Positions 1 through 64,000 of a stretch of DNA of 64,000 nucleotides are shown here, in pieces. Numbering within the stretch: position 1 is the first letter of the stretch; every line of letters starts with the position of its first letter. The translations under genes and the position numbers were made by a program. A model generated the notes under the pieces. That model was not told where the DNA came from, ran no database searches, and was given only the letters and a program-made list of their open reading frames with translations. This DNA comes from Massilia sp. Root351 (lineage in GTDB: Bacteria; Pseudomonadota; Gammaproteobacteria; Burkholderiales; Burkholderiaceae_D), in contig NZ_LMDJ01000005.1 of assembly GCF_001425045.1 (NCBI RefSeq), positions 1 through 64,000 of the forward strand, in the 5' to 3' direction.

Positions 1-56
1 CCGGCCGAAGCTGAAATGAACTACTATCGTCAACTATCGAGTCAAGCCATCCCGGC

Positions 57-392
57 ATGACTCAAACCGAGGCGCCTCTCAATATCCCGGTCCGGTTCAT
101 GCTGAAAATACAGCACGTCATGGCAATTTGCGGCAAGTCACGCTCTGCAATCTATAAGGAAATCAGGAAAGGACTTTTCCCTCGTCAACTGAAGCTCGCG
201 TCACGCTCGGCAGGCTGGTCGAGAAATGAAATTGAACAGTGGCTCGAGGAGCGCAAGAAGGAACGAGACCAGGCGCCAACACAGCCATACTCCATCGGTC
301 GCGGCAGCGCGCTTTCGGCGCGACAGTCGGCCCCGCGTCCCACACCCGTCCGCGATTCGCGTCCAGGGCGTGGAATGGACGAACGTGGTTGA
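57..392 (+). CDS. AlpA-family phage/element transcriptional regulator
   Basis: A 111-residue protein whose residues ~16-70 form a MerR/AlpA-like winged helix: an N-terminal strand leading into a recognition helix with SRSAIYKEIRKGLFP, then GWSRNEIEQWLEER. This is the standard AlpA (Phage_AlpA, excisionase-like) layout. AlpA proteins activate integrase or excision genes of prophages and integrative elements. The last ~40 residues are Arg/Pro/Ser-rich and not conserved in the family. It lies about 400 bp from an intact tRNA-Val, a common integration target, so I infer it belongs to an element extending off the left edge. No integrase is in view. The ATG follows a TGA-rich leader without a strong ribosome site, so the start is only probable. 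Confidence 0.75.
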   Translation: MTQTEAPLNIPVRFMLKIQHVMAICGKSRSAIYKEIRKGLFPRQLKLASRSAGWSRNEIEQWLEERKKERDQAPTQPYSIGRGSALSARQSAPRPTPVRDSRPGRGMDERG

Positions 393-748
393 CGTTCGGC
401 GCAAAAACCCACAGCTCGGCGCACGCATGGCAGGCCTTTTGCGTCGGGCAATCTGCAGGCGCCAAGATAGTCGGCCAATCGACGCCTGAACACCAAGCCA
501 TAGAGGCATCATCCTCGGCGCGACGCGCTGCAATTGCCTCAATAAGGCCCCGCCCGCTCCCCCTGCACGTCCCCATGACTGTTCGTTGGACGCAACAACT
601 CGACGCCAATCTGCTATTTAAACGTCGTATGTCGAAAGCCGAAAAGCCCCGAATTTTGATTGGCGATTGCGGACTTCGATAAGATATTTTTTTCAGGCAA
701 TTTTCGGACTATTCCGTACTTTTTCCGTACCTATTCCCCAAACGCAAG
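393..748. other. Non-coding junction between AlpA gene and tRNA-Val
   Basis: About 350 bp without a convincing gene. Open frames here overlap each other on both strands, have no ribosome binding sites and resemble no family. From ~610 onward the DNA is clearly AT-richer than the neighbouring chromosome, including T-rich runs near 688 and 719. This fits the border of an integrated element. I see no duplicated tRNA 3' end inside the window that would mark an att site. Confidence 0.5.
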
Positions 749-779
749 AAAGGCCTGCGAATGTTTTTCGCAAGCCTTT
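749..779 (-). terminator. Hairpin terminator behind tRNA-Val
   Basis: A 13-bp stem (arms 749-761 and 767-779, loop 5 nt). Read as minus-strand RNA every position pairs, with one U-G wobble. Read as plus-strand RNA the same position is a C-A mismatch, so the minus strand is the likely functional direction and the tRNA the likely client. A T-run on the plus strand (782-788) could give weak activity the other way. Confidence 0.6.
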
Positions 780-797
780 GATTTTTTTCAGAATTCT

Positions 798-872
798 TGG
801 TGGGAAGTGCAAGTTTCGAACTTGCGACCCCTGCAGTGTGAATGCAGTGCTCTACCCCTGAGCTAACCTCCC
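798..872 (-). tRNA. tRNA-Val (anticodon CAC)
   Basis: A full cloverleaf on the minus strand, 75 nt with an encoded CCA end at 798-800. The acceptor stem GGGAGGT pairs with ACTTCCC (one G-U). The anticodon stem CTGCA/TGCAG encloses loop TTCACAC, giving anticodon CAC, which reads GTG valine codons. The T arm contains GTTCGAA. The gene is intact, so any element integrated at its 3' end restored the tRNA sequence. Confidence 0.95.
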
Positions 873-933
873 GTTGAGTGCGAGCATTATAGCGCACCGA
901 TCACGTTTGTAAAAGGGCCAACGCGAAAAATCC

Positions 934-1647
934 TTACGCGGCGGGAACGGCCAGGGCCGCGCGCCAGATGCAGTTGCCTTTCACGGCCTTGTCCAGTCCG
1001 TTCAGCGTGTCTTCGTGCGCGGCCAGCTCCTCATCGTCGGCTGCCAGCACGATAACCTCGGCCAGAGGCACCGGCTCCAGCAGCACGCCGCCTTCCTGCA
1101 CTTCTTCTTCCACGTCCATGCCCAGGCTGTTCTGGCCGCGTGTCATCGACAGGTAGACGTCAGCCAGCAGCTCGGCATCGAGCAGCGCGCCGTGCAGCTT
1201 GCGGTGGGCGTTGGAGATGCCGAAGAAGTCGCACAGCGCGTCCAGCGAGTTGCGCTTGCCGGGACGCATTTCCTTGGCCACCGACAGCGTGTCGATCACG
1301 CCGTTAATGTGGTCGTCCACCGGCGGCATGTTGAGCATGCGGAACTCGTGGTTCAGGAAGCCCATGTCGAACGGCGCGTTGTGGATGATCAGCTCGGCGC
1401 CCTGGATGTAGTCGCGGAACTTGTCGGCGATCTCGAAGAAGCGCGGCTTGTCGCGCAGAAATTCGGTGGTCAGGCCGTGGACGTTCAGCGCCCCCTCTTC
1501 CGACTCCCGTTCCGGGTTGATGTAGACGTGAAAGTTGTTCCCCGTCAGCATGCGGTTGACCAGCTCGACGCAGCCGATTTCAATGACGCGGTTGCCGAGC
1601 TTGGGGTTGATGCCGGTGGTTTCAGTATCGAGGACGATTTGACGCAT
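934..1647 (-). CDS. dnaQ: DNA polymerase III epsilon subunit (3'-5' proofreading exonuclease)
   Basis: A 237-residue DnaQ. The DEDDh exonuclease motifs are all present: Exo I DTETTG at residues 7-12, Exo II in HNAPFDMGFLNHE, and Exo III HGALLDAELLADVY with the catalytic His and Asp. The protein removes mispaired 3' nucleotides in the replicative polymerase core together with alpha and theta. The last ~60 residues are acidic and end in a hydrophobic tail, as expected for the region that contacts the alpha subunit. It is the last gene of a minus-strand run (methyltransferase, rnhA, dnaQ), an arrangement usual in betaproteobacteria. The gap to rnhA is 76 bp. Confidence 0.97.
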   Translation of the reverse strand: MRQIVLDTETTGINPKLGNRVIEIGCVELVNRMLTGNNFHVYINPERESEEGALNVHGLTTEFLRDKPRFFEIADKFRDYIQGAELIIHNAPFDMGFLNHEFRMLNMPPVDDHINGVIDTLSVAKEMRPGKRNSLDALCDFFGISNAHRKLHGALLDAELLADVYLSMTRGQNSLGMDVEEEVQEGGVLLEPVPLAEVIVLAADDEELAAHEDTLNGLDKAVKGNCIWRAALAVPAA

Positions 1648-1723
1648 GGATTTCTTCAGGAAAGACTAGGAGCAAGCCGGGCAGTATAACAAAGCCCGGC
1701 CGGGTGGACCGGGTTTGCGGCGC

Positions 1724-2161
1724 TTATCTGCGCACCGTTTCCACGCCCTTGTTGGCCAGCTGGTCGGCCCGCTCGTTGCCGGGATGGCCGTTGTGGCCGC
1801 GCACCCAGCGCCAGTCCACCTTGTGCACGGCCTGCGCCTGGTCCAGCGCCTGCCACAGGTCGGCGTTCTTCACCGGTTCCTTGGCCGAGGTCATCCAGTT
1901 GCGCTTCTTCCAGCCGTGGATCCACTCGCTGATGCCCTTCTGCACATACTGGCTGTCGGTGTGCAGCACCACTTCGCAGGGCCGCTTGAGCGCGTTGAGC
2001 GACTCGATCACGGCGCGCAATTCCATGCGGTTGTTGGTCGTATTCAGTTCGCCGCCAAACATTTCCTTCTCGGCGCCGTCGGCGCGCAGCCATGCTCCCC
2101 AGCCACCGGTGCCGGGGTTGCCCTTGCATGCGCCGTCGGTAAAAATCTCAACCTTATCCAT
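1724..2161 (-). CDS. rnhA: Ribonuclease HI
   Basis: A 145-residue RNase HI of normal length. It degrades the RNA strand of RNA-DNA hybrids (primers, R-loops). The catalytic DEDD set is visible: Asp in [12 protein letters not shown], Glu in [11 protein letters not shown], Asp in LHTDSQYV, and Asp in GNERADQLA; the conserved His is in RGHNGHPGN. Its first codons overlap the 3' end of the upstream methyltransferase gene by 8 bp, which suggests co-transcription and translational coupling. dnaQ follows on the same strand. Confidence 0.97.
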
Positions 2162-2942
2162 CCTGCTGTTCCCGCCTTTTGTTCGTTGCCGGCACGCCCG
2201 TTGGGGCCGTGGCCGATTTTTTGGTCCATGCCGGACCGATCAGGTGCATGCCTTTGACGCGCTTGACCGCCTGCACCATGTACACCGCGCCGAAATACGG
2301 CCACGAGCGCTTCCCCACCTTGTCCATGAAGGCGTAGCGCTGCAGCCATTTATCGGTGCGGCAAGCGGGCGCGTAGCAGCCGAAATGGCTTTGCGTGGCG
2401 CCCAGATTCAATAATTTTAACCAGTCTTTCAGGCGCGGCATAGAGATGAATTCTCCGTCACGCGGCAGGAAATGGTTGCCGGTGATGCGCGCGGTCACGT
2501 GCCGCAAGCCCCACAAGCTGGCCGGATTGAAGCCGCAGATGATCAGCTGGCCCTCCGGCCGCAGCACGCGCTCCACCTCGCGCAGCACCTGGTGCGGCTC
2601 GGCGGCGTATTCCAGCACGTGTGGCAGCACCACCAGATCCAGGCTTTGCGAGGCGAACGGCAGCTCGGCATAGTCAAGCGTGACGGCCACCTGGCGTAGT
2701 TCGCTGCCGTTGGCCATGCGCAGCGGGCGCGGACGGGTGTCGGCCAGCCATTTGCGCGGCATGCGGTTGGCCGCCAGCGTGTCGATCTGCGGCATGCCGA
2801 TCTGCACCGCGTTAAAGCCGAAGATGTCAGCCGTCAGCTCGTCCAGGCGCGCCTGCTCCCAGGCGCGCACGTAGGCGCCCGGCGGCGTTTGCAGCCAGCT
2901 GTCCAGCGCTATAATGGATTTTTCGGATGCCGCGCTATCCAT
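2154..2942 (-). CDS. Class I SAM-dependent methyltransferase (type 11)
   Basis: A 262-residue methyltransferase commonly found between gloB and rnhA in proteobacteria. The N-terminal stretch [16 protein letters not shown] is typical of that group. The Rossmann-type core follows, with post-motifs [20 protein letters not shown] and [15 protein letters not shown]. The canonical glycine-rich motif I is poorly conserved, as in other members of this group, so the substrate is unknown and activity is inferred only. The ATG at 2942 lies 14 bp from the divergent gloB start, so the two promoters must overlap coding ends. The last codons overlap rnhA. Confidence 0.85.
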
Positions 2943-2956
2943 GCCGCTCTTTCTCT

Positions 2957-3748
2957 ATGACCTCTGACCGCACGCTTGCCGTCCTCACCGTTCCCGCCTT
3001 CAATGACAATTACCTGTGGCTCATCCATGACGGCGTCAACGCCGCCGTGGTCGACCCCGGGGACGCGCAGCCCATCCTGGCCGCGCTGAAGGCCCATGGG
3101 CTGACACTTACCGCCATTCTACTCACGCACCACCATGCTGACCACACGGGCGGTGTCCCAACATTATTACAGCATTACGCGGTGCCGGTGTACGGACCTC
3201 GCAATGACGGCATCGCCACGGTCACCAGGCCGCTGTCCGAGGACGATACGGTGGACGTACCGGGCCTGGACCTGCAGCTGAGCGTGCTGGAAGTGCCGGG
3301 GCACACGCTGGGCCACATCGCCTATGTGCGCACCGGCGATGAACCCTGGCTGTTCTGCGGCGACACGCTGTTTGCCGGCGGCTGCGGCCGCCTGTTCGAG
3401 GGCTCGCCGTCGCAGATGGTCGATTCGCTCAATAAGCTGGCCACCCTGCCCGCCGACACCAAGGTGTTCTGCGCCCACGAGTACACGCTGTCCAACCTGC
3501 GCTTCGCTAGCGCGGTCGAGCCCGGCAACACCGCGCTGCAGGCACGCGTGGAGGCGGACACGGCCAAACGCGCGCGCGGCGTGCCGACCGTGCCGAGCAC
3601 CGTGGGCATGGAGCGCAACACCAATCCCTTCCTGCGGTACGCCGAACCGCAGATCGCCGCGCAGCTGGTGGCGGCGGGCAAATTGCAAGGCGGCGAAGCG
3701 CCGGTGGCCGTATTCGCGGCCCTGCGGCAATGGAAAAACAGCTTTTAA
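2957..3748 (+). CDS. gloB: Hydroxyacylglutathione hydrolase (glyoxalase II)
   Basis: A metallo-beta-lactamase-fold thioesterase, 263 residues from the chosen ATG at 2957; an in-frame ATG 30 nt upstream would overlap the divergent gene. It hydrolyses S-D-lactoylglutathione in methylglyoxal detoxification. The di-metal motif [10 protein letters not shown] is complete. Further ligands are the His in [12 protein letters not shown], the Asp in [13 protein letters not shown], and the His in FCAHEYT. The C-terminal helical domain includes ERNTNPFLR, a glutathione-contact region of the family. A DsbA-family gene follows after 10 bp on the same strand. Confidence 0.96.
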
Positions 3749-3758
3749 GCGGGGTTCA

Positions 3759-4409
3759 ATGAAACAGGTGACATGCTATTTCGATCCGATCAGCCCGTTC
3801 GCGTGGCTGGCCACCAAGGAAATCGGCCGCATCGAGGCGGCCGGCTGCACGGTCGAATTCGTGCCGGTGCTGTTCGCGGCCATGCTCAATGCGCACGGCA
3901 ACAAGGGGCCGGCGGAAATCCCCGCCAAGCGCGTGCACACCTTCCGCGATGCGATGCGGCTGGCGGCGGCGAAAGGACTGCGCTTCACCGGGCCGCCGGG
4001 CCACCCCTTCAACCCTCTGCCCGCCTTGCGCGTCAGCACCGCGATTGCGGATGCAGCGGCGCGCAAGCGCTTCGTGGTGGCGCTGTATGCGGCCTCCTGG
4101 GAGCGCGGGGCGGATGTCTCGGATATGGCAGTGCTGGCCGGGCTGGCCGACGAATGCGGACTGGACGGCAAGGCGCTGGTGCAGGCCGCCGGCACGCCGG
4201 AGGTCAAACAAGCGCTGGCGGCGGCCACCGAGCGGGCCATAGGCGCGGGCGTGTTTGGCGTGCCGACCTTTGAGTACGAGGGGGAGTTCTTCTGGGGTGC
4301 GGACCGCATCGATTCCTTGCTGTGGCGCCTGGCAGGCAACAGCATCGACGAGGCCGCCTTGCACGCCTTTCTGGAACGGCCTGCACTGGCCCAGCGCAAG
4401 CCAACGTGA
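3759..4409 (+). CDS. DsbA-family protein, 2-hydroxychromene-2-carboxylate isomerase type
   Basis: A 216-residue thioredoxin-fold protein of the kappa-class GST/HCCA isomerase group. The N-terminus CYFDPISPFAWLA carries the Ser-Pro-x-x pattern that replaces the DsbA CxxC, so it is probably glutathione-dependent rather than a disulfide oxidase. The C-terminal part has GVFGVPTFEYEGEFFWGADR, with the cis-proline (VPT) and the family WG(A/Q)DR motif. HCCA isomerases act in naphthalene degradation, but no other catabolic gene is near. Pairing with gloB (10-bp gap) suggests a general glutathione-linked isomerase or detoxification role. The substrate cannot be read from the sequence. Confidence 0.85.
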   Translation: MKQVTCYFDPISPFAWLATKEIGRIEAAGCTVEFVPVLFAAMLNAHGNKGPAEIPAKRVHTFRDAMRLAAAKGLRFTGPPGHPFNPLPALRVSTAIADAAARKRFVVALYAASWERGADVSDMAVLAGLADECGLDGKALVQAAGTPEVKQALAAATERAIGAGVFGVPTFEYEGEFFWGADRIDSLLWRLAGNSIDEAALHAFLERPALAQRKPT

Positions 4410-4412
4410 CGC

Positions 4413-4449
4413 TGGCGGGTGACGCGGGGCGCGCCCCGCTCACCCGCCA
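4413..4449. terminator. Long GC-rich inverted repeat between convergent genes
   Basis: Arms TGGCGGGTGA (4413-4422) and TCACCCGCCA (4440-4449) are perfectly complementary. The interior (4424-4439) is itself a perfect 16-nt palindrome of G and C, so the whole folds as one long hairpin. It sits between the convergent stops of the DsbA-family gene and aceB. It has no U-tract, so it may act as a bidirectional roadblock or mRNA-end stabiliser. Confidence 0.55.
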
Positions 4450-4460
4450 ACGCACGTCGC

Positions 4461-6059
4461 TTAAATTTCTTCGTACAGCGGCAGGGTCAGGAACTCGGCG
4501 AACGCGGTGGCAGTCGACATTTCTTCGAAGATCTCGGCGGCGCGTTCATAGTTCATGCTGCTGCCGTCCGGGGCCGAGGCTTTTACCTTGGGCAGTTCTT
4601 CGGTGATCATGGCGCGCACCATTTCAGCGGTCACCTTGCGGCCGTCTTCCAGCGTACCCTTGGTGGAACGAATCCACTGCCACACTTGCGAACGGCTGAT
4701 CTCGGCGGTGGCCGCATCTTCCATCAGGTTGTGGATAGGCACGCAACCGTTGCCGCCCAGCCAGCTGCCCAGGTAGTGGATGCCGACGTTGATGTTGTAG
4801 CGCAAGCCCGCTTCGGTGATCGGCGCTTCCGGCTGGAAGTTCAGCAGGTCGGCGGCAGTCACTTCCACATCCGGGCGCTGCTTGCTGATCTGGTTGGGCG
4901 CATCGCCCAGCACCTTGGTGAACTCGCCCATGGCCAGCTCAACCAGGCCAGGGTGCGCTACCCAGCCGCCGTCGTAGCCGTCGGTCGCGTCGCGCGCCTT
5001 GTCGTTGCGCACGCCGCCCATCGCCACTTCGTTCTTTTCCGGATCGTTCTTGATCGGAATCAGCGCGGCCATGCCGCCGATGGCCGGCGCGTTGCGCTTG
5101 TGGCAGGTCTTCAACAGCAGCAGCGCGTACGAGCGCATGAACGGCGCGGTCATGGTGACCTTGGCGCGGTCGGCCAGGCAGAAGTCCTTGTCCAGCTTGA
5201 ACTTCTTGATGCAGGAGAAGATGTAGTCCCAGCGGCCGGCGTTCAGGCCCGAGCTGTGCTCGCGCAGCTCGTACAGGATTTCGTCCATCTCGAAAGCTGC
5301 CAGGATGGTTTCAATCAGCACGGTGGCCTTGATGGTGCCCTGCGGCAGGCCCAGTTCGTTTTGGGTCATCACGAAAATGTCGTTCCACAGGCGCGCTTCC
5401 AGGTGCGATTCCATCTTCGGCAGGTAGAAGTAGGGGCCGGCGCCGCGCGCCAGCTGCTCTTTCGCGTTGTGGATCATGAACAGCGCGAAGTCGAAGATGC
5501 CGCCGGAGATGCGCTTGCCGTCCACCAGCACATGCTTCTCGTCCAGGTGCCAGCCGCGTGGACGCACCACCAGGGTGGCGGTCTTGTCGTTCAGCTTGTA
5601 CGATTTGCCGTTCTGTTCCAGCGCGATGGTCTTGCGCACGGCGTCCATCATATTGACCTGGCCGCTGATCTGGTTGTCCCAGTTCGGCGTGTTCGAGTCT
5701 TCGAAGTCGGTCATGTAGCTGTCGGCGCCCGAGTTCAGCGCGTTGATCACCATCTTGCGCTCCACCGGGCCGGTGATTTCCACGCGGCGGCATTCCAGCG
5801 CCTTGGGAATGGGTGCGATGGTCCAGTCGCCGGCGCGGATGTGCGCGGTCTCTTTCAGGAAGTCCGGACGCTCGCCCTCGTCCAGGCGCTTGGCGCGTGC
5901 CACGCGGGCGGCCAGCAGCTCCTGGCGGCGCGGTTCAAACGCGCGCGACAGCTTGGCCACCAGGGCCAGCGCATCCGGCGTCAGTACGGTTTCGTAGCCG
6001 GGCTTGATGGCGCCGGTAATTTCCATGCCTGCTGGCAGAGTGATGGTGGCTTGCGTCAT
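4461..6059 (-). CDS. aceB: Malate synthase A
   Basis: A 532-residue malate synthase of the A isoform (~530 residues; isoform G is ~720). It condenses glyoxylate and acetyl-CoA to malate in the glyoxylate shunt. Visible family segments are [23 protein letters not shown] (catalytic Arg), ILIETI-like [18 protein letters not shown] (metal-binding Glu), GRWDYIF, the signature-like region [16 protein letters not shown], and [13 protein letters not shown] with the catalytic-base Asp. Isocitrate lyase is not in the window. A LysR-type regulator is divergent, 149 bp away. Confidence 0.97.
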
Positions 6060-6115
6060 GAGATCTCCGATGGTGGGTAGTGTGAATCCTCAGTATAGGC
6101 GCTGGGCGTCTACAT

Positions 6116-6188
6116 GTTTTTTGCAGTATATTCACTAAATAGTTATGCAAACAAGACTAAAAATCACTTCATCTATGCGTTTTTTGCA
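6116..6188. promoter_or_regulatory. Direct repeats in the aceB / LysR divergent promoter
   Basis: The 10-mer GTTTTTTGCA occurs at 6116-6125 and again at 6179-6188. The spacing of 63 bp is about six helical turns, so both copies face the same side of the DNA. A related inverted half (GCAAAC, near 6147) lies between them. These are plausible operator sites for the adjacent LysR-type regulator. This assignment is inferred from position and phasing only. Confidence 0.45.
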
Positions 6189-6208
6189 CAAGTACTAGGA
6201 AAACTCTT

Positions 6209-7126
6209 ATGGGTCAGTTCAGACAAATCTCCACTTTCGTCGAGGTGGTAGCCAAGGGCAGCCTCTCGGCCGCAGCCCGCGCGGAAGGCATAGCGCCCGC
6301 CGTTATTGGGCGCAGGCTGGATGCGCTGGAACAGCGGCTGGGCGTCAAGCTGCTGCAGCGCACCACCCGCAAATTGGCCTTGACCAACGAGGGTGCGGCT
6401 TTCCTGGAGGACTGCCAGCGCATCCTGACCGAGCTGGAAGATGCGGAAGCAGCGGTGGCCGAACGCAGCGCGCGCGCAACAGGCCACCTGCTGGTGTCGG
6501 CCCCGGCTGGCTTTGGAAGGCAGCACGTGGCGCCGCTGCTGCCCTCTTTCCTGTCCGAACACCGCGATGTGCGCGCCACGCTGAACCTGAACGACCGCGT
6601 GGTGGACATCATCGGCGAAGGGGTGGACGTGGCCATCCGCATCGCCTCGCTGTCCGATTCCAACCTGGTCGGCGTCAAGCTGGCCGACAATCAGCGCGTG
6701 CTGGTGGCCACGCCGGCCTACCTGAAACGGCACGGCATGCCGCGCACGCTGGACGACCTGCACAAGCACAACTGCCTGGCCATCAGCAGCGATGGTTCGC
6801 AGCGCGGCTGGACCTTCAAGCACGAGGGCAAGATCGTCACGCTGAAAGTGGGCGGGAACATGGGCTGCAACGACGGCGCGGTGCTGCACGACTGGGTGCT
6901 GGCGGGGAAAGGCCTGGCCTGGCGGTCGATGTGGGAGGTGGGTGGCGATATCGAGGCGGGCCGCCTGCGCACGGTGCTGGACGAGTACGCCGCGCCGGGC
7001 AACGACATCTACGCAGTGTTCGCACAGCGCAACCACCTGCCGCTGAGGATACGGGCCTTCGTAGACTTCCTGCGGCGCACGTACGCGCAGCCGGGCTACT
7101 GGCGCAAGGAGAAGGTTGCCGCGTGA
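6209..7126 (+). CDS. LysR-type transcriptional regulator, divergent from aceB
   Basis: A 305-residue LysR regulator. The N-terminal winged helix-turn-helix spans residues ~1-60 (ISTFVEVVAKGSLSAAARA, LEQRLGVKLLQRTTRKLALT), followed by a linker helix and a periplasmic-binding-fold effector domain from ~90. The sequence GHLLVSAPAGFGRQHVAPLLPSF is typical of the CrgA/DmlR-like subfamily. LysR genes usually sit divergent to what they control, so I infer regulation of aceB and the gene itself. The effector is unknown. The ATG at 6209 begins exactly at the HTH; the upstream leader is AT-rich. Confidence 0.92.
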   Translation: MGQFRQISTFVEVVAKGSLSAAARAEGIAPAVIGRRLDALEQRLGVKLLQRTTRKLALTNEGAAFLEDCQRILTELEDAEAAVAERSARATGHLLVSAPAGFGRQHVAPLLPSFLSEHRDVRATLNLNDRVVDIIGEGVDVAIRIASLSDSNLVGVKLADNQRVLVATPAYLKRHGMPRTLDDLHKHNCLAISSDGSQRGWTFKHEGKIVTLKVGGNMGCNDGAVLHDWVLAGKGLAWRSMWEVGGDIEAGRLRTVLDEYAAPGNDIYAVFAQRNHLPLRIRAFVDFLRRTYAQPGYWRKEKVAA

Positions 7127-7186
7127 CCGCATTAGCGGCTTACGCCGCTGCGCTCCCAAGCCGCCATGCACGGAACGTACAGACGA

Positions 7187-7213
7187 AAAAAAATCCTCGG
7201 AAACCGAGGATTT
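7187..7213 (-). terminator. Rho-independent terminator of the cold-shock gene
   Basis: On the minus strand, AAATCCTCGG pairs with CCGAGGATTT around a short TTT loop and is followed by a run of eight Ts. It lies 24 bp past the csp stop codon. The plus-strand LysR gene ends 60 bp away, so the hairpin may also stop converging transcription. Confidence 0.85.
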
Positions 7214-7237
7214 CTTCATCTCGTAAGATTCAGCGTA

Positions 7238-7441
7238 TTACAGTGGCTGAATGTTCGAAGCTTGCTTGCCCTTAGGGCCGGCGGTTACTTCAAACGAAAC
7301 GCGCTGGTTCTCTTGCAGCGATTTGAAGCCAGCCGATTGGATAGCCGAGAAGTGAGCGAACAGATCTTCGCCGCCTTCGTCAGGGGTAATGAAGCCAAAA
7401 CCCTTCGAATCATTGAACCATTTTACGATACCAGTTGCCAT
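7238..7441 (-). CDS. Cold-shock domain protein (CspA family)
   Basis: A 67-residue single cold-shock domain protein of standard length. It binds single-stranded RNA and DNA and acts as an RNA chaperone. RNP1 (KGFGFITP) and RNP2 (DLFAHFSAI) are intact, and the start [14 protein letters not shown] is typical of betaproteobacterial CspA-type proteins. It is monocistronic: it has its own -10 element ~105 bp upstream, a leader with a small hairpin, the ribosome site AGGA, and a strong terminator. It cannot be assigned to one particular E. coli Csp paralogue. Confidence 0.96.
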
Positions 7442-7551
7442 TACAATTCCTATTTCAGTTAAGTTGGGCTTGCGCCCGTGATATCGTTTGAAGCAAGTAA
7501 GAAATGACAGACAAACTGCACTACTCTTGAATCTAACGATCCCGCATTATA
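7442..7551 (-). promoter_or_regulatory. Promoter and ~100-nt 5' leader of the cold-shock gene
   Basis: A consensus -10 TATAAT is read on the minus strand at 7546-7551. The transcript would have a leader of ~100 nt, long leaders being usual for csp mRNAs. The leader holds the hairpin GGGC-GCAA-GCCC (7466-7477), a stem capped by a GNRA-type tetraloop. The ribosome site AGGA lies 8 nt before the ATG. No clear -35 is visible. Confidence 0.6.
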
Positions 7552-7728
7552 CCGAATAAAACGAAAAAATCTCGTTTTCACGAAAATAAATGCAAGGATG
7601 TGACTTTGGTGGTGTAGCCATCTAGCCAGATCTCCCGAGCACAAATTCGCGCGGCATGTGTGTCACTATAGACAAGATCCGGTGATCGCGCTTGAGGAAT
7701 ATCAAAAGTGCGCAAATAAACTTCGGTT

Positions 7729-8091
7729 TCAGCCGGCGTAAACCGCTGCTTTCGGGTCCCGCGCTGCCCAGGACAGGTAGCGTTCCACCTGCCCCGCCAG
7801 CGCCTCCCATCCATCCACCTCGGCGGGCCGTTTCCCCAGCAACGGCAGGAGTTCCTGCTCGATACGGCGCGCTTCGGCGCCGTAAGCGGCGAAGCCGAAA
7901 GTGGCCGCCGAACCGGCCACGCCGTGCAGCAAGGCGTGCAGTTTTTCCAGCGATTCCGCGTCCGAATCGGCGTTGCGGCAATGAGACAAGGCGGCGGAAA
8001 TCGCTTGCAGCGTAGCGGGTATGCCGGCCGCATACTTGTCGCCGAGCGCACTGAGGCGTGCGCGGAAGTTCGGATCGGCCAGGGTCGCCAC
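7729..8091 (-). CDS. Hpt (histidine phosphotransfer) domain protein
   Basis: A 120-residue stand-alone four-helix Hpt domain. The segment LHALLHGVAGSAATFG matches the Hpt motif HxLKGSAxxxG, with His56 as the predicted phospho-acceptor. The usual LK after the histidine is VA here; Lys is frequent but not essential in the family. Such proteins relay phosphate between hybrid kinases and response regulators. It starts 12 bp after upp on the same strand, so it is probably co-transcribed, with no obvious functional link. No hybrid kinase is nearby; the partner is unknown. Confidence 0.8.
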   Translation of the reverse strand: MATLADPNFRARLSALGDKYAAGIPATLQAISAALSHCRNADSDAESLEKLHALLHGVAGSAATFGFAAYGAEARRIEQELLPLLGKRPAEVDGWEALAGQVERYLSWAARDPKAAVYAG

Positions 8092-8103
8092 GCGCCGCTC
8101 CTC

Positions 8104-8754
8104 TTATTTGGTGCCGAAGATGCGGTCGCCCGCGTCGCCCAGGCCCGGCACGATGTAGGCGTGCTCGTTCAGATGGCTGTCCAGCGCGGCGCAGTAGATC
8201 TTCACGCCCGGATGGGCCTTCTGGAACACTTCAATGCCCTCCGGCGCGGCCACCAGGGCCAGGAAGATGATCTGCTCGTCCGTGACGCCGCGCTTTTTCA
8301 GCACGTCCACTGCGTGCACCGCCGAATTGCCGGTGGCCACCATCGGATCGCACAGGATGAAGGTGCGCTCGGCCAAGTCAGGCAGGCGCACCAGGTACTC
8401 GACCGGCTGGTGGGTATCCGGATCGCGGAACACGCCGATGTGGCCGACGCGGGCCGATGGCACCAGGCTCAGCAGGCCGTCGCTCATACCGATGCCGGCG
8501 CGCAGGATAGGCACAATGGCCAGCTTGCGGCCTGCGATGACGGGCGCGTCGATCGTCATCAGCGGGGTCTCGATCACGCGCGTGCCGAGCGGCAGGTCGC
8601 GGGTGATCTCGTAGCCCATCAGCAAAGTGATTTCCTTCAGCAGCTCGCGGAAGGTGCGGGTCGAGGTCGCCTTGTCGCGCATGTGGCTCAGCTTGTGCTG
8701 AATCAGCGGGTGGTCGGTGATGAACAGGTTGGGGAAGCGCGGATCTTGTTTCAT
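8104..8754 (-). CDS. upp: Uracil phosphoribosyltransferase
   Basis: A 216-residue UPRTase that converts uracil plus PRPP to UMP in pyrimidine salvage. The PRPP-binding motif is [13 protein letters not shown], and the uracil-binding C-terminus [16 protein letters not shown] is intact. [12 protein letters not shown] is a further family signature. The start MKQDPRFPN is supported by the preceding minus-strand sequence, which has two -10-like elements (GATAAT and TATAAC) within 50 bp. An Hpt gene follows after 12 bp. Confidence 0.97.
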
Positions 8755-8841
8755 AGGGAACTCATATCTAATCGGTTATAACCCGCATTATCCCAGCCAT
8801 CCAGGCCCGGTGGAATGGTTTCACTGAAATTATTGTCCCCT

Positions 8842-8860
8842 CCCCCGGCTTAGCCGGGGG
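8842..8860. repeat. Strong hairpin in the upp / GGDEF-EAL intergenic region
   Basis: A perfect 8-bp stem CCCCCGGC/GCCGGGGG with a 3-nt loop. No T-run follows on either strand, so it is not a standard terminator. It sits in a 288-bp gap (8755-9042) between divergent genes and ~180 bp before the c-di-GMP gene. A second, weaker GGGC/GCCC pairing follows at ~8871-8888. I see no match to the GEMM c-di-GMP riboswitch. It could be a leader structure or operator. Confidence 0.4.
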
Positions 8861-9042
8861 CTGCCAGTTTGGGCGGCAACTTTGCCCGTCTGCTACTCTA
8901 TAGAGGTGCTTTTCTGACGCTCATCAATCCTTTTTTGCAAAACATGCATAGATGTTGTCGTTTTTCATGTTTTTCAGGCTCCAACAGTGATACATTTCGT
9001 TCTGGTTTTGCAACAATAGTTCTGAAAGAGTAGACCGACACG

Positions 9043-10803
9043 ATGCTATCCAGTGCCCCTACAACGCCCGTGCGCTCCAGCCACAACGACATGGACAGCC
9101 TTCTCGAGGAGGCTGGCGACGTGGTGTTTCGGCTCGATTTGCAAGGCGAGGTGCTGTTCGCCAGCAAGCACGCGCTGGCGCTGTCCGGCCTGGACAGCCT
9201 GCTCGGCACCAGCCTCGCGGCACTGACCAGCGACACCGACCAGCCGGCCCTGAAGGCCTCCCTGGCCGAGCTGCGACAGTCCGGCACTGCCGCCCGCGTC
9301 GAAGTGCGCCTCAAAGGCGAGCAATGCGAAGTCTGGTTCGAATTGCGCTTATCGGTTTATGGACGATCGGGCGTAGGCAATGCCGGCGGCATCCTGGTGG
9401 TGGGCCGCGACCTGACGGTCCAGCACAGCACCGAAGAACGCCTGCGCCACATGGCGACCCATGACGCCTTGACCGAGCTGCCCAACCGCTTGCTGCTGTC
9501 CGACCGCATCCGCATGACGATTGCCCAGGCGCGCCGTTCCGGCCAGGGCTTTTCGGTGGCCACGGTGGGCATCGACGGCTTCAAGAAGGTCAATGACGGC
9601 CTCGGCCACCCGGTCGGCGACGCGGTGCTGCGCATGGCCGCCGCGCGCCTGCGCAAGACGCTGCGCGATTCGGACACCCTGGCCCGCGTCGGCGGCGACG
9701 AATTCGTGGCGGTGCTGCCCGGCACGGCCAGCGAAGCGCAGATCAAGCTGGTCACCGGCCGCCTGCTGGCGACGCTGCAGGCGCCGTTCGAAATCGACAC
9801 CCATACCATCTACCTGGGCGCCTCGGTCGGCGTGTCGGTCTATCCGCAGCACGCCGAGGACGAGGTGCGGCTGGTGGCACTGGCGGACGCGGCCATGTCG
9901 CGCGCCAAGGAAACCGGCAAGGCGCGCTGCGTGGTCTACAGCCCGCGCCACGGGGGCCCGCCGGAACACGACATTTCGCTGGAAGCGGCCATGTTCCAGG
10001 CCGTGCGCGAGGGCGAGTTCATGCTGTATTACCAGCCCATCGTCGACGCCCGCACGCGCGAGATCGAGGGCTTTGAAACGCTGATGCGCTGGAAGCACCC
10101 TACCCTGGGCATGGTGCCGCCGGTGCGTTTCATTCCGATAGCCGAAACCAACGGCCTGATCAACCTGCTCGGCGCCTGGGCGCTGAAGGCGGCTTGCGTC
10201 CAGCTCAAGCAGTTTGAAGAGGTCGCCAAGCGGCCGCTGTATATTTCTGTTAACATTAGCCCTCGGCAATTCCGCAACGACAAATTCCTTGACGTGCTGG
10301 ACGACGCGATGGCGTTCTCCGGCCTCCCGGGTGAGCAATTGGTATTAGAAATTACAGAAGGCACCCTGATGATTGATCCGGCCCATGCCGAAACCATCCT
10401 GACCCGGATGGCGGAACGCAAGGCGCGCATCGCCATCGACGATTTCGGCACCGGCTATTCCTCGCTGGCCTATCTGAAGCGCTTCCCCATCTCGGTCCTG
10501 AAAATCGACCGCGCCTTTATCCGCGACCTGCCCGGCTCGCAGAAGGATGGCGCCATCTGCAACGCCGTGCTGGACCTGGCCAAGCACCTGGACTTGTCGG
10601 TGGTGGCCGAAGGCGTGGAAACCGAAGAACAGCTGGCGCACCTGCAGGAACGCGGCTGCCAGTACATCCAGGGCTACCTGACCGGCAAACCGATGGCCGC
10701 CCATGTGGCCATGGCGGCGCTGCGCGAGCGCACCTACGCCAACCTGGTGCCGGCCGAGGTGAAACTGGAAAGCCGGGCCGAGGCGAGGCAGGTGCAGGCA
10801 TGA
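9043..10803 (+). CDS. PAS-GGDEF-EAL cyclic-di-GMP protein
   Basis: A 586-residue cytosolic protein without membrane segments. A PAS domain (~15-130) is followed by GGDEF (~135-300) and EAL (~310-560). The diguanylate cyclase site GGDEF is intact (217-221), and the product-inhibition site RxxD lies five residues before it (208-211). In the EAL domain the signature is ETL (345-347), but the catalytic surroundings DDFGTGYSS, LKIDR and AEGVET remain, so phosphodiesterase activity is plausible. It may be bifunctional with PAS-controlled output. The stop overlaps the start of the HDOD gene by 4 nt, so the pair is translationally coupled. Confidence 0.93.
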   Translation: MLSSAPTTPVRSSHNDMDSLLEEAGDVVFRLDLQGEVLFASKHALALSGLDSLLGTSLAALTSDTDQPALKASLAELRQSGTAARVEVRLKGEQCEVWFELRLSVYGRSGVGNAGGILVVGRDLTVQHSTEERLRHMATHDALTELPNRLLLSDRIRMTIAQARRSGQGFSVATVGIDGFKKVNDGLGHPVGDAVLRMAAARLRKTLRDSDTLARVGGDEFVAVLPGTASEAQIKLVTGRLLATLQAPFEIDTHTIYLGASVGVSVYPQHAEDEVRLVALADAAMSRAKETGKARCVVYSPRHGGPPEHDISLEAAMFQAVREGEFMLYYQPIVDARTREIEGFETLMRWKHPTLGMVPPVRFIPIAETNGLINLLGAWALKAACVQLKQFEEVAKRPLYISVNISPRQFRNDKFLDVLDDAMAFSGLPGEQLVLEITEGTLMIDPAHAETILTRMAERKARIAIDDFGTGYSSLAYLKRFPISVLKIDRAFIRDLPGSQKDGAICNAVLDLAKHLDLSVVAEGVETEEQLAHLQERGCQYIQGYLTGKPMAAHVAMAALRERTYANLVPAEVKLESRAEARQVQA

Positions 10804-12374
10804 ATTCCGCATTCAACATGGCGCCAAGCCCTGCGCCGAACAGCGCCCCCGGCCTGGCTCCAGGCCTGCAGCCCGCGCTGACACCCGAGCAGGCGCCGCA
10901 AGCCGACGGCAGCAAGACACTGTCCCAGCTGTGGGACCGCACCCGCATGCAGGGCGACATGCCCGGCTTTGCCAAGGCCATCTCCTCCATCCTGGGCGCC
11001 ATGCGCGGCGAGGACGAGAGCGATTTCAACATGACCCAGACCGTGCTGTCGGACCCCGTGCTGACGCAAAAGGTGCTGCGGCTGGCCAATAGCGGCATGT
11101 ACTCGGCCTTCGGCCAGCACGTCAACACCGTCAGCAAGGCGGTGCTGGTGCTGGGCACCGAAGCCATCGGTCACCTGGCGCTGGGGCTGAAACTGATCGA
11201 GGAACTGTCGGTGGCCGGCGCGGGCGCGGGCTCGTCCAGCGCCCACATCGAAATGGAAAAGGCGGTGCTGGCCGGCATGGTGGCGCAGCAAGTGGCCAGC
11301 AGCGCCAACAGCCGCCACGCCGAGGAAGCCGTGGTCTGCTCGCTGCTGCACTCGCTTGGCCGCATGATGATTACCTTCTACATGCCGGAGCGCTGGAGCC
11401 AGATGCAGGAAATCGCCGGCGTCGACAAGGAAGACCAGGCCGCGCCGCAGGTGCTGGGCCTGACGATGGAGGAAGTGGGCAGCGCCGCCGCCACGCACTG
11501 GGGCCTGCCGAAGAATTTGATCAGTGGCATGCGCATCGTGGCGCCGGCCGAACCCGGCGCGGAAGTGAGCCACGCCGACTGGATCGCCGGCCTGTCGACC
11601 ATGTCGGCCCGCTGCGCCGAATCGCTGTGGCATGACGACGAGGCCGGCGCGCTGGAAGTCAAGCGCATCACCGAGAGCTATTCGGGCATGCTGGGCGTGG
11701 CGCCGGAACAGATGGGCGAAGCGATAGAAAAGGCGCGCGAAGCGGCGGTCAACGACCTGTCGATCGCACCGCTGTCCAAGCCGGCCGAACGGCGCGCCAA
11801 GGCGCTGGCCAAGACGCGCCAGCGCGCCGCCGGCAACAAGATCCTGCTCAGCGGCCTGGCCGACATGCGCGACCTGGTCGATTCGGCCAGCCCGGGCCAG
11901 ATGGTGTCCATTGCGCTCGAGACGGTGTACCAGGGCCTGGACTTCTCCCGCGCGGTCGCTTTTGTGCGCAACCGCCGCGAGGGCCGCTACGCCGCCAAGA
12001 TGTGCTTCGGCGAGGGCGTGAAGGAAAAGCTGGGCGAAATGGTGTTCGACGACGCGTATGAGCCGAACGTGTTCCATGCCGCACTGAACAGCGACCGCGT
12101 GATCTTCATCGAGAACGCGCGCGACCCGAAATTCGCCGCCAAGCTGCCGGCCTGGTGGAAAGCCACGCTGTCCGAGGCGCGCAGCTTCGTCATCCTGCCG
12201 CTGCTGTCGAACCTGCAGCCGGCCGGCTTCATCTACGGCGACTGGGACGAGTCCTTCCCGCCCATCCAGCTCAGCCAGACCGAGTTCGGCCTGCTGAACG
12301 ATATGCGCGCGCTGGTGGTCAAGGCGGTCGAGCGGCGCCACCAGCTGGAAGCGGTGGGCAACCGGGTGGGCTAG
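10800..12374 (+). CDS. HDOD-domain signalling protein with C-terminal GAF-like domain
   Basis: A 524-residue protein. After a Pro/Ala-rich N-terminus (1-37) comes an HDOD domain (~45-260), with LSDPVLTQKVLRLANSGMY and VSKAVLVLGTEAI as recognisable segments. HDOD proteins resemble HD hydrolases but lack the catalytic residues and act as signalling scaffolds. Residues ~340-510 look like a GAF-type sensor, including a region on dialing recognised surfaces for loading into protein contacts, and are preceded by a Lys/Arg-rich helix. It is coupled to the GGDEF-EAL gene through ATGA, suggesting one c-di-GMP signalling unit. Its stop codon overlaps that of the convergent MFS gene. Confidence 0.85.
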   Translation: MNSAFNMAPSPAPNSAPGLAPGLQPALTPEQAPQADGSKTLSQLWDRTRMQGDMPGFAKAISSILGAMRGEDESDFNMTQTVLSDPVLTQKVLRLANSGMYSAFGQHVNTVSKAVLVLGTEAIGHLALGLKLIEELSVAGAGAGSSSAHIEMEKAVLAGMVAQQVASSANSRHAEEAVVCSLLHSLGRMMITFYMPERWSQMQEIAGVDKEDQAAPQVLGLTMEEVGSAAATHWGLPKNLISGMRIVAPAEPGAEVSHADWIAGLSTMSARCAESLWHDDEAGALEVKRITESYSGMLGVAPEQMGEAIEKAREAAVNDLSIAPLSKPAERRAKALAKTRQRAAGNKILLSGLADMRDLVDSASPGQMVSIALETVYQGLDFSRAVAFVRNRREGRYAAKMCFGEGVKEKLGEMVFDDAYEPNVFHAALNSDRVIFIENARDPKFAAKLPAWWKATLSEARSFVILPLLSNLQPAGFIYGDWDESFPPIQLSQTEFGLLNDMRALVVKAVERRHQLEAVGNRVG

Positions 12375-13519
12375 GCCCGCCCCGCGGTCCAGCGGAACGA
12401 CAGCGCCGCCGCTCCCGCGGCGCCCGCCGCCAGGGTGGCCGCCACGTAGTAGACCGATTCGGGGCCCAGCCCTTCCCAGCACTGCGACAATCCGAGCCCG
12501 CCCAGCGTTCCGCCTACGCCATAGGAAATGCTGATGTAGAGCGCCTGTCCGCGCGCCTGCAAAGGTCCGGCGAACCAGCGCTGCATCGCCAGCACCGACG
12601 ACGAGTGGTGCAGCGCGAACGTGGCCGCGTGCAGCAGCTGCGCCAGCACCAGCAGCGCCAGCCAGTGCGCGCCCGCCCCTATCATGGCGAACCGCAGCAC
12701 GGCAACGCCGAAAGCCAGCATCAGCATGGCCTGCGCGCCCCAGCGTTTGAGCAGCGGCGCCTGGAAGTAGAACAACATCACTTCCGCCATCACGCCCAGC
12801 GACCACATGGCGCCGATCACGGTCTTGCTGTAGCCGGCGCGCTCCAGATACAGCGAATAGAAGGTGTACAGCGAAGTATGGGCGGACACCATCAGCGCGC
12901 TGGAGGCAAAGAAGGCCAGCACCTCGCGCCGGCGCAGCACCGCCAGCAAGGCCGGGCGCGCACCGGCGTGCTGCTGGCGCGGCGCCTCGTGCATGCGGAA
13001 CGCCGCGCCCACCACGCACGCCAGCAGCGCCCCGGCTGCCCACGGCAAGGCGCGCGTACCCCAGTAGTCGAGCGCGCAGGCGGTCAGCATGGCGGCCACG
13101 ATGAATCCGACCGAGCCCCACAGGCGGATGCGGCCATAGTAGGTCAAGTCGCCGCGCATCTCGGACAGCATCAACGCCTCGCAGATGGGCCCCTGCGCGC
13201 TGGTAAACAGGTTGAGCAGCACCATGGCCGCGAAGAAGTGGGCGAACGTGCTGCCGATAAAGAAGCCGGAGAATGCCGTCAGCGCGGCCAGGCCGGTGAG
13301 GCGCAGCACCACCACGCGGCGCTCCGTGTGGTCGGCCACCCAGCCCCACAGGTTGGGCCCGAAAATGCGCAGCACCTGGATCAGCGACATCAGCACGCCG
13401 ATCTGCGCCACCGTCATGCCCTGGTCGGCGAAGAACAGGCTGGCGTACGTGGAGAAAGTACCCGCGTGCGCGTAGTAAAAGAAGAGGAAGGTACCGAAGC
13501 TGAAGAACTGGGTGGGCAT
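12371..13519 (-). CDS. MFS permease, 3-phenylpropionate/nucleoside:H+ symporter-like (PPP family)
   Basis: A 382-residue protein with about 12 hydrophobic segments. The start QFFSFGTFLFFYYAHAGTF and the later YYGRIRLWGSVGFI are typical of the HcaT/LacY-like MFS_1 group; the second carries the RxWGSxGF motif. Substrates in this group are aromatic acids, sugars or nucleosides, and none can be chosen here. It lies between the HDOD gene (convergent, 4-bp overlap at the stops) and aroC (same strand, 51 bp upstream). It may be co-transcribed with aroC. Confidence 0.85.
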   Translation of the reverse strand: MPTQFFSFGTFLFFYYAHAGTFSTYASLFFADQGMTVAQIGVLMSLIQVLRIFGPNLWGWVADHTERRVVVLRLTGLAALTAFSGFFIGSTFAHFFAAMVLLNLFTSAQGPICEALMLSEMRGDLTYYGRIRLWGSVGFIVAAMLTACALDYWGTRALPWAAGALLACVVGAAFRMHEAPRQQHAGARPALLAVLRRREVLAFFASSALMVSAHTSLYTFYSLYLERAGYSKTVIGAMWSLGVMAEVMLFYFQAPLLKRWGAQAMLMLAFGVAVLRFAMIGAGAHWLALLVLAQLLHAATFALHHSSSVLAMQRWFAGPLQARGQALYISISYGVGGTLGGLGLSQCWEGLGPESVYYVAATLAAGAAGAAALSFRWTAGRA

Positions 13520-13570
13520 GGCGATGGCCTCCCCCGCAGGGCGGGAAAGGCCGGGCTGGAGTGAAGAACC

Positions 13571-14674
13571 TTACTTGCTGCGCGCGATATCCGGGGTGGC
13601 CACGCTGACGTCGCCGCATTGCGCTCGGTGCATCAGTGCGTGGTCCATCAGCACCAGCGCCAGCATGGCTTCGGCGATCGGCGTGGCACGGATGCCCACG
13701 CACGGGTCGTGGCGGCCGAAGGTTTCCACCATCACCGGGTTGCCTTCCTTGTCGATCGAGCGGCGCGGCGTGCGGATCGACGAGGTGGGCTTGATGGCGA
13801 TGGAGACGGTGATGTCCTGGCCGGTCGAGATCCCGCCCAGCACACCGCCGGCGTTGTTGCCGACGAAGCCTTCCGGGGTCAGCTCGTCGCCATGCTCGGA
13901 ACCCTTCTGCGCCACCGACTTGAAGCCGGCGCCGATCTCCACGCCCTTGACCGCGTTAATGCCCATCATCGCGTAGGCGATATCGGCGTCCAGCTTGTCG
14001 TAGATGGGCTGGCCCAGGCCCACCGGCACGTTCTGCGCCACCACGTCGATGCGCGCGCCGATCGAGTCGCCTTCCTTGCGCAGCGCGTCCATCGCGTCTT
14101 CCATGCGCGCAATCAGCGCTGCGTCGCCGCTGGCGGCGAAGAAGGGATTGTTCGGTACGTGTTCCCAGGCTTCGAACGGCACCGGGATGTCGCCCAGCTG
14201 GCTCATGCAGCCCTTGAACACAGTGCCGTACTGCTGCTGCAGCCATTTCTTGGCCACCGCGGCCGCGCCGACGATGGGCGCCGTCAGGCGCGCCGAGGAG
14301 CGGCCGCCGCCGCGCGGATCGCGCACGCCATACTTGTGCCAGTAGGTGTAATCTGCATGGCCGGGGCGGAAGCTTTCCGTGATATTGCCGTAGTCCTTGC
14401 TGCGCTGGTCTTCGTTGCGGATCAGCAGTGCGATCGGGGTGCCGGTGGTGACGCCCTGGTACACGCCGGACAGGATTTCGACCCGGTCCGGTTCCTGGCG
14501 CTGGGTGACGTGGCGCGACGTGCCGGGCTTGCGGCGGTCCAGCTCGGGCTGGATGTCGGCCTCGCTCAGCGGCAGGCCCGGAGGGCAGCCATCGATGACG
14601 CAACCGATCGCAATACCATGCGATTCGCCGAAAGTGCTAACAGAAAACAGCTTGCCAAAGGAATTACCGGACAT
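13571..14674 (-). CDS. aroC: Chorismate synthase
   Basis: A 367-residue chorismate synthase, the last step of the shikimate pathway: EPSP to chorismate with reduced FMN. The start [10 protein letters not shown] at 14674 is the family-conserved N-terminus; an in-frame ATG 36 nt upstream adds non-conserved residues. Signatures visible are [24 protein letters not shown] (preceded by RGGG) and [17 protein letters not shown]. The length matches the bacterial enzyme. It reads away from the divergent DUF3369 signalling gene; the gap between them contains a sharp inverted repeat. Confidence 0.97.
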
Positions 14675-14750
14675 AGGGAGCAGAGTGAGTAGACTGAGGG
14701 AATCTCTCAATTCTACCAGTCCCCCGCGCCGGCCGTGGCAAGCATGCCGA

Positions 14751-14772
14751 AATAGTACTTATCAGTACTATT
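14751..14772. promoter_or_regulatory. Perfect 9-bp inverted repeat, operator-like
   Basis: AATAGTACT (14751-14759), a 4-nt spacer, then AGTACTATT (14764-14772), embedded in GC-poor DNA between aroC and the divergent signalling gene. The symmetry and AT-richness fit a dimeric-regulator operator. A -10-like TATACT lies downstream at 14834-14839 for the plus-strand gene. No regulator gene is adjacent. Confidence 0.5.
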
Positions 14773-14877
14773 AAAATGTCGTTATTGGTGACAGGAAAGC
14801 ACTGAAATGATCGTTCTGCCTAACAATTCCCTATATACTTGAAATCAAGAACACCGAGATATCTGGAGAAGCGACAC

Positions 14878-17139
14878 ATGCCCCCATCGATCACGCCCCT
14901 TGACCCAAACAAGGACGATCAGGACGATCTGGTATTCTTGGAGGAACATCCGGCGGAACCGGCAGCGCACGCTTCCCGCGAGGTGTGGCGCGTGATGATC
15001 ATCGACGACGACGAAGACGTCCATTCCACCACCACGTTTGCGCTCGGCAACCTGGACATGCAGCAGCGTCCGCTGGAGTTCGTCCACGCCTATTCCGCCA
15101 GCCAGGCCCGCGAAATGCTCAAGCACGAGCACGACATCGCCGTCATCCTGCTCGACGTGGTGATGGAACAGGACGACGCCGGCCTGCACCTGGTGCGCTA
15201 CATCCGCGAAACGCTCAAGCTTGCCGACGTGCGCATCATCCTGCGCACCGGCCAGCCCGGCTACGCGCCGGAAATCGACGCCATCCGCGACTACGACATC
15301 AACGATTACAAGACCAAGTCCGAGCTGACCCGCATCAAGCTGTTCACCACGGTGACGGCGGCGATCCGCTCCTACGAACAGATCCGCAAGATCAGCAACA
15401 GCCGGCGCGGCCTGGACCAGATCGTCCACGCCAGCACCGAGCTGATGTCGCTGCACGGCGTGCACAATTTCGCCGCCGGCGTGCTGGCCCAGATCGCCTC
15501 GCTGCTGCGCCAGCCGGCCAACGGTGTGCTGTGCGTACAGGAATGCCCGGACAGCGGCTGCCACGAGCTGATGGCCATGGCCGCCGCCGGCAGCTACGCC
15601 AACCTGGATGGGCAGCAGCTGACCGTGCGCAACGAGCCGCGCGTGACCGAAGCCATGGAACGCTCACTGGACGAGCGCCGCAACCACTACGGCAACGGCT
15701 GCATCACGCTGTACTTCGCCGGCAAGGCCAGCCGCGCCTTTGTCGCTTTTATGCTGGTGGACCGCCCGGTGACCGAACTGGAAGAGCGGCTGCTGGAAGT
15801 CTTTTGCAGCAACGTCGCCGTGGGGCTGGACAACGTCGAGCTGGTGTCGCACCTGCACAACGCGGCCTTTTACGACCAGCTCTCCAAGCTGCCCAACCGC
15901 ACCCGCCTGGTGGAGATCCTGGACGCCACGCTGGCCGGTCCAGCCAAGCAGGACGCCAGCGTGGCGCTGGTGGACCTGGACCACTTTGCCGAAACCAACG
16001 ACGCGCTCGGCCACCAGTTCGGCGACCTGCTGCTGCTGGCCGTGGCCGACCGCCTGCAAACCAACCTGGGACAGCAACTGACGGTGGCGCGCATCGGCGG
16101 CGACATCTTCTGCGTGCTGGGCGACGCGGCGCAAGTGAATCCGGCCATGATCCTGGCGCTGTTCCAGGTGCCGTTCAGCATAGACGGCCAGGACGTGCAG
16201 CTGTCCGCCACGCTGGGCCTGGTACGCCTGGCCGAGCACGACGGCAGCGGCGCCGACGCGCTGAAGGATGCCGACATCGCCCTCAAGCGCGCCAAGACCC
16301 AGCAGCGCGCCGGCCACTTCTACTTCTCCCGCAGCATGGGCGTGGAGATCCGCGAACGGGTGCGCATGATGCACGCGCTGCGCACCGCCTTCGGCCAGAA
16401 CCAGCTGTTCGTGGTGTACCAGCCGCAGATCGATCTGGCCACGCGCCGCCCGGTGGGCTGCGAAGCGCTGCTGCGCTGGCAGACGCCGGACGGCAAGTTC
16501 ATCTCGCCGGACCGCTTCATTCCGATTGCCGAGTACTCCGGCCTGATCATCGACCTGGGCGAATGGGTAATGCGCACCGCCTGCCGCGAACTGGTGACGC
16601 TGCGCGCGGCCGGCCACGACAACTTCACCATGTCGATCAACGTCTCGCAGGTGCAGTTCCGCCACCCCTACTTCCTCGAGATGCTGCGCCGAGCGCTGGC
16701 CGACACCGGGGCGCCGCCGGAATTCGTGGAGCTGGAGATCACCGAATCGATGGCGATGGAAGAGCCGGACCTGCTGATCAAGATGCTGGGCCAGATCAAG
16801 CAAACCGGCGTCAGCATCGCAATCGACGATTTCGGCACCGGTTTCTCCTCGCTGTCCTACTTGCAGCGGCTGCAAATCGACCGCCTGAAGATAGACCGCG
16901 CCTTCGTCACCGAGATCACCGGTTCGGCGCGTGGCAGCAGCATCGCCGAGATGGTGATCCAGCTGGGCCGCAACCTGGGCCTGGCAGTGATTGCGGAAGG
17001 GGTGGAGGACGAGCGGCAGGCGCAGATCCTGCAATCGCTGGGCTGCCCGCTGGCGCAAGGCTTCCTGTTTGCCCGCCCAATGACGGCGGAGGCCCTGAAC
17101 GGGTGGCTCAACAACGACGCCCTCGAAGGCGTGGCTTGA
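14878..17139 (+). CDS. Response regulator-DUF3369-GGDEF(degenerate)-EAL protein
   Basis: A 753-residue protein. The start at 14878 follows ribosome site GGAG; a TTG 39 nt upstream is less likely. The N-terminal receiver (~35-160) has an acidic pocket DDD 43-45, the phospho-acceptor Asp in LLDVVME (~93), and Lys in DYKTKSEL (~145). A DUF3369 domain follows (~165-330). The GGDEF signature is altered to GGDIF (407-411), so cyclase activity is unlikely. The EAL domain has EALLRW (529 onward), DDFGTGFSS, LKIDR and AEGVED, so c-di-GMP phosphodiesterase activity is likely. No cognate kinase is adjacent. A shared hairpin terminator follows. Confidence 0.92.
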   Translation: MPPSITPLDPNKDDQDDLVFLEEHPAEPAAHASREVWRVMIIDDDEDVHSTTTFALGNLDMQQRPLEFVHAYSASQAREMLKHEHDIAVILLDVVMEQDDAGLHLVRYIRETLKLADVRIILRTGQPGYAPEIDAIRDYDINDYKTKSELTRIKLFTTVTAAIRSYEQIRKISNSRRGLDQIVHASTELMSLHGVHNFAAGVLAQIASLLRQPANGVLCVQECPDSGCHELMAMAAAGSYANLDGQQLTVRNEPRVTEAMERSLDERRNHYGNGCITLYFAGKASRAFVAFMLVDRPVTELEERLLEVFCSNVAVGLDNVELVSHLHNAAFYDQLSKLPNRTRLVEILDATLAGPAKQDASVALVDLDHFAETNDALGHQFGDLLLLAVADRLQTNLGQQLTVARIGGDIFCVLGDAAQVNPAMILALFQVPFSIDGQDVQLSATLGLVRLAEHDGSGADALKDADIALKRAKTQQRAGHFYFSRSMGVEIRERVRMMHALRTAFGQNQLFVVYQPQIDLATRRPVGCEALLRWQTPDGKFISPDRFIPIAEYSGLIIDLGEWVMRTACRELVTLRAAGHDNFTMSINVSQVQFRHPYFLEMLRRALADTGAPPEFVELEITESMAMEEPDLLIKMLGQIKQTGVSIAIDDFGTGFSSLSYLQRLQIDRLKIDRAFVTEITGSARGSSIAEMVIQLGRNLGLAVIAEGVEDERQAQILQSLGCPLAQGFLFARPMTAEALNGWLNNDALEGVA

Positions 17140-17146
17140 ATAAAAA

Positions 17147-17169
17147 AACGCTATCCGATGGATAGCGTT
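17147..17169. terminator. Bidirectional terminator between EAL and CBS genes
   Basis: A perfect 10-bp stem AACGCTATCC/GGATAGCGTT with a GAT loop, between convergent genes. On the minus strand the stem runs into a stretch of seven Ts, so it is a strong terminator for the CBS gene. On the plus strand the tail is TT-CTTCGTT, which is weaker. Confidence 0.85.
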
Positions 17170-17189
17170 CTTCGTTGTGGCCGCCGGAT

Positions 17190-17645
17190 TCAGTCGGCCG
17201 GCTGTTCTTCCTCTGCCGGCCAGTCGCGGATATACGCCTTGAGCATGCGGTTCTCGAAGCTCTGCGCTTCCAGCACCGCGCGCGCCACGTCGTAGAACGA
17301 GATCACGCCCAGCAGGGTTTTCGCGTTCATCACCGGCAGATAGCGCGCATGCTTTTCCAGCATGATGCGGCGCACTTCGTTGACTTCCGTGTCCGGTGTC
17401 ACCGTGATCGGGTGGTCTTCCATGTGCTTGCGCACCGTGCCGCCACCGACCGAGCCGTCGTTCTCGTGCAGCGCCTTCAGCACTTCGCGGAAGGTCAGCA
17501 TGCCGACCAGGTCGCCGAACTCCATCACCACCAGCGAGCCGATGTCTTTCTCGGCCATGGTTTTCGCCGCTTCAGACAAGGGCTGGTCGGGCTTGATGGT
17601 ATAGAGGATGTTGCCTTTAACTTGAAGAATTTCGGAGACTTTCAT
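17190..17645 (-). CDS. CBS-domain pair protein
   Basis: A 151-residue protein made of two CBS motifs (~5-60 and ~75-135). Typical segments are PLSEAAKTMAEKDIGSLVVME with LVGMLTFRE in the first, and TEVNEVRRIMLEKHARYLPV with LLGVISFYDVAR in the second. CBS pairs bind adenine nucleotides (AMP, ATP, SAM) and sense energy state. No catalytic domain is attached, so it probably regulates a partner. It is expressed alone, with its own terminator. The divergent neighbour is the sulfhydrylase gene, 174 bp away. Confidence 0.9.
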   Translation of the reverse strand: MKVSEILQVKGNILYTIKPDQPLSEAAKTMAEKDIGSLVVMEFGDLVGMLTFREVLKALHENDGSVGGGTVRKHMEDHPITVTPDTEVNEVRRIMLEKHARYLPVMNAKTLLGVISFYDVARAVLEAQSFENRMLKAYIRDWPAEEEQPAD

Positions 17646-17737
17646 TTTGGGCCGTCCTGTCCGTGTGAATGGGATTTGTAGTTATTGTAAGCCTTACTGC
17701 GAATGTAGCGTATGCCCGGAGAAAAATCCAGTGTTGC

Positions 17738-17754
17738 GCAATATCAAATATTGC
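17738..17754. promoter_or_regulatory. 7-bp inverted repeat upstream of the sulfhydrylase gene
   Basis: GCAATAT-CAA-ATATTGC lies 65 bp before the start codon, in the CBS/sulfhydrylase divergent gap. It could be an operator for a dimeric regulator of methionine metabolism. I see no SAM or SAH riboswitch in the remaining leader. Confidence 0.4.
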
Positions 17755-17819
17755 ATGTTGTGCGCGTCTGGTGTGCGCGGTACGATCTTGCCACCTCAAT
17801 AACCCAAAACGAGACATCC

Positions 17820-19130
17820 ATGAGCGGTCCCCACTACCCTGGCTTCGATACGCTTGCCCTTCACGCAGGCGCCGCGCCCGACCCGGCCACCGGCGCACGC
17901 GCGACGCCGATCCATTTCACCTCGTCCTTTGCCTTCCGCGATTCCGACCATGCCGCCGCGCTGTTCAACATGGAGCGCGCGGGCCACGTCTACTCCCGCA
18001 TCTCCAACCCCACCAACGCCGTGCTGGAAGAACGCATCGCGGCGCTGGAGGGCGGCGTGGCGGGCATCGCCACCGCCAGCGGCCAGGCCGCCATGCACCT
18101 CGGCCTGGCCACCATCGCCGGCGCCGGTTCGCACATCGTGGCCTCGCGCGCGCTGTACGGCGGCTCGCACAACCTGCTGGGCTACACGCTCAAGCGCTTC
18201 GGCATCGAGACCAGCTTCGTCGATCCGCGCGACCTCGACGCCTGGCGCGCCGCCATCCGGCCCGCAACCAAAGTGCTGTTCGCCGAAACGCTGGGCAATC
18301 CGGGGCTGGATGTGCTGAACGTGCCGGCCGTGGCGGCGCTGGCACACGAGCATTGCCTGCCGCTGATGCTGGACTCCACCTTCACCACGCCGTATCTGTT
18401 GAAACCCTTCGACCACGGCGCCGACCTGGTGTTCCATTCGGCCACCAAGTTCCTGTGCGGGCATGGCACTGCCATCGGCGGCCTGCTGGTGGACGGCGGC
18501 ACTTTCGACTGGCAAGCCGCCTATGACAAGACCGGCCGGTTCGCCGAGCTGTGCGAGCCGTACGAGGGCTTCCACGGCATGGTGTTCGCCGAGGAATCCA
18601 CCGTGGCGCCGTTCGCGCTGCGGGCCCGGCGCGAGGGCCTGCGCGACTTCGGCGCCGTCATGAGCCCGCACAACGCCTTTGCCGTGCTGCAGGGCATAGA
18701 GACGCTGGGCATGCGCATGGAACGGCACGTGGCCAATACACGCAAGGTGGTCCAGTTCCTGCTATCGAATCCGGCGGTGGAGTCGGTGTCCTATCCCGAG
18801 CTGGAATCCCACCCGGACTACGAATTGGCCAAGACGCTGCTGCCGAAGGGCTGCGGCGCCGTATTCTCATTTACCATCAAGGGCGACCGCGCGGCAGGAC
18901 GGCGCTTTGTCGACAGCCTGAAGGTGTTCTCGCACCTGGCCAACGTCGGCGACGCCAAGTCGCTGGTCATCCACCCGGCTTCCACCACGCATTTCCGCGT
19001 GCCGGCCGAGCAACTGGCCGCATCGGGCATCGCCGAAGGCACCATGCGCCTGTCGGTGGGCCTGGAGGACGTGGACGACCTGATCGAAGACCTGGCGCGC
19101 GGCCTCAAGCTGTCGCAGAAAGGAGGCTGA
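17820..19130 (+). CDS. O-acetylhomoserine (thiol)-lyase / sulfhydrylase
   Basis: A 436-residue PLP enzyme of the Cys/Met metabolism family, the length of MetY-type O-acetylhomoserine sulfhydrylases. It makes homocysteine from O-acetylhomoserine and sulfide. Visible are YSRISNPTNAVLEERIAALE near the start, the PLP region with Tyr stacking (ASRALYGGSHNLL), and the lysine signature DLVFHSATKFLCGHGTAIGG with the Schiff-base Lys. The start MSGPHYPGFDTLALHAG matches the family N-terminus. O-succinylhomoserine sulfhydrylase (MetZ) is the main alternative. An alpha/beta hydrolase begins 1 nt after the stop and is surely co-transcribed. Confidence 0.9.
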   Translation: MSGPHYPGFDTLALHAGAAPDPATGARATPIHFTSSFAFRDSDHAAALFNMERAGHVYSRISNPTNAVLEERIAALEGGVAGIATASGQAAMHLGLATIAGAGSHIVASRALYGGSHNLLGYTLKRFGIETSFVDPRDLDAWRAAIRPATKVLFAETLGNPGLDVLNVPAVAALAHEHCLPLMLDSTFTTPYLLKPFDHGADLVFHSATKFLCGHGTAIGGLLVDGGTFDWQAAYDKTGRFAELCEPYEGFHGMVFAEESTVAPFALRARREGLRDFGAVMSPHNAFAVLQGIETLGMRMERHVANTRKVVQFLLSNPAVESVSYPELESHPDYELAKTLLPKGCGAVFSFTIKGDRAAGRRFVDSLKVFSHLANVGDAKSLVIHPASTTHFRVPAEQLAASGIAEGTMRLSVGLEDVDDLIEDLARGLKLSQKGG

Positions 19131-19131
19131 G

Positions 19132-19935
19132 ATGCTGCTTCAAATCGATGGCGCGGCAGCCTACTGCTACACCGGAGGCAAAACCTTCGACGCGGCCCTG
19201 CCCGCCGTGGTCTTCATCCACGGCGCGCAGAACGACCATTCGGTATGGGCGCTGCAGAGCCGCTACCTGGCGCACCACGGCTACGGCGTGCTGGCGGTGG
19301 ACCTGCCCGGCCATGGCCGCAGCAAGGGTGCGGCCAAGCGCAGCGTGGAGGAGATGGCCGACTGGCTGCTGGCGGTGCTGGACGCGGCCGGCGCGGCGCA
19401 GGCCGCGCTGGTGGGACACAGCATGGGGTCGCTGATCGCGCTGGAGCTGGCGCACCGCGCGCCGCAGCGCGTCGCCAAGCTGGCCATGCTGGGGACGGCC
19501 TACCCGATGAAGGTATCGGACGCGCTGCTGGATACTTCGCGCGACAACGAGCAGGCCGCCATCGACATGGTGAACATCTACTCGCATTCGAGCATGGCGC
19601 AAAAGCCCTCCTGCCCCGGCCCCGGCTTTTCGGTGATGGGCGGCGCGCGCCGACTGATGCAGCGCATGTCGGCACTGAACCCCGAGCAGCTGTTCTACAC
19701 GGACTTTTACGCCTGCAACGCCTACGCCAACGGCGAACCGGCGGCGCAGGCGGTGCGCTGCCCTGCCCTGTTCATCTTCGGCGGCAAGGACGTGATGACG
19801 CCGCCGAAATCCGCCAGGCTGCTCACCGCCGCCATCCCGCATGGCCAGGTGGTGCAGGTTGACGCGGGCCACTCGCTAATGTCCGAGCAGCCCGACGCGG
19901 TACTCGATGCGCTGGCGGCATTCCTGCGCCAGTAG
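19132..19935 (+). CDS. Alpha/beta hydrolase
   Basis: A 267-residue cytoplasmic alpha/beta hydrolase. The oxyanion region is VFIHGAQNDHSVW, the nucleophile elbow is VGHSMGSLIALELA (Ser), the acid is in FIFGGKDVMTPP (Asp), and the His is in VDAGHSLMSEQP, so the triad is complete. The ribosome site AGGAGG sits in the last codons of the preceding sulfhydrylase gene, with 1 nt between stop and ATG. Close coupling suggests a homoserine-ester or sulfur-related esterase role, but this is only inference; the substrate is unknown. Confidence 0.88.
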   Translation: MLLQIDGAAAYCYTGGKTFDAALPAVVFIHGAQNDHSVWALQSRYLAHHGYGVLAVDLPGHGRSKGAAKRSVEEMADWLLAVLDAAGAAQAALVGHSMGSLIALELAHRAPQRVAKLAMLGTAYPMKVSDALLDTSRDNEQAAIDMVNIYSHSSMAQKPSCPGPGFSVMGGARRLMQRMSALNPEQLFYTDFYACNAYANGEPAAQAVRCPALFIFGGKDVMTPPKSARLLTAAIPHGQVVQVDAGHSLMSEQPDAVLDALAAFLRQ

Positions 19936-19939
19936 CAAA

Positions 19940-21001
19940 TCAGTGGCAAGGCCGGTGCGGCAGCGCGTGGATGAATTCCGTCACCGCCCCGGCCAGCGCC
20001 GGGGCCAGCGGCAGCGCCGGGTTCGAATAGGAAGCCATCTGCCGGGCCGGGTCCGCAGGCACCTGCTTCAGCACATGGTTCATGCCGTCCACCATCAGCA
20101 GCCGCGCAGCCGGATTGGCTTTTGCCAGCATTGCGGCCTGCCGGGTATCGACCTGGATATCCGTCGTGCCTTGCGCCACCAGCAGCGGCATCTTCAGCCT
20201 GGCGAATTCCTGTGCCGGCACATACTTGAACCACGACGCCATGTAGGGCTGCACGCCGGGACGGTAGAAGGCCTGGAGCTGCGGCGGCAGTTTGCCGGGC
20301 CGCCGGCCCCGTTCGAGCGCCGTGAGTATCTTGTCGTTGGCCCGGGCCAGCTCGGGCGGCAGCTTGGGATCAAGCTGGCCGCGCAGCAGCGTGGATGCGC
20401 GTTCGGCAGGGCCGGATAGCGAGATGAAGCCATCGGCGCCTGCCTGGCGCGCCGCCAGCATGCCGATCAGCGAGCCTTCGCTGTGGCCTATCACGGTAAC
20501 CGACGCATAGCGCCCCTCTTGCCTTAGCTGCCTCACCCAGGCGGCGGCGTCCTCCGTATAGGATTCAAAGCGCAACTGCGCCTCGTTCGCCCCTGCGCGC
20601 ACGCTCGCGCCGATGCCGCGCTTGTCGTAGCGCACGCTGGCAATGCCGGCCTCGGCCAGCGCCTGCGCCAGCATCTTCAGGCTGTTGTTAGCGCCGGGCA
20701 GCAGCTTGCTGTTGCCGTCACGGTCCGTTGGCCCGGAACCGGCGATAATCAGCGCGGCCGGTACGCAGCCCAGCGGCAAAGGCACCATGAGCGTGCCCTG
20801 CACTTCGCCGGTCGGCGTGGACAGCGTGGCCGCGCGCGGCAATGCGGTGTGCGGGCTTGCGCCCGCTGCGCGCTCCGGCACCTGCCCGGCGCCGTTGGCG
20901 GAAGCGGCTGCCAGCGCCAGGCACAGCGCCAGGCCTGGCACGCCATCCAGCTTCACCGGCCGGGAGGCGGCCCCCGCCAGCCGGTTTTCGCCGCCGCTCA
21001 T
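19940..21001 (-). CDS. Exported alpha/beta hydrolase (peptidase-like)
   Basis: A 353-residue protein. The N-terminus has a hydrophobic stretch (GVPGLALCLALAAASANGA, ~20-38), probably a signal peptide or anchor. The hydrolase fold follows: oxyanion segment LIIAGSGPTDRDGN, RYDKRGIGAS, nucleophile elbow VIGHSEGSLIGML, acid in LLVAQGTTDIQV, and His in VDGMNHVLK. This pattern is that of the dienelactone-hydrolase/S9-like group found in many Gram-negatives. It begins inside the end of cpdB (4-nt ATGA overlap), so the two periplasmic enzymes are co-expressed. The start could lie a little downstream. Confidence 0.82.
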   Translation of the reverse strand: MSGGENRLAGAASRPVKLDGVPGLALCLALAAASANGAGQVPERAAGASPHTALPRAATLSTPTGEVQGTLMVPLPLGCVPAALIIAGSGPTDRDGNSKLLPGANNSLKMLAQALAEAGIASVRYDKRGIGASVRAGANEAQLRFESYTEDAAAWVRQLRQEGRYASVTVIGHSEGSLIGMLAARQAGADGFISLSGPAERASTLLRGQLDPKLPPELARANDKILTALERGRRPGKLPPQLQAFYRPGVQPYMASWFKYVPAQEFARLKMPLLVAQGTTDIQVDTRQAAMLAKANPAARLLMVDGMNHVLKQVPADPARQMASYSNPALPLAPALAGAVTEFIHALPHRPCH

Positions 21002-23070
21002 GGCCGCGACAAATCAATGCCGTACAGCGCCAGCCCCTTGCCGGCGCCATCGTCGGCCTGCAACTGGGTGACATTGTCCAGCCCCGCCGCGCGCGCCAGA
21101 TCGAACTTGCCGGGCGCCGAGTGGAACACCACCGGGCCTTGGGTCCTGACCGGCGCGAAACGCCAGCTGCGCGCCGCGCCGTGGCTCGCGCGCTTGAGCG
21201 ACCTGGTGCGCTGGACGTAGGCGATCAGCACGTCGCGGTTGGCGTCGGGCGAGGCGAAGACGGTGCTGCTGCCGTCCACGCCGGGGAAACCGCCGCCGCC
21301 CGATGCGCGGTAGTTGTTGGTCGCCACCAGGAACTCCTGCGCGTCCCGCACCGGCTTGCCCCGGTAGCTCAGGTCGCGGATGCGGCGGCCCTGGGGCTGC
21401 GTCACGTCGATGCGGTAGCTCACGTCGGGGCTGGTCAGCATGTCGAAGTTGTAGCCGGCGAAACCGGAATTGACCAGCTCCTGCGGTGCAGTCTGCGACG
21501 GATCGATCGTGTTGAAACGGCTGGCAGCCTTCTCCAGCCAGGCTTTCAGCCCTGCGCCGTCCACCTTGACGCCCGATAGCGTATTCGGATACAGGTACAG
21601 GTCTGCCGCATTGTTCAGCGCGATGGCGCCTTGCTTCACGTCCGTATAGTCACCCGGGCCGGCGGCGCCGGACTTGAACGGCGCGGAAACCGACAGCACC
21701 GGCAGCTGCGCGTACTGCGGCAGGTTGGCGCGCACATAGTCGGCAAGATAGGCGGCCTGCGCCTCGTTGACGGCCTGCACCGCGCTCACGTCGCCCACGT
21801 CCGCGAAATAGGAAGTCATTGGGAAATCGGTGCTGCCGAGCGGGGTCTGCACATAGCGGATGGTGGCCGCATGCTCCGCCGCCACCAGTTCGGCGATGGC
21901 CGGATCGGCCGCTACGTAGCGCTTCGCCGCAGCGCCGCCAGCCATTTCGCCCGAGGCCGGCGCCGGCTGCGCCGGCAGCAGCGTGCTGCGCGCCTCTACC
22001 GTGGTCTGCGCCTTGTCCACCAGCCAGCGCTGGCCGTCGCGCTTCAGGCGCAGGCCGATCACGCCCAGGTGCTTGCCCCACAGGCTGGCCATCACGGTCG
22101 GCACGCCATGCACCGTCCCTTTCGCCTTGTCGACGCCGGGCAGGTTGAACGGCGCCGAACTGCTGGCCGGGTTCGGAAACGCCTCGTGCGCATGCCCGAG
22201 CAGCATGGCGTCGATCCCCGGCACCTGGGCCAGGTACAGGCCGGCGTTCTCCATCTGCGGCGTGTACGGCGCACCATCCAGCCCGCCGTGCAGGATCGCC
22301 ACCACGATGTCGGCGCCTTGCGCCCGCATCTGCGGCACGTACTTCAGCGCCGACTCGCGCACGCCCTCGGCATACACGCGCCCCTCCAGCCAGCGCTTGT
22401 CCCAGCCCAGGATGCCCGGCGGCGTGAAGCCGATGATGCCGACTTTCACGCGCGCCTGCAGCGGCTTGCCGTCCGCACCGGTGGCCTCAATGCGCTTGTC
22501 CAGGATGGCGAATGGCTGGAACAGCGGCCGCTTCGTCTTGGCACTGTAGATATTGGCCAGCACCAGCGGAAACGAGGCGCCTGCGCAGCGCGGGGCGGCA
22601 GGATCCACGCCTTCCACGTCGAAGCGGGCGCCGGTCACCTGGCTCAGGTACGGCAGGCCATAATTGAAGTCGTGGTTGCCCAGCCCGCCGCCTTCCACAC
22701 CCAGCCGGTTCAAGGCTTTGTAGACCGCCAGCGTTTCGCCGCAGCCCACCGGCGCCGCCAGCGCCTGGTAGTCGGCCAGCGCCGTGCCCTGGATCGTGTC
22801 GCCGTTGTCGAGCAGCAGCGTGTTCGGGAACTCCGCGCGCGCCTGCCGGATCAGCGTGGCCGTGCGCTCGACACCCAGCGACGCATCCGGCGCCAGTTTG
22901 TAATAGTCGTAGCTCAGCACGTTGGCATGCAGGTCCGACGTCTCCAGCAGTGCCAGCGTGGCCTGCGCGCCGTCCGGCGCGGCGGCCGGCAATCCGGCAT
23001 GCGAACCTCCCGGCGGCGTGGCGCAAGCGGCCAGTTGAATGAACACAAATGAAGGCAGGAGTCGGCGCAT
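20998..23070 (-). CDS. cpdB: 2',3'-cyclic-nucleotide 2'-phosphodiesterase / 3'-nucleotidase
   Basis: A 690-residue periplasmic enzyme of the 5'-nucleotidase/CpdB family that recovers nucleosides from external or degraded RNA. The metallophosphatase domain has LLETSDLHANVLSYDYY, LLDNGDTIQGT, GNHDFNYGL and LLGHAHEAFPNP, so all metal ligands are visible. The C-terminal substrate domain has NAADLYLYPNT, AGYNFDMLTSPDVSYRIDV and NNYRASGGGGFPG. The N-terminus FIQLAACATPP is a lipobox-like signal (LAAC), so it is probably an outer-membrane or periplasmic lipoprotein. It is coupled to the downstream hydrolase by a 4-nt overlap. Confidence 0.94.
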   Translation of the reverse strand: MRRLLPSFVFIQLAACATPPGGSHAGLPAAAPDGAQATLALLETSDLHANVLSYDYYKLAPDASLGVERTATLIRQARAEFPNTLLLDNGDTIQGTALADYQALAAPVGCGETLAVYKALNRLGVEGGGLGNHDFNYGLPYLSQVTGARFDVEGVDPAAPRCAGASFPLVLANIYSAKTKRPLFQPFAILDKRIEATGADGKPLQARVKVGIIGFTPPGILGWDKRWLEGRVYAEGVRESALKYVPQMRAQGADIVVAILHGGLDGAPYTPQMENAGLYLAQVPGIDAMLLGHAHEAFPNPASSSAPFNLPGVDKAKGTVHGVPTVMASLWGKHLGVIGLRLKRDGQRWLVDKAQTTVEARSTLLPAQPAPASGEMAGGAAAKRYVAADPAIAELVAAEHAATIRYVQTPLGSTDFPMTSYFADVGDVSAVQAVNEAQAAYLADYVRANLPQYAQLPVLSVSAPFKSGAAGPGDYTDVKQGAIALNNAADLYLYPNTLSGVKVDGAGLKAWLEKAASRFNTIDPSQTAPQELVNSGFAGYNFDMLTSPDVSYRIDVTQPQGRRIRDLSYRGKPVRDAQEFLVATNNYRASGGGGFPGVDGSSTVFASPDANRDVLIAYVQRTRSLKRASHGAARSWRFAPVRTQGPVVFHSAPGKFDLARAAGLDNVTQLQADDGAGKGLALYGIDLSRP

Positions 23071-23168
23071 GGCGGCTGGGCGGGCAAAGCAAGGGTTTCA
23101 GAAGCGACCGATGATACGCGCCGCCCAGTTCGCTCGCAATGGTTCCCGTGTTCTTCGCCCGATGCGGC

Positions 23169-23420
23169 ATGAATCAAGGCGGCGCCATTCTCTTCCATGC
23201 CGTGCGTGCGGCCATCGTGCGCTCGAACCAGTTCCTGACAGTCTCCCAGGAGAAGTTGCACCACCTGCTGCGCGCTACGAAACAGCGTTTCGAGCAGCAA
23301 CTGCAGGAAAACCTGCTTGCGGTGCTGTGCGAGCCGGGCGAAGAGCTTACCCGCCATCTGCGCGGCACCCTGCTCGAAATGATCGACATGCCGGCCCGGC
23401 ATGGCGGACAACACGCGTAG
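23169..23420 (+). pseudogene. Small hypothetical ORF, possibly a decayed gene
   Basis: An 83-codon open frame, mostly amphipathic helix (SQEKLHHLLRATKQRFEQQL). It has no ribosome site and I recognise no family. After its TAG, the same frame continues for 31 more sense codons to a TGA at 23514, with plausible helical content (KLLLSRLLLGLSL). One internal stop may therefore have split an older ~115-residue gene. It lies in the 650-bp gap between cpdB and prfB. It may equally be non-coding. Confidence 0.25.
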
Positions 23421-23563
23421 CCACGACTAAGGGGAGATGCGACCAAGCTGCTGCTGTCCCGCCTGCTGCTGGGGCTGAGCCTCAATGCCAAACCTGACGT
23501 GCTCCTTGTGCCGTGACAGGGGCATACACTCGTCATTATTGCCAATTAGTCAAGGAGCTCATC

Positions 23564-23593
23564 ATGCAAATGAGAACCGAAGAAACCATCTGA
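23564..23593 (+). other. Ten-codon mini-ORF with strong ribosome site
   Basis: AAGGAG at 23552-23557 lies 6 nt before an ATG that opens MQMRTEETI and then hits TGA. A good translation start with an immediate stop suggests either a leader peptide for prfB, 130 bp downstream, or the start of a gene lost by mutation. The following in-frame codons run to a stop near 23680 without recognisable features. The remainder of the gap to prfB holds only the promoter element below. Confidence 0.3.
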
Positions 23594-23682
23594 GGCAGCG
23601 CCCTGCGCGGCACGGCGGCCAAGCCCGTGCCGCCGGCGGCGCGCGCAGTGAAATGCGCTATAAGGGCTTGCGTCCTCTAGGG

Positions 23683-23688
23683 TATAAT
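23683..23688 (+). promoter_or_regulatory. -10 element of the prfB-lysS operon
   Basis: A consensus TATAAT 36 bp before the prfB ATG. No good -35 is seen at 16-18 bp; TTGCGT lies too close (9 bp). Transcription would start near 23695. Confidence 0.55.
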
Positions 23689-23723
23689 CCAAGGTTTGAT
23701 TACACCACTAGAAGACCAAGATC

Positions 23724-24828
23724 ATGGAAGCCGAACGCATCAACGCCCTCTCCGCCCTGCTCGCCGATCTGACGACCCGCGAAGCCGAACTTCGGAGGTA
23801 TCTTTGACTTCACTGTCAAGTCGGAGAAACTCGAGCAAGTAAACGAAGAACTGGAAGACCCCAGCGTCTGGAATGACCCGAAACGCGCCCAGGACCTGGG
23901 CCGCGAAAAGAAGGCGCTGGAAGCCATCGTCCACACCCTGACCAAGGCTGACGCCGACCTGAAAGACATGGCCGACCTGTTCGCCATGGCCAAGGAAGAA
24001 GGCGACGACGACACGCTGGAAGCGGTCATCGCCGACACCGAAGAGATCAAGGCCGTCATCGAGGGCATGGAATTCCGCCGGATGTTCAACAATCCGATGG
24101 ACCCGAACAACTGCTTCATCGACATCCAGGCCGGCGCCGGCGGCACCGAAGCCCAGGACTGGGCCTCCATGCTGCTGCGCCAGTACCTGCGCTATTGTGA
24201 GCGCAAGGGCTTCAAGGTCGAGGTGATGGAACAGTCCGACGGCGAGGTGGCCGGCATCAAGACCGCCACCCTGAAGGTCGAGGGCGACCACGCCTACGGC
24301 TATCTGCGCACGGAGACCGGCGTGCACCGCCTGGTGCGCAAGTCCCCGTTCGACTCGGCCAACGGCCGCCATACCTCGTTTACGTCGCTGTTCGTGTACC
24401 CGGAAGTGGATGATTCGATCGACATCGAGATCAACCCGGCCGACCTGCGCATCGATACCTACCGCGCGTCCGGCGCCGGCGGCCAGCACATCAACAAGAC
24501 CGACTCCGCGGTACGCCTGACGCACGGCCCGTCCGGCATCGTGGTGCAGTGCCAGAACGACCGTTCGCAGCACCGCAACAAGGCCGAGGCGATGGACATG
24601 CTGAAAGCCAAGCTGTACGAACTGGAACTGCGCAAGCGCATGAGCGAGCAGCAGAAGCTGGAAGACTCCAAGACCGACGTCGGCTGGGGCCACCAGATCC
24701 GCTCCTACGTGCTGGACCAGTCGCGCATCAAGGACTTGCGCACCGGCTTCGAAACCGGCAACACCAAGGGCGTGCTGGACGGCGACCTGGACGAGTTCAT
24801 CTCGGCATCCCTCAAGCAAGGCGTCTAA
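23724..24828 (+). CDS. prfB: Peptide chain release factor 2 with programmed +1 frameshift
   Basis: The frame opened at ATG 23724 runs 27 codons to CTT and stops at TGA 23805-23807. The RF2 frame continues at +1 (GAC at 23806) to 24828, giving 367 residues. The shift site TATCTTTGAC is preceded by the Shine-Dalgarno-like GGAGG, matching the classic RF2 autoregulatory slippage signal: low RF2 lets the ribosome shift at UGA. RF2 hallmarks are present: SPF (anticodon-like recognition of UGA/UAA) in [12 protein letters not shown], and GGQ in [21 protein letters not shown] gene overlaps the stop by 1 nt (TAATG), and lysS follows. Confidence 0.97.
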
Positions 24829-25502
24829 TGGCTCAGGCATCCCGCGCGTTCATCTTCGACATGGACGGCACCATCGTCGATAACATGGCCTTCCACACCA
24901 AGTCGTGGCTGGCCTTCTTCGAGCGGCGCGGCCACGCGCTGGACGCGGACGAGTTCTTCCGCGCCACGGCGGGCCGCCAGGGCCATGAAATCATGCGCAG
25001 CTACCTCGGCGAGCACATCACCAAGGAAAGCAGCGCGGAGCTGGATGCAGAGAAAGAAGCGCTGTACCGCGAGCTGTACGGCCCGCACCTGGCAACCGTG
25101 CCCGGATTCGACCAGCTGATCGCAGGCGCCAAGGCCGACGGCGTGGCGCTGGCCGTGGCCACCGCGGCCCCGAACGACAACATCGTCTTCACGCTGGACG
25201 GGCTGGATCTGCGCAAGCATTTCAACACTGTGGTCGGCGCGGCCGACGTGGCGCGCGGCAAGCCGAATCCAGACGTGTTCCTGCTGGCGGCCGAGCGCTG
25301 CGGCGTGCCGCCCGAGCATTGCATCGTGTTCGAGGACGCGCCGCTGGGCGTGGAAGCGGCACGCCGCGCCGGCATGCGCGCGGTGGTGCTGACCACCACC
25401 CTGCCGGCCGGGGCCTTTGCCGAATTCGACAACGTGATCTGCGTGGCGCGCGACTTCAGCGAGCTCAATATCGCTGAACTCTTTGCAGCTGAAATTAATT
25501 AA
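24828..25502 (+). CDS. HAD-superfamily hydrolase, beta-phosphoglucomutase-like
   Basis: A 224-residue HAD phosphatase of subfamily IA with an alpha-helical cap after motif I. Motif I is [12 protein letters not shown] (nucleophile Asp and acid/base Asp), motif II is the Thr in VATAAP, motif III is the Lys in GKPNPDVF, and motif IV is [13 protein letters not shown]. The PGMB/phosphatase-like group usually acts on small sugar phosphates; the substrate cannot be read. ATG overlaps the prfB stop codon as TAATG, and lysS begins 16 bp after its stop. It is thus the middle gene of a prfB-HAD-lysS operon, unlike enteric bacteria where prfB and lysS are adjacent. Confidence 0.9.
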
Positions 25503-25518
25503 TCTACTAAATACAATC

Positions 25519-27051
25519 ATGACTACGGATAACCAAGAACAAGCAGCCGCCCCGCAGGACGAGAACAAGATCATCGCCGAGCGCCGCGCCAAGCTGGCCG
25601 CCATCCGCGAACAGGGCGTGGCCTTCCCGAACGACTTCAAGCCGCAGCACAAGGCTGCGGACCTGCACATCCAGTACGGCGAAAAGACCCGCGAAGAGCT
25701 GGAAGCCACTCCGGTGGAAGTGGTGCTGGCCGGCCGCATGATGCTCAAGCGCGAAGCCGGCAAGAAGGCTGCCTTCGCCACGCTGCAGGATTCCTCCGGC
25801 GCCAAGGCCGACGGCCGCATCCAGATCTACGCCACGCTGGACCTGACGGGCGAAGCGGCCATGGCTGCGCTGCACCACTACGACCTGGGCGACATCCTGG
25901 GCGTGACCGGCACCCTGTTCAAGACCAAGACCGACGAACTGACCATCAAGGTCACCGAACTGCGCCTGATCACCAAGTCGCTGCGCCCGCTGCCGGACAA
26001 GTTCCACGGCCTGGCCGACCAGGAAACCAAGTACCGCCAGCGCTACGTGGACCTGATCATGAGCGAGGAAACCCGCCGCACCTTCAAGGCCCGCACCGCC
26101 GCCATGTCGTCGATCCGCCGCTTCATGGAAAAGAACGAGTTCATGGAAGTGGAAACGCCGATGCTGCACACCATTCCAGGTGGCGCCGCAGCCAAGCCTT
26201 TCATCACCCACCACAACGCGCTGGACATGCAGATGTACCTGCGCATCGCGCCCGAGCTGTACCTGAAGCGCCTGGTGGTGGGCGGCTTCGACCGCGTATT
26301 CGAGATCAACCGCAACTTCCGCAACGAAGGCGTGTCGATCCGTCACAACCCTGAATTCACCATGATGGAGTTCTACGCGGCCTACACCGACTACAAGTGG
26401 CTGATGGACTTCACCGAAGCCGTTATCCGCCAGGCCGCCGTCGACGCGCACGGCACCGCCACCCTGACCTACGGCGGCCGCGAGCTGGACCTGGCCAAGC
26501 CGTTCCACCGCCTGACCATCGTGGAAGCGATCAACAAGTACGCGCCGGGCTACACCGAGGCGCAGTTGAACGACGCGGAATTCATCAAGGCGGAACTGAA
26601 GAAGTTCGGCGTCAAGCCGCACGCGCACTCGGGCCTGGGCGCGCTGCAACTGGCGCTGTTCGAAGAGACCGCCGAGTCGCAGCTGTGGGAACCGACCTAC
26701 ATCATCGACTACCCGGTTGAAGTGTCGCCGCTGGCGCGCGCCTCGGACACCCGCGAAGGCATCACCGAGCGCTTCGAGCTGTTCATGGTGGGCCGCGAGA
26801 TCGCCAACGGCTTCTCCGAGCTGAACGACGCGGAAGACCAGTCGGCGCGCTTCCTGGCGCAGGTTGCCGCCAAAGAAGCCGGCGACGACGAAGCCATGTT
26901 CTACGACGCGGACTACATCCGCGCGCTGGAATACGGCATGCCGCCGGCCGGCGGCTGCGGCATCGGCATCGACCGCCTGATGATGATCATCACCGATTCG
27001 CCGAACATCCGCGACGTGCTGCTGTTCCCGCACCTGCGCAAGGAAGACTGA
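25519..27051 (+). CDS. lysS: Lysyl-tRNA synthetase (class II)
   Basis: A 510-residue class II LysRS. The start at 25519 gives [17 protein letters not shown]; an upstream ATG in the same frame would overlap the HAD gene. The OB-fold anticodon domain spans ~60-190. Motif 1 is [16 protein letters not shown], motif 2 is [20 protein letters not shown], and motif 3 is [12 protein letters not shown]. The protein charges tRNA-Lys in the cytosol. It ends the prfB-HAD-lysS operon and is followed by a clear terminator. Confidence 0.98.
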
Positions 27052-27080
27052 TCGGGGACCGATCTTCCGACGCACGCAAG

Positions 27081-27116
27081 AAGCCGCCCGGCCAGCAAGC
27101 CCGGCGGCTTTTTTTT
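27081..27116 (+). terminator. Rho-independent terminator after lysS
   Basis: Stem AAGCCGCC(C)GG/CCGGCGGCTT with one bulged C, loop ~9 nt, followed by a run of eight Ts. It lies 30 bp past the lysS stop. Confidence 0.92.
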
Positions 27117-27190
27117 ACGTCCGTTTGCGCCGTCTCAGCAGGCAGCCGGGTTCGCTTGACGCACGACAGGGCGCGGCGCAGCATGGGGCA

Positions 27191-27757
27191 ATGAACGGGC
27201 CGCCCACCAGGGAAGAGATCGACGCCAAGCTGGACAATGTTCGCATGTCCGCCGAGGTCTTCTTTGCCCGCATGGACGCACGCTGCGCCCGCATGGAAGC
27301 AGAGCTAAGCGCGTTCAAGGCGGAAATGGATGTGAGACTTGCGGCGTTCGAAGCAAGACTCGAGGCGAAACTCGACGCAAAGCTCGCCGCCCCGTACAAG
27401 GCCATGATCATCACGGCCATCACCTCTACGCTCACCATCATCCTCGGCGTGGGCGCCATCAACGCGACGGTGTTCACCGGCATGCTGGCCGGGCTCGACA
27501 AGGGCGAGGAACTGGGCGCCATGTACACCAAGCTCGGGCAACGCATGGTGGAGCAGGATGCGCAATTCAACCAGATGATACTGAAGCAGCGCGAGGACTT
27601 TGCGCGCCTGGAAGCCAGGCAGCGCGAGGAGTTTGCCCGCCTGGGCGTCAAGCAGCGCGAGGAATTCGCGCGCATCGACGCCAGCCTGGACGCGCGCTTC
27701 GCGGAAGAAAGGGCCGAGCGCGCGCGCCAGCGGAACCGGCGCGCGCCCGGGCCTTAG
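27191..27757 (+). CDS. Hypothetical membrane-anchored coiled-coil protein
   Basis: 188 residues from the ATG at 27191, the first in this frame not preceded by unlikely sequence. An N-terminal coiled coil (~10-75, with FKAEMDVRLAAFEARLEAKL) leads to one membrane segment (~77-100, MIITAITSTLTIILGVGAI). A second charged helical region follows. Near the C-terminus three tandem ten-residue repeats of the form KQREEFARLx can be seen (~145-175). The design resembles DUF1640/CCDC90-like or phage-accessory membrane coiled coils, without clear homology. It converges on ppnN with 7 bp between stops. Function unknown. Confidence 0.65.
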   Translation: MNGPPTREEIDAKLDNVRMSAEVFFARMDARCARMEAELSAFKAEMDVRLAAFEARLEAKLDAKLAAPYKAMIITAITSTLTIILGVGAINATVFTGMLAGLDKGEELGAMYTKLGQRMVEQDAQFNQMILKQREDFARLEARQREEFARLGVKQREEFARIDASLDARFAEERAERARQRNRRAPGP

Positions 27758-27764
27758 GCAGCTG

Positions 27765-29135
27765 TTACTGGACGATGCGGTAGCAAGGCGTGTATGCCTT
27801 GCCGGCCAGCTTCATCCGGCTTTGCGCCACGAAGGACGCCAGCAGCGAGTCCATCGGCCCCATGATGGACGGGTCACCGTGGATTTCGAAGTGGCCGTAC
27901 TTCTCGATGGCGCGAATACCCTCGTCCTTCACATTGCCAGCCACCACGCCCGAAAACGCCCGGCGCAAGTTGGCCGCCAGCAGGTGCGTGGCCTGGTTTT
28001 TGTGCAGGCTCAGGTTGCGCATGTTCTCGTGCGTTGGCGCGAACGGCTTCTGGAATTCCTGGTCGATTTTCAGCGCCCAGTTGAAGTAATAAGCGTCGCT
28101 GCGCGCCTTGCGGAATTCGCGCACTTCCTTGATGCCGGCCTGCATTTCGCGCGCCACCAGTTCCGGGTCGTCCACGATGATCTTGTAGCGCTTCTGCGCC
28201 TCGGGGCCCAGTGTGTCGGCGATGAACTGGTTGATCTGCACGAAATACTCGCGCGAGGTTTCCGGACCGGTGAACACCAGCGGGAACGGAATATCCGCGT
28301 TCTCCGGGTGCAGCAGGATGCCGAGGATGTACAGGATCTCCTCCGCCGTACCGGCGCCGCCCGGGAACACCACGATGCCATGGCCGGCGCGCACGAACGC
28401 CTCCAGCCGCTTCTCGATGTCCGGCATGATGACCAGGTCATTGACGATGGGGTTGGGCGACTCGGCCGCGATAATGCCCGGCTCGGAAATGCCCAGGTAG
28501 CGGCCCTGGTGCGTGCGCTGCTTGGCGTGGCCGATGGTGGCGCCTTTCATCGGCCCCTTCATCGCACCGGGACCGCAGCCGGTGCAGATGTCCAGACCGC
28601 GCAAGCCCATCTGGTAGCCCACTTCTTTCGAATAATTGTATTCCGCGCGGTTGATCGAGTGGCCGCCCCAGCACACCACCAGGTTCGGGTTCAGGTGTGG
28701 CTTCAGCACGTTGGCATTGCGCAGGATGTGGAATACCGCGTCGGTAATGCCGTCCGTGCGGCTCAGGTCGAACTTCGGATTGTCCGTCACTTCATTGCTG
28801 ACAAAGACGATATCGCGCAGCACCGCAAACAAATGCTCGTGGATGCCTTTGATCATCTTGCCGTCGACGAAGGCGATGGCCGGCGCGCCCTTGATGTCGA
28901 GCTTGATACCGCGCTCGCGCTGCATGATGTTGATGTCGAACGACTTGTAACGCTCCAGCAATTCCTTTCCATCGTCGATAGTGCTACCGCAGTTCAGCAC
29001 CGCCAGGGCGCAGTTGCGGAAGATGTTGTACAGCCCGCCCTTGCCGGAATCGAGCAACTTTATGACTTCCGCCTTGGAAAGCACTTCCAGCATGCCTTCA
29101 GGGGAAATGAGGGTATCGACAACGTCATGTTCCAT
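27765..29135 (-). CDS. ppnN: Pyrimidine/purine nucleotide 5'-monophosphate nucleosidase (LOG family)
   Basis: A 456-residue protein matching the length of E. coli PpnN (YgdH, 454). It cleaves nucleoside monophosphates to base plus ribose 5-phosphate, and the E. coli enzyme is stimulated by (p)ppGpp. The LOG-family active site is FPGGAGTAEEILYILGIL. The N-terminal PpnN domain (MLEVLSKAEVIKLLDSGKGGLY) and the CTGCGPGAMKGPMKGA segment are also present. It stands alone on the minus strand, divergent to the peptide transporter over 312 bp. Confidence 0.93.
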   Translation of the reverse strand: MEHDVVDTLISPEGMLEVLSKAEVIKLLDSGKGGLYNIFRNCALAVLNCGSTIDDGKELLERYKSFDINIMQRERGIKLDIKGAPAIAFVDGKMIKGIHEHLFAVLRDIVFVSNEVTDNPKFDLSRTDGITDAVFHILRNANVLKPHLNPNLVVCWGGHSINRAEYNYSKEVGYQMGLRGLDICTGCGPGAMKGPMKGATIGHAKQRTHQGRYLGISEPGIIAAESPNPIVNDLVIMPDIEKRLEAFVRAGHGIVVFPGGAGTAEEILYILGILLHPENADIPFPLVFTGPETSREYFVQINQFIADTLGPEAQKRYKIIVDDPELVAREMQAGIKEVREFRKARSDAYYFNWALKIDQEFQKPFAPTHENMRNLSLHKNQATHLLAANLRRAFSGVVAGNVKDEGIRAIEKYGHFEIHGDPSIMGPMDSLLASFVAQSRMKLAGKAYTPCYRIVQ

Positions 29136-29312
29136 GGTGCCATTCCTTTTCTAGATCCACACAACAAATCTACAACGCAACTCTTGAGCTTGCGACACCA
29201 ATATACGACAACTCCAGCGCTTTGGGGCCGGAGTTTGATAGGGAACGCCTATCGCTTAGCCCGCGCTCGTTGCGAGTTTAGCCATATTGCTGCGGCGCAG
29301 CAAGCTAATTGC

Positions 29313-29447
29313 TGGACATAAGTGCGCGGTAGATTAAAATGGCGCCCTGTTGGGACTCGGACCACCGGCAACCACGCTACAAGCGCGCTTGCTTAGTCCG
29401 GTCCCATATTTTTTTATCTAATCAAAAAATTTTTCAGGAGAAGCCGC
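29313..29447 (+). promoter_or_regulatory. Promoter and terminator-like leader of the peptide transporter
   Basis: This belongs to the 312-bp ppnN/transporter gap; 29136-29312 holds nothing else I can name. TGGACA (29313-29318), a 16-bp spacer and TAAAAT (29335-29340) form a plausible promoter. The predicted transcript soon enters a stem: GGGAC-t-CGGAC (29352-29362) pairs with GTCCGGTCCC (29396-29405), enclosing an inner CAAG-CGCG-CTTG hairpin. A run of seven Ts follows (29409-29415). This is the layout of an intrinsic terminator placed between promoter and gene. The transporter ribosome site CAGGAG lies past it. Confidence 0.5.
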
Positions 29448-30953
29448 ATGAGCGGTGCAACTACGCAGAGCCCGGAAGTCAACCTTCCCGAGTTCAAACA
29501 GATCCTGGGCCATCCGGCCCCGCTGTGGATGCTATTCATGACCGAGTTCTGGGAGCGCTTCGCGTTCTACGGCATCCGGTGGGCATTAGTGCTGTACATC
29601 GTGGCCCAGTTCTTCGGTGGCGACGCCGCCGGCCAGGCCAGCGCCAACCTCACTTACGGCTCCTACCTGGCCCTGGTGTACGCGGCGGCGCTGTTCGGCG
29701 GCTACGTGGCCGACCGCGTGCTCGGCTACCAGCGCTCGATCCTGGTAGGCGCCGTGTTCATGGCGGCCGGCCTGTTCGCCATCGCCATCCCGGACGACAC
29801 CATCTTCAAGATCGGCCTGGCCACCATCATCGTCGGTAACGGCCTGTTCAAACCGAACATCTCGACCATGGTCGGCAAGCTGTACAGCGTAGCCGATCCG
29901 CGCCGCGATTCCGGCTTCACCATCTTCTACATGGGCATCAACACCGGCGCGCTGATCGCCCCGGTGCTGACCCAGGTGCTGGCCGAGCAAGTGTTCGGCG
30001 TCGACGGCATGCCTTCCTACAAGGTAGTCTTCATGGCCGCCGGCGTGGGCATGATCATCAGCCTGATCTGGTTCTTCATCGGCCGCGCACAGCTGAAAGG
30101 CATCGGTGCGCCCGATCCTGCCGCCATGGGCATGGGCCGCGTGCTGTACGTGGTGCTGGGCGCCCTGGCCGTGATCCCGGTGGTCTACCTGCTGCTGGCA
30201 GTGGGCGCCGCCAAGCTGCAAGTGGTGCTGACGGTGCTGTTCCTGATCCTGGCCGCCATGCTGATGATCGAAGGCTTCCGCAACGGCGCCGTGGCGCGCG
30301 ACAAGGTCATCGCCATGATGGTGATCTTCACCTTCAACATCATGTTCTGGATGTTCTTCGAGCAGGCCGGCAGTTCCTTCACCTTCCTGGCCGATAACAT
30401 CGTGCGCCGCGACTTCGGCGGCTGGACCTTCCCGACCGCCTGGTTCCAGACCGTGAACTCGATCGCCATCATCGCCTGTGCGCCGATTGTCGCCACCGCC
30501 TGGGTGATGCTGGCCAAAAAGAACGCCAATCCGTCCATCCCGCGTAAGTTCGGCCTGGGCATCCTGTTCAATGCAGCCGCCTTCGGCCTGCTGTGGTTCT
30601 CGCTGTCCTCGCTGGTTGGCGCCGACAGCAAGATCCCATTCTGGACCCTGTTCATGGTGTACGTGATCCAGTCCGTGGGCGAGCTGTGCCTGTCGCCTAT
30701 CGGCCTGTCCATGGTCACCAAGCTGGCCCCTACCCGCCTGGTAGGCCTGGGCATGGGCGGCTGGTTCCTGTCCACCGGCATCGGCAACAACCTGTCGGGC
30801 ATCTTCGCTTCCCACGCCTCCGGCGAAAGCGGCATGTCGGTCACCACTGCACTGTCGGCCTATACCCAGGGCTTCTGGATCCTGATGGCTGGCGGCGTGC
30901 TGCTGTTCCTGATCGCACCGCTGATCCAGAAACTGATGCACGGCGTGAAGTAA
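29448..30953 (+). CDS. POT-family proton-dependent di/tripeptide transporter
   Basis: A 501-residue inner-membrane MFS protein of the POT/PTR2 family, with about 14 hydrophobic segments, the bacterial DtpA-like length. The proton-coupling motif ExxER is present as TEFWERFAFYGIRW, and the PTR2 signature as FTIFYMGINTGALIAP. It imports di- and tripeptides with protons. A ribosome site AGGAG precedes the ATG at 29448. A structured leader with terminator potential precedes it, and a strong terminator follows, so it is monocistronic. Which Dtp paralogue it equals cannot be told. Confidence 0.94.
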   Translation: MSGATTQSPEVNLPEFKQILGHPAPLWMLFMTEFWERFAFYGIRWALVLYIVAQFFGGDAAGQASANLTYGSYLALVYAAALFGGYVADRVLGYQRSILVGAVFMAAGLFAIAIPDDTIFKIGLATIIVGNGLFKPNISTMVGKLYSVADPRRDSGFTIFYMGINTGALIAPVLTQVLAEQVFGVDGMPSYKVVFMAAGVGMIISLIWFFIGRAQLKGIGAPDPAAMGMGRVLYVVLGALAVIPVVYLLLAVGAAKLQVVLTVLFLILAAMLMIEGFRNGAVARDKVIAMMVIFTFNIMFWMFFEQAGSSFTFLADNIVRRDFGGWTFPTAWFQTVNSIAIIACAPIVATAWVMLAKKNANPSIPRKFGLGILFNAAAFGLLWFSLSSLVGADSKIPFWTLFMVYVIQSVGELCLSPIGLSMVTKLAPTRLVGLGMGGWFLSTGIGNNLSGIFASHASGESGMSVTTALSAYTQGFWILMAGGVLLFLIAPLIQKLMHGVK

Positions 30954-30983
30954 GCGTGGTTTGAACTTCCGCGCACCATGAGA

Positions 30984-31010
30984 AACGGCAGCCCAGGCTG
31001 CCGTTTTTTT
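30984..31010 (+). terminator. Terminator after the peptide transporter
   Basis: A perfect 10-bp stem AACGGCAGCC/GGCTGCCGTT with a CA loop and a seven-T tail, touching the end of the convergent glpD gene. Confidence 0.92.
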
Positions 31011-32562
31011 ATGCCTGCAAGGGATGCAAGGCCATCCATTCCGTCAGCCGCGCGCCCGCGCCGGGCGGCACGTGCAACCCGAGCTTGGAGCGCCGCCACA
31101 GGATGTCATCGGCCGTCGCGGCCCATTCGTAGCGGCGCAGGTAGTCCACTTCGGCCTGGTACAGCGCCGGCTCCAGTTCCGGCCCCATGTCCTCCAGCTT
31201 CACGCGCCCGGCCAGCAAGGTGTGGATGCGCGTGCCGTACGCGCGCGCGTAGCGCGCCACCAGGGTACGCGGCAGCCACCGGTACTGCTGCAGCAGCTTG
31301 TCGCGCCACTCGTCGTAGCGCAGCACGGCGCAATTTTGCGGCGTGTCGCCGTACAGGTCGCCGCCCGGCAGGCAGGCCTTGGCCGTCCATCCCGGCTTGC
31401 GGTTGTCCAGCGCCTTGCACAGCAGGTCCACCGCTTCCTCGGCCAGCTTGCGGTAGGTGGTGATCTTGCCGCCGAAGATGCTCAGCAGCGGGGCCTGCCC
31501 AGCGCCATCGCCACTGTCCATTTCCAGCCGGTAGTCGCGCGTGACCGCCTTGGCGTCCTGCGCCTCGTCCTCCACCAGCGGCCGCACGCCCGCGTAGCTC
31601 CACACCACGTGCTCCGGCCGCACCGGCGCCTTGAAATACTGGCTGACCAGCTCGCACAGATAGGACACCTCCTCGGCGTCGATCGCGACCCGGTTCGGGT
31701 CGCCCTTGTAATCCAGGTCGGTGGTGCCGATCAGCGTGTAGTCCTGCTCGTAGGGAATGGCGAACACGATGCGGCCGTCGCGGTTCTGGAAGATGTAGGC
31801 GTGGTCGTGCTCGAAAATGCGCTTGACCACGATATGGCTGCCCTTGATCAGCCGCAGGTGCTGGCTGCGCCGCTGCGGCAGCGCCTGGCCCAGCAGGCTG
31901 GCGGTCCAGGGACCGGCCGCGTTGACCACGCCGCGCGCGCGCACTTCGGTTTCCGCACCGTCCGGGCCGCGCAGGGTGGCGTACCAGCTGCCGCCGTCCT
32001 CGCTGCGCCGCAGCGCGGTGCAGGCGGTGCGGGTCTTGACGGCGGCGCCGTGCATGCAGGCGTCCATGGCGTTCAGCACCACCAGGCGGGCGTCGTCCAC
32101 CCAGCCGTCCGAATACACAAAACCGCGTTTGAACTCGGGCTTGAGGGGCCGCCCCGCCACATGGCAGCCCAGGCGGATGCCGCTGGAGCCGGGCAGCAGC
32201 TCGCGCTTGGCCAGGAAGTCGTACAGGAACAGGCCGGCGCGTATCAGCAGCGCAGGCCGCTGGCCGGGCGCGTGCGGCATGACAAAACGCAGCGGGCGCA
32301 TGATGTGCGGGGCGGCGCGCAGCAGCACTTCCCGCTCGATCAGCGCCTTGCGCACCAGCGAGAATTCATAATATTCGAGGTAGCGCAGGCCACCGTGTAT
32401 CAGCTTGGTGGACGCGGAGGAGGTGTGCGACGCCAGGTCGTCCTTCTCGCACAGCACCACGCACAGGCCGCGCCCCGCAGCGTCGCGCGCTATCCCGGCG
32501 CCATTGATGCCGCCGCCTATCACCAGCAGATCGCACTCCATGTCGTACCGCACAGCCGTCAT
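31009..32562 (-). CDS. glpD: Aerobic glycerol-3-phosphate dehydrogenase
   Basis: A 517-residue FAD enzyme bound to the inner membrane that oxidises glycerol-3-phosphate to DHAP and feeds quinones. FAD-binding is DLLVIGGGINGAGIARDAAG, with the acidic end of the second strand at VVLCEKDDLASHTSS. STKLIHGGLRYLE and IFGGKITTYRKLAEEAV are family signatures. The C-terminal domain (DAO_C) spans ~390-510. No glpK, glpF or glpR is adjacent; the upstream neighbour is a LysR gene 82 bp away on the same strand. The stop region overlaps the tail of the transporter terminator. Confidence 0.95.
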   Translation of the reverse strand: MTAVRYDMECDLLVIGGGINGAGIARDAAGRGLCVVLCEKDDLASHTSSASTKLIHGGLRYLEYYEFSLVRKALIEREVLLRAAPHIMRPLRFVMPHAPGQRPALLIRAGLFLYDFLAKRELLPGSSGIRLGCHVAGRPLKPEFKRGFVYSDGWVDDARLVVLNAMDACMHGAAVKTRTACTALRRSEDGGSWYATLRGPDGAETEVRARGVVNAAGPWTASLLGQALPQRRSQHLRLIKGSHIVVKRIFEHDHAYIFQNRDGRIVFAIPYEQDYTLIGTTDLDYKGDPNRVAIDAEEVSYLCELVSQYFKAPVRPEHVVWSYAGVRPLVEDEAQDAKAVTRDYRLEMDSGDGAGQAPLLSIFGGKITTYRKLAEEAVDLLCKALDNRKPGWTAKACLPGGDLYGDTPQNCAVLRYDEWRDKLLQQYRWLPRTLVARYARAYGTRIHTLLAGRVKLEDMGPELEPALYQAEVDYLRRYEWAATADDILWRRSKLGLHVPPGAGARLTEWMALHPLQA

Positions 32563-32644
32563 TGCCTAGTCATCCGATGTGTTGCGTAGGATAAAGATAC
32601 GCCATTTATGAAGAATCTGGCAACCCCTGATATGCATATCCGCT

Positions 32645-33571
32645 CTACATGCTCCCGCCGGCGCCACACGAACAGGCTGTCAGCGCGCGCTGCATCTCTG
32701 CCATCTCGTCCACCAGCCAGGCGCGGAAACGCTCGATCTTGGGCAGGCGCTCCTTGTTGATGTTGACCAGGAAGCGGTAGCCGGAATGGTAGCTGATGGA
32801 CCGGCCGGCGATCATGTGCAGGTCGCCCTTGCGCAAGTCCTCGTAGACGATGCTGAACGCGGCCAGCGCCACGCCCTGCCCGGCCACGGCCGCCTGCGCC
32901 AGCACGCCCCAGTGGCTATAGCCGCGCGAGACGCTGTAGCCGCCCCGGGGCAGTCCGTTGGCGGCCACATAGCGGTCCCAGTGCACATTGCTGCCCTCGT
33001 CCAGCAAAGGCAGGGTGCGCAAATCGGCCAGCGTAAACTCGCTGCGCCCGGGCGGCAGGATGTCCGGACTGTAGACCGCCACCAGCCGCTCATCGAACAG
33101 GATGGTGGGATCGCCCGGCTCGTAGGCGCCATAGCGGATGGCCACGTCCACGCTGTCGTCTTCCAGGCTCACGTTGCGGTCGTTGGCGTGCAGGCGGATG
33201 TCCAGGTCCGGGTGCAGCCGCGTGAAGTGGGTCAAGCGCGGCGCCAGCCATTTCAGCGCGAACGAATGGGTGCTGGAGATACGCAGCACGCATTCCTCCC
33301 CACTCTTCTGCAGCGCCGCCGCCTTGGTGCGCAGCTCGCCCAGCACGCGCGCCACGGTGGCCGAAAAATCGCGCCCTTTCTCGGTCAGGGCCACGTGGCG
33401 CGGGTGGCGCAGGAACAGCGCGAAGCCCAGTTCCTCCTCCAGGTTCTTGATCTGCTGGCTGACGGCGGCCGGGGTCTTGTGCAGCTCCTCCGCCGCCAGC
33501 TTGAAACTGCCCCAGCGGGCGGCGGACTCCAGGTCGATCAACCCCGACAGGCTGCGCAGCGGCTTGGCCAT
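32645..33571 (-). CDS. LysR-type regulator (GcvA-like)
   Basis: A 308-residue regulator. HTH residues ~8-65 include LESAARWGSFKLAAEELHKTPAAVSQQIKNLEE split across two helices, then LGFALFLRHPRHVALTEKG. The effector domain has DVAIRYGAYEP and the GcvA-like segment LPLLDEGSNVHWDRY. The C-terminus has a Cys-x-Cys pair (ACSCGAG), unusual for the family. It is divergent from an SDR gene (105-bp gap), its most likely target by LysR custom. It lies upstream of glpD on the same strand, so read-through into glpD is possible. Confidence 0.9.
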   Translation of the reverse strand: MAKPLRSLSGLIDLESAARWGSFKLAAEELHKTPAAVSQQIKNLEEELGFALFLRHPRHVALTEKGRDFSATVARVLGELRTKAAALQKSGEECVLRISSTHSFALKWLAPRLTHFTRLHPDLDIRLHANDRNVSLEDDSVDVAIRYGAYEPGDPTILFDERLVAVYSPDILPPGRSEFTLADLRTLPLLDEGSNVHWDRYVAANGLPRGGYSVSRGYSHWGVLAQAAVAGQGVALAAFSIVYEDLRKGDLHMIAGRSISYHSGYRFLVNINKERLPKIERFRAWLVDEMAEMQRALTACSCGAGGSM

Positions 33572-33676
33572 GCAAACTCCATGAATTAGTTTAACTTGTT
33601 CTCAGACTGGCAATTTTCTCGTTTGATCGCCCATCCGCCAGGCGCGACAATGATTCCACACAAACAGGAGATTATC

Positions 33677-34666
33677 ATGCACAAGAATATCTTGGTGATC
33701 GGCGGCACGCGCTATTTCGGAAAATTGCTGGTCCAGAAGCTGCTGGCGGCCGGCCACCGTGTCACGCTGGCCACGCGCGGCCGCACTGCGGACAGCTTCG
33801 GCAGCCGCGTCCAGCGTATCCTGATAGACCGCCGCGACCATGCCGCCATGCGCGCCGCCTTTGCCGGCAGCCAAGGCTACGATATCGTGTATGACCAGCT
33901 GTGCTACACCCCGCTGGACGCCGCTATTGCCGTCGAAGTCTTTGCAGGCAAGGTGGAGCGCTACGTGATGGCGTCCACCATCGAGGTGTACCGGCGCTTG
34001 CTGGGCCGCCAGGAAGACCCGTTGACGGAGCTGGACCTGGACCTGCGCACCGTGCGCGTCGACCTGGACTGCCCGTGGAACGACCCGCTGGTGGCCGACG
34101 AGAACTACGCCGAGGGCAAACGCCAGGCCGAAGCGGTGCTGTACCGCAGCGGCAAGCTGCCGGTGGTGACGGTGCGCTTCGGCCACGTGCTGGGCGGCGA
34201 CGACTTCACCGGCCGCCTGGCGTACTACGTGGCGCTGGCGCAATCGGGCCAGGCGCTGCTGTACGCCAACGCCAGCGCGGCCAGCTCCTTTATCAGCGCG
34301 GACGCGGCCGGCGACTTCCTGCTGTGGGCCGGCCTGCAGGACTTCCTCGGCCCGGTGAACGCGGCCGGCAACGGCGCCCTGTCGGCGCTGGACCTGCACC
34401 GCCGCGTGGGCGCGGTGCTGGGCGAAAAGGTGCGCGCGCTGCCGCTCACCACGCAGGCGGGCTTGAGTCCGTTCGACTATCCCTTCCCCTTCGTCATGGA
34501 CACGGCGCGCGCCGCCAGCCTGGGCTACCGCTTCGGCGACACCGCCGGCTGGCTGGACCTGGCCATCCACCAGCTGCAGCCGGAGCTGGTGTGCGGCCTG
34601 CCGGCCGGCGCGGTCAACGTTCGGCTGGCGCCGTCCGCCCAGCCGCAGGATGCCTGCATGGCCTGA
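33677..34666 (+). CDS. NAD(P)-binding epimerase/dehydratase-family protein (extended SDR)
   Basis: 329 residues from the ATG at 33677, which follows CAGGAG and sets the Rossmann motif at the N-terminus: ILVIGGTRYFGKLLVQKL (GxxxxxG). A further segment is FGHVLGGDDFTGRLAYYV, and a C-terminal substrate region follows. The YxxxK catalytic pair of classical SDRs is replaced by ENYAEGKRQAEAVLYR, which keeps Tyr-x-x-x-Lys as YAEGK. The family includes sugar-nucleotide epimerases and mRNA-binding CSP41-type proteins; the substrate is unknown. It is divergent from the GcvA-like LysR regulator. Confidence 0.85.
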   Translation: MHKNILVIGGTRYFGKLLVQKLLAAGHRVTLATRGRTADSFGSRVQRILIDRRDHAAMRAAFAGSQGYDIVYDQLCYTPLDAAIAVEVFAGKVERYVMASTIEVYRRLLGRQEDPLTELDLDLRTVRVDLDCPWNDPLVADENYAEGKRQAEAVLYRSGKLPVVTVRFGHVLGGDDFTGRLAYYVALAQSGQALLYANASAASSFISADAAGDFLLWAGLQDFLGPVNAAGNGALSALDLHRRVGAVLGEKVRALPLTTQAGLSPFDYPFPFVMDTARAASLGYRFGDTAGWLDLAIHQLQPELVCGLPAGAVNVRLAPSAQPQDACMA

Positions 34667-34693
34667 CCCAGGACGGGGAGTTCAGCGCTGGGC

Positions 34694-35980
34694 TCAGCGC
34701 TTGAAGACCACGCCGTCCTTCATCACAAACTGCACCTGCTGCAGCACGCGGATGTCCTTCAGCGGGTCGCCGCTGACGGCGACGATGTCGGCGGCGTAGC
34801 CCGGTTCCACGGAGCCCAGGCGGCTGCCCTGGTTCAGCAGCTCGGCCGCGTTCAGCGTGGCCGAGCGGATCGCTTCCAGCGCCGGCATGCCCGCTTCCAC
34901 CATGTAGGCGAATTCCCTGGCGTTCTCCCCGTGCGGGAAGACACCCGCGTCGGTGCCGAAGGCGATCTTCACGCCGGCCTTGTAGGCCTTGCCGAAGGTG
35001 GCCTGGATCAGCGGCCCGATGGCCGCCGCCTTGGGCCGCACCATCGGTGAAAAGAATTCCGGGTCCTTGGCCTTCTCCGCCACGTAGCGCCCGGCGCTGA
35101 TGGTGGGCACGTAGTACGCGCCGTGCTTCTTGAACAGCGCGATGGCCTCGTCGTCCATATAGCTGCCATGCTCGATCGAATCCAGCCCGGCACGCAGCGC
35201 ACGCTTGATGCCTTCCACGCCGTGCGCGTGCACCGCCACGCGGAAGCCATAGTCCTTGGCGGTGGCCGCGATGGCTTTCAATTCCTCGTCCGTGAACTGC
35301 GAATTCTGGCCACTGGCGGCCTGGCTCAGCACCCCGCCGGTGGCGGTAATCTTGATCAGGTCCGCGCCTTCCTTGTAGCGCGCGCGCACCGCTTCGCGCG
35401 CCTGGTCCGGACCGTTGATCACGCCGTCGTACGGGGTCGGATGGCCGACCGCCTTGCCCAGTTCACGCGACAGGCCGTTGGTGCCGTCGCCGTGGCCGCC
35501 GGTGGTCGCAATGGCGGTGCCTGAGGTGTACATGCGCGGGCCGGGAATGGCGCCGCTGTTGATGGCACGCTTGAGCGACACGTTCAAGCCGTCGCCGGCG
35601 CCCAGGTCGCGCACCGTGGTGAAGCCGGCCTTCAGCGTGCGCTCGGCATAGGCCACCGAACGGTAGGCGTCGTCCGCCACGTCCTGGCTCAGCTTCATGC
35701 GCAGCGTTTCCACCTCCTTGTGCGACTCGCCCGTCAGGTGCACGTGCATGTCGATCAGGCCGGGCAGGCAGGACTGGCCGCTCAAATCGATATCGCCCTT
35801 GGCGGCGCCGGTGGGCGCCACCGACTTGACCACGCCGTTGTCGATCACCACGCTGACGCGCTCGCGCCAGACGCCGGCCTTGACGTCCAGCAGGCGGCCG
35901 CAATCGACGGTTTGGACGGCGGCGCCGGCAACGGCACCATTCAACAACAGCAGCAGACCCAGGGCAGACTTGGCGCGCAT
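34694..35980 (-). CDS. Exported amidohydrolase (imidazolonepropionase / Xaa-Pro dipeptidase type)
   Basis: 428 residues from the ATG at 35980, which places a clean signal peptide first (ALGLLLLLNGAVAGAA). The metal-dependent hydrolase core follows: HxH in GLIDMHVHLTGE, a Lys region in DLIKITATGG, His in VAVHAHGVEG and IEHGSYMD, and Asp in FGTDAGVFPHGEN. It acts in the periplasm. Members of this group hydrolyse Xaa-Pro dipeptides, organophosphates or other amides; substrate unknown. It is divergent from the penicillin-binding protein gene, and convergent with the SDR gene with a 27-bp gap. Confidence 0.88.
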   Translation of the reverse strand: MRAKSALGLLLLLNGAVAGAAVQTVDCGRLLDVKAGVWRERVSVVIDNGVVKSVAPTGAAKGDIDLSGQSCLPGLIDMHVHLTGESHKEVETLRMKLSQDVADDAYRSVAYAERTLKAGFTTVRDLGAGDGLNVSLKRAINSGAIPGPRMYTSGTAIATTGGHGDGTNGLSRELGKAVGHPTPYDGVINGPDQAREAVRARYKEGADLIKITATGGVLSQAASGQNSQFTDEELKAIAATAKDYGFRVAVHAHGVEGIKRALRAGLDSIEHGSYMDDEAIALFKKHGAYYVPTISAGRYVAEKAKDPEFFSPMVRPKAAAIGPLIQATFGKAYKAGVKIAFGTDAGVFPHGENAREFAYMVEAGMPALEAIRSATLNAAELLNQGSRLGSVEPGYAADIVAVSGDPLKDIRVLQQVQFVMKDGVVFKR

Positions 35981-36062
35981 GGATACATTCCCGTAAAGTT
36001 TAACGAGCGGCAAGCGTAGCATAAGTACCATCGAATGCGAATGGGCGCGCTCCCCGTTGGAC

Positions 36063-36068
36063 TATAAT
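36063..36068 (+). promoter_or_regulatory. -10 element of the penicillin-binding protein gene
   Basis: TATAAT 42 bp before the TTG start, in the gap to the divergent amidohydrolase. No clear -35 is seen at the right distance. Confidence 0.5.
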
Positions 36069-36109
36069 TGCCCGCATCCGCACAAGCTGCGCAACCATGA
36101 GTACCTGTT

Positions 36110-38446
36110 TTGACTGCCAACACTCCTGCATTGCCGAAGTGGCTCAACCGCCGCAATCTTATCCGCACCGCCGCCGTGGGCGGCATCGCCGCCGCGGCGG
36201 GCGCCGTCCTGCTGGGCGCCTACATGGTGCTGTTCATCGGCCCCAACCTGCCCGAGCTGGACGCCGTCACCGATTACCAGCCCAAGATCCCGCTGCGCAT
36301 CTACACGGCAGACAATGCCCTGATCGGCGAGTTCGGCGAAGAACACCGTGACTTCGTCGCCATCAAGGACGTGCCGGAGCTGATGAAGAAAGCCGTCCTC
36401 GCCATCGAGGACAAGCGCTTCTACGACCACGGCGGCATCGACTGGATACGCGCCATGGGCGCGCTCAAGTCCAACCTGCGCGGCAGCTTCCGCCAGGGCG
36501 GCTCCACCATCACCATGCAGGTGGCGCGCAACTTCTACCTGACGCGCGACAAGAAACTGGGCCGCAAGATGACCGAGGTCATGCTGTCCTATAAATTGGA
36601 AGGAGAGCTCAGCAAGGACAAGATCCTGGAGCTGTACCTGAACCAGATCTACCTGGGCCAGCGCTCTTACGGCTTCGCCAGCGCCTCGCAGGCCTATTTC
36701 AGCAAGTCGCTGAAAGAGCTGTCGGTTGCGGAAACGGCGATGCTGGCCGGCCTGCCGCAAAATCCGGCGCGCAACAACCCGGTGGCCAATCCCAAGCGCG
36801 CGCGCCTGCGCCAGCACCTGGTGCTGAAGGCCATGCGCGACCAGGGCGTCATCACCGCGGCGCAGTACGAGCAGGCGCTGAAGGAAACCTTGCACATCAA
36901 TCCGAAAGGCCAGGAGTTCGACGTGCACGCCGAATACGTGGCCGAGCTGGCGCGCCAGGCGGTGTACGAACAATACAAGGAAGAGTCGTACTCGCGCGGC
37001 ATCAGCGTCTACACCACCATCCTGAAGGCGGACCAGGAGGCGGCCTATGAATCGGTGCGCCGCAACGTGCTGAACTACGACCAGCGCCACGGCTACCGCG
37101 GCCCGGAAGCCTTCATCGACCTGCCTTCTGATCCGGATGAGCGCGAGGACGCCATCGACGAAGCGCTGCAGAAGCGCCGCAGCAGCGACCGGCTGATCCC
37201 GGCCGTGGTGCTGGCCGCATCGCCCAAGAGCGTGACGGTGGAGACCATCGACGGCGAGGAGCACGAGATCACCGGCGACGGCCTGAAGCTGGCGGCGCCC
37301 GGCCTGGGCGAGAAGGCCAAGGCCGGCCTCAGGCTGCGGCCCGGCGCCATCGTGCGCGTATCGCAAGTGGATAAGAAGCGCTGGGCGATCACCCAGGTGC
37401 CGCAAGTCGCGGCGGCCTTCGTGTCGCTGGATTCGGCCACCGGCGCCTACCACGCCATGGTGGGCGGCTTCGACTTCAACCTGCATCAGTTCAACCACGT
37501 TACCCAGGCCTGGCGCCAGCCCGGCTCCTCGATCAAGCCCTTCGTCTATTCGTCGGCGCTGGAAAAGGGCTACTTCCCCGGCACATTGATCAACGACGTG
37601 AAACTGTCCGACACCGGCGTGGACACCGGCGGCTGGGACCCGCAGAACGACGACAACGTCTACGACGGTCCCATCTCCATGCACGTGTCGCTGGCCAAGT
37701 CGAAGAACGTCACCTCGGTGCGCCTGCTGCGCGCGGTGGGCGTGCCCTACGCGCACGGTTTCCTGGACAAGTTCGGCTTCACGCCGTCCAGGCATCCGAC
37801 CAATTTGACCATGACGCTGGGCACCGGCGCCGTCACGCCGCAGCAACTGGCCGGCGCCTATTCGGTGTTCGCCAACGGCGGCTACCAGGTGCAGCCTTAC
37901 CTGATCTCGCGCATCGTCGACGGCAACGGCAAGGTGCTGTCCGAGACCAGGCCGCAGCAGGCGGCGCAGGAAGCCAACCGCGTGCTCGACCCGCGCAACG
38001 CCTTCATCACCGACACCATGCTGCGCGAAGTGGTACGCAGCGGCACCGGCGCGCAAGCCGGCGCGCGCCTGGGCCGGGCCGACCTGGCCGGCAAGACCGG
38101 TACCACCAACGACGCGGTGGACGGCTGGTTCGCCGGCTACGGCGGCGGCGTGGTCGGGGTCGCGTGGATGGGCTACGACGATCCGAAGTCGCTGGGTGGG
38201 CGCGAGTTCGGCGCCACCCTGGCCATGCCGATCTGGATCGACTACATGCGCGTGGCGCTGCAAAAGGCGCCGCCGCGCGAACGCCCCGTGCCCGAAGGCG
38301 TGGTGCAGGCCGAAGACGGTTCCTGGATCTACGCCGAATACCTCAACGACAATTCGGTGCGCACCATCGACCTCGATGGCCAGCCGCCGGCGCCGGTGCA
38401 GGAACCGGGCGCCACCAACGTCCAGCCCACGCCGGTACAACCGTAA
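36110..38446 (+). CDS. mrcA: Class A penicillin-binding protein 1A (glycosyltransferase/transpeptidase)
   Basis: A 778-residue bifunctional peptidoglycan synthase. The only in-frame start ahead of the N-terminal anchor is TTG at 36110, because a stop lies 12 nt upstream; ATG at 36097 is out of frame. One membrane segment (~22-43) is followed by the GT51 domain with the catalytic Glu in VLAIEDKRFYDHGG and RQGGSTITMQ. Next is the OB-like insert, then the transpeptidase with SxxK (PGSSIKPF), SxN (SKN) and KTG (AGKTGTT). It assembles cell-wall glycan and crosslinks in the periplasm. A hairpin terminator lies 139 bp downstream. Confidence 0.94.
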   Translation: MTANTPALPKWLNRRNLIRTAAVGGIAAAAGAVLLGAYMVLFIGPNLPELDAVTDYQPKIPLRIYTADNALIGEFGEEHRDFVAIKDVPELMKKAVLAIEDKRFYDHGGIDWIRAMGALKSNLRGSFRQGGSTITMQVARNFYLTRDKKLGRKMTEVMLSYKLEGELSKDKILELYLNQIYLGQRSYGFASASQAYFSKSLKELSVAETAMLAGLPQNPARNNPVANPKRARLRQHLVLKAMRDQGVITAAQYEQALKETLHINPKGQEFDVHAEYVAELARQAVYEQYKEESYSRGISVYTTILKADQEAAYESVRRNVLNYDQRHGYRGPEAFIDLPSDPDEREDAIDEALQKRRSSDRLIPAVVLAASPKSVTVETIDGEEHEITGDGLKLAAPGLGEKAKAGLRLRPGAIVRVSQVDKKRWAITQVPQVAAAFVSLDSATGAYHAMVGGFDFNLHQFNHVTQAWRQPGSSIKPFVYSSALEKGYFPGTLINDVKLSDTGVDTGGWDPQNDDNVYDGPISMHVSLAKSKNVTSVRLLRAVGVPYAHGFLDKFGFTPSRHPTNLTMTLGTGAVTPQQLAGAYSVFANGGYQVQPYLISRIVDGNGKVLSETRPQQAAQEANRVLDPRNAFITDTMLREVVRSGTGAQAGARLGRADLAGKTGTTNDAVDGWFAGYGGGVVGVAWMGYDDPKSLGGREFGATLAMPIWIDYMRVALQKAPPRERPVPEGVVQAEDGSWIYAEYLNDNSVRTIDLDGQPPAPVQEPGATNVQPTPVQP

Positions 38447-39562
<1,116 letters not shown>

Positions 39563-39573
39563 GGAGCGCCGCC

Positions 39574-40518
39574 ATGAACGCGACACGCTCCCGCCTGCGC
39601 AAGTTCCTCCGTCCTGCCGCAGCTGCCGGGGCAATGCTGGCCGTGCTGTACCTGGCCTGGCCGCCGCAGCGGCCAGCCGGCCCCGCGCCGGCGCCGCCGC
39701 AGGCCGACCATTTCGCGTTCGTGCGCTCCATGGAAGGCACCCGGCCGGACGGCCAGGTCAAGACCGACAGCGCCGAGCGGCTGCTGGTGGACGCCGAACT
39801 GGGTTACCTGTTCGACTACTACCTGGCCGGCCTGGGTGAGAAGGACCTGCTGGCGGTGCGCACCGAGATCGAACGCGAACTGGACCGCCGCCTGCGCCCG
39901 GCGCCTGCCGCCGAAGCCAAGCGGCTGCTGGCCAGCTACCTGGCCTACAAGCGCGCGCTGGCGGACGTGGAAGGCCGCCTGCCCAACAGTGCCGACATGG
40001 CCGCCGGCGCGCGCGCCCGGCTGGCCGCCATGCAGCAACTGCGTCCGCACTATTTCACGCCGCAGCAAATCGCCGGCCTGTTCGGCGGCGCGGACGCGCA
40101 AGCGGCCGACACCATTGCGCGGCTGGAGCTGGCCGCCGACCGCAGCCTGACCGAAGCCGAGCGCCAGGCCCGCGTGGCGGCGCTGGACCAGCAACTGCCG
40201 CCGGCGCTGCGCGAACAGCGCGCCGCACCCACGCGCGTGCTGCGGCTGGAGCAATCAGTGCAGCAGCTGCGCGCGCAAGGGGCGGGGGACAATGAAATCT
40301 ACCGCCTGCGCTCGGCCGCCCTGTCGCCCGAAGCCGCCTCCCGCCTGGCCGAAGTGGACCGCGAAGACGCGGACTGGAAGCGCCGCATCGCGCTCTACCA
40401 GGCCGAACGCCGCCAACTGGCGGCAGCCGCCGCCGGTCCCTCGCCGCACCGGGCGCAGGTCCTGCGCGATGCCTATTTCAAGCCCGAGGAACAGCGTCGC
40501 CTGGGTGCATACGAATAG
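39574..40518 (+). CDS. Lipase-specific foldase (Lif, lipase chaperone)
   Basis: A 314-residue steric chaperone that folds the preceding lipase in the periplasm. An N-terminal membrane anchor (~14-30, AGAMLAVLYLAWPP) is followed by a Pro/Ala-rich spacer. The foldase signature RxxFDY is represented by VRSMEGTRPDG and LGYLFDYYLAGLGE, after which the protein is almost all helix with many Arg/Glu/Ala, as in Lif. It has no catalytic motif. Translation probably couples to the lipase through the short 11-bp gap. Confidence 0.93.
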   Translation: MNATRSRLRKFLRPAAAAGAMLAVLYLAWPPQRPAGPAPAPPQADHFAFVRSMEGTRPDGQVKTDSAERLLVDAELGYLFDYYLAGLGEKDLLAVRTEIERELDRRLRPAPAAEAKRLLASYLAYKRALADVEGRLPNSADMAAGARARLAAMQQLRPHYFTPQQIAGLFGGADAQAADTIARLELAADRSLTEAERQARVAALDQQLPPALREQRAAPTRVLRLEQSVQQLRAQGAGDNEIYRLRSAALSPEAASRLAEVDREDADWKRRIALYQAERRQLAAAAAGPSPHRAQVLRDAYFKPEEQRRLGAYE

Positions 40519-40525
40519 CCAAAAA

Positions 40526-40576
40526 CCGATATTGACCGAGCTCAACAGTGCTAAACTCATGCGAGTTCAATATCGG
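40526..40576. promoter_or_regulatory. Perfect 10-bp inverted repeat upstream of the sensor-transporter operon
   Basis: CCGATATTGA (40526-40535) and TCAATATCGG (40567-40576) flank 31 nt that include a small ACTC-ATGC-GAGT stem. The left arm contains TTGACC, which could be a -35 element. It is 24 bp from the first start codon of the four-gene operon and 8 bp from the foldase stop. It could be an operator, or an RNA hairpin separating the two operons. No T-run follows, so a terminator is less likely. Confidence 0.55.
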
Positions 40577-40599
40577 CGGATGGCTACGGACGACCACGT

Positions 40600-41304
40600 A
40601 TGGCGATGTCAAGACTCAGTATTACGATTACCGCACCCATCGCGCTGATTTCAGCGCTTGCCATCGGCCTGACGGTATTTCTCAACGTGGGCAAGCTTGA
40701 CCGGACGCTGGGCGAACTGGAAGACTCCCGCCTGCGTTTCACCATCAACGTGCTGCGCCAGAACCTGGAAACGGGGCTGGACCTGGGCCTGCCGGTGCGC
40801 AGCCTGGGCAACGCGCAGGCCGCCATGGAACTCGAAGCACGGCAGGACCCGGATATCGTCGCCCTGATTGTCAAGGACGACAAGGGCCGCGCGGCCTTCA
40901 GCACCGGGCGGCCGGCGCAAAGCGACAGCATCGTCCTCAGCACACCGCTCTCCAACAACCTGGGTGTCACGGTCGGCGCCATCGAGCTGCATTACTCGCG
41001 GCGCAGCCACGACCGTTTCATCGCCGGCATTTCGCGCCAGTTGCTGCTGGCCGGCCTGCTCGCCACCGTCCTGTCCACGCTGCTGGCGGTGCTCGGCACG
41101 CAACTGTGGGTGCGCCGCATCGGCCGCACGCTGGGCAGCATCGAACACACGCTGGACGCCAGTGCGCCGCCGGTGGCCAGGCCGGACCGGCACGCGGTCG
41201 CGCTGGCCGAGCAGGCGGCAGGCAGCGCCGGCCGGGCCTTGCGCGACCTGGAGCAGGCGCGGCGCGCCATCACCAGCAAGGACGTGGCGGGCGAAAAGCT
41301 ATGA
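40600..41304 (+). CDS. Two-TM protein with periplasmic sensor-like domain
   Basis: A 234-residue protein: TM1 (~8-28), a ~115-residue periplasmic region, TM2 (~146-168) and a helical cytoplasmic tail. The ectodomain resembles the single-Cache/PAS-like sensors of histidine kinases (NLETGLDLGLPVRSLGN, then DPDIVALIVKDDKGRAAFST), yet no kinase or cyclase output is attached. The same pattern occurs in the ectodomain of the next gene (ARALEHGIPLQRLEG, NRDLAYLRIADSSGAALYGS), so the two look paralogous and may form a heteromer. Its stop overlaps the next start as ATGA. I recognise no characterised homologue. Confidence 0.75.
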   Translation: MAMSRLSITITAPIALISALAIGLTVFLNVGKLDRTLGELEDSRLRFTINVLRQNLETGLDLGLPVRSLGNAQAAMELEARQDPDIVALIVKDDKGRAAFSTGRPAQSDSIVLSTPLSNNLGVTVGAIELHYSRRSHDRFIAGISRQLLLAGLLATVLSTLLAVLGTQLWVRRIGRTLGSIEHTLDASAPPVARPDRHAVALAEQAAGSAGRALRDLEQARRAITSKDVAGEKL

Positions 41305-43466
41305 GCCTTGCCTTGGCCCCTTCCGATAGCCACGAAGAACGCCTGTACACGCGGCCGGTGCGCCGCCTGTTCGTGTTCGCGCTGGCGCTGTTGCTGGCGG
41401 TGCAGCTGGCGCTGTCGCTGTATGCGTGGTCGCTGTCCGAGCGCGCGCTGCTGCCGGAGTTCGGGCGCAAGGCGCAAACCACCGGCGCGGCGCTGTCCGC
41501 ACAGCTGGCGCGCGCGCTGGAGCATGGCATTCCGCTGCAGCGCCTGGAGGGCGTGCCGGAATTCTTCGCCGATGTACTGAAGCAGAACCGCGACCTGGCC
41601 TACCTGCGCATTGCCGACAGCAGCGGGGCCGCGCTGTACGGCAGCACGCAGGCCGACAGCAGTGCGCCCGAGCAGTTTTACGACACCGCGCTGCCGTTGC
41701 TGCACCAGGGCCGCGTGGCCGGCCATTTGCACGTGGGCGTGGACAAGAACCACATCGCGGCGCGCGTGCGCGAACTGCGCTACGACATCGGCATTGTGCT
41801 CATCACCAGCCTGCTGATCGCCTTCGAGATCCTGTGGTTCGTGGTGACGCTGACCTTCACCGCGCCGATGCGCCAGATCCTGGCGCTGATGAGCAGCATG
41901 GCTGCCGGCGACTTCCGCCAGCGGGCGGCGCCGCCTCCGGGCGCGGCCATCGCCGCCCGCCTGCACGCCCTCACCGCGCGCATCAACCAGGGGTTCAGCG
42001 AACTGGTGCGCAGCGCATCCGCATTGCGCGAGGCCAGCCCGCAACAGGCGGCGCACGCCGAGCCGCTGCTGCAGCGCCTGCGCCAGGCGTACCGGTTCGG
42101 AGACGCCGCCGGCGTCCACGCGGGCGGCGGCCTGGGTGGCGACAGCGGCATCGATACGGCGCAGCAGCCCCGCATCGTGCTGGTGCGCGTACTCAGTTTC
42201 CTGTTCATGTTCGCGGAAATGCTGTCGCGCCCCTTTCTGCCGGTATATGCCGCCTCGCTGCCTTCAGGCGCCGTGGCGGGCCCGCTGCACGCCAGCCTTC
42301 CGGTCACCGCCTTCCTGCTCGGGGTAGCGCTGACCATGCCGTTCGCAGGCCACTGGTCGGACAGGCTGGGACGGCGCAGCAGCTACGTCGCCGGCGCGCT
42401 GGCCGTCATGGCCGGCCTGGCCGTCACCGGGCTGGTGCCCGACTACTACGCGCTGGTAAGCGCACGCGCCGTCACCGGCATGGGCTACGCGATCATGTTC
42501 ATGGCCTGCCAGGGCTATGTGTTCGACCATACCGACAGCAGCAACCGAGGCAAAGGCATGGCGCTGTTTGTGGGCGCCATCATGGTGGCGGAAATCTGCG
42601 CGCCGGCGGTGGGCGGCATCCTGGCCGACCGCGTCGGCTACCGCATGGTGTTCCTGCTGGGCGCCGCCGTGGCCTTGCTGGCGGCCGCCATTGCGGCGGC
42701 GGTGCTGAGCAAGGGCGCCGCCGACGGCCAGGCCGGTGCGCCGTCCTCGCTGCAGCCCGCGGCGCCGTCCGATGGCCTGGCAGCCGGGCAGCCCGCTGCG
42801 TTGAACGCCGGGCGCGGCGCGCCGCTGCTCGCGCGGCTGGCGCGCAACAAGCGCTTCCTGGCGCTGTCCATCCTGTCCGGCGTGCCCGCCAAGTTCCTCT
42901 ACTCCGGCTTCCTCATTTTCCTGGTGCCGGTGCTGCTGTCCGGGCTGGGACTGTCCAAGTCTGAAATTGGCCGCTATACCATGCTGTACGGCCTGAGCTC
43001 ACTGGCGCTGGCACCGCTGTTTGCCCACCTGGCGGACCGCTACAACGCCTACACGCCGCTGGTGGCGGCCGGCGGCCTGCTGACCGGGCTGGGAATGCTG
43101 CCGGTGGCCTGGGGCGCCAGCGGCGGCCTGGTCATGCTCGGCATCGGCGCGCTGGGAGTGGGCCAGTCGATGAGCATCTCCGCCCAGCTGGTGCTGGTGG
43201 CGCGCGTGACCCGGAAGGAAGCGCAGGATGCGGGCACCGGTCCCATCGTCGGCCTGTTCCGCCTGCTCGAACGCCTGGGCGCGGCGGCCGGGCCGGTCGT
43301 CACCGGCATGCTGGCGGCACGCTACGGGGCGGCGCAGGCCATGGCCTGCCTCGGCGTGTTCGCGCTGGCGGCGTCGCTGCTGTTCTCGCTGGTGTTCGCG
43401 GCGGCCGGTGCACGCGACAGGCGGGCCGCCGGCCGCGGCGGGGACGCTCCCGAGGTGGCGGCATGA
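41301..43466 (+). CDS. Sensor-HAMP-MFS fusion transporter
   Basis: 721 residues in one open frame. TM1 (~23-44), a periplasmic sensor-like domain (~45-160), TM2 (~163-186) and a HAMP-like region (~187-240, TAPMRQILALMSSMAAGDF) lead through a linker into a full MFS transporter (~291-700, about 12 TMs). The transporter carries motif A GHWSDRLGRRSSY. In ordinary proteins such a sensor-HAMP module drives a kinase, cyclase or chemoreceptor; here it is joined to a permease. The simplest reading is a transporter gated by an external ligand. Substrate and direction are unknown. It is linked by 4-nt overlaps to the genes on both sides. Confidence 0.82.
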   Translation: MSLALAPSDSHEERLYTRPVRRLFVFALALLLAVQLALSLYAWSLSERALLPEFGRKAQTTGAALSAQLARALEHGIPLQRLEGVPEFFADVLKQNRDLAYLRIADSSGAALYGSTQADSSAPEQFYDTALPLLHQGRVAGHLHVGVDKNHIAARVRELRYDIGIVLITSLLIAFEILWFVVTLTFTAPMRQILALMSSMAAGDFRQRAAPPPGAAIAARLHALTARINQGFSELVRSASALREASPQQAAHAEPLLQRLRQAYRFGDAAGVHAGGGLGGDSGIDTAQQPRIVLVRVLSFLFMFAEMLSRPFLPVYAASLPSGAVAGPLHASLPVTAFLLGVALTMPFAGHWSDRLGRRSSYVAGALAVMAGLAVTGLVPDYYALVSARAVTGMGYAIMFMACQGYVFDHTDSSNRGKGMALFVGAIMVAEICAPAVGGILADRVGYRMVFLLGAAVALLAAAIAAAVLSKGAADGQAGAPSSLQPAAPSDGLAAGQPAALNAGRGAPLLARLARNKRFLALSILSGVPAKFLYSGFLIFLVPVLLSGLGLSKSEIGRYTMLYGLSSLALAPLFAHLADRYNAYTPLVAAGGLLTGLGMLPVAWGASGGLVMLGIGALGVGQSMSISAQLVLVARVTRKEAQDAGTGPIVGLFRLLERLGAAAGPVVTGMLAARYGAAQAMACLGVFALAASLLFSLVFAAAGARDRRAAGRGGDAPEVAA

Positions 43467-44485
43467 AGCGGCGCGCACTCTGCCGTGCGGCGGCCATGCT
43501 GGCCCTGGGCAGCGGCCTGCCGCGCGCATGGGCGCAGCAATCGGCGATACGGCAAAGCAGCCGTCCGCCGCGCATCTACATGATCCTGTTCCGGGGCGAG
43601 ACCGCCGTCGAAAAAGGCTTCCGCGACTACTTCGCCGTCAACGGCATGCCGGTGGAGCTGATCGTGCGCGACGTCGCGCTGGATGTGGGCAAGGTCCCGC
43701 AGCTGGTCGCCGAAGCACGCGCCATGAAGGCAGACCTGATCTACACCTGGGGCACCCCCATCACGCTGGCGGTGGCCGGCAAGGAAGGCGCGGTCGATCC
43801 ATCCCGCCACGTCACCGACATCCCGGTCGTGTTCACCATGGTGGCCTCGCCGCAAGGCTCGGGCCTGGTCAAGTCGCTGGCCTCGTCGGGACGCAACATC
43901 ACCGGCGCCTGCCATGTGGTGCCGCCGGCGCAGCAGCTGAGCGCCATCCGCGCCTACCGCCGCTTCGAGCGCCTGGCCATCATCTACAACCCGGCCGAAC
44001 CCAACTCGGTACAGAACGTGAAGGACTTGCGCGCGGTGGCCGCCAGCGCGCGCTTCCAGCTGCTGGAACGGCCGGTGCCGCTGGACGCCAAGGGCCTGCC
44101 GCTGGCCGGCGCGCTGCCGGCCATGGTGGCCGAACTGGCGCAGCAGAATGCACAACTGCTCTACATCGGGCCGGACAGCTTTCTTGCCGCCAACCGCAAG
44201 GCGCTCACCGAGGCGGCACTGGCCGCGCGCCTGCCGGCCTTCTCGGCCACGGAAATCGCCCTGCGCGAGGGCAAGGCCCTGTTCGGCCTGGTTTCCGGCT
44301 ATGAGAGCGTGGGCCGGCTCACCGCCCACAAGGCGCAGCAGATCCTGCGCCAGCGCATGGCGCCGGCCGCCATTCCGATCGAAACGCTGGCGCGCTTCTC
44401 CTACCTCGTCAACATGCCGGTGGCGGCGCAGCTCGACCTCTATCCACCGCTCAAGGTGCTCAACTACGCGGAACTGCTGAAATGA
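43463..44485 (+). CDS. ABC-type substrate-binding protein (PF04392 type), orphan
   Basis: A 340-residue periplasmic protein with an N-terminal signal (~1-24, ending PRAWAQQ). The two-lobed fold of the ABC_sub_bind (TrpX-like) family is visible: IYMILFRGETAVEKGFRDYF, ADLIYTWGTPITLAVAGK, IPVVFTMVASPQGSGLV, RLAIIYNPAEPNS and LLYIGPDSFLAANR. No ABC permease or ATPase is present here, so it is an orphan. It may hand ligand to the sensor domains or the MFS fusion encoded upstream. Both ends overlap neighbours by 4 nt. Family members bind aromatic amino acids or other small molecules; the ligand is unknown. Confidence 0.85.
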   Translation: MKRRALCRAAAMLALGSGLPRAWAQQSAIRQSSRPPRIYMILFRGETAVEKGFRDYFAVNGMPVELIVRDVALDVGKVPQLVAEARAMKADLIYTWGTPITLAVAGKEGAVDPSRHVTDIPVVFTMVASPQGSGLVKSLASSGRNITGACHVVPPAQQLSAIRAYRRFERLAIIYNPAEPNSVQNVKDLRAVAASARFQLLERPVPLDAKGLPLAGALPAMVAELAQQNAQLLYIGPDSFLAANRKALTEAALAARLPAFSATEIALREGKALFGLVSGYESVGRLTAHKAQQILRQRMAPAAIPIETLARFSYLVNMPVAAQLDLYPPLKVLNYAELLK

Positions 44486-45177
44486 TCGACGCGTCCCCCG
44501 CCATTTGCAACAACGACCCGGCCTTCAGCTGGCGCCTGATGCGCGCCGGCGAGGCCGCTCTGGTGCACCGGCTGCACCGTGCCGCGCTGGCGCACGTCCC
44601 GCCGGGCATGGTGCGGCCCGATGAACTGGCCCATTTCGAGCGGCACGCCGCTACGCAGGGCCGTATCCTGTGCTGCTACGCGGACGGTGAACTGGTGGCC
44701 TACGGCGTGCTGGGACTGGACTCGGACGCGGTGGACCATATGGCCGAACTGCTGGGCGCCAGTCCTGCCGACCGCGCCCGCATGTGCGTGCTTGACGGCG
44801 CGGCATCGCTGCCGGAATGGCGCGGGCGGCGCCTGCACTGTGCCGCCATCGAGGAGCGCATGGCGCTGGGCCGCGAGCTGGGGCGCTCGCTGGTGACGGC
44901 CACGGTCGCGCCGGAAAACATGCGCAGCCTGCGCGGCCTGCTGCTGGAAGGATTCACCGTGCGCGGCTACGCCATCGTCTATGGCGGCCTGGCGCGCCTG
45001 CTGGTGCAGCGCGACCTGCTGCTGCCGGCGCAGGAGTGGACCGCTGCCCGCCGCATTGCCCATGGCGACCACGCAGGCCACCGGCGCGCACTGGCCGATG
45101 GCCTGCAGGGTTTCCACTGCTGGCAGGACGAGCACGAACACTGGTTCGTGGAGTACGGCCTAGCGCTTGGGCGCTAG
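44482..45177 (+). CDS. GNAT-family N-acetyltransferase-like protein
   Basis: A 231-residue cytoplasmic protein with a GNAT-type core: an N-terminal RAGEAALVHRLHRAAL, the central strands ILCCYADGELVAYGVLGLD, and a CoA-binding-like region (WRGRRLHCAAIEERMALGREL, then TATVAPENMRSLRGLLLEGF). The Q/RxxGxG/A loop is weak. It ends a four-gene unit linked by 4-nt overlaps, so it may modify the substrate the operon transports. Its 3' end overlaps the convergent FAD oxidoreductase by 18 bp. Assignment is by fold pattern, not by a known member. Confidence 0.72.
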   Translation: MIDASPAICNNDPAFSWRLMRAGEAALVHRLHRAALAHVPPGMVRPDELAHFERHAATQGRILCCYADGELVAYGVLGLDSDAVDHMAELLGASPADRARMCVLDGAASLPEWRGRRLHCAAIEERMALGRELGRSLVTATVAPENMRSLRGLLLEGFTVRGYAIVYGGLARLLVQRDLLLPAQEWTAARRIAHGDHAGHRRALADGLQGFHCWQDEHEHWFVEYGLALGR

Positions 45178-46722
45178 CGGAATGCTTTGCTCGAAACGGA
45201 ACAGATTGCCCGGATCGACGCGGCGCTTCACGTCGGATAGCTGGCCCAGGTTGCTGCCGTAGTAAGCCTGTGCCCAGTTCTTCAGGTCGCGGCTGGGGAA
45301 GTTGACATAGGACTCGGGCTGCAGGAAGCGCTGCATGTCGTCGTAGTAGTCCTTCAGCCAGGCACGCTGGCGCTGCACCGTCTCCGGTTTGTCGATCGGC
45401 CCCCAGGACGCTTCCATCTCGAAGATGAAGTTCGAATCGCGGTGCACATAGGCGGTGGCGTTGCTGGGCACCGCCTTCACCTGGCCGCCGATGGCGAACA
45501 GGATGCCCATGTTCTCCTGCAGCACCGAGCCGCCTGGCCAGCGCGTCATCCACGTCAGCATATTGTCCATGGCGGCCTCGCTCAGCGCCGTCTTCACGAA
45601 GCTGCAGCGGATGTCGTATAGGCCGTTCGGGTCATCGGTCAGCAGGTAGTCGCGGCCGCGCCAGTAGTCCACCTCGTAGATGTCGGCCGTCTGCGGCACG
45701 GCGACCGCGTACAGTGGCGCCAGCATCTCGCGCAGTTCCTTCTCGCCGCCCCAGAACTGGCCCAGCGTCTGCACGTACAGCGAGTCGCGCGCGGGCCGCG
45801 CACCAGCCGCCATTGGCAGCGCCTTGCTGCGCGTGGAAATCATGGTTGGGTAGGTCAACTGCAAGGCCTGCAAGGCGCGCAGCAGTTCGATCTGCTTTCC
45901 CGGCGCCCAGCTCAGGTTGAAGGTGGTGACCTTGTCCACCTTGTGCAGCTTGAAGGTGAAGCCGGTATGCACGCCGAAATTGCCGCCGCCGCCGCCGCGC
46001 ACCGCCCAGAACAGCTCCTTGTGGCTGTTCGCATCGATGCTGCGCGCCTCGGCGCTGGCCAGCACCAGTTCCGTGCCCAGCAAGCTGTCGCAGGTCAGCC
46101 CGTCGTGCGTGGCGGCGAAGCCCCAGCCGCCGCCCAGCACCAGGCCGCTGGTGCCCACGGTCGGGCAGCGGCCGGACGGAATCGCATACGGATAGTTGCG
46201 CAGCACGGCGGCCACGTCGTTGTTGTTGGCGCCGCCCTGCACCCACGCAGTCTCATTCTTCAAGTCCACCGTCACGCTGTTCATCGCTTTCACGTCGATC
46301 AGCAGCCCGGCAGTGGTGGAAAAGCCCGCATAGTTGTGGCCGCCGGAACGGATGGCGAACGGCATGCCGCTGTCGCCGGCCCAGCGAATGCAGCGCTGCA
46401 CGTCGCGCTGGTTGGCGCACATGGCCACCGCCTGCGGCAGCACGCCCGAATAGCGCGCGTTGTTCGGCCAGGCCGCCAGCGCATAGCCATCCTGGCCCGG
46501 CAGGATCAGGCGTCCGTCGAAGTCCCGCGCCAATGCGCGCAGCCCGTCCGGCCCCAGCTTCAGCGCCGGCCTGGCCAGCACCGCGGCGGGCGCCAGGCTG
46601 AGCGCCGCGGCGCCCAGCGCGCCCGCAGCCCCGGTCTGTAAAAAGCGGCGCCGCCCGCTCGCCACGCTGTCCTGTACCTGTGTCCGTGCCCGCACGTGCA
46701 ATTCCCCGGTGTTACTCGTCAT
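45160..46722 (-). CDS. Tat-exported FAD-linked oxidoreductase, berberine bridge enzyme type
   Basis: A 520-residue protein. A twin-arginine signal (SGRRRFLQTG, then a hydrophobic core to ~50) directs folded export. The FAD_binding_4 domain has the covalent His in RSGGHNYAGFST and the covalent Cys in PSGRCPTVGTSG, so the flavin is probably attached at two points. LGGGWGFAATHDGLTCD follows, and the C-terminal BBE motif is YVNFPSRDLKNWAQAYYG. These enzymes oxidise sugars or alcohols with oxygen. The start at 46722 has AAAGGAG upstream and lies 11 bp inside the end of the kinase gene, so both are one transcript. Confidence 0.92.
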   Translation of the reverse strand: MTSNTGELHVRARTQVQDSVASGRRRFLQTGAAGALGAAALSLAPAAVLARPALKLGPDGLRALARDFDGRLILPGQDGYALAAWPNNARYSGVLPQAVAMCANQRDVQRCIRWAGDSGMPFAIRSGGHNYAGFSTTAGLLIDVKAMNSVTVDLKNETAWVQGGANNNDVAAVLRNYPYAIPSGRCPTVGTSGLVLGGGWGFAATHDGLTCDSLLGTELVLASAEARSIDANSHKELFWAVRGGGGGNFGVHTGFTFKLHKVDKVTTFNLSWAPGKQIELLRALQALQLTYPTMISTRSKALPMAAGARPARDSLYVQTLGQFWGGEKELREMLAPLYAVAVPQTADIYEVDYWRGRDYLLTDDPNGLYDIRCSFVKTALSEAAMDNMLTWMTRWPGGSVLQENMGILFAIGGQVKAVPSNATAYVHRDSNFIFEMEASWGPIDKPETVQRQRAWLKDYYDDMQRFLQPESYVNFPSRDLKNWAQAYYGSNLGQLSDVKRRVDPGNLFRFEQSIPLAPKR

Positions 46723-49417
46723 CCCGTTCCGCTCCTTTTGGTTGATGTCCCAGTTTTCCCCGCTGCTTCTCGCGCTCGCGCTGCCGCAGCACGTCTATCA
46801 TGACGTTGAAAGTGCGCGCCAGCCGGCCGATCTCGTCGGTGCTGGTCACCTTGATGCTGGCGCGGTCATAGTCGCCGTCCTTGAGCGCATTGGCCGCCTC
46901 GGTCAGCCGCACCACCGGGCGCGTGATGGTGCGCGCAAACAGCACCGCCAGTATCAGAAACACCAGGCCGACCGCCGCCACGCTGTACAGCACATTGACG
47001 AACAGGCGCTGCAGCGGCTCCTCGAAGCGGGCGCGCGACTCGGTCACGCCGACCACCCAGTTGTGGCCCTGCACCGGCGCGTAGCCGGCGTGCTCGTCGC
47101 GCCCGGTCAGGGTCGAGTGGAAGCTGATATTGCCGGCGGTCTTCGCACCGATCAGCACCTTGGCCAGTTCCGGCATGTCCACGCTCTCGATGCGGTGGCG
47201 CCGGAAGCGCTGATCGGCGATGATGCGGCCGAGCGTGGCCTTGGGCAGCGGCGCCAGGCTGCGGTAAAGCTGGTTCTGGTCCGGGTAGTGCACCAGGATG
47301 CCGTCGCCGTCTATCATGAACGGCACCCGCTTGCTGGTTTCGTTCCCGCCTGCGCTCGCTTCGTCCAGGATGGCCGAGATGGTACCGCCCTTGATGCGCA
47401 TCACCACCACGCCGATCACCTTTTTGCTGTCGTCGAAGACAGGATTGGCGTAGTACACGCCAGGCTTGCCCGCCGTGGCGCCGATGATCACGCCGGTCAT
47501 GAAGGGGCGGCCCTTCATCGCTTCCTGGAAGTACTCGCGGAACTTGAAATTCACGCCGGCCACGCCGGGTTCGCTGGACACCAGCGCCGTGCCCTCCTTA
47601 TCCATCAGGAAGATCAGGTGCGCGTCCGGGTTGGTCTTGATCAGGTTGGCCAGTTTGGCGCTCACCACTTCCCGTTTCGCTGCGCTGGGCGCACGCAGGT
47701 AGTCGATGAAGGCCGCGTCGGTGGCCAGGTAGCTGGCCTGGTAGCGGCTGTCCAGTATCAGCTGCGAGATGCGGCCGGCCGTTGCCTGCGCCAGGCTCTC
47801 GAGATTGCGCAGTTCGCTGGCCGACACGGCGGCCACCGATCCATTCAGGTTGTAGTAGGCGGTGATGGTCATCGGCAGCAGCGCGGCCAGCATCATGGCG
47901 ATGGTCATTTTCACCACCAGCGGCCACGATGCAGGGCGCCAGATGGCCTTGCCTAGCTTGCGCACGCCTTTCTTCAGCCGGCGCTGGCCATCCTGTTCGC
48001 CCACCCGTAGCGCTTCCTGCAAGCCAAGGCTGCCGGCGTGCGAGGCGAACAGCCGCTGCGACAACTCCGCAATGCTCTGCGGCCGCTGTGCCGGATCGAC
48101 CGCCAGCGCCCAGTCGACCGCGGCCAGGAATTCCTCGCTATAGCGGCCCTGGCCGGCCTGGACCGCAGGAATGTACTCGGCCACGCCGCTGTGGCGCTCG
48201 GGCGCCGGCGCCGGCTTGGCGCCGGTGACCATCCAGTACAAGGTGGCGCCGACCGCGTAGATATCGGTCCACGGCCCCTGCTCGCCGCCCTGGTACTGTT
48301 CCAGCGGCGCATAGCCCGGTGTGACCACGTCGGCCATGGCCTGCATCCCGCCCACGGTCAGCCGCGCCGCGCCGAAGTCGAGCAGCACCCAGCTGCCGTC
48401 TTCCTTGCGCACATAGACGTTGTCGGGCTTGATGTCGCGGTGCAGATAGCCCGAGTCATGCACCAGCGACAGGCCGTCGAGCAGCGGCTGCACCAGCGAC
48501 AGCAGTTGCTGCTCACCCATGTCCTTGTGCTTGTCCCACCACTGCTTGAGCGGCTGGCCGCGTTCGTATTCCAGCACCATGTAGGCAGTGCGGTGCGCTT
48601 CGAAGAAGCGCGCCACGCGCACGATGTTCGAGTGCCGGAAGGTGGCCAGCGTGCGCGCCTCTATCAGGAAGCACTCCAGGCCGTTCAGGTAGAACTCGTT
48701 ATCCTCGGGCCAGCGCGGCGACACGGAACGGTCGCTGGCGCGGGTGGCGAAATCGGCTGGCAGGTACTCCTTGATGGCCACCCGTACGTTCAGGTTCACG
48801 TCGGTTGCCAGATAGGTGATGCCGAAGCCGCCCTGCCCCAGCACCGCGTCGATGCGGTACTCGAACAGCTCGAAGCCCGGCGCCAGCGCCAGCGGCGTGG
48901 AAATGCCGGGGCCGATGGAGCGGTTCGGCGCGGCGGGCAAGGCGGGCAGCTGGGAGCGCACCGGCTGCGAGCGCGGAGCAGAGCGGCCCAGCGTGGGCGT
49001 GGTGGGCCGCGTGGGCTGGGTTGGCTGGGTTGGTTGAGTAAGCTGGCCATGCTGCCCGTGCCGCGCCTGCAGCGCCTCGCGCCGCGTCGGTTCGCGGGTG
49101 CCGTCCGGCCGGTAGTGCGGCACCGGTATGGTGGCGTCGTCATCGTAGGCATGCTGCGCGCCGTGCGGGCGCGGCACGGTGATGTCGGCCTGCCCGTCGC
49201 GCGCGGCCAGCTGGTCGGTTGCGGCGCGTGCAGTCATTTCCTGCACGTCCCGCATGCGGCGCTCGACGGCGACCACGGCTTCCAGCGCAGCCACGCGGCG
49301 CGCCAGGATGGCGGCACGCGCCTCGGCGGCGGCGTTGCGGCCGGAATCGGCACTATCCGCCTGCCCTCCGTCGTCCCCTGATCCGTCCCGCTGCCCGCGC
49401 TGTTCGCTATCGTCCAT
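46712..49417 (-). CDS. PpkA-like serine/threonine kinase with periplasmic dCache sensor and HAMP
   Basis: A 901-residue membrane kinase. A charged N-terminus and a Pro/Thr linker built from 9-bp repeats (~125-142) precede the kinase domain (~187-450): glycine loop LGQGGFGITYLA, Lys216 in VAIK, HRDIKPDN (326-333) and DFG (347-349). TM1 (~502-522), a two-lobed Cache ectodomain (~525-815), TM2 (~818-843) and a C-terminal HAMP (~844-890) follow. It phosphorylates the FHA protein TagH in the threonine-phosphorylation control of T6SS, as PpkA does in Pseudomonas. The opposing PP2C gene is divergent, 119 bp away. The oxidoreductase gene overlaps its 3' end. Confidence 0.92.
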   Translation of the reverse strand: MDDSEQRGQRDGSGDDGGQADSADSGRNAAAEARAAILARRVAALEAVVAVERRMRDVQEMTARAATDQLAARDGQADITVPRPHGAQHAYDDDATIPVPHYRPDGTREPTRREALQARHGQHGQLTQPTQPTQPTRPTTPTLGRSAPRSQPVRSQLPALPAAPNRSIGPGISTPLALAPGFELFEYRIDAVLGQGGFGITYLATDVNLNVRVAIKEYLPADFATRASDRSVSPRWPEDNEFYLNGLECFLIEARTLATFRHSNIVRVARFFEAHRTAYMVLEYERGQPLKQWWDKHKDMGEQQLLSLVQPLLDGLSLVHDSGYLHRDIKPDNVYVRKEDGSWVLLDFGAARLTVGGMQAMADVVTPGYAPLEQYQGGEQGPWTDIYAVGATLYWMVTGAKPAPAPERHSGVAEYIPAVQAGQGRYSEEFLAAVDWALAVDPAQRPQSIAELSQRLFASHAGSLGLQEALRVGEQDGQRRLKKGVRKLGKAIWRPASWPLVVKMTIAMMLAALLPMTITAYYNLNGSVAAVSASELRNLESLAQATAGRISQLILDSRYQASYLATDAAFIDYLRAPSAAKREVVSAKLANLIKTNPDAHLIFLMDKEGTALVSSEPGVAGVNFKFREYFQEAMKGRPFMTGVIIGATAGKPGVYYANPVFDDSKKVIGVVVMRIKGGTISAILDEASAGGNETSKRVPFMIDGDGILVHYPDQNQLYRSLAPLPKATLGRIIADQRFRRHRIESVDMPELAKVLIGAKTAGNISFHSTLTGRDEHAGYAPVQGHNWVVGVTESRARFEEPLQRLFVNVLYSVAAVGLVFLILAVLFARTITRPVVRLTEAANALKDGDYDRASIKVTSTDEIGRLARTFNVMIDVLRQREREKQRGKLGHQPKGAERDDE

Positions 49418-49468
49418 GCCTCATCCCGCCATTCATTTTTTATTAGCTCGCGCCATAGAGCGCATTGC

Positions 49469-49482
49469 GCATGCTAGCATGC
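49469..49482. promoter_or_regulatory. Perfect 14-bp palindrome between kinase and phosphatase genes
   Basis: GCATGCTAGCATGC is fully self-complementary and centred in the 119-bp divergent gap, near a -10-like TTATAG (49485-49490). Its position suits a shared operator controlling both arms of the T6SS phosphorylation switch. The regulator is unknown. Confidence 0.45.
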
Positions 49483-49536
49483 AGTTATAGCCTTTGTGGC
49501 AAAGCCTTGGCGACAATTTCAACGACTGGAGACATC

Positions 49537-50427
49537 TTGGGGAACTGGAAGCAATTATCACCGTCGGCGCTGCACCGCCTGGACCTGGGACTGGCCTACG
49601 GCCTGACCGATGTGGGCACGGTGCGCGAGTCCAACCAGGATAATTTCTTCATCGCCCCGGACCTGGGCCTGGTGGTCGTGGCCGACGGCATGGGCGGCCA
49701 CGAGGCGGGGGAAATCGCCAGCGCCGACGCCATCAACCTGCTGCACAGCTTTATCCGCGCCGCGCACAGCGGCCAGCAGGCCACGCCCGGGGAGGCTGGC
49801 GCCGCCAGCGACGCCACCATCCCGGCCTTCCACCCCAGCGCCTTCGACCCGGTGCAGGCCGATCCCGACGCCACCTGGACCGACGCCACCATGCGCGCCA
49901 TGATCACGCTGCACGACGCGGTTGAATTCGCCAACGAGCGCATGTACCAGACCAACACCGCGAACGACCAGGCCGACGGCGCCGGCATGGGCACCACGCT
50001 GACCGGCATCTGGCAGGTGGCGCAGGATGGGCCGGTATTCATCTTCCACATCGGCGACAGCCGCCTGTACTGCTTCCGCCAGGGCCGCCTGAGCCAGCTC
50101 ACGCGCGACCAGACGCTGTACCAGCAGGCGCTGGAAGCGGGCATGCCGGAACCGCTCCCCGCGCGCAACCTGCTGCTGCAGGCGCTCGGACCGGCGCCGC
50201 TGATCAAGCCGGACCTGCAAACGCAAGCGGTCGCGCCGGGCGACGTTTATCTGCTGTGCAGCGACGGCCTGTACGGCAATTCGCCGCCGGAAGCCATCGC
50301 CGCCACGCTGGCACGCGTGCGCGACGATAACCTGGGCGAGTGCTGCGCCGAGCTGGTGGCCATGGCCAAGCGCGACGGCAGCCGCGACAACATCACCGCC
50401 GTCATCGTGCGCTGCAAGGACGCGTAA
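49537..50427 (+). CDS. PP2C-family serine/threonine phosphatase (PppA/Stp-like)
   Basis: 296 residues from a TTG start at 49537, preceded by TGGAG six nt upstream; this fits the PP2C N-terminus better than the in-frame ATG 72 nt earlier. Metal-binding motifs are RESNQDNFF, VVADGMGGHEAGE, HIGDSRLY and the terminal SRDNITAVIV. It removes phosphate from T6SS proteins set by the neighbouring kinase, as PppA opposes PpkA. It is transcribed away from the kinase, towards the convergent tagF gene (70-bp gap). Confidence 0.92.
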   Translation: MGNWKQLSPSALHRLDLGLAYGLTDVGTVRESNQDNFFIAPDLGLVVVADGMGGHEAGEIASADAINLLHSFIRAAHSGQQATPGEAGAASDATIPAFHPSAFDPVQADPDATWTDATMRAMITLHDAVEFANERMYQTNTANDQADGAGMGTTLTGIWQVAQDGPVFIFHIGDSRLYCFRQGRLSQLTRDQTLYQQALEAGMPEPLPARNLLLQALGPAPLIKPDLQTQAVAPGDVYLLCSDGLYGNSPPEAIAATLARVRDDNLGECCAELVAMAKRDGSRDNITAVIVRCKDA

Positions 50428-50496
50428 GCCGTCCTGCGCGAGGGCCAGCCACGCCGTGGGACGCAATCGCGGCGCAGCCCCGTAACCGGCCAGCGC

Positions 50497-51180
50497 TCAG
50501 GCGCCCCAGCCGGTCTGCAGCCACGTCCCCGTGAGCATGCCGGCGAAGGCGGCCGGTGCAGGCAAGCCGCGGCACAGCAGCAAGCTCGGTTCCACTTCCG
50601 CCGATCCATCGGTCCACCACACGCTTTGCCCGCGCAGCGCCGCGGCAGCCAGCGCGGGCACTTGCGCGCCCACTGCGTCCAGCGACGCGAGCGGCAGGCG
50701 GCAACCCGCGCCGCCCAGCTGGCCGGCCAGCGGCGCATCGCTGAGCGGCGGCATCGCTTGCAGCAAGCCATCGAACGGCTCGAGCTGGAAGCGCTCATCC
50801 AGCGAGGACAGGGCCAGCGCCTCCAGCTGGTCGAACCACGGCTTGCCGTTGGCCACCCAGTCCAGCAAGCCGCCGCCGCCCGGCGCACCGGCCGCTATCG
50901 TCAACGGAAAATGCCGCCCCACCCGATCCACGCTGGGCATCAGCAACCCGGCCCAGGCATTGCGGTCGCATGCGCCGGGCGCCAGCGCGAAGCGCCACAC
51001 CGGGCTGGTGAGATAGGTCTGCAGCCAGCGCGGCCCCAGCGCCTCGCGGCTGCCCTGGATGGATGCCTGCAGCCATGCGTCCCACACGCCCAGCAGCGAC
51101 GGCGGCAGGCGCCGCGACACAAAGTCGCCGTGCGTACTCACCTTGCCAAAGAAGCCGGGCGCCAGTTCGGGTTCTTCCAT
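50497..51180 (-). CDS. tagF: T6SS-associated protein TagF (ImpM family)
   Basis: A 227-residue TagF/ImpM protein: PGFFGKVSTHGDFVSRRLP at the N-terminus, ALGPRWLQTYLTSPVWRF and GLLMPSVDRVGRHFPLTI are the family signatures. TagF dampens T6SS assembly post-translationally in Pseudomonas, upstream of the FHA protein. The ATG at 51180 overlaps the tssM stop as TGATG; a GTG one codon earlier is possible. It is the last gene of the minus-strand T6SS operon. Confidence 0.93.
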   Translation of the reverse strand: MEEPELAPGFFGKVSTHGDFVSRRLPPSLLGVWDAWLQASIQGSREALGPRWLQTYLTSPVWRFALAPGACDRNAWAGLLMPSVDRVGRHFPLTIAAGAPGGGGLLDWVANGKPWFDQLEALALSSLDERFQLEPFDGLLQAMPPLSDAPLAGQLGGAGCRLPLASLDAVGAQVPALAAAALRGQSVWWTDGSAEVEPSLLLCRGLPAPAAFAGMLTGTWLQTGWGA

Positions 51181-54100
51181 CACAGCGACTCCAGGCAGCG
51201 GAACTGCTCCACCCCATCCCGCCTGAATGGATTGTTGACGCTGTTGGCGGTCAGTTCGTAGATCATCTTGCGGCCGTCCAGGTCAAAGGTCAGCTTGTAG
51301 CGTTCGCCCTGCGCGGAGGGTTCCAGCATGCCCTTGTCCAGCATGCGGAACCAGGCCCAGGCGCCCTCGGTGCGCAGCTCGGCCGTGGTGGCGGGCGCGA
51401 CGTCGAACCGCACCGCGTTGACGCCTTTGCCGCTCGGGATCTGGAAACTGGCCGCGCCTTGCGCCGCCTTCGGCGCGAACGCCAGCTGCTGGCCATCCAC
51501 ATCCAGCACCACTTTCGTCAGCGCCGCATCGGCCGCCAGCGGCTTCAGGTCGAAACGCACGGAGGCCTGCTTGCCGCCATTGCCGAAGAATTTGTCGCGG
51601 ATCTGCGCGGCGCGCTGGAACTGGGTCAGCACTTCCTGGTCCATGCCGAGGTCCATGTTGTTGACCACGCGCCAGCGCCACTGCGCGCCGCTGGTGTCCA
51701 CGTAGTTGACCAGGTGCTTCTGGAAGAACTCGTCGGCCAGGCCGCCAGGGCCGAAGAAGCGGCCAAAGTCGTCCGGCGTGGCTTCCTGCACGGCCTTGCG
51801 CACCAGCGGGTAGCGGCCGGCAATGGCGGCGCGGCAGAACAGCGCGGGGCCGGTCTTCCACAACGCATCGAGGCGGTCGCGCTCCGTGCCCAGCGTGAGG
51901 CCGGTGCCGGCCGTGTCCACGCTGCGCACCAGCGCGCCGAGCGGGGCGGGCAGGCTGTCCGCCTCGCGCTTCAATTTTGCCAGCGCGTCCGCCGGGGGCG
52001 CGGGCTGGCCGGCGGCGCGCGCGGCGTTGGCGGCGTCCAGGTAAACCGCCACGTCCTTCAGCTTGAGCAGCACGCCATCCAGGCCGGACGGACCGGTGGC
52101 GCCGGCGGCGCCGAGGGTCCCGCCGCCCGCCTCCACCATCTTGTGCAACGGCGCGAAATGGATGTCGACCGGGTTCACGGGCCGCACGTCGGCCGGCAGC
52201 ACGTCCTGTGCGCCGTCGCTGAGCGCGGACTCCAGGCGCCGCTTGGCCGCGTCGCTGAGCTGCTTGACGGTGTCGGTGGCGGCGTCCACGCTGGACTTGG
52301 CCGTCTTCAGCTTGTCCAGCCGGGTCTGTTTCGCAGCCGCCTGCAGGAATTTGCGCAGCGGCGACTCCTGGCTGGACACGCTGTTGATCACGCGCGCCGC
52401 CTGGTCCAGGCTGGTAAACGGCACCAGCGTCACGTCCGCCAACAGCCCGTCCCACAGCCGGATGTACTCCTCGAAATACATCTGCTGCACCACGGCTTTC
52501 ATTTGCGCCGCGCTCTCCAGGCTGTCCACCGCTTCGCGCTGGTCCAGCACCCAGCTGTCCTTCACCACGTCCGCGATGGCGCCGTCGATCTGCTCGGTGA
52601 ATTTCTTGTAGCCCGCCAGCGTGAAGGAGCCGGCAATGCCGCGCGTGAGCGGCAAGCCGCTCTGGCGCGCCAGCACCACGCCGGCGTCGCGCCCGGCGGC
52701 GGCAGTAACGTCGAAATCCGGCACGCCCGCACTGGCCAGGCTGCGCTTCAGGCGGGTGTAGACGCGCTCGCCCATCGGCAACTTGGCCAGGCTGAGACGT
52801 ACCCGGGCGATCAGCGCCCGGTCCAGCTGCGGCGGCGCCTCGGCCTGGCTGGACGGCGCCAGCATCGCGGCCACATGCTGCGACAGATCCTGGCGCTGCA
52901 ACTCATTCGCTTCCGGCAGGTTGCGGCTCCAGTCGTAATCCAGCCAGGCGCGCACCGCTTCCGGGTCCAGGCGATTGCGTTCGCCCAGCATGATGTAGAC
53001 GCGCAGCAGTTCATACAGGTACTCGGGATTGTTGGCGGTGCCGCGCCGCAGCTGGGTCTCCATCTGGTCCAGGATGCGCGGCAGCAGCGCCTCGCGCAGC
53101 ACGCGCTGGTAGGCGCCCTGCGCGCCTTCGCCCAGCTTGCCGCCCTGGTACAGGCCCAGCCCCATCAGGAACGGCACTTCCTGGCCCTGGCTGCGGTAGC
53201 CGCCGGGAATGTCGCGCAGCGCGTTCAGTAACGGCAGCGCGGCCACCGGCGACGGATCTTTCGGCAAGGCGCGCGCCAGCTGGTCGATTTCCGCCGTGCG
53301 CGCCGCCACGTCGTTCACATAGCCCTGGTTGCGCACATAGCTGGTGAGCAGGCCTGCCGATACCAGCAGCAGCACGGCGGCGGTCAGCGCGTACGCGCCC
53401 CATTGCAGCCAGCGGCGGTTGCGTTCCAGGCGCAGGTTGGCGCCGGCCAGTTCGCTCTCCTGGAACACCACGTCGCGCAGCAGCCGCGTGATGAAGTAGC
53501 TGCGCCCGCCGAAGGCATTGGCCGGCAGCACCTTGCGGTCCAGGCCGAAACTGGCGGCCAGCGTGGACATGACACGGTCGATCGGACTGCCTTCCTGGGT
53601 TCCGCTGGTGAAGTACACACCGCGCACCAGCGCGGCCTCCTCGTAGGAGGTGGATTCGAAGACGTCGGTGAGGAAGGCTTCCAGCACGTCGCCGATGGCG
53701 GCGAACTGCTGCGGGAAGTTGTACATCAGCGCGCGGCGCTGGATGTCGCGCTCCTGCTGCATGCGTTCGAACAGGCGCGCCTGCAGCTGCGCCTGCAGCG
53801 CATCGAATTCGGCCGGGAAGGCTTTCAGGCCGGCATCCGCCTGCTCCGCCGAGGCCAGCGGGAAGGTGACGCCCCAGACCTGCGTGCGTTCGTCGCGGCC
53901 AAGGTTGTCGAAGAACTCGACGAAACCGGCCAGCAGGTCGCACTTGGTGACGATGACATAGACCGGGAAGCGGATGCCCAGCTCCTCGTGCAGTTCCTTG
54001 ATGCGCGCGCGGATCGCCAGCGCCTGCACGCGGCGTTGCCCCTCGCCTTGCTGCAGCAGGTCCGCCACGCTGAGTGCAACGATCACGCCGTTGATGGGAC

Positions 54101-54764
54101 GGCGGCGGCGATGCTTGCGCAGCAGTTGCAGGAAGCCCTTCCACGCGGCCTGGTCCACTTCGGTGTAGCTGTCCTGGGTGGTGTAGCGGCCGGCCGTGTC
54201 AAGCAGCACGGCTTCGTCGGTGAACCACCAGTCGCAATTGCGGGTGCCGCCCACGCCGCCGATGGCGCCTTTGCCATGCGTGTCCGAGAGCGGAAATTTG
54301 AGGCCGGAATGCACCAGGGCCGTGGTCTTGCCGCTGCCGGGCGCGCCCACGAACATATACCACGGCAGCTGGTACAGGCCGCCGCCGCCAAAGCGGCTGC
54401 CCGCTTTCGATTTGCGCAGCACCGCCATGGCGTCCTGCAGGCGCTTGGCCAGCACCGCCATTTCGGCGGCGCTTTCCTTCTGGCCCGGCGCCACGGCCGG
54501 CGCCGCGGCGGGATCGCCGGCCACGCTTTTCATCAGGCGGCGTTCGGCCAGGCGCGCGCGCAGCAGCTTCCAGCCGAAGTAGAGCGCCCAGGCCAGGAAC
54601 AGCAGCGCGATGAAGAACCAGCGCACGCCGGTCGCGGCGAACGGCTCCTTGCCGTCGAAAGCCAGCAACGGCGCCTCGAACCAGAAGATCAGGGACAGCA
54701 GCAGCACGCCGAAGAAGGCCAGCACGGGCGGCTTGATGAGCCAGTTGAAAAAGCGTTTGATCAT
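51180..54764 (-). CDS. tssM: T6SS membrane-complex protein TssM (IcmF/VasK)
   Basis: A 1194-residue inner-membrane protein, near the usual ~1100-1200. TM1 (~14-35) and TM2 (~46-67) precede the cytoplasmic domain with Walker A GAPGSGKTT (140-148) and VLLDTAGRYTTQD as Walker B. TM3 (~450-470, YALTAAVLLLVSAGLL) is followed by the long periplasmic part, ending in the IcmF C-terminal domain (KLTFDLDGRKMIYELTA near the end). It forms the trans-envelope channel with TssL. Both ends overlap neighbours (4 nt with tssL, 1 nt with tagF). Confidence 0.96.
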   Translation of the reverse strand: MIKRFFNWLIKPPVLAFFGVLLLSLIFWFEAPLLAFDGKEPFAATGVRWFFIALLFLAWALYFGWKLLRARLAERRLMKSVAGDPAAAPAVAPGQKESAAEMAVLAKRLQDAMAVLRKSKAGSRFGGGGLYQLPWYMFVGAPGSGKTTALVHSGLKFPLSDTHGKGAIGGVGGTRNCDWWFTDEAVLLDTAGRYTTQDSYTEVDQAAWKGFLQLLRKHRRRRPINGVIVALSVADLLQQGEGQRRVQALAIRARIKELHEELGIRFPVYVIVTKCDLLAGFVEFFDNLGRDERTQVWGVTFPLASAEQADAGLKAFPAEFDALQAQLQARLFERMQQERDIQRRALMYNFPQQFAAIGDVLEAFLTDVFESTSYEEAALVRGVYFTSGTQEGSPIDRVMSTLAASFGLDRKVLPANAFGGRSYFITRLLRDVVFQESELAGANLRLERNRRWLQWGAYALTAAVLLLVSAGLLTSYVRNQGYVNDVAARTAEIDQLARALPKDPSPVAALPLLNALRDIPGGYRSQGQEVPFLMGLGLYQGGKLGEGAQGAYQRVLREALLPRILDQMETQLRRGTANNPEYLYELLRVYIMLGERNRLDPEAVRAWLDYDWSRNLPEANELQRQDLSQHVAAMLAPSSQAEAPPQLDRALIARVRLSLAKLPMGERVYTRLKRSLASAGVPDFDVTAAAGRDAGVVLARQSGLPLTRGIAGSFTLAGYKKFTEQIDGAIADVVKDSWVLDQREAVDSLESAAQMKAVVQQMYFEEYIRLWDGLLADVTLVPFTSLDQAARVINSVSSQESPLRKFLQAAAKQTRLDKLKTAKSSVDAATDTVKQLSDAAKRRLESALSDGAQDVLPADVRPVNPVDIHFAPLHKMVEAGGGTLGAAGATGPSGLDGVLLKLKDVAVYLDAANAARAAGQPAPPADALAKLKREADSLPAPLGALVRSVDTAGTGLTLGTERDRLDALWKTGPALFCRAAIAGRYPLVRKAVQEATPDDFGRFFGPGGLADEFFQKHLVNYVDTSGAQWRWRVVNNMDLGMDQEVLTQFQRAAQIRDKFFGNGGKQASVRFDLKPLAADAALTKVVLDVDGQQLAFAPKAAQGAASFQIPSGKGVNAVRFDVAPATTAELRTEGAWAWFRMLDKGMLEPSAQGERYKLTFDLDGRKMIYELTANSVNNPFRRDGVEQFRCLESL

Positions 54765-56233
54765 GGGGTCAACACGATAATCACCACGCGGCGGTTGCGT
54801 GCGCGGTTGGCGGCGCTGTCGTTCGGCACCAGCGGTTCGGTCTCGCCGCGCCCTTCCACGCTATAGCGCGCGGCGGGGCCGGCCTGTTTGGCCAGCAGCT
54901 CCACCACGGTGGCGGCGCGGCCCTTGGACAGCGCCCAGTTGGACGGATAGCGCGACGAGCCTCCCGGCACGTCGTCCGTGTGGCCGATGACGATGACCTT
55001 GCCGGGCACCGGCTTGAGCGCGTCGCCGATGCGCTGCAGCAGTCCATCATACGATGGCTGCACTTCGGCGCTGCCGGACTTGAACACGCCGTCGCCGTGC
55101 AGCACGATGGTGGAACGGTCCGGCGTTTCGGTCACGCTCACCAGCCCGCGCTCGATCTCGGGCGCAAGGAAGCGCGCAACGCGCACCGGCGGATTGGCCA
55201 TCGGCGGCGCAGGCGGCGCGGGCGCCACCAGTCGGATGCGCTGCAGGGCGGCGTACACGGGGTCGGACTGGCGGTTGAGCAGGAAGCTGAAGCCGAGGTG
55301 GATGCACAGCAGGACCAGGCCCGCGGCGGCCGCGATCACCCAAACCGGAATCAGGCGCAGCAGGCCGGGGCGCTTTTCGCTCGAGCCCTTCCAGCGCAGC
55401 GACAGGTCGGGCTCGAACGGGCCGCGCTCTTTCTGGATCAGCTGCTGCAGCCGCTCGCGCAGCAGGTCCAGCTGGACGCGGCCGCCGTCCATGACGCGAT
55501 AGCGGCCTTCCAGGCCCAGCGCCAGGCACAGGTACATCAGCTCCAGCACGTGCAGGTTGGCGCGCGGCTGCTGACTGAGTTTTTGCAGGATCAGGAAGAA
55601 TTTCTCGCCGCCGAAGGCCTCGTTGTGGAAGGCCACCAGCAAACTGCGGCTGGCCCACACGCCGCTGCCGCCCCAAGGGGTGCTGGAGATGGTCTCGTCG
55701 AGGAAGGTACACAGCGAATAGCGCGCCACGGCGATGGCCTCCTGCTCGCAGCCGGCCGCCTTGGCGTCGTGCTCGAATTTCTTGATGGCCGCCACCAGTT
55801 GGCTGCGCAGGCCTTCCACGCTGGGGTGCGTGGCCATGATGCGCAGCGGGACCACCAGGTCGAGCAAGGCGTTGGCGGCGCCGACCAGCGGATTGACGCC
55901 GTTCAGGTGGGCGCGCGGCCCGGCCGTCAGCGGCGCCAGCGTGGCATCGTAGTTGGTGTGGCCAACGGCCGGCCGCTCGAAACCGCCGGCGGCCGGGCCC
56001 GAGCCTTGGCCATGGGGCCATGCGGCGGCGCCAGCGCCCATGGCGGCAGAGCCGTCCGTCCCCGCTCCCAAACCGGCCGCGCCAGGCGCAAAGGCGTCCG
56101 CGCCCGCGCCGCCCGCAGCCGGGCCGCCGGCAGCGCCGCCCAGGCCCGGCACCGGCGCAGGCGCACCGCGCCGGCCGCCGGGCTTGGGGACCAGAATGGT
56201 ACGGTCCGAATCGGGCAACTCTTCCTGGCTCAT
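54761..56233 (-). CDS. tssL: T6SS membrane-complex protein TssL with OmpA-like domain
   Basis: 490 residues. The N-terminal ~105 residues are low-complexity Gly/Ala/Pro. The DotU domain spans ~110-300, with ARYSLCTFLDETISSTPWG, FFLILQKLSQQPRANL and ELMYLCLALGLEGRY. One membrane segment (~316-337) leads to a periplasmic OmpA/MotB peptidoglycan-binding domain (~370-490, VIVIGHTDDVPGGSSRYPSN and RARNRRVVI). It belongs to the extended TssL type that anchors the complex to the wall by itself, which may relate to the absence of TssJ from this cluster. It overlaps tssM by 4 nt. Confidence 0.95.
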   Translation of the reverse strand: MSQEELPDSDRTILVPKPGGRRGAPAPVPGLGGAAGGPAAGGAGADAFAPGAAGLGAGTDGSAAMGAGAAAWPHGQGSGPAAGGFERPAVGHTNYDATLAPLTAGPRAHLNGVNPLVGAANALLDLVVPLRIMATHPSVEGLRSQLVAAIKKFEHDAKAAGCEQEAIAVARYSLCTFLDETISSTPWGGSGVWASRSLLVAFHNEAFGGEKFFLILQKLSQQPRANLHVLELMYLCLALGLEGRYRVMDGGRVQLDLLRERLQQLIQKERGPFEPDLSLRWKGSSEKRPGLLRLIPVWVIAAAAGLVLLCIHLGFSFLLNRQSDPVYAALQRIRLVAPAPPAPPMANPPVRVARFLAPEIERGLVSVTETPDRSTIVLHGDGVFKSGSAEVQPSYDGLLQRIGDALKPVPGKVIVIGHTDDVPGGSSRYPSNWALSKGRAATVVELLAKQAGPAARYSVEGRGETEPLVPNDSAANRARNRRVVIIVLTP

Positions 56234-56239
56234 CTTGGC

Positions 56240-57571
56240 TTACTTCCGGATGGCCCAGAACTCCATTTGCAGTCCGGGGAATTCGCCCGCCACATGCATG
56301 GCGAAACCGGCCGAGGTAGCCAGCTGCTGCCAGTAATCGCTGCCCTTGTCGAGCTCGAAGTAGGTGTAGCCCGCGTGGAACGGCAGTTGGCGCGGCGCCA
56401 CCGGCAGCGGCCGCAGCGCGATGCCGGGCAGCTGCAGGTTGACCAGGTCGCGGATCTTCTCCACCGAACCGATCTTCACCTGGCGCGGGAAACTGTTGCG
56501 CACCGTCTCGGGCGGCATGTGCGCGTTCACCATCAGCACGAAAGTGGCCGACTTCACCAGCTCCGGATCACGCATCACCGCCACGCGGATGCCGAACTGG
56601 CGCTCCTCCAGCGGGATAGGCACGGCGTGCGCATCCATCACCATCGACAGCGACTGGCGCAAGTCCTCCATCACCGGCAGGAAGGTCTCGCGCAGCTGCT
56701 CATGGCGGTACACCGGGTACTGGATGGCGCGCTTGTTGTTCGGGCTGAAGGTGGCCAGCTCGCCGGCCAGCTGCACCGCCTCGCGGTAGTATTCTTCCGG
56801 GTGCAGGCCGGTCATGCCGGCCAGGTGCGCGAACAGCGGCTCGGCGCGGTTCACCAGTTGCAGCAACAGGAAGTCGGCGATCTCCGCCGCGCCGGCCGCG
56901 CCGGGCTGCGACAGGCGGTTGCCCAGCGCGTCGCCGCGCTGGTGCAGCAGGCCCACCACCTCGTCGGCAAAGCCGCCCAGGCGCTGGGCCACGCGGAAGT
57001 CCAGGCATGGCGGGCAGTATTCGGGGTCCAGCACCACGCGGTTGTCCGGGCGCCGCTCGATCACGCGCGCCACGCCGATGCAGGCGTAGGCGTTGGCCAC
57101 ATCCGATTCCAGCGCCAGCCGCAGGCGCAGGCGGCCCACTTGCATCAGCGCGCTGTTGTCGATGCCGTTGCTGTCCCACGCTTCGTGGTCCACGGTGCCG
57201 TGGCGCGCGAAGTTATCCGGCGCCGGGCTGTCGCCGGTCTCGGCGATGCCGGGACGGCGCAGCGGCAGCGCCAGCACGATCAGCACATTGCGCGCGTCTT
57301 CCGGGATATCCAGCGGCAGCGGCAGGTCGTCGTCCGCAGGCAGGTTGAACGGCGTGCCGTCCGGCAGCACGGCACTGCACGACATGATCGCCAGCTTGCC
57401 CAGCGCGAGCTGCTGCTCATCGATCTTCAGCGACGAAAAGCCCCAGGAATAGGGACGCAGCCGGGAAACACGGCTTTCAAGCTGGGTTTGCAGATAGCGG
57501 TCGTGCTGCTGCAGGTGCTGCGGCTGCAGCAGCATGCCTTCGGACCAGATGACTTTACGGTTCCACGCCAT
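56240..57571 (-). CDS. tssK: T6SS baseplate protein TssK
   Basis: A 443-residue TssK of normal length, the baseplate-to-membrane-complex adaptor. The start KVIWSEGMLLQPQHLQQHDRYLQ is split by the strict family N-terminus WSEGMLLQPQHLQQ, and RPYSWGFSSLKID follows. The C-terminal domain has YFELDKGSDYWQQL and the usual ending region. tssL starts 6 bp after its stop; tagH ends 20 bp before its start, so it lies inside the minus-strand T6SS operon. Confidence 0.96.
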   Translation of the reverse strand: MAWNRKVIWSEGMLLQPQHLQQHDRYLQTQLESRVSRLRPYSWGFSSLKIDEQQLALGKLAIMSCSAVLPDGTPFNLPADDDLPLPLDIPEDARNVLIVLALPLRRPGIAETGDSPAPDNFARHGTVDHEAWDSNGIDNSALMQVGRLRLRLALESDVANAYACIGVARVIERRPDNRVVLDPEYCPPCLDFRVAQRLGGFADEVVGLLHQRGDALGNRLSQPGAAGAAEIADFLLLQLVNRAEPLFAHLAGMTGLHPEEYYREAVQLAGELATFSPNNKRAIQYPVYRHEQLRETFLPVMEDLRQSLSMVMDAHAVPIPLEERQFGIRVAVMRDPELVKSATFVLMVNAHMPPETVRNSFPRQVKIGSVEKIRDLVNLQLPGIALRPLPVAPRQLPFHAGYTYFELDKGSDYWQQLATSAGFAMHVAGEFPGLQMEFWAIRK

Positions 57572-57591
57572 GGTGTCTCACTCGATAGGAA

Positions 57592-59142
57592 TTATTTGCG
57601 GTGCAGCCGGCCGATCTGGTCTTCGTAGGCGGCAGAGAATTTTTCGCCGAACAGGTGCTGGAAGTCGTCGTCGGCTTCGCGCAGGATGTCGTCGTACAGC
57701 GCCACCATGCGCTCCCACATGCGGGCTTTGCGGGTGGTGGCCATCATTTTGTCCATCACGCCCTCGGGCTCCTTCGCCTCGATCAGCGCGGGGTTGAAGC
57801 GCGCCAGCACGCCATCGAGCGCGGCGCGCATGCCGGCGATGACCGCCAGTTCATGGGCTTTCAGGTCTTCGAAGGCGCTGCCGATGGACTTCACCGGCGG
57901 CATATAGCCCGACATGGCGTTGGTGAGCATCTGCGACAGCGCGCTTTCCGCGTCGGGGAAGAACTTCAGGGGGTTGTTGGCCTGGGCGCCGAGCACCGTC
58001 ATTTCAAGCCGGCTCTCGCGCTTGGTCATGGCGCGCGCCATCAGCACCGCCATGGTGCCGGAAGTGGCCTCGCGCAGCATGGCGCCCACCAGTTCGGCCG
58101 TTTCGGCGGGAGACTTCGTGGTGCGCAGGCCGCTCAGGCCCAGGCCGCGCAGCAGCGCCTGCATCACCTCATCGCCGCCCTGCCCCGCGCTTGCCGGAGC
58201 GGCGTAGCCTTGCTGAGGCGGAAGCGCGTAAGCAATCGGCCCGGCCGAAGGCTGCGCAGGCGATGCGGCTGGGGTGGCTGGGGCAAAATGTGCGGCCGGC
58301 GTGGAGACGCGTGGCGGCAGGAAGTCGGCAAGCGGGTCGTAATCGTCCGGGATCAGCATTGCCGGCGGCGCCGCAACGGGCGCCGGCGCAATCTGCGGCG
58401 CGGCGCGCACCGTCAGGACCGTGGGCTCGGGTACCTGCGCCGGCGATTGCTGCGGATAGTGCGTTTGCTGCGGATATGGCGCTTGCGGCGGGTACGCAGC
58501 GCCGGGCAGCACTACGCCCGGCATCGGCATCCACTGCGGCGGCGCATGGTCGGGCTCCGAGCCGCGGAAGGCAACCGGCGGCGCGGCGTGCGCGGCGTTC
58601 GCATCGTTGAGCAGGTTCAGGCCGAGCGGATCGTTGGCCGACGGCGCGGCCAGCGGATCGTGTCCGCCGCTCAGTTCCAGTATTTTCACCCCGGCCAGCG
58701 TGTCGCGCATCTCGTCGAAGGACCTGCCCTCGTACGGCGACGGCGCGGCGGCCGGCTGCGCCTGGAACGGCAAGGCGTCCGACGTCTCGGGCTGGAACAC
58801 GGGAATGGCCGGCGCCTGGGACGCACCCTGGCCCACCGCCACTTCCAGCACATAGTCGCCGATCAGCAGGCGGTCGCCGTCCTCCAGCACCGCGCTCTTG
58901 CCGGCGCCCACCGGGCGGTCGTTGATCCAGCTGGGATTGGCCCCCAGGTCCATCAGCGTATATTTGCCGTCGGCGAAATCGATCTTGCTGTGCTTGCGCG
59001 AAATGTACTTGCCCGGATCGGGCAGCTCCAGGTCATTGCCCGCGGCGCGGCCTATGGTGCCGCCCAATTGATCGAAGCGGCGCTCCACGGGGGCAGCCGG
59101 AGCTTGCTTTCTGTATGACTGTATCCGCAGAGTTAAAAACAT
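57592..59142 (-). CDS. tagH: T6SS FHA-domain protein TagH (ImpI/VasC)
   Basis: 516 residues. An N-terminal FHA domain (~25-105) holds IGRAAGNDLELPD, ISRKHSKID and WINDRPVGAG, the phosphothreonine-reading loops. A long Pro/Ala-rich linker (~110-325) is followed by the TagH-specific C-terminal domain (~330-516, LLREATSGTMAVL-like region and NNPLKFFPD). It receives phosphorylation from the PpkA-like kinase and promotes system assembly. Genes tssK and vgrG lie 20 and 78 bp away on the same strand. Confidence 0.93.
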   Translation of the reverse strand: MFLTLRIQSYRKQAPAAPVERRFDQLGGTIGRAAGNDLELPDPGKYISRKHSKIDFADGKYTLMDLGANPSWINDRPVGAGKSAVLEDGDRLLIGDYVLEVAVGQGASQAPAIPVFQPETSDALPFQAQPAAAPSPYEGRSFDEMRDTLAGVKILELSGGHDPLAAPSANDPLGLNLLNDANAAHAAPPVAFRGSEPDHAPPQWMPMPGVVLPGAAYPPQAPYPQQTHYPQQSPAQVPEPTVLTVRAAPQIAPAPVAAPPAMLIPDDYDPLADFLPPRVSTPAAHFAPATPAASPAQPSAGPIAYALPPQQGYAAPASAGQGGDEVMQALLRGLGLSGLRTTKSPAETAELVGAMLREATSGTMAVLMARAMTKRESRLEMTVLGAQANNPLKFFPDAESALSQMLTNAMSGYMPPVKSIGSAFEDLKAHELAVIAGMRAALDGVLARFNPALIEAKEPEGVMDKMMATTRKARMWERMVALYDDILREADDDFQHLFGEKFSAAYEDQIGRLHRK

Positions 59143-59220
59143 CGGCTCGCTATGGCTCTATGGCTGCTGGTTGAACTGGACATTATAAGGTCGCGCTTGC
59201 GCAAAACACAATCTGCCGTG

Positions 59221-61239
59221 TCAGTTGATTTTCACCAGCGAACCGCCTATGGTCATGATGCCGCCCGCCTTGAGCGTGGCCATGCCGTCGGCCTGCACCG
59301 TCACATCCGGCGACTTGATGGTGATCTTGGCCGGTTCCATCTTGATACTGGTGCCGCCCACCTTCAGCTCGATCGAGGTGGTGGCCTCGATGACGATGGT
59401 CTTGGACACGGTCACCTTCTGGTCGCCGGTAATGGCCACGGTCTGGTTGCCGCCCACGTCGAGCTTCTGGTCGACCGCGATCTTGACCGTCTGGTTATTG
59501 TCCACCTTCAGGTTCTGGTCGTTGGTCACCGTGATGATCTGGTCATGATCCACCGTCACCATGTGGTCGTTCACCACGTGCTCCTTGTGGTCGTGCCCAA
59601 CGTCCAGGCTGCGGTCGTTCTTGATCGCGATGGTCTGGTCGCCCTTGTCCTTCTTCTCGAAACCGACTTTCAGCGTATCGTTGTTTTTCACCACGCGGTT
59701 GTAGTCCTTCTCCGCCTGGACGAAAATCTCTTCGGAGTCCTTCTTGTCCTCGAAGCGGATCTCGTTGAAGCCGCCGCCGCCCTTGGACGTGTTGGACTTG
59801 ACGGTGGACTTGGTCTGCTCGGCAGGCAGGGGATACGGCGGCATGGCGTCGCTGTTGTAGACGCAGCCGGTGACCAGCGGCCGGTCCGGGTCGCCTTCCA
59901 GGAAACTCACCACCACCTCCATGCCGATACGCGGAATGAACATGCTGCCCCAGCCCGCGCCGGCCCACGCCTGCTGCACCCGCACCCAGCACGAACTGAG
60001 CTCATTTTCCTTGCCGTCGCGGTCCCAGTGGAACTGCACCTTGATGCGTCCATACTGGTCGGTCCAGATTTCCTCGCCCGCCTTGCCAACCACCATCGCA
60101 GTTTGCGGCCCCTGCACCACCGGCTTGGGCGCCGTGCGCGGCGCACGGTAGCTGTGCTCCTTGCCGATGGCATGAAACACGCATTTGAAGTCCAGCGGCG
60201 TGTCGCCGCCGGTGGCATAGTCGTCGCCGACGATTTCGTATTGCGCGCCGGTCACCAGGAATTCGCGGTTCTGGTCCTCGCGCGGATGGTTCTTCAGCTT
60301 GAACAGCCCGCCGGGGAACAGGCCGCGCGCGCTGGTGTCGGCCGCGATTTCTTCGCACTGCCCATGCAGGCCCTCCATGCGCCCCCTCGCCAGCGCGGTG
60401 CCGGTGGCCGCCACGGTGTAGAGGCCGGGATAATCGTACATCTCGTAGGCCTGCTGGCTGAACGCGGCGGCAACGGTGGACTTCACCCTCAGTCCGCCCG
60501 CGGTGCTTGAGGCAGCCTTTTCGAAGTCGAAGTCGTTCAGCGAGTAGCTGCTGGCCTGTATCATGCCCGAAGCGGCCCAGCCGTACACCGCTTCCTGGTC
60601 CACGATGCGGCGCCCCTCCTCGCCGGAGAACTCCACGCTGGCGTAGCCGGGCACCGCCTGGTGCGCGCCATAGGAATCGGCCAGCACCATGGTGTGCTTG
60701 TTGGCCGTGTGCGTGAAGTAAAAGTAGATCCCGGCATTCTCCAGCAGGCGGCAGACAAAATTGAAATCGGTCTCGCGGTACTGCACGCAATACGGCAGCG
60801 GGTCATAGGTGCCGCTCAGCGCACTCACGTTCAGGTCGATGGCGCCGCCATAGGACGCGTCCTGGCACACCGCCTTGACAATGTCGATGACGTTCTTGTC
60901 CTGGAAAATGCGGCAATTGGAGGCGCGCGTGAGCAGCCACAAGCCGGGATGGACAGTGGCCTCATACCGGCTCAAGCTGCCGTACCAGCCGCTGCTGGCG
61001 AAGCGCGTTACGATGCCGTGAAAATGCCGCACCGAGCCGTCCGGCAGATCCATGTGCACGCCCATGGGCTGGCCCAGCACGTCGGCTATTTTCAGGTCCG
61101 GCTTGGTGCTCAGCAGCTGCACCCGGAATTCGGACAACTGGCCCAGGCGCTCGGAGCCGCTCATGCGGTCGAACAGCAGGACGTCGTCCGCCAGGGCGCT
61201 GGTAACATTTACTTCACGGTTGGCTTGCGTAAGAGGCAT
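59221..61239 (-). CDS. vgrG: T6SS spike protein VgrG
   Basis: 672 residues. The gp27-like base (~1-380) includes QYRETDFNFVCRLLENAGIYFYF, a hallmark of VgrG. The gp5 OB region has YGRIKVQFHWDRDG and WAGAGWGSMFIPRIGMEV, and the C-terminal triple beta-helix (~555-672) is built of short repeats such as NDQNLKV and NNQTVKI. No extra effector domain is fused. It sits 12 bp after the PAAR-like gene on the same strand, so tip and spike are made together. Confidence 0.96.
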   Translation of the reverse strand: MPLTQANREVNVTSALADDVLLFDRMSGSERLGQLSEFRVQLLSTKPDLKIADVLGQPMGVHMDLPDGSVRHFHGIVTRFASSGWYGSLSRYEATVHPGLWLLTRASNCRIFQDKNVIDIVKAVCQDASYGGAIDLNVSALSGTYDPLPYCVQYRETDFNFVCRLLENAGIYFYFTHTANKHTMVLADSYGAHQAVPGYASVEFSGEEGRRIVDQEAVYGWAASGMIQASSYSLNDFDFEKAASSTAGGLRVKSTVAAAFSQQAYEMYDYPGLYTVAATGTALARGRMEGLHGQCEEIAADTSARGLFPGGLFKLKNHPREDQNREFLVTGAQYEIVGDDYATGGDTPLDFKCVFHAIGKEHSYRAPRTAPKPVVQGPQTAMVVGKAGEEIWTDQYGRIKVQFHWDRDGKENELSSCWVRVQQAWAGAGWGSMFIPRIGMEVVVSFLEGDPDRPLVTGCVYNSDAMPPYPLPAEQTKSTVKSNTSKGGGGFNEIRFEDKKDSEEIFVQAEKDYNRVVKNNDTLKVGFEKKDKGDQTIAIKNDRSLDVGHDHKEHVVNDHMVTVDHDQIITVTNDQNLKVDNNQTVKIAVDQKLDVGGNQTVAITGDQKVTVSKTIVIEATTSIELKVGGTSIKMEPAKITIKSPDVTVQADGMATLKAGGIMTIGGSLVKIN

Positions 61240-61251
61240 AACGGCTTCGGC

Positions 61252-61641
61252 TCAGGGGATCATGGTTTTGGTGGTGCCGGCGTTGCTGAAGGCGATCACG
61301 CCGCCCCAGTTGCACAGGCACTTGGAGATGTTGTCCAGCGCCGGCATGTTCGCGATCAGCACTGTCGGCGCGCCCGGCACCCACGGCGCGAACGTCGCCG
61401 GTATGCAAGGCATGGGCGTGAGCACGCCCAGCGCGGCGGCGGTGGCGGCGGCCACCGTGGGGTTGGCCATGGAATTGCACACGCCGAACGGCATGATGTT
61501 CACCATGGGTTGGTGATCCATGATGTTGGCGGCAGGCGGCCCTTCGGCCAGCACTTTGTTCGCCGGAAGCACAACCAGCGACGACGGCGCCGCGCCGAAC
61601 GTGCAAGTCATCATCGCTCCCATCACTACCTGATTTGGCAT
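61252..61641 (-). CDS. PAAR-like protein (DUF4280)
   Basis: A 129-residue protein beginning QVVMGAMMTCTFGAAPSSL, followed by ANIMDHQPMVNIMPFGVC and CIPATFAPW. This pattern of Cys-containing, PAAR-like proteins (DUF4280) is thought to cap the VgrG spike. Its ribosome site AGGAGGGG is strong. It is the first gene of the minus-strand T6SS operon and divergent from the sheath-like gene. No toxin domain is attached. Confidence 0.85.
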   Translation of the reverse strand: MPNQVVMGAMMTCTFGAAPSSLVVLPANKVLAEGPPAANIMDHQPMVNIMPFGVCNSMANPTVAAATAAALGVLTPMPCIPATFAPWVPGAPTVLIANMPALDNISKCLCNWGGVIAFSNAGTTKTMIP

Positions 61642-61737
61642 ATCCCCTCCTGCGGCTATTATGACTGAAAAGACTGTCTTAAAGGTAAGGTTTTAGGATA
61701 AGCTGCCGATCATCACAGCATATCGACGAGGACAGTC

Positions 61738-63240
61738 ATGGCCACATCGCTGACATTTGAATTCGGCTTTGCCGCCGCCGATCCATACGAGCCAGGCGAA
61801 GGCGGCCAGCCCATGCGGATTCTGGTCATGGGAGACTTCAGCGGCCGGGCGCAGAGCACCATGGGCACGCCGCGCCGGGTTGATCTCGACAACTTCGAGC
61901 AATTGCTGGCGCAGTTCGCGCCCAGCGTGCAAGTCGCGCTGGACGGCGCGCCATACAGTTTCAGCTTCAGCGAACTGGAGGATTTTCATCCGGATCGGCT
62001 GTATCAAAAATCAGACGCATTTGAAGCGCTGCGCGGCCAGCGGCAGCGCCTGCGCAACCCGGCCACCTTTGCCGCCGCTGCCGCTGCGCTGCAATCCGGC
62101 GCCGGTGGCTATGCCGCGCACGAAGGCGGCGGCGCCGGCGCCAACGGCGCGGCAGCCGAACACGCCGGAGACTTCGCCAGCCTGCTGGGCGGACAGGTGC
62201 GCCGCGCCGGCCACGGCGCGCCGGCTTCGCCGGCCGGCGTGCCGTCGATCGACCAGCTCGTCCGCCAGATCGTCGGCGCCATGCCGCCAGGCCCGGATCC
62301 GCGCCAGGCCGAATACGTGGCGGCGGTGGATGCCGTCATCGGCCAGCGCATGCGCGCCGTGCTGCACGCGCCGCAGTTCCAGGCGCTGGAAGCCATCTGG
62401 CGCGGCCTGCGGCAACTGGTCACCGGCCTGGAACTGAGCCAGTGCCTGCAGCTCTATGTCCTCGACGCCGGCAAGGACGCCTTGCAAGCCGATATCGATG
62501 CCGCCGCGGGCAGCCTGGAGGCGTGCGCTTTGCACCGGCTGCTGGTCGAGCAGCCGCGCACGGGCGCCGACGCCGCGCCCTGGTCGGTGCTGTGCGGCGC
62601 CTACAGCTTCGGCCCCGGCGCGGCCGACATCGGACTGCTGGCGGCCCTGGGCGAACTGGCGGCCCGCGCGCACGCGCCGTTTATCGCGAACGCTGGCGAT
62701 GCGCTGGCAGGCGCCGCCTCCCTTGCCGCCACGCCCGACGCCTCCGGCTGGCAAGGGCTGGACGGCGACGCGGCGGCACGCTGGCAGGCGCTGCGCACCA
62801 GCCCGCAAGCCGGCTGGCTGGGCCTGGCGCTGCCGCGTGTGCTGCTGCGCCTGCCCTACGGCAAGGCCACCGACAGCATCGAACAATTCGATTTCGAAGA
62901 AGCGGACGCAGGACACGCACACCAGGACTACCTGTGGGGCCACGCCTGCCTGGCCATCGCCCTGCTGCTGGGCCGCGCCTTCGAGGCCGGCGCCTGGGAC
63001 ATGTCGCCCGGCGACGTCCTCGAGCTGGACGATCTGCCGGCCCACATCGTGCGGCGCGACGGCGAAGCCCATATGCAGGCCTGCGCGGAGGCCTTCCTGA
63101 CCGAGCGCACCGCCACCGCGCTGCTGGAGCACGGCCTGATGCCGCTGCTCAGTTTCAAGAACCGCAACGCGGCGCGCCTGCTGCGCAGCCAGTCCGTATC
63201 CTTCCCCGCGCAGGACTTGTCCGGTCCCTGGAATTCCTGA
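61738..63240 (+). CDS. Predicted T6SS sheath protein: TssB-TssC fusion, shortened C-terminus
   Basis: 500 residues. Residues ~25-110 look like TssB/VipA (MRILVMGDFSGRAQ, RRVDLDNFEQLLAQFAP). A low-complexity Gly/Ala linker (~115-165) leads into a TssC/VipB-like part (~175-495): LHAPQFQALEAIWRGLRQLV, AYSFGPGAADIGLLAALGEL, AHAPFIANAG, LRLPYGKATDSIEQFDFEEA, DYLWGHACLAIAL and LPLLSF-like MPLLSFKNRN. Normal systems encode TssB and TssC as separate proteins, and TssC continues ~110 residues further than this one does. Together they form the contractile sheath. A TPR gene follows in the same direction after 23 bp. Confidence 0.8.
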   Translation: MATSLTFEFGFAAADPYEPGEGGQPMRILVMGDFSGRAQSTMGTPRRVDLDNFEQLLAQFAPSVQVALDGAPYSFSFSELEDFHPDRLYQKSDAFEALRGQRQRLRNPATFAAAAAALQSGAGGYAAHEGGGAGANGAAAEHAGDFASLLGGQVRRAGHGAPASPAGVPSIDQLVRQIVGAMPPGPDPRQAEYVAAVDAVIGQRMRAVLHAPQFQALEAIWRGLRQLVTGLELSQCLQLYVLDAGKDALQADIDAAAGSLEACALHRLLVEQPRTGADAAPWSVLCGAYSFGPGAADIGLLAALGELAARAHAPFIANAGDALAGAASLAATPDASGWQGLDGDAAARWQALRTSPQAGWLGLALPRVLLRLPYGKATDSIEQFDFEEADAGHAHQDYLWGHACLAIALLLGRAFEAGAWDMSPGDVLELDDLPAHIVRRDGEAHMQACAEAFLTERTATALLEHGLMPLLSFKNRNAARLLRSQSVSFPAQDLSGPWNS

Positions 63241-63263
63241 GTCAGTACCAGCAAGAGCAGAAA

Positions 63264-64000
63264 ATGAGCACGAAGAAGAAAACCGGCCAGAAGATTTCCC
63301 TCGACGACGCGCTGCAACTGGCGGTCTCGGTGCACCGCGAAGGCAAGCCGCGCCTGGCCGCGCAACATTACGAAGCCATCCTGCAAGTGGCGCCCGGCCA
63401 TCCGGACGCGCTGCACTATATGGGCCTGGCGCAGCACCACCTGGGCAACCACGACGGCGCGGTCAACCTGATCCGGCGCGCGCTGGAGGTGGCGCCGGAC
63501 TACGTCGATGCGCGCAACAATCTGGGCAACGTGCAGAAGGAGATGGGCCGCCACGCGGACGCCGAGCAGTCCTACCGCGCGGTGCTGGAGGCCAGGCCCG
63601 ACTTCGCACTGGCCCATAACAACCTGGGGGTGGTGCTGCGTGCGCAGGACCGGCTGGACGAAGCGGCGGCGGCATACCGCCGTGCCGTCGAGCTGTCGCC
63701 GAAGTTCGCGCAAGGCTGGATCAACCTTGGCAATGTGCTGAAGAAAACCAGCGATTTCAACGAAGCGCTGAGCTGCTACCGCAACGCCGTGCTGATCACG
63801 CCCGACAATCCGGACGTCTACCGCAGCCTGGCGCGCGCCCTGATATCGCAACAGCGCGATGCGGAGGCGCTGGAAGTGTACCGGCAATGGGAAAAGGTCG
63901 AACCGGACAATCCCGTGGTGCAGCACCACATCGCCGCCTGCCAGGGCGCAGCTGCGCCGGAGCGCGCGTCGGACTCCTACGTGCAGTCCGTCTTCGACCG
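63264..64000 (+). CDS. TPR-repeat protein, 3' end beyond the window
   Basis: An open frame of at least 245 codons running off the right edge. At least five tetratricopeptide repeats are visible from ~15 to ~215 (RLAAQHYEAILQVAPGHPDA, ARNNLGNVQKEMGRHADAEQ, AHNNLGVVLRAQDRLDEAAA and so on), a protein-protein scaffold. After the repeats comes ASDSYVQSVFD, the phrase that opens the methyltransferase domain in TPR-methyltransferase fusions, so the missing part is probably a SAM-dependent methyltransferase. It lies 23 bp after the sheath gene and may serve the T6SS. Confidence 0.8.
   Translation, partial: MSTKKKTGQKISLDDALQLAVSVHREGKPRLAAQHYEAILQVAPGHPDALHYMGLAQHHLGNHDGAVNLIRRALEVAPDYVDARNNLGNVQKEMGRHADAEQSYRAVLEARPDFALAHNNLGVVLRAQDRLDEAAAAYRRAVELSPKFAQGWINLGNVLKKTSDFNEALSCYRNAVLITPDNPDVYRSLARALISQQRDAEALEVYRQWEKVEPDNPVVQHHIAACQGAAAPERASDSYVQSVFD

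Follow-up and report, generated by a model that had tools for sequence, protein, structure and literature searches.

A Cache-HAMP-MFS fusion with a binding protein and a second Cache sensor beside a T6SS cluster in Massilia sp. Root351: a candidate solute-sensing receptor complex

Gene content of the locus

The window, i.e., the whole stretch of 64,000 nucleotides from Massilia sp. Root351 that we analyzed, carries four consecutive genes (g1 to g4; Table 1) that had been singled out in an earlier note. The gene coordinates and the ATGA overlaps reported there (at 41301, 43463, and 44482, hence at all three junctions) are exact, and all four genes lie on the plus strand. A four-base overlap is kept at every junction in 10 out of 10 loci of the window type that we checked (the window included), with GTGA rather than ATGA between g1 and g2 in four of them; translational coupling of g1 to g4 is likely. 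A promoter and terminator scan was uninformative, with no promoter match and with terminator matches no commoner than in shuffled sequences. The neighboring genes are absent from the earlier note. Genes for PBP1a, a lipase, and a lipase foldase are found upstream; downstream follow the genes for a kinase, a PP2C-type phosphatase, TagF, and a T6SS cluster, with more T6SS genes past the window (locus L167).

Table 1. Features of the operon and its surroundings in the window.
Feature	Position	Strand	Description
PBP1a-type penicillin-binding protein	36131..38446	+	Upstream; neighborhood marker common to g3-only loci
g1	40600..41304	+	Predicted two-helix membrane receptor; single Cache-like domain, short coiled-coil tail, no output domain; 234 aa
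g2	41301..43466	+	Cache sensor-HAMP-MFS fusion; 721 aa
g3	43463..44485	+	PF04392 solute-binding protein; 340 aa
g4	44482..45177	+	GNAT-fold acetyltransferase with extra C-terminal piece; optional member; 231 aa
Ser/Thr protein kinase-dCache-HAMP	46712..49417	-	PpkA-type position, proposed partner; Pfam Pkinase 1.3e-34, dCache_1 3.6e-27, HAMP 5.9e-15
PP2C-type phosphatase	49537..50427	+	PppA-type position; PF13672 1.4e-11
TagF homologue	50497..51180	-	T6SS-associated; TagF_N 1.9e-46
T6SS genes	51180..63240		Minus: TssM, TssL-OmpA, TssK, FHA protein (T6SS_FHA_C), VgrG, DUF4280 protein; plus: TssC

Two probably related sensors, one of them fused to an MFS transporter

The g1 protein had no match in Pfam. 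Its AlphaFold model (pLDDT 89.6) shows two long helices flanking a Cache/PDC-like sheet and resembles the solved folds 4onx, 3cwf, and WalK sensor domains, each weakly (E<=0.001 in one row only). The g1 protein is predicted to be a two-helix membrane receptor devoid of an output domain instead of the stand-alone ectodomain proposed earlier. In g2, the Pfam matches to HAMP (0.0054) and sCache_3_2 (0.0016) both fall under the curated cut-offs; the HAMP segment also gave profile matches to the solved HAMP-bearing chains 9trk and 6s18. A search with the g1 profile also picks up the sensor portion of g2; the scores are low (roughly 15-40 bits), but the match recurs in many loci. The two sensors thus look like paralogues, and the description of the four genes as members of unrelated families does not hold for this pair. 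A second Cache sensor accompanies 84 of 87 MFS fusions, as a separate gene in 72 cases (including L107, whose contig begins within g2 and which therefore has its separate g1 on the downstream side) and in tandem within g2 in the other 12 (e.g., L041 with 968 aa and L148 with 855 aa). Paralogy, constant co-occurrence, and natural fusions lead us to infer that the two Cache ectodomains pair with each other.

The transporter part of g2 (Pfam MFS_1, 1.2e-39) has NorA, VMAT2, EmrB, and MdfA as its nearest solved relatives by profile and resembles drug/amine proton antiporters. Among 87 aligned rows, Arg389 is kept in 85, Gly438 in 87, Gly439 in 85, and Glu657 and Arg658 in 87; further positions of the antiporter type are D/E354 (76/87) and G357 (86/87). 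Residues of the DHA-type motif A, the TM4 Arg, and motif C are present, where the motif names and helix places are our presumed assignments. None of the curated drug-efflux families of NCBIfam scored above its cut-off among the matches listed (25 of 47); TIGR00880, for instance, reached 78.7 bits against a cut-off of 131.

A binding protein that stays with the fusion and an optional acetyltransferase

The g3 protein belongs to the PF04392 binding proteins (ABC_sub_bind, 5.4e-23) and also matches the model for TrpX, with 91 bits far under its cut-off of 390. A signal peptide was recognized by eye. The protein is the best conserved component of the unit, with a median identity of 41.7% among distant loci, and its gene adjoins 84 of 86 testable MFS fusions. 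On this frequency we reject a chance gene order, and the outcome named as refuting in the earlier note, that homologues of the fusion usually lack the binding protein gene, was not observed. The label of an orphan binding protein, given there for want of an ABC permease, also stood up for permeases of the CmpB type: none of 25 carrier genomes contains PF06541, which we take to be the partner permease of PF04392 binding proteins, while a control search was positive in Lactococcus. On this ground we reject an ordinary PF04392 ABC importer of the TrpXYZ kind. In that its gene lies next to one for a transmembrane sensor and the carrier genomes have no PF06541 permease, g3 resembles the binding protein of receptors of the NspS-MbaA kind. 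Copies of g3 lacking g1 and g2 also exist (11 of 27 copies in 146 relatives, all 11 loci from the same genus), and seven of these 11 loci adjoin a PP2C gene.

For g4, the Pfam match (Acetyltransf_1, 0.0049) is under the cut-off and no convincing solved relative was found by sequence (one row, E 0.24); the GNAT fold is apparent from the structural model, which has a pLDDT of 93.8 and reaches a Z of about 17 in the fold comparison of residues 14-183. Across 21 rows, R114 and G115 are conserved to at least 90% and L118 is invariant, a region presumed to form the acetyl-CoA loop. Protein acetylases and small-molecule acetylases, the latter including YncA and PaiA, are nearly tied in the fold comparison, and we therefore name no substrate. 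The gene occurs at 25 of 79 loci, so that the expectation that it would stay adjacent to the fusion was borne out only in part; its absence from the other 54 rules out the GNAT protein as an essential core member. Where present, it is confined to the unit: 14 of the 25 carrier genomes have one copy each, and 14 out of 14 copies lie at the unit. At some other loci, a gene for an ATP-grasp D-Ala-D-Ala-ligase-like or an alanine-racemase-like enzyme is found.

Distribution of the unit

Loci were collected from one motif scan (best 80 of 145), from relatives, and from order, phylum, and class samples, with thresholds differing between these sources. Eight distant clusters (score 350 or less) were left out beforehand, and sets of near-duplicates, with an identity of at least 90%, were each reduced to one representative. 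Because gene calls are wrong in some loci (e.g., L054, L072, L101, L132, L140, and L167), we took the counts from six-frame profile searches. The resulting 87 non-redundant MFS fusions extend far beyond the genus, to several classes of proteobacteria, to myxobacteria, and to a spirochaete. These data support a conserved unit consisting of the MFS fusion, the binding protein, and two Cache sensors. Its occurrence is patchy (8/398 genomes of the phylum sample, 3/274 of the class sample, and 19/399 of the order sample, the Root351 genome included), and a plasmid search gave no match at E<=1e-40. The view that no system with such a set has been described agrees with the literature searched, where we found no description.

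Signaling and secretion genes next to the unit

The gene set for T6SS threonine phosphorylation (TPP) is present in the window, with kinase, PP2C, FHA protein, and TagF genes in the T6SS cluster (46.7-59.1 kb); TagQRST components (the ABC-type TagST, TagQ, and TagR) were not found among the Pfam-scanned genes of the window between 46.7 and 64 kb. Of the 18 full-length kinase homologues in 20 selected genomes, 16 adjoin an intact unit, one adjoins a partial g4, and one lies elsewhere; eight partial matches (E 1e-87 to 1e-60) were left uncounted. Genomes G238 and G336 each contain the unit twice and the kinase twice, and every unit there has a kinase beside it. Within the order sample, where the top two candidates per genome were scored, all seven kinase copies found (5 of 399 genomes searched; 19 with the unit) adjoin a unit. 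The kinase gene is divergent from g1 in L040, L067, and L134, and convergent after g4 in the window; its closeness to the unit is nevertheless kept. Unit and kinase are far apart in genome G074. Extra flanks of the kinase-type loci of G109, G238, G336, and G474 (L169-L180) gave no T6SS match, from which it follows that the kinase link does not need a T6SS.

Neighbors were counted at those 67 of the 87 loci where the sequence extends more than 5 kb in either direction. Twenty of them have T6SS genes in their flanks, and another 20 have kinase, SpoIIE, or RsbW genes there, giving 40 of 67; none of these genes was present in the flanks examined at the other 27. The chance expectation for T6SS neighbors is an estimate, and many loci are close relatives. 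T6SS neighbors are found in 9 of 38 groups at 60% identity and in only 4 of 23 groups at 45% identity (kinase, 3/23). On a quick tree of the MFS part with several long branches, the T6SS neighbor state changes seven times. The T6SS arrangement varies; in Vibrio, the unit sits inside the T6SS operon, between ClpV and FHA. SpoIIE genes adjoin 10 of 67 loci, and 1-3 SpoIIE copies exist in each of 13 genomes checked, five of which had been picked because SpoIIE adjoined the unit. In a number of lineages, the unit has SpoIIE, RsbW-like, and STAS genes as neighbors. A C39 ABC exporter lies within 7 kb of four of the 67 loci. The second unit of Massilia Root418 (L098/L160) adjoins a C39 ABC exporter instead, and a PKS adjoins the unit of genome G034.

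Discussion

Of the interpretation put forward in the earlier note, the conserved unit remains, with a binding protein paired with two Cache sensors, one of them HAMP-linked to an MFS protein. The further steps of that model, namely the presentation of a ligand by the binding protein, the action of HAMP on the MFS part, and the modification of the substrate by the GNAT protein, are hypothetical. Taking the set for a self-contained transport system overlooks what we regard as the strongest evidence, the kinase, PP2C, TagF, and T6SS genes here and the T6SS, SpoIIE/RsbW, or kinase genes at 40 of 67 loci. We see about an even chance that the operon codes for a receptor complex that senses a solute and passes the signal to a Ser/Thr phosphorylation switch; in this genome, the switch would control a T6SS. 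Periplasmic g3 would capture a small molecule, probably an amino-acid-like one, and the loaded protein would dock on the paired Cache ectodomains of g1 and g2, as NspS does with MbaA. The signal could then pass via HAMP to the MFS part, a putative proton-antiporter-like carrier that would export the molecule or adjust its level, and also across the membrane to the neighboring Cache-HAMP kinase. Kinase, PP2C, TagF, and the FHA protein would set T6SS assembly, as described in other species and represented here by the gene set alone. The cytoplasmic GNAT protein might make or disarm the molecule; its exclusive link to the unit is the reason for supposing that it acts on what is sensed. In other lineages, the same receptor is found next to SpoIIE/RsbW/STAS partner-switching genes or within a T6SS operon.

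The closest counterparts are TagQRST of Pseudomonas aeruginosa and RtkS of Serratia marcescens, input modules of T6SS TPP (PMC10482370, PMC6082577). They are likewise periplasmic or membrane proteins that act on PpkA in the company of PppA, Fha, and TagF. TagTS has been likened to an ABC transporter; RtkS is periplasmic, with a small-molecule ligand put forward as one possibility, and reportedly bears no relation to the known binding proteins for small molecules (PMC10482370, PMC6082577). By contrast, neither a Cache-HAMP-MFS fusion nor a PF04392 binding protein nor a GNAT protein is mentioned among such inputs in the passages of these sources drawn on here (PMC10482370, PMC6082577). TagQRST and RtkS are the only inputs to PpkA-type kinases identified in the literature used here, and a review gives the Agrobacterium input as an "unknown protein" (PMC10482370); for Azoarcus olearius, whose genome lacks TagQRST, a different signal can be assumed according to the corresponding passage of PMC6423157. 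The operon is a candidate T6SS kinase input in another betaproteobacterial lineage, and the ligand of g3 should be findable by standard assays.

NspS-MbaA resembles the operon in that a binding protein works with a transmembrane receptor, but MbaA is reported to modulate c-di-GMP, whereas the domain following HAMP in g2 is a transporter. LuxP is likewise a binding protein that works with a transmembrane receptor, the histidine kinase LuxQ; in contrast to both pairs, the operon has a second receptor without an output. If the proposed receptor complex is real, the partner of its HAMP domain would be a transporter and not, as elsewhere, an enzyme or a kinase. The SpoIIE, RsbW-like, and STAS genes next to the unit in several lineages resemble those of BtrUVW/RsbUVW-type partner switching with SpoIIE phosphatases; none of them occurs among the genes scanned beside the operon in the window, and SpoIIE, RsbW, and STAS domains are absent from the unit. 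TrpX-type ABC importers share with g3 the PF04392 match and differ in their PF06541 permease.

On a further, unlikely reading, the exporter itself would be the receptor of a self-contained chemical signaling cassette. A cytoplasmic enzyme (GNAT here, the ATP-grasp or racemase-like enzymes at some loci) would make or edit an amino-acid-derived signal, the HAMP-controlled MFS part would export it, the PF04392 protein would catch it outside, and the paired Cache domains would report its level to the exporter and to Ser/Thr phospho-control of the T6SS or to partner switching. If so, there would be a receptor class with a transporter as HAMP output, and T6SS firing would receive a chemical input that conveys cell density or kinship.

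Sensor-gated efflux and detoxification is a rather unlikely alternative: Cache sensors and binding protein would detect a toxic compound, the GNAT protein would acetylate it, and the antiporter-like MFS part would export it, with T6SS and RiPP/PKS neighbors reflecting a shared competition niche. The likeness to NorA, EmrB, MdfA, and VMAT, the antiporter-like residues, the fold matches of g4 to YncA and PaiA among others, the C39 exporters near four loci, and the PKS of G034 all speak for it. Yet no MFS efflux pump known to us works with a binding protein, the GNAT gene is absent from most loci, and the kinase, SpoIIE, and T6SS links are left unexplained. It is also unlikely that the unit has a separate function and is only carried along in the vicinity of T6SS and signaling genes, as its patchy distribution and the 27 loci lacking such neighbors in the flanks examined might suggest; kinase copy number tracks unit copy number, the position of the kinase shifts while its closeness is kept, and the unit lies within the T6SS operon in Vibrio. 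Still less likely, finally, is binding-protein-dependent MFS uptake of an amino-acid-like nutrient tuned by Cache-HAMP, which is near the model of the earlier note. The adjacency of g3 at 84 of 86 fusions and the missing CmpB-type permease would suit it, but it leaves the regulatory neighbors unexplained, the MFS part is nearest to exporters by profile, and g3 is also found without the MFS part, at seven such loci next to PP2C.

Organization of the operon and its surroundings

The earlier note had described four genes joined by ATGA overlaps, and its positions for all of them proved exact, with ATGA at all three junctions and every gene on the forward strand (see the table). A four-base overlap at every junction was found in 10 of 10 loci of the same type (the window and nine relatives, L029-L037), four of which have GTGA instead at the g1-g2 junction. 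Named relatives come from Pseudoduganella, Rugamonas, and Massilia, and the window is accordingly taken to belong to an oxalobacterial member of this group. While the operon itself (below, the unit: g1-g3 with or without g4) stood, the note had missed its neighbors: a Ser/Thr kinase, a PP2C phosphatase, TagF, and genes of a type VI secretion system (T6SS). A berberine-type oxidoreductase gene, present at only some related loci, lies between the operon and the kinase gene.

The downstream kinase, PP2C, TagF, and FHA genes are gene classes of T6SS threonine-phosphorylation control. One report has this pathway start with TagQRST in P. aeruginosa and, in S. marcescens, with RtkS, a periplasmic protein (PMC10482370); another states that A. 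olearius has no homologues of TagQRST, so that some other signal may be assumed there (PMC6423157).

Operon and downstream genes in the window
Feature	Position	Strand
g1, predicted Cache-like receptor without output domain	40600-41304	+
g2, Cache-HAMP-MFS fusion	41301-43466	+
g3, PF04392 binding protein	43463-44485	+
g4, GNAT protein	44482-45177	+
Ser/Thr kinase with dCache and HAMP	46712-49417	
PP2C phosphatase	49537-50427	
TagF	50497-51180	
Then TssM, TssL, TssK, T6SS FHA protein, VgrG, DUF4280 protein, TssC		

Sensors and carrier

In Pfam, g2 matches MFS_1 (1.2e-39), with HAMP and sCache_3_2 matches that are both below cut-off; its HAMP domain is supported by profile matches to solved HAMP-bearing chains. 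The nearest solved relatives of the MFS part are the drug/amine-type proton antiporters NorA, VMAT2, EmrB, and MdfA, although among the NCBIfam efflux models listed as matches it reaches the cut-off of none. Since Arg389 (85/87), Gly438 (87/87), Gly439 (85/87), and both Glu657 and Arg658 (87/87) are kept across the aligned members, the alignment argues for a working carrier, not a decayed one.

No Pfam match was obtained for g1. Its predicted structure (pLDDT 89.6) comprises a long helix, a Cache-type sheet, and another long helix. Sensor domains such as 4onx, 3cwf, and WalK are among the best matches to solved structures, most of which are weak when taken singly. Because the g1 profile repeatedly, if weakly, also matches the g2 sensor, the two sensors look like paralogues.

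Conservation of the unit

The genomes of 84,980 species were scanned with a motif, and the 80 best of the 145 relatives found were retained; further loci came from relatives and from order, phylum, and class samples. The resulting 118 MFS parts formed 95 groups at 90% identity, and 87 were left after eight distant ones had been set aside; in one of the 87, L107, a contig end cuts before the sensor. The g3 gene lies within 2.5 kb of the fusion in 84 of the 86 testable loci (downstream on the same strand in 79), and a second Cache sensor occurs in 84/87, either encoded by its own gene no more than 1.5 kb away (72) or in tandem in the same protein (12; e.g., a 968-aa protein of genome G034). Two of the three loci without it are cut by a contig end, and L086 is the sole exception seen. 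The tandem-sensor fusions speak independently for joint action of g1 and g2.

Carriers are found among the alpha-, beta-, and gammaproteobacteria and also include Corallococcus and a spirochaete. Among distant loci, g3 is the best-conserved part, with a median identity to the window of 41.7% (n = 59), compared to 35.9% for the MFS part (n = 62), 29.5% for the g2 sensor with HAMP (n = 61), and 28.6% for g1 (n = 49).

At three Firmicutes loci (L113, L116, L117), a distant MFS fusion is paired with a binding protein of the Peripla_BP_6 type and lies next to genes for a C39 peptide exporter, which we read as a parallel version using another binding-protein family; several short similar proteins are encoded upstream at L116.

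Linkage to kinase, T6SS, and partner-switching genes

Among 18 full-length kinase homologues in 20 selected genomes, a count that leaves out eight partial matches, 16 adjoin an intact unit; one of the other two is beside the partial g4 of genome G070 and one (G074) is elsewhere. G238 and G336 each contain two units and two kinases, with one kinase adjoining each unit. In 399 genomes of the order, with scoring limited to the two best candidates in each, the kinase occurs in five (seven copies, E<=1e-150) and the unit in 19; all seven kinase copies adjoin a unit.

T6SS genes are found around 20 of the 67 loci with >5 kb on both sides (9/38 groups at 60% identity, 4/23 at 45%); for a cluster of 25 kb in a genome of 5 Mb, we estimate that chance alone would account for about one of the 67. 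A quickly built MFS tree requires seven changes of the T6SS neighborhood, partly because some flanks end early; three window-type loci with early-ending flanks (L032, L033, L037) show no T6SS gene in the DNA covered. Pointing the other way, no T6SS was found in the additional flanks of G109, G238, G336, and G474; a C39 exporter is instead present within 7 kb at four oxalobacterial loci, and a polyketide synthase near the unit of G034. Placement varies: in the window the unit borders the control module, in Vibrio it sits between ClpV and FHA-TssK-TssL-TssM, and in Oceanospirillum it follows TssF-TssG.

At 10/67 loci a SpoIIE phosphatase is encoded no more than 7 kb away, although the 13 genomes checked, five of them chosen for a SpoIIE neighbor, carry one to three SpoIIE copies each; RsbW-like genes occur at seven and STAS genes at five of the 67. 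A T6SS, kinase, SpoIIE, or RsbW neighbor was found at 40/67 loci and none at 27/67; such neighbors are present at 17/20 loci with g4 versus 23/47 without it.

CesT-type secretion chaperone genes were noted near SpoIIE/RsbW versions of the unit (L071:4738-5196, L137:6-458). L092:11783-13777 contains a second g1-like gene and a 665-aa protein without Pfam match, its N-terminus partly g2-like, followed by a SpoIIE phosphatase. L040:13647-17660 encodes a ribonucleotide reductase large subunit with an intein bearing a LAGLIDADG domain.

The binding protein with and without the transporter

The g3 product is a PF04392 binding protein (Pfam 5.4e-23) with the solved relatives 3lkv, 6hni, and 3lft. Its distribution in part speaks against the proposed link: in 146 relatives, 16 of 27 copies are at units and 11 are without g1 or g2 (L155-L159, L161-L166). 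All 11 come after a PBP1a-like gene, a call based at ten of the loci on length and N-terminus only; the L161 protein has 66% identity to the window's PBP1a. A PP2C gene adjoins seven of the 11 (L159, L161-L166), overlapping g3 by four bases at L161 (7122-8842) and likewise at L162, and the L161 PP2C is 54% identical to that of the window. Hence the transporter need not accompany g3, which in such cases often remains beside a Ser/Thr phosphatase gene.

Proposed function

Beyond the directly observed gene set, overlaps, domain content, co-conservation, fusions, and linkage, we propose that g3 would bind a small molecule and dock on the g1/g2 Cache pair, HAMP would couple to the MFS part, and the complex would inform the kinase. 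That the unit is a sensory input to Ser/Thr phospho-control, here of the T6SS, we consider an evenly balanced proposition; the stronger reading, signaling by an exporter acting as receptor, seems improbable to us. The unit resembles binding-protein-assisted receptors in design; unlike in these, its output would be a transporter in place of the usual one, which would make it a variant of them. In the literature searched, mostly without subscription papers, a HAMP-MFS fusion paired with a PF04392 protein is nowhere described.

GNAT and alternative small-molecule enzymes

The fold of g4 is that of a GNAT (model pLDDT 93.8; Z about 17 over residues 14-183) with a C-terminal addition; the enzyme may make or disarm the putative ligand. 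It is optional for the unit, yet dedicated to it, since relatives occur at 25/79 loci, yet all 14 copies in carrier genomes are located at the unit (25 genomes: one copy in 14, none in 11; g4 profile, E<=1e-8). Twelve of 148 relatives have g4 matches, ten at units, a partial one in G070, and a weak one in G078. The G070 match (residues 23-174; L042:3596-4048) is situated between a lipase foldase and the kinase; g1-g3 are absent there, and G070 has no g2 match. We read this partial g4 as a relic.

Some loci have alternative small-molecule enzymes. A D-Ala-D-Ala-ligase-like ATP-grasp protein (L100:10058-11107), with homologues at L104 and L070, hints at an amino-acid or dipeptide ligand, and L112 has an alanine-racemase-like protein. 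The ATP-grasp protein sits between g2 and g3 in Corallococcus and beside g1 of a second set at L070.
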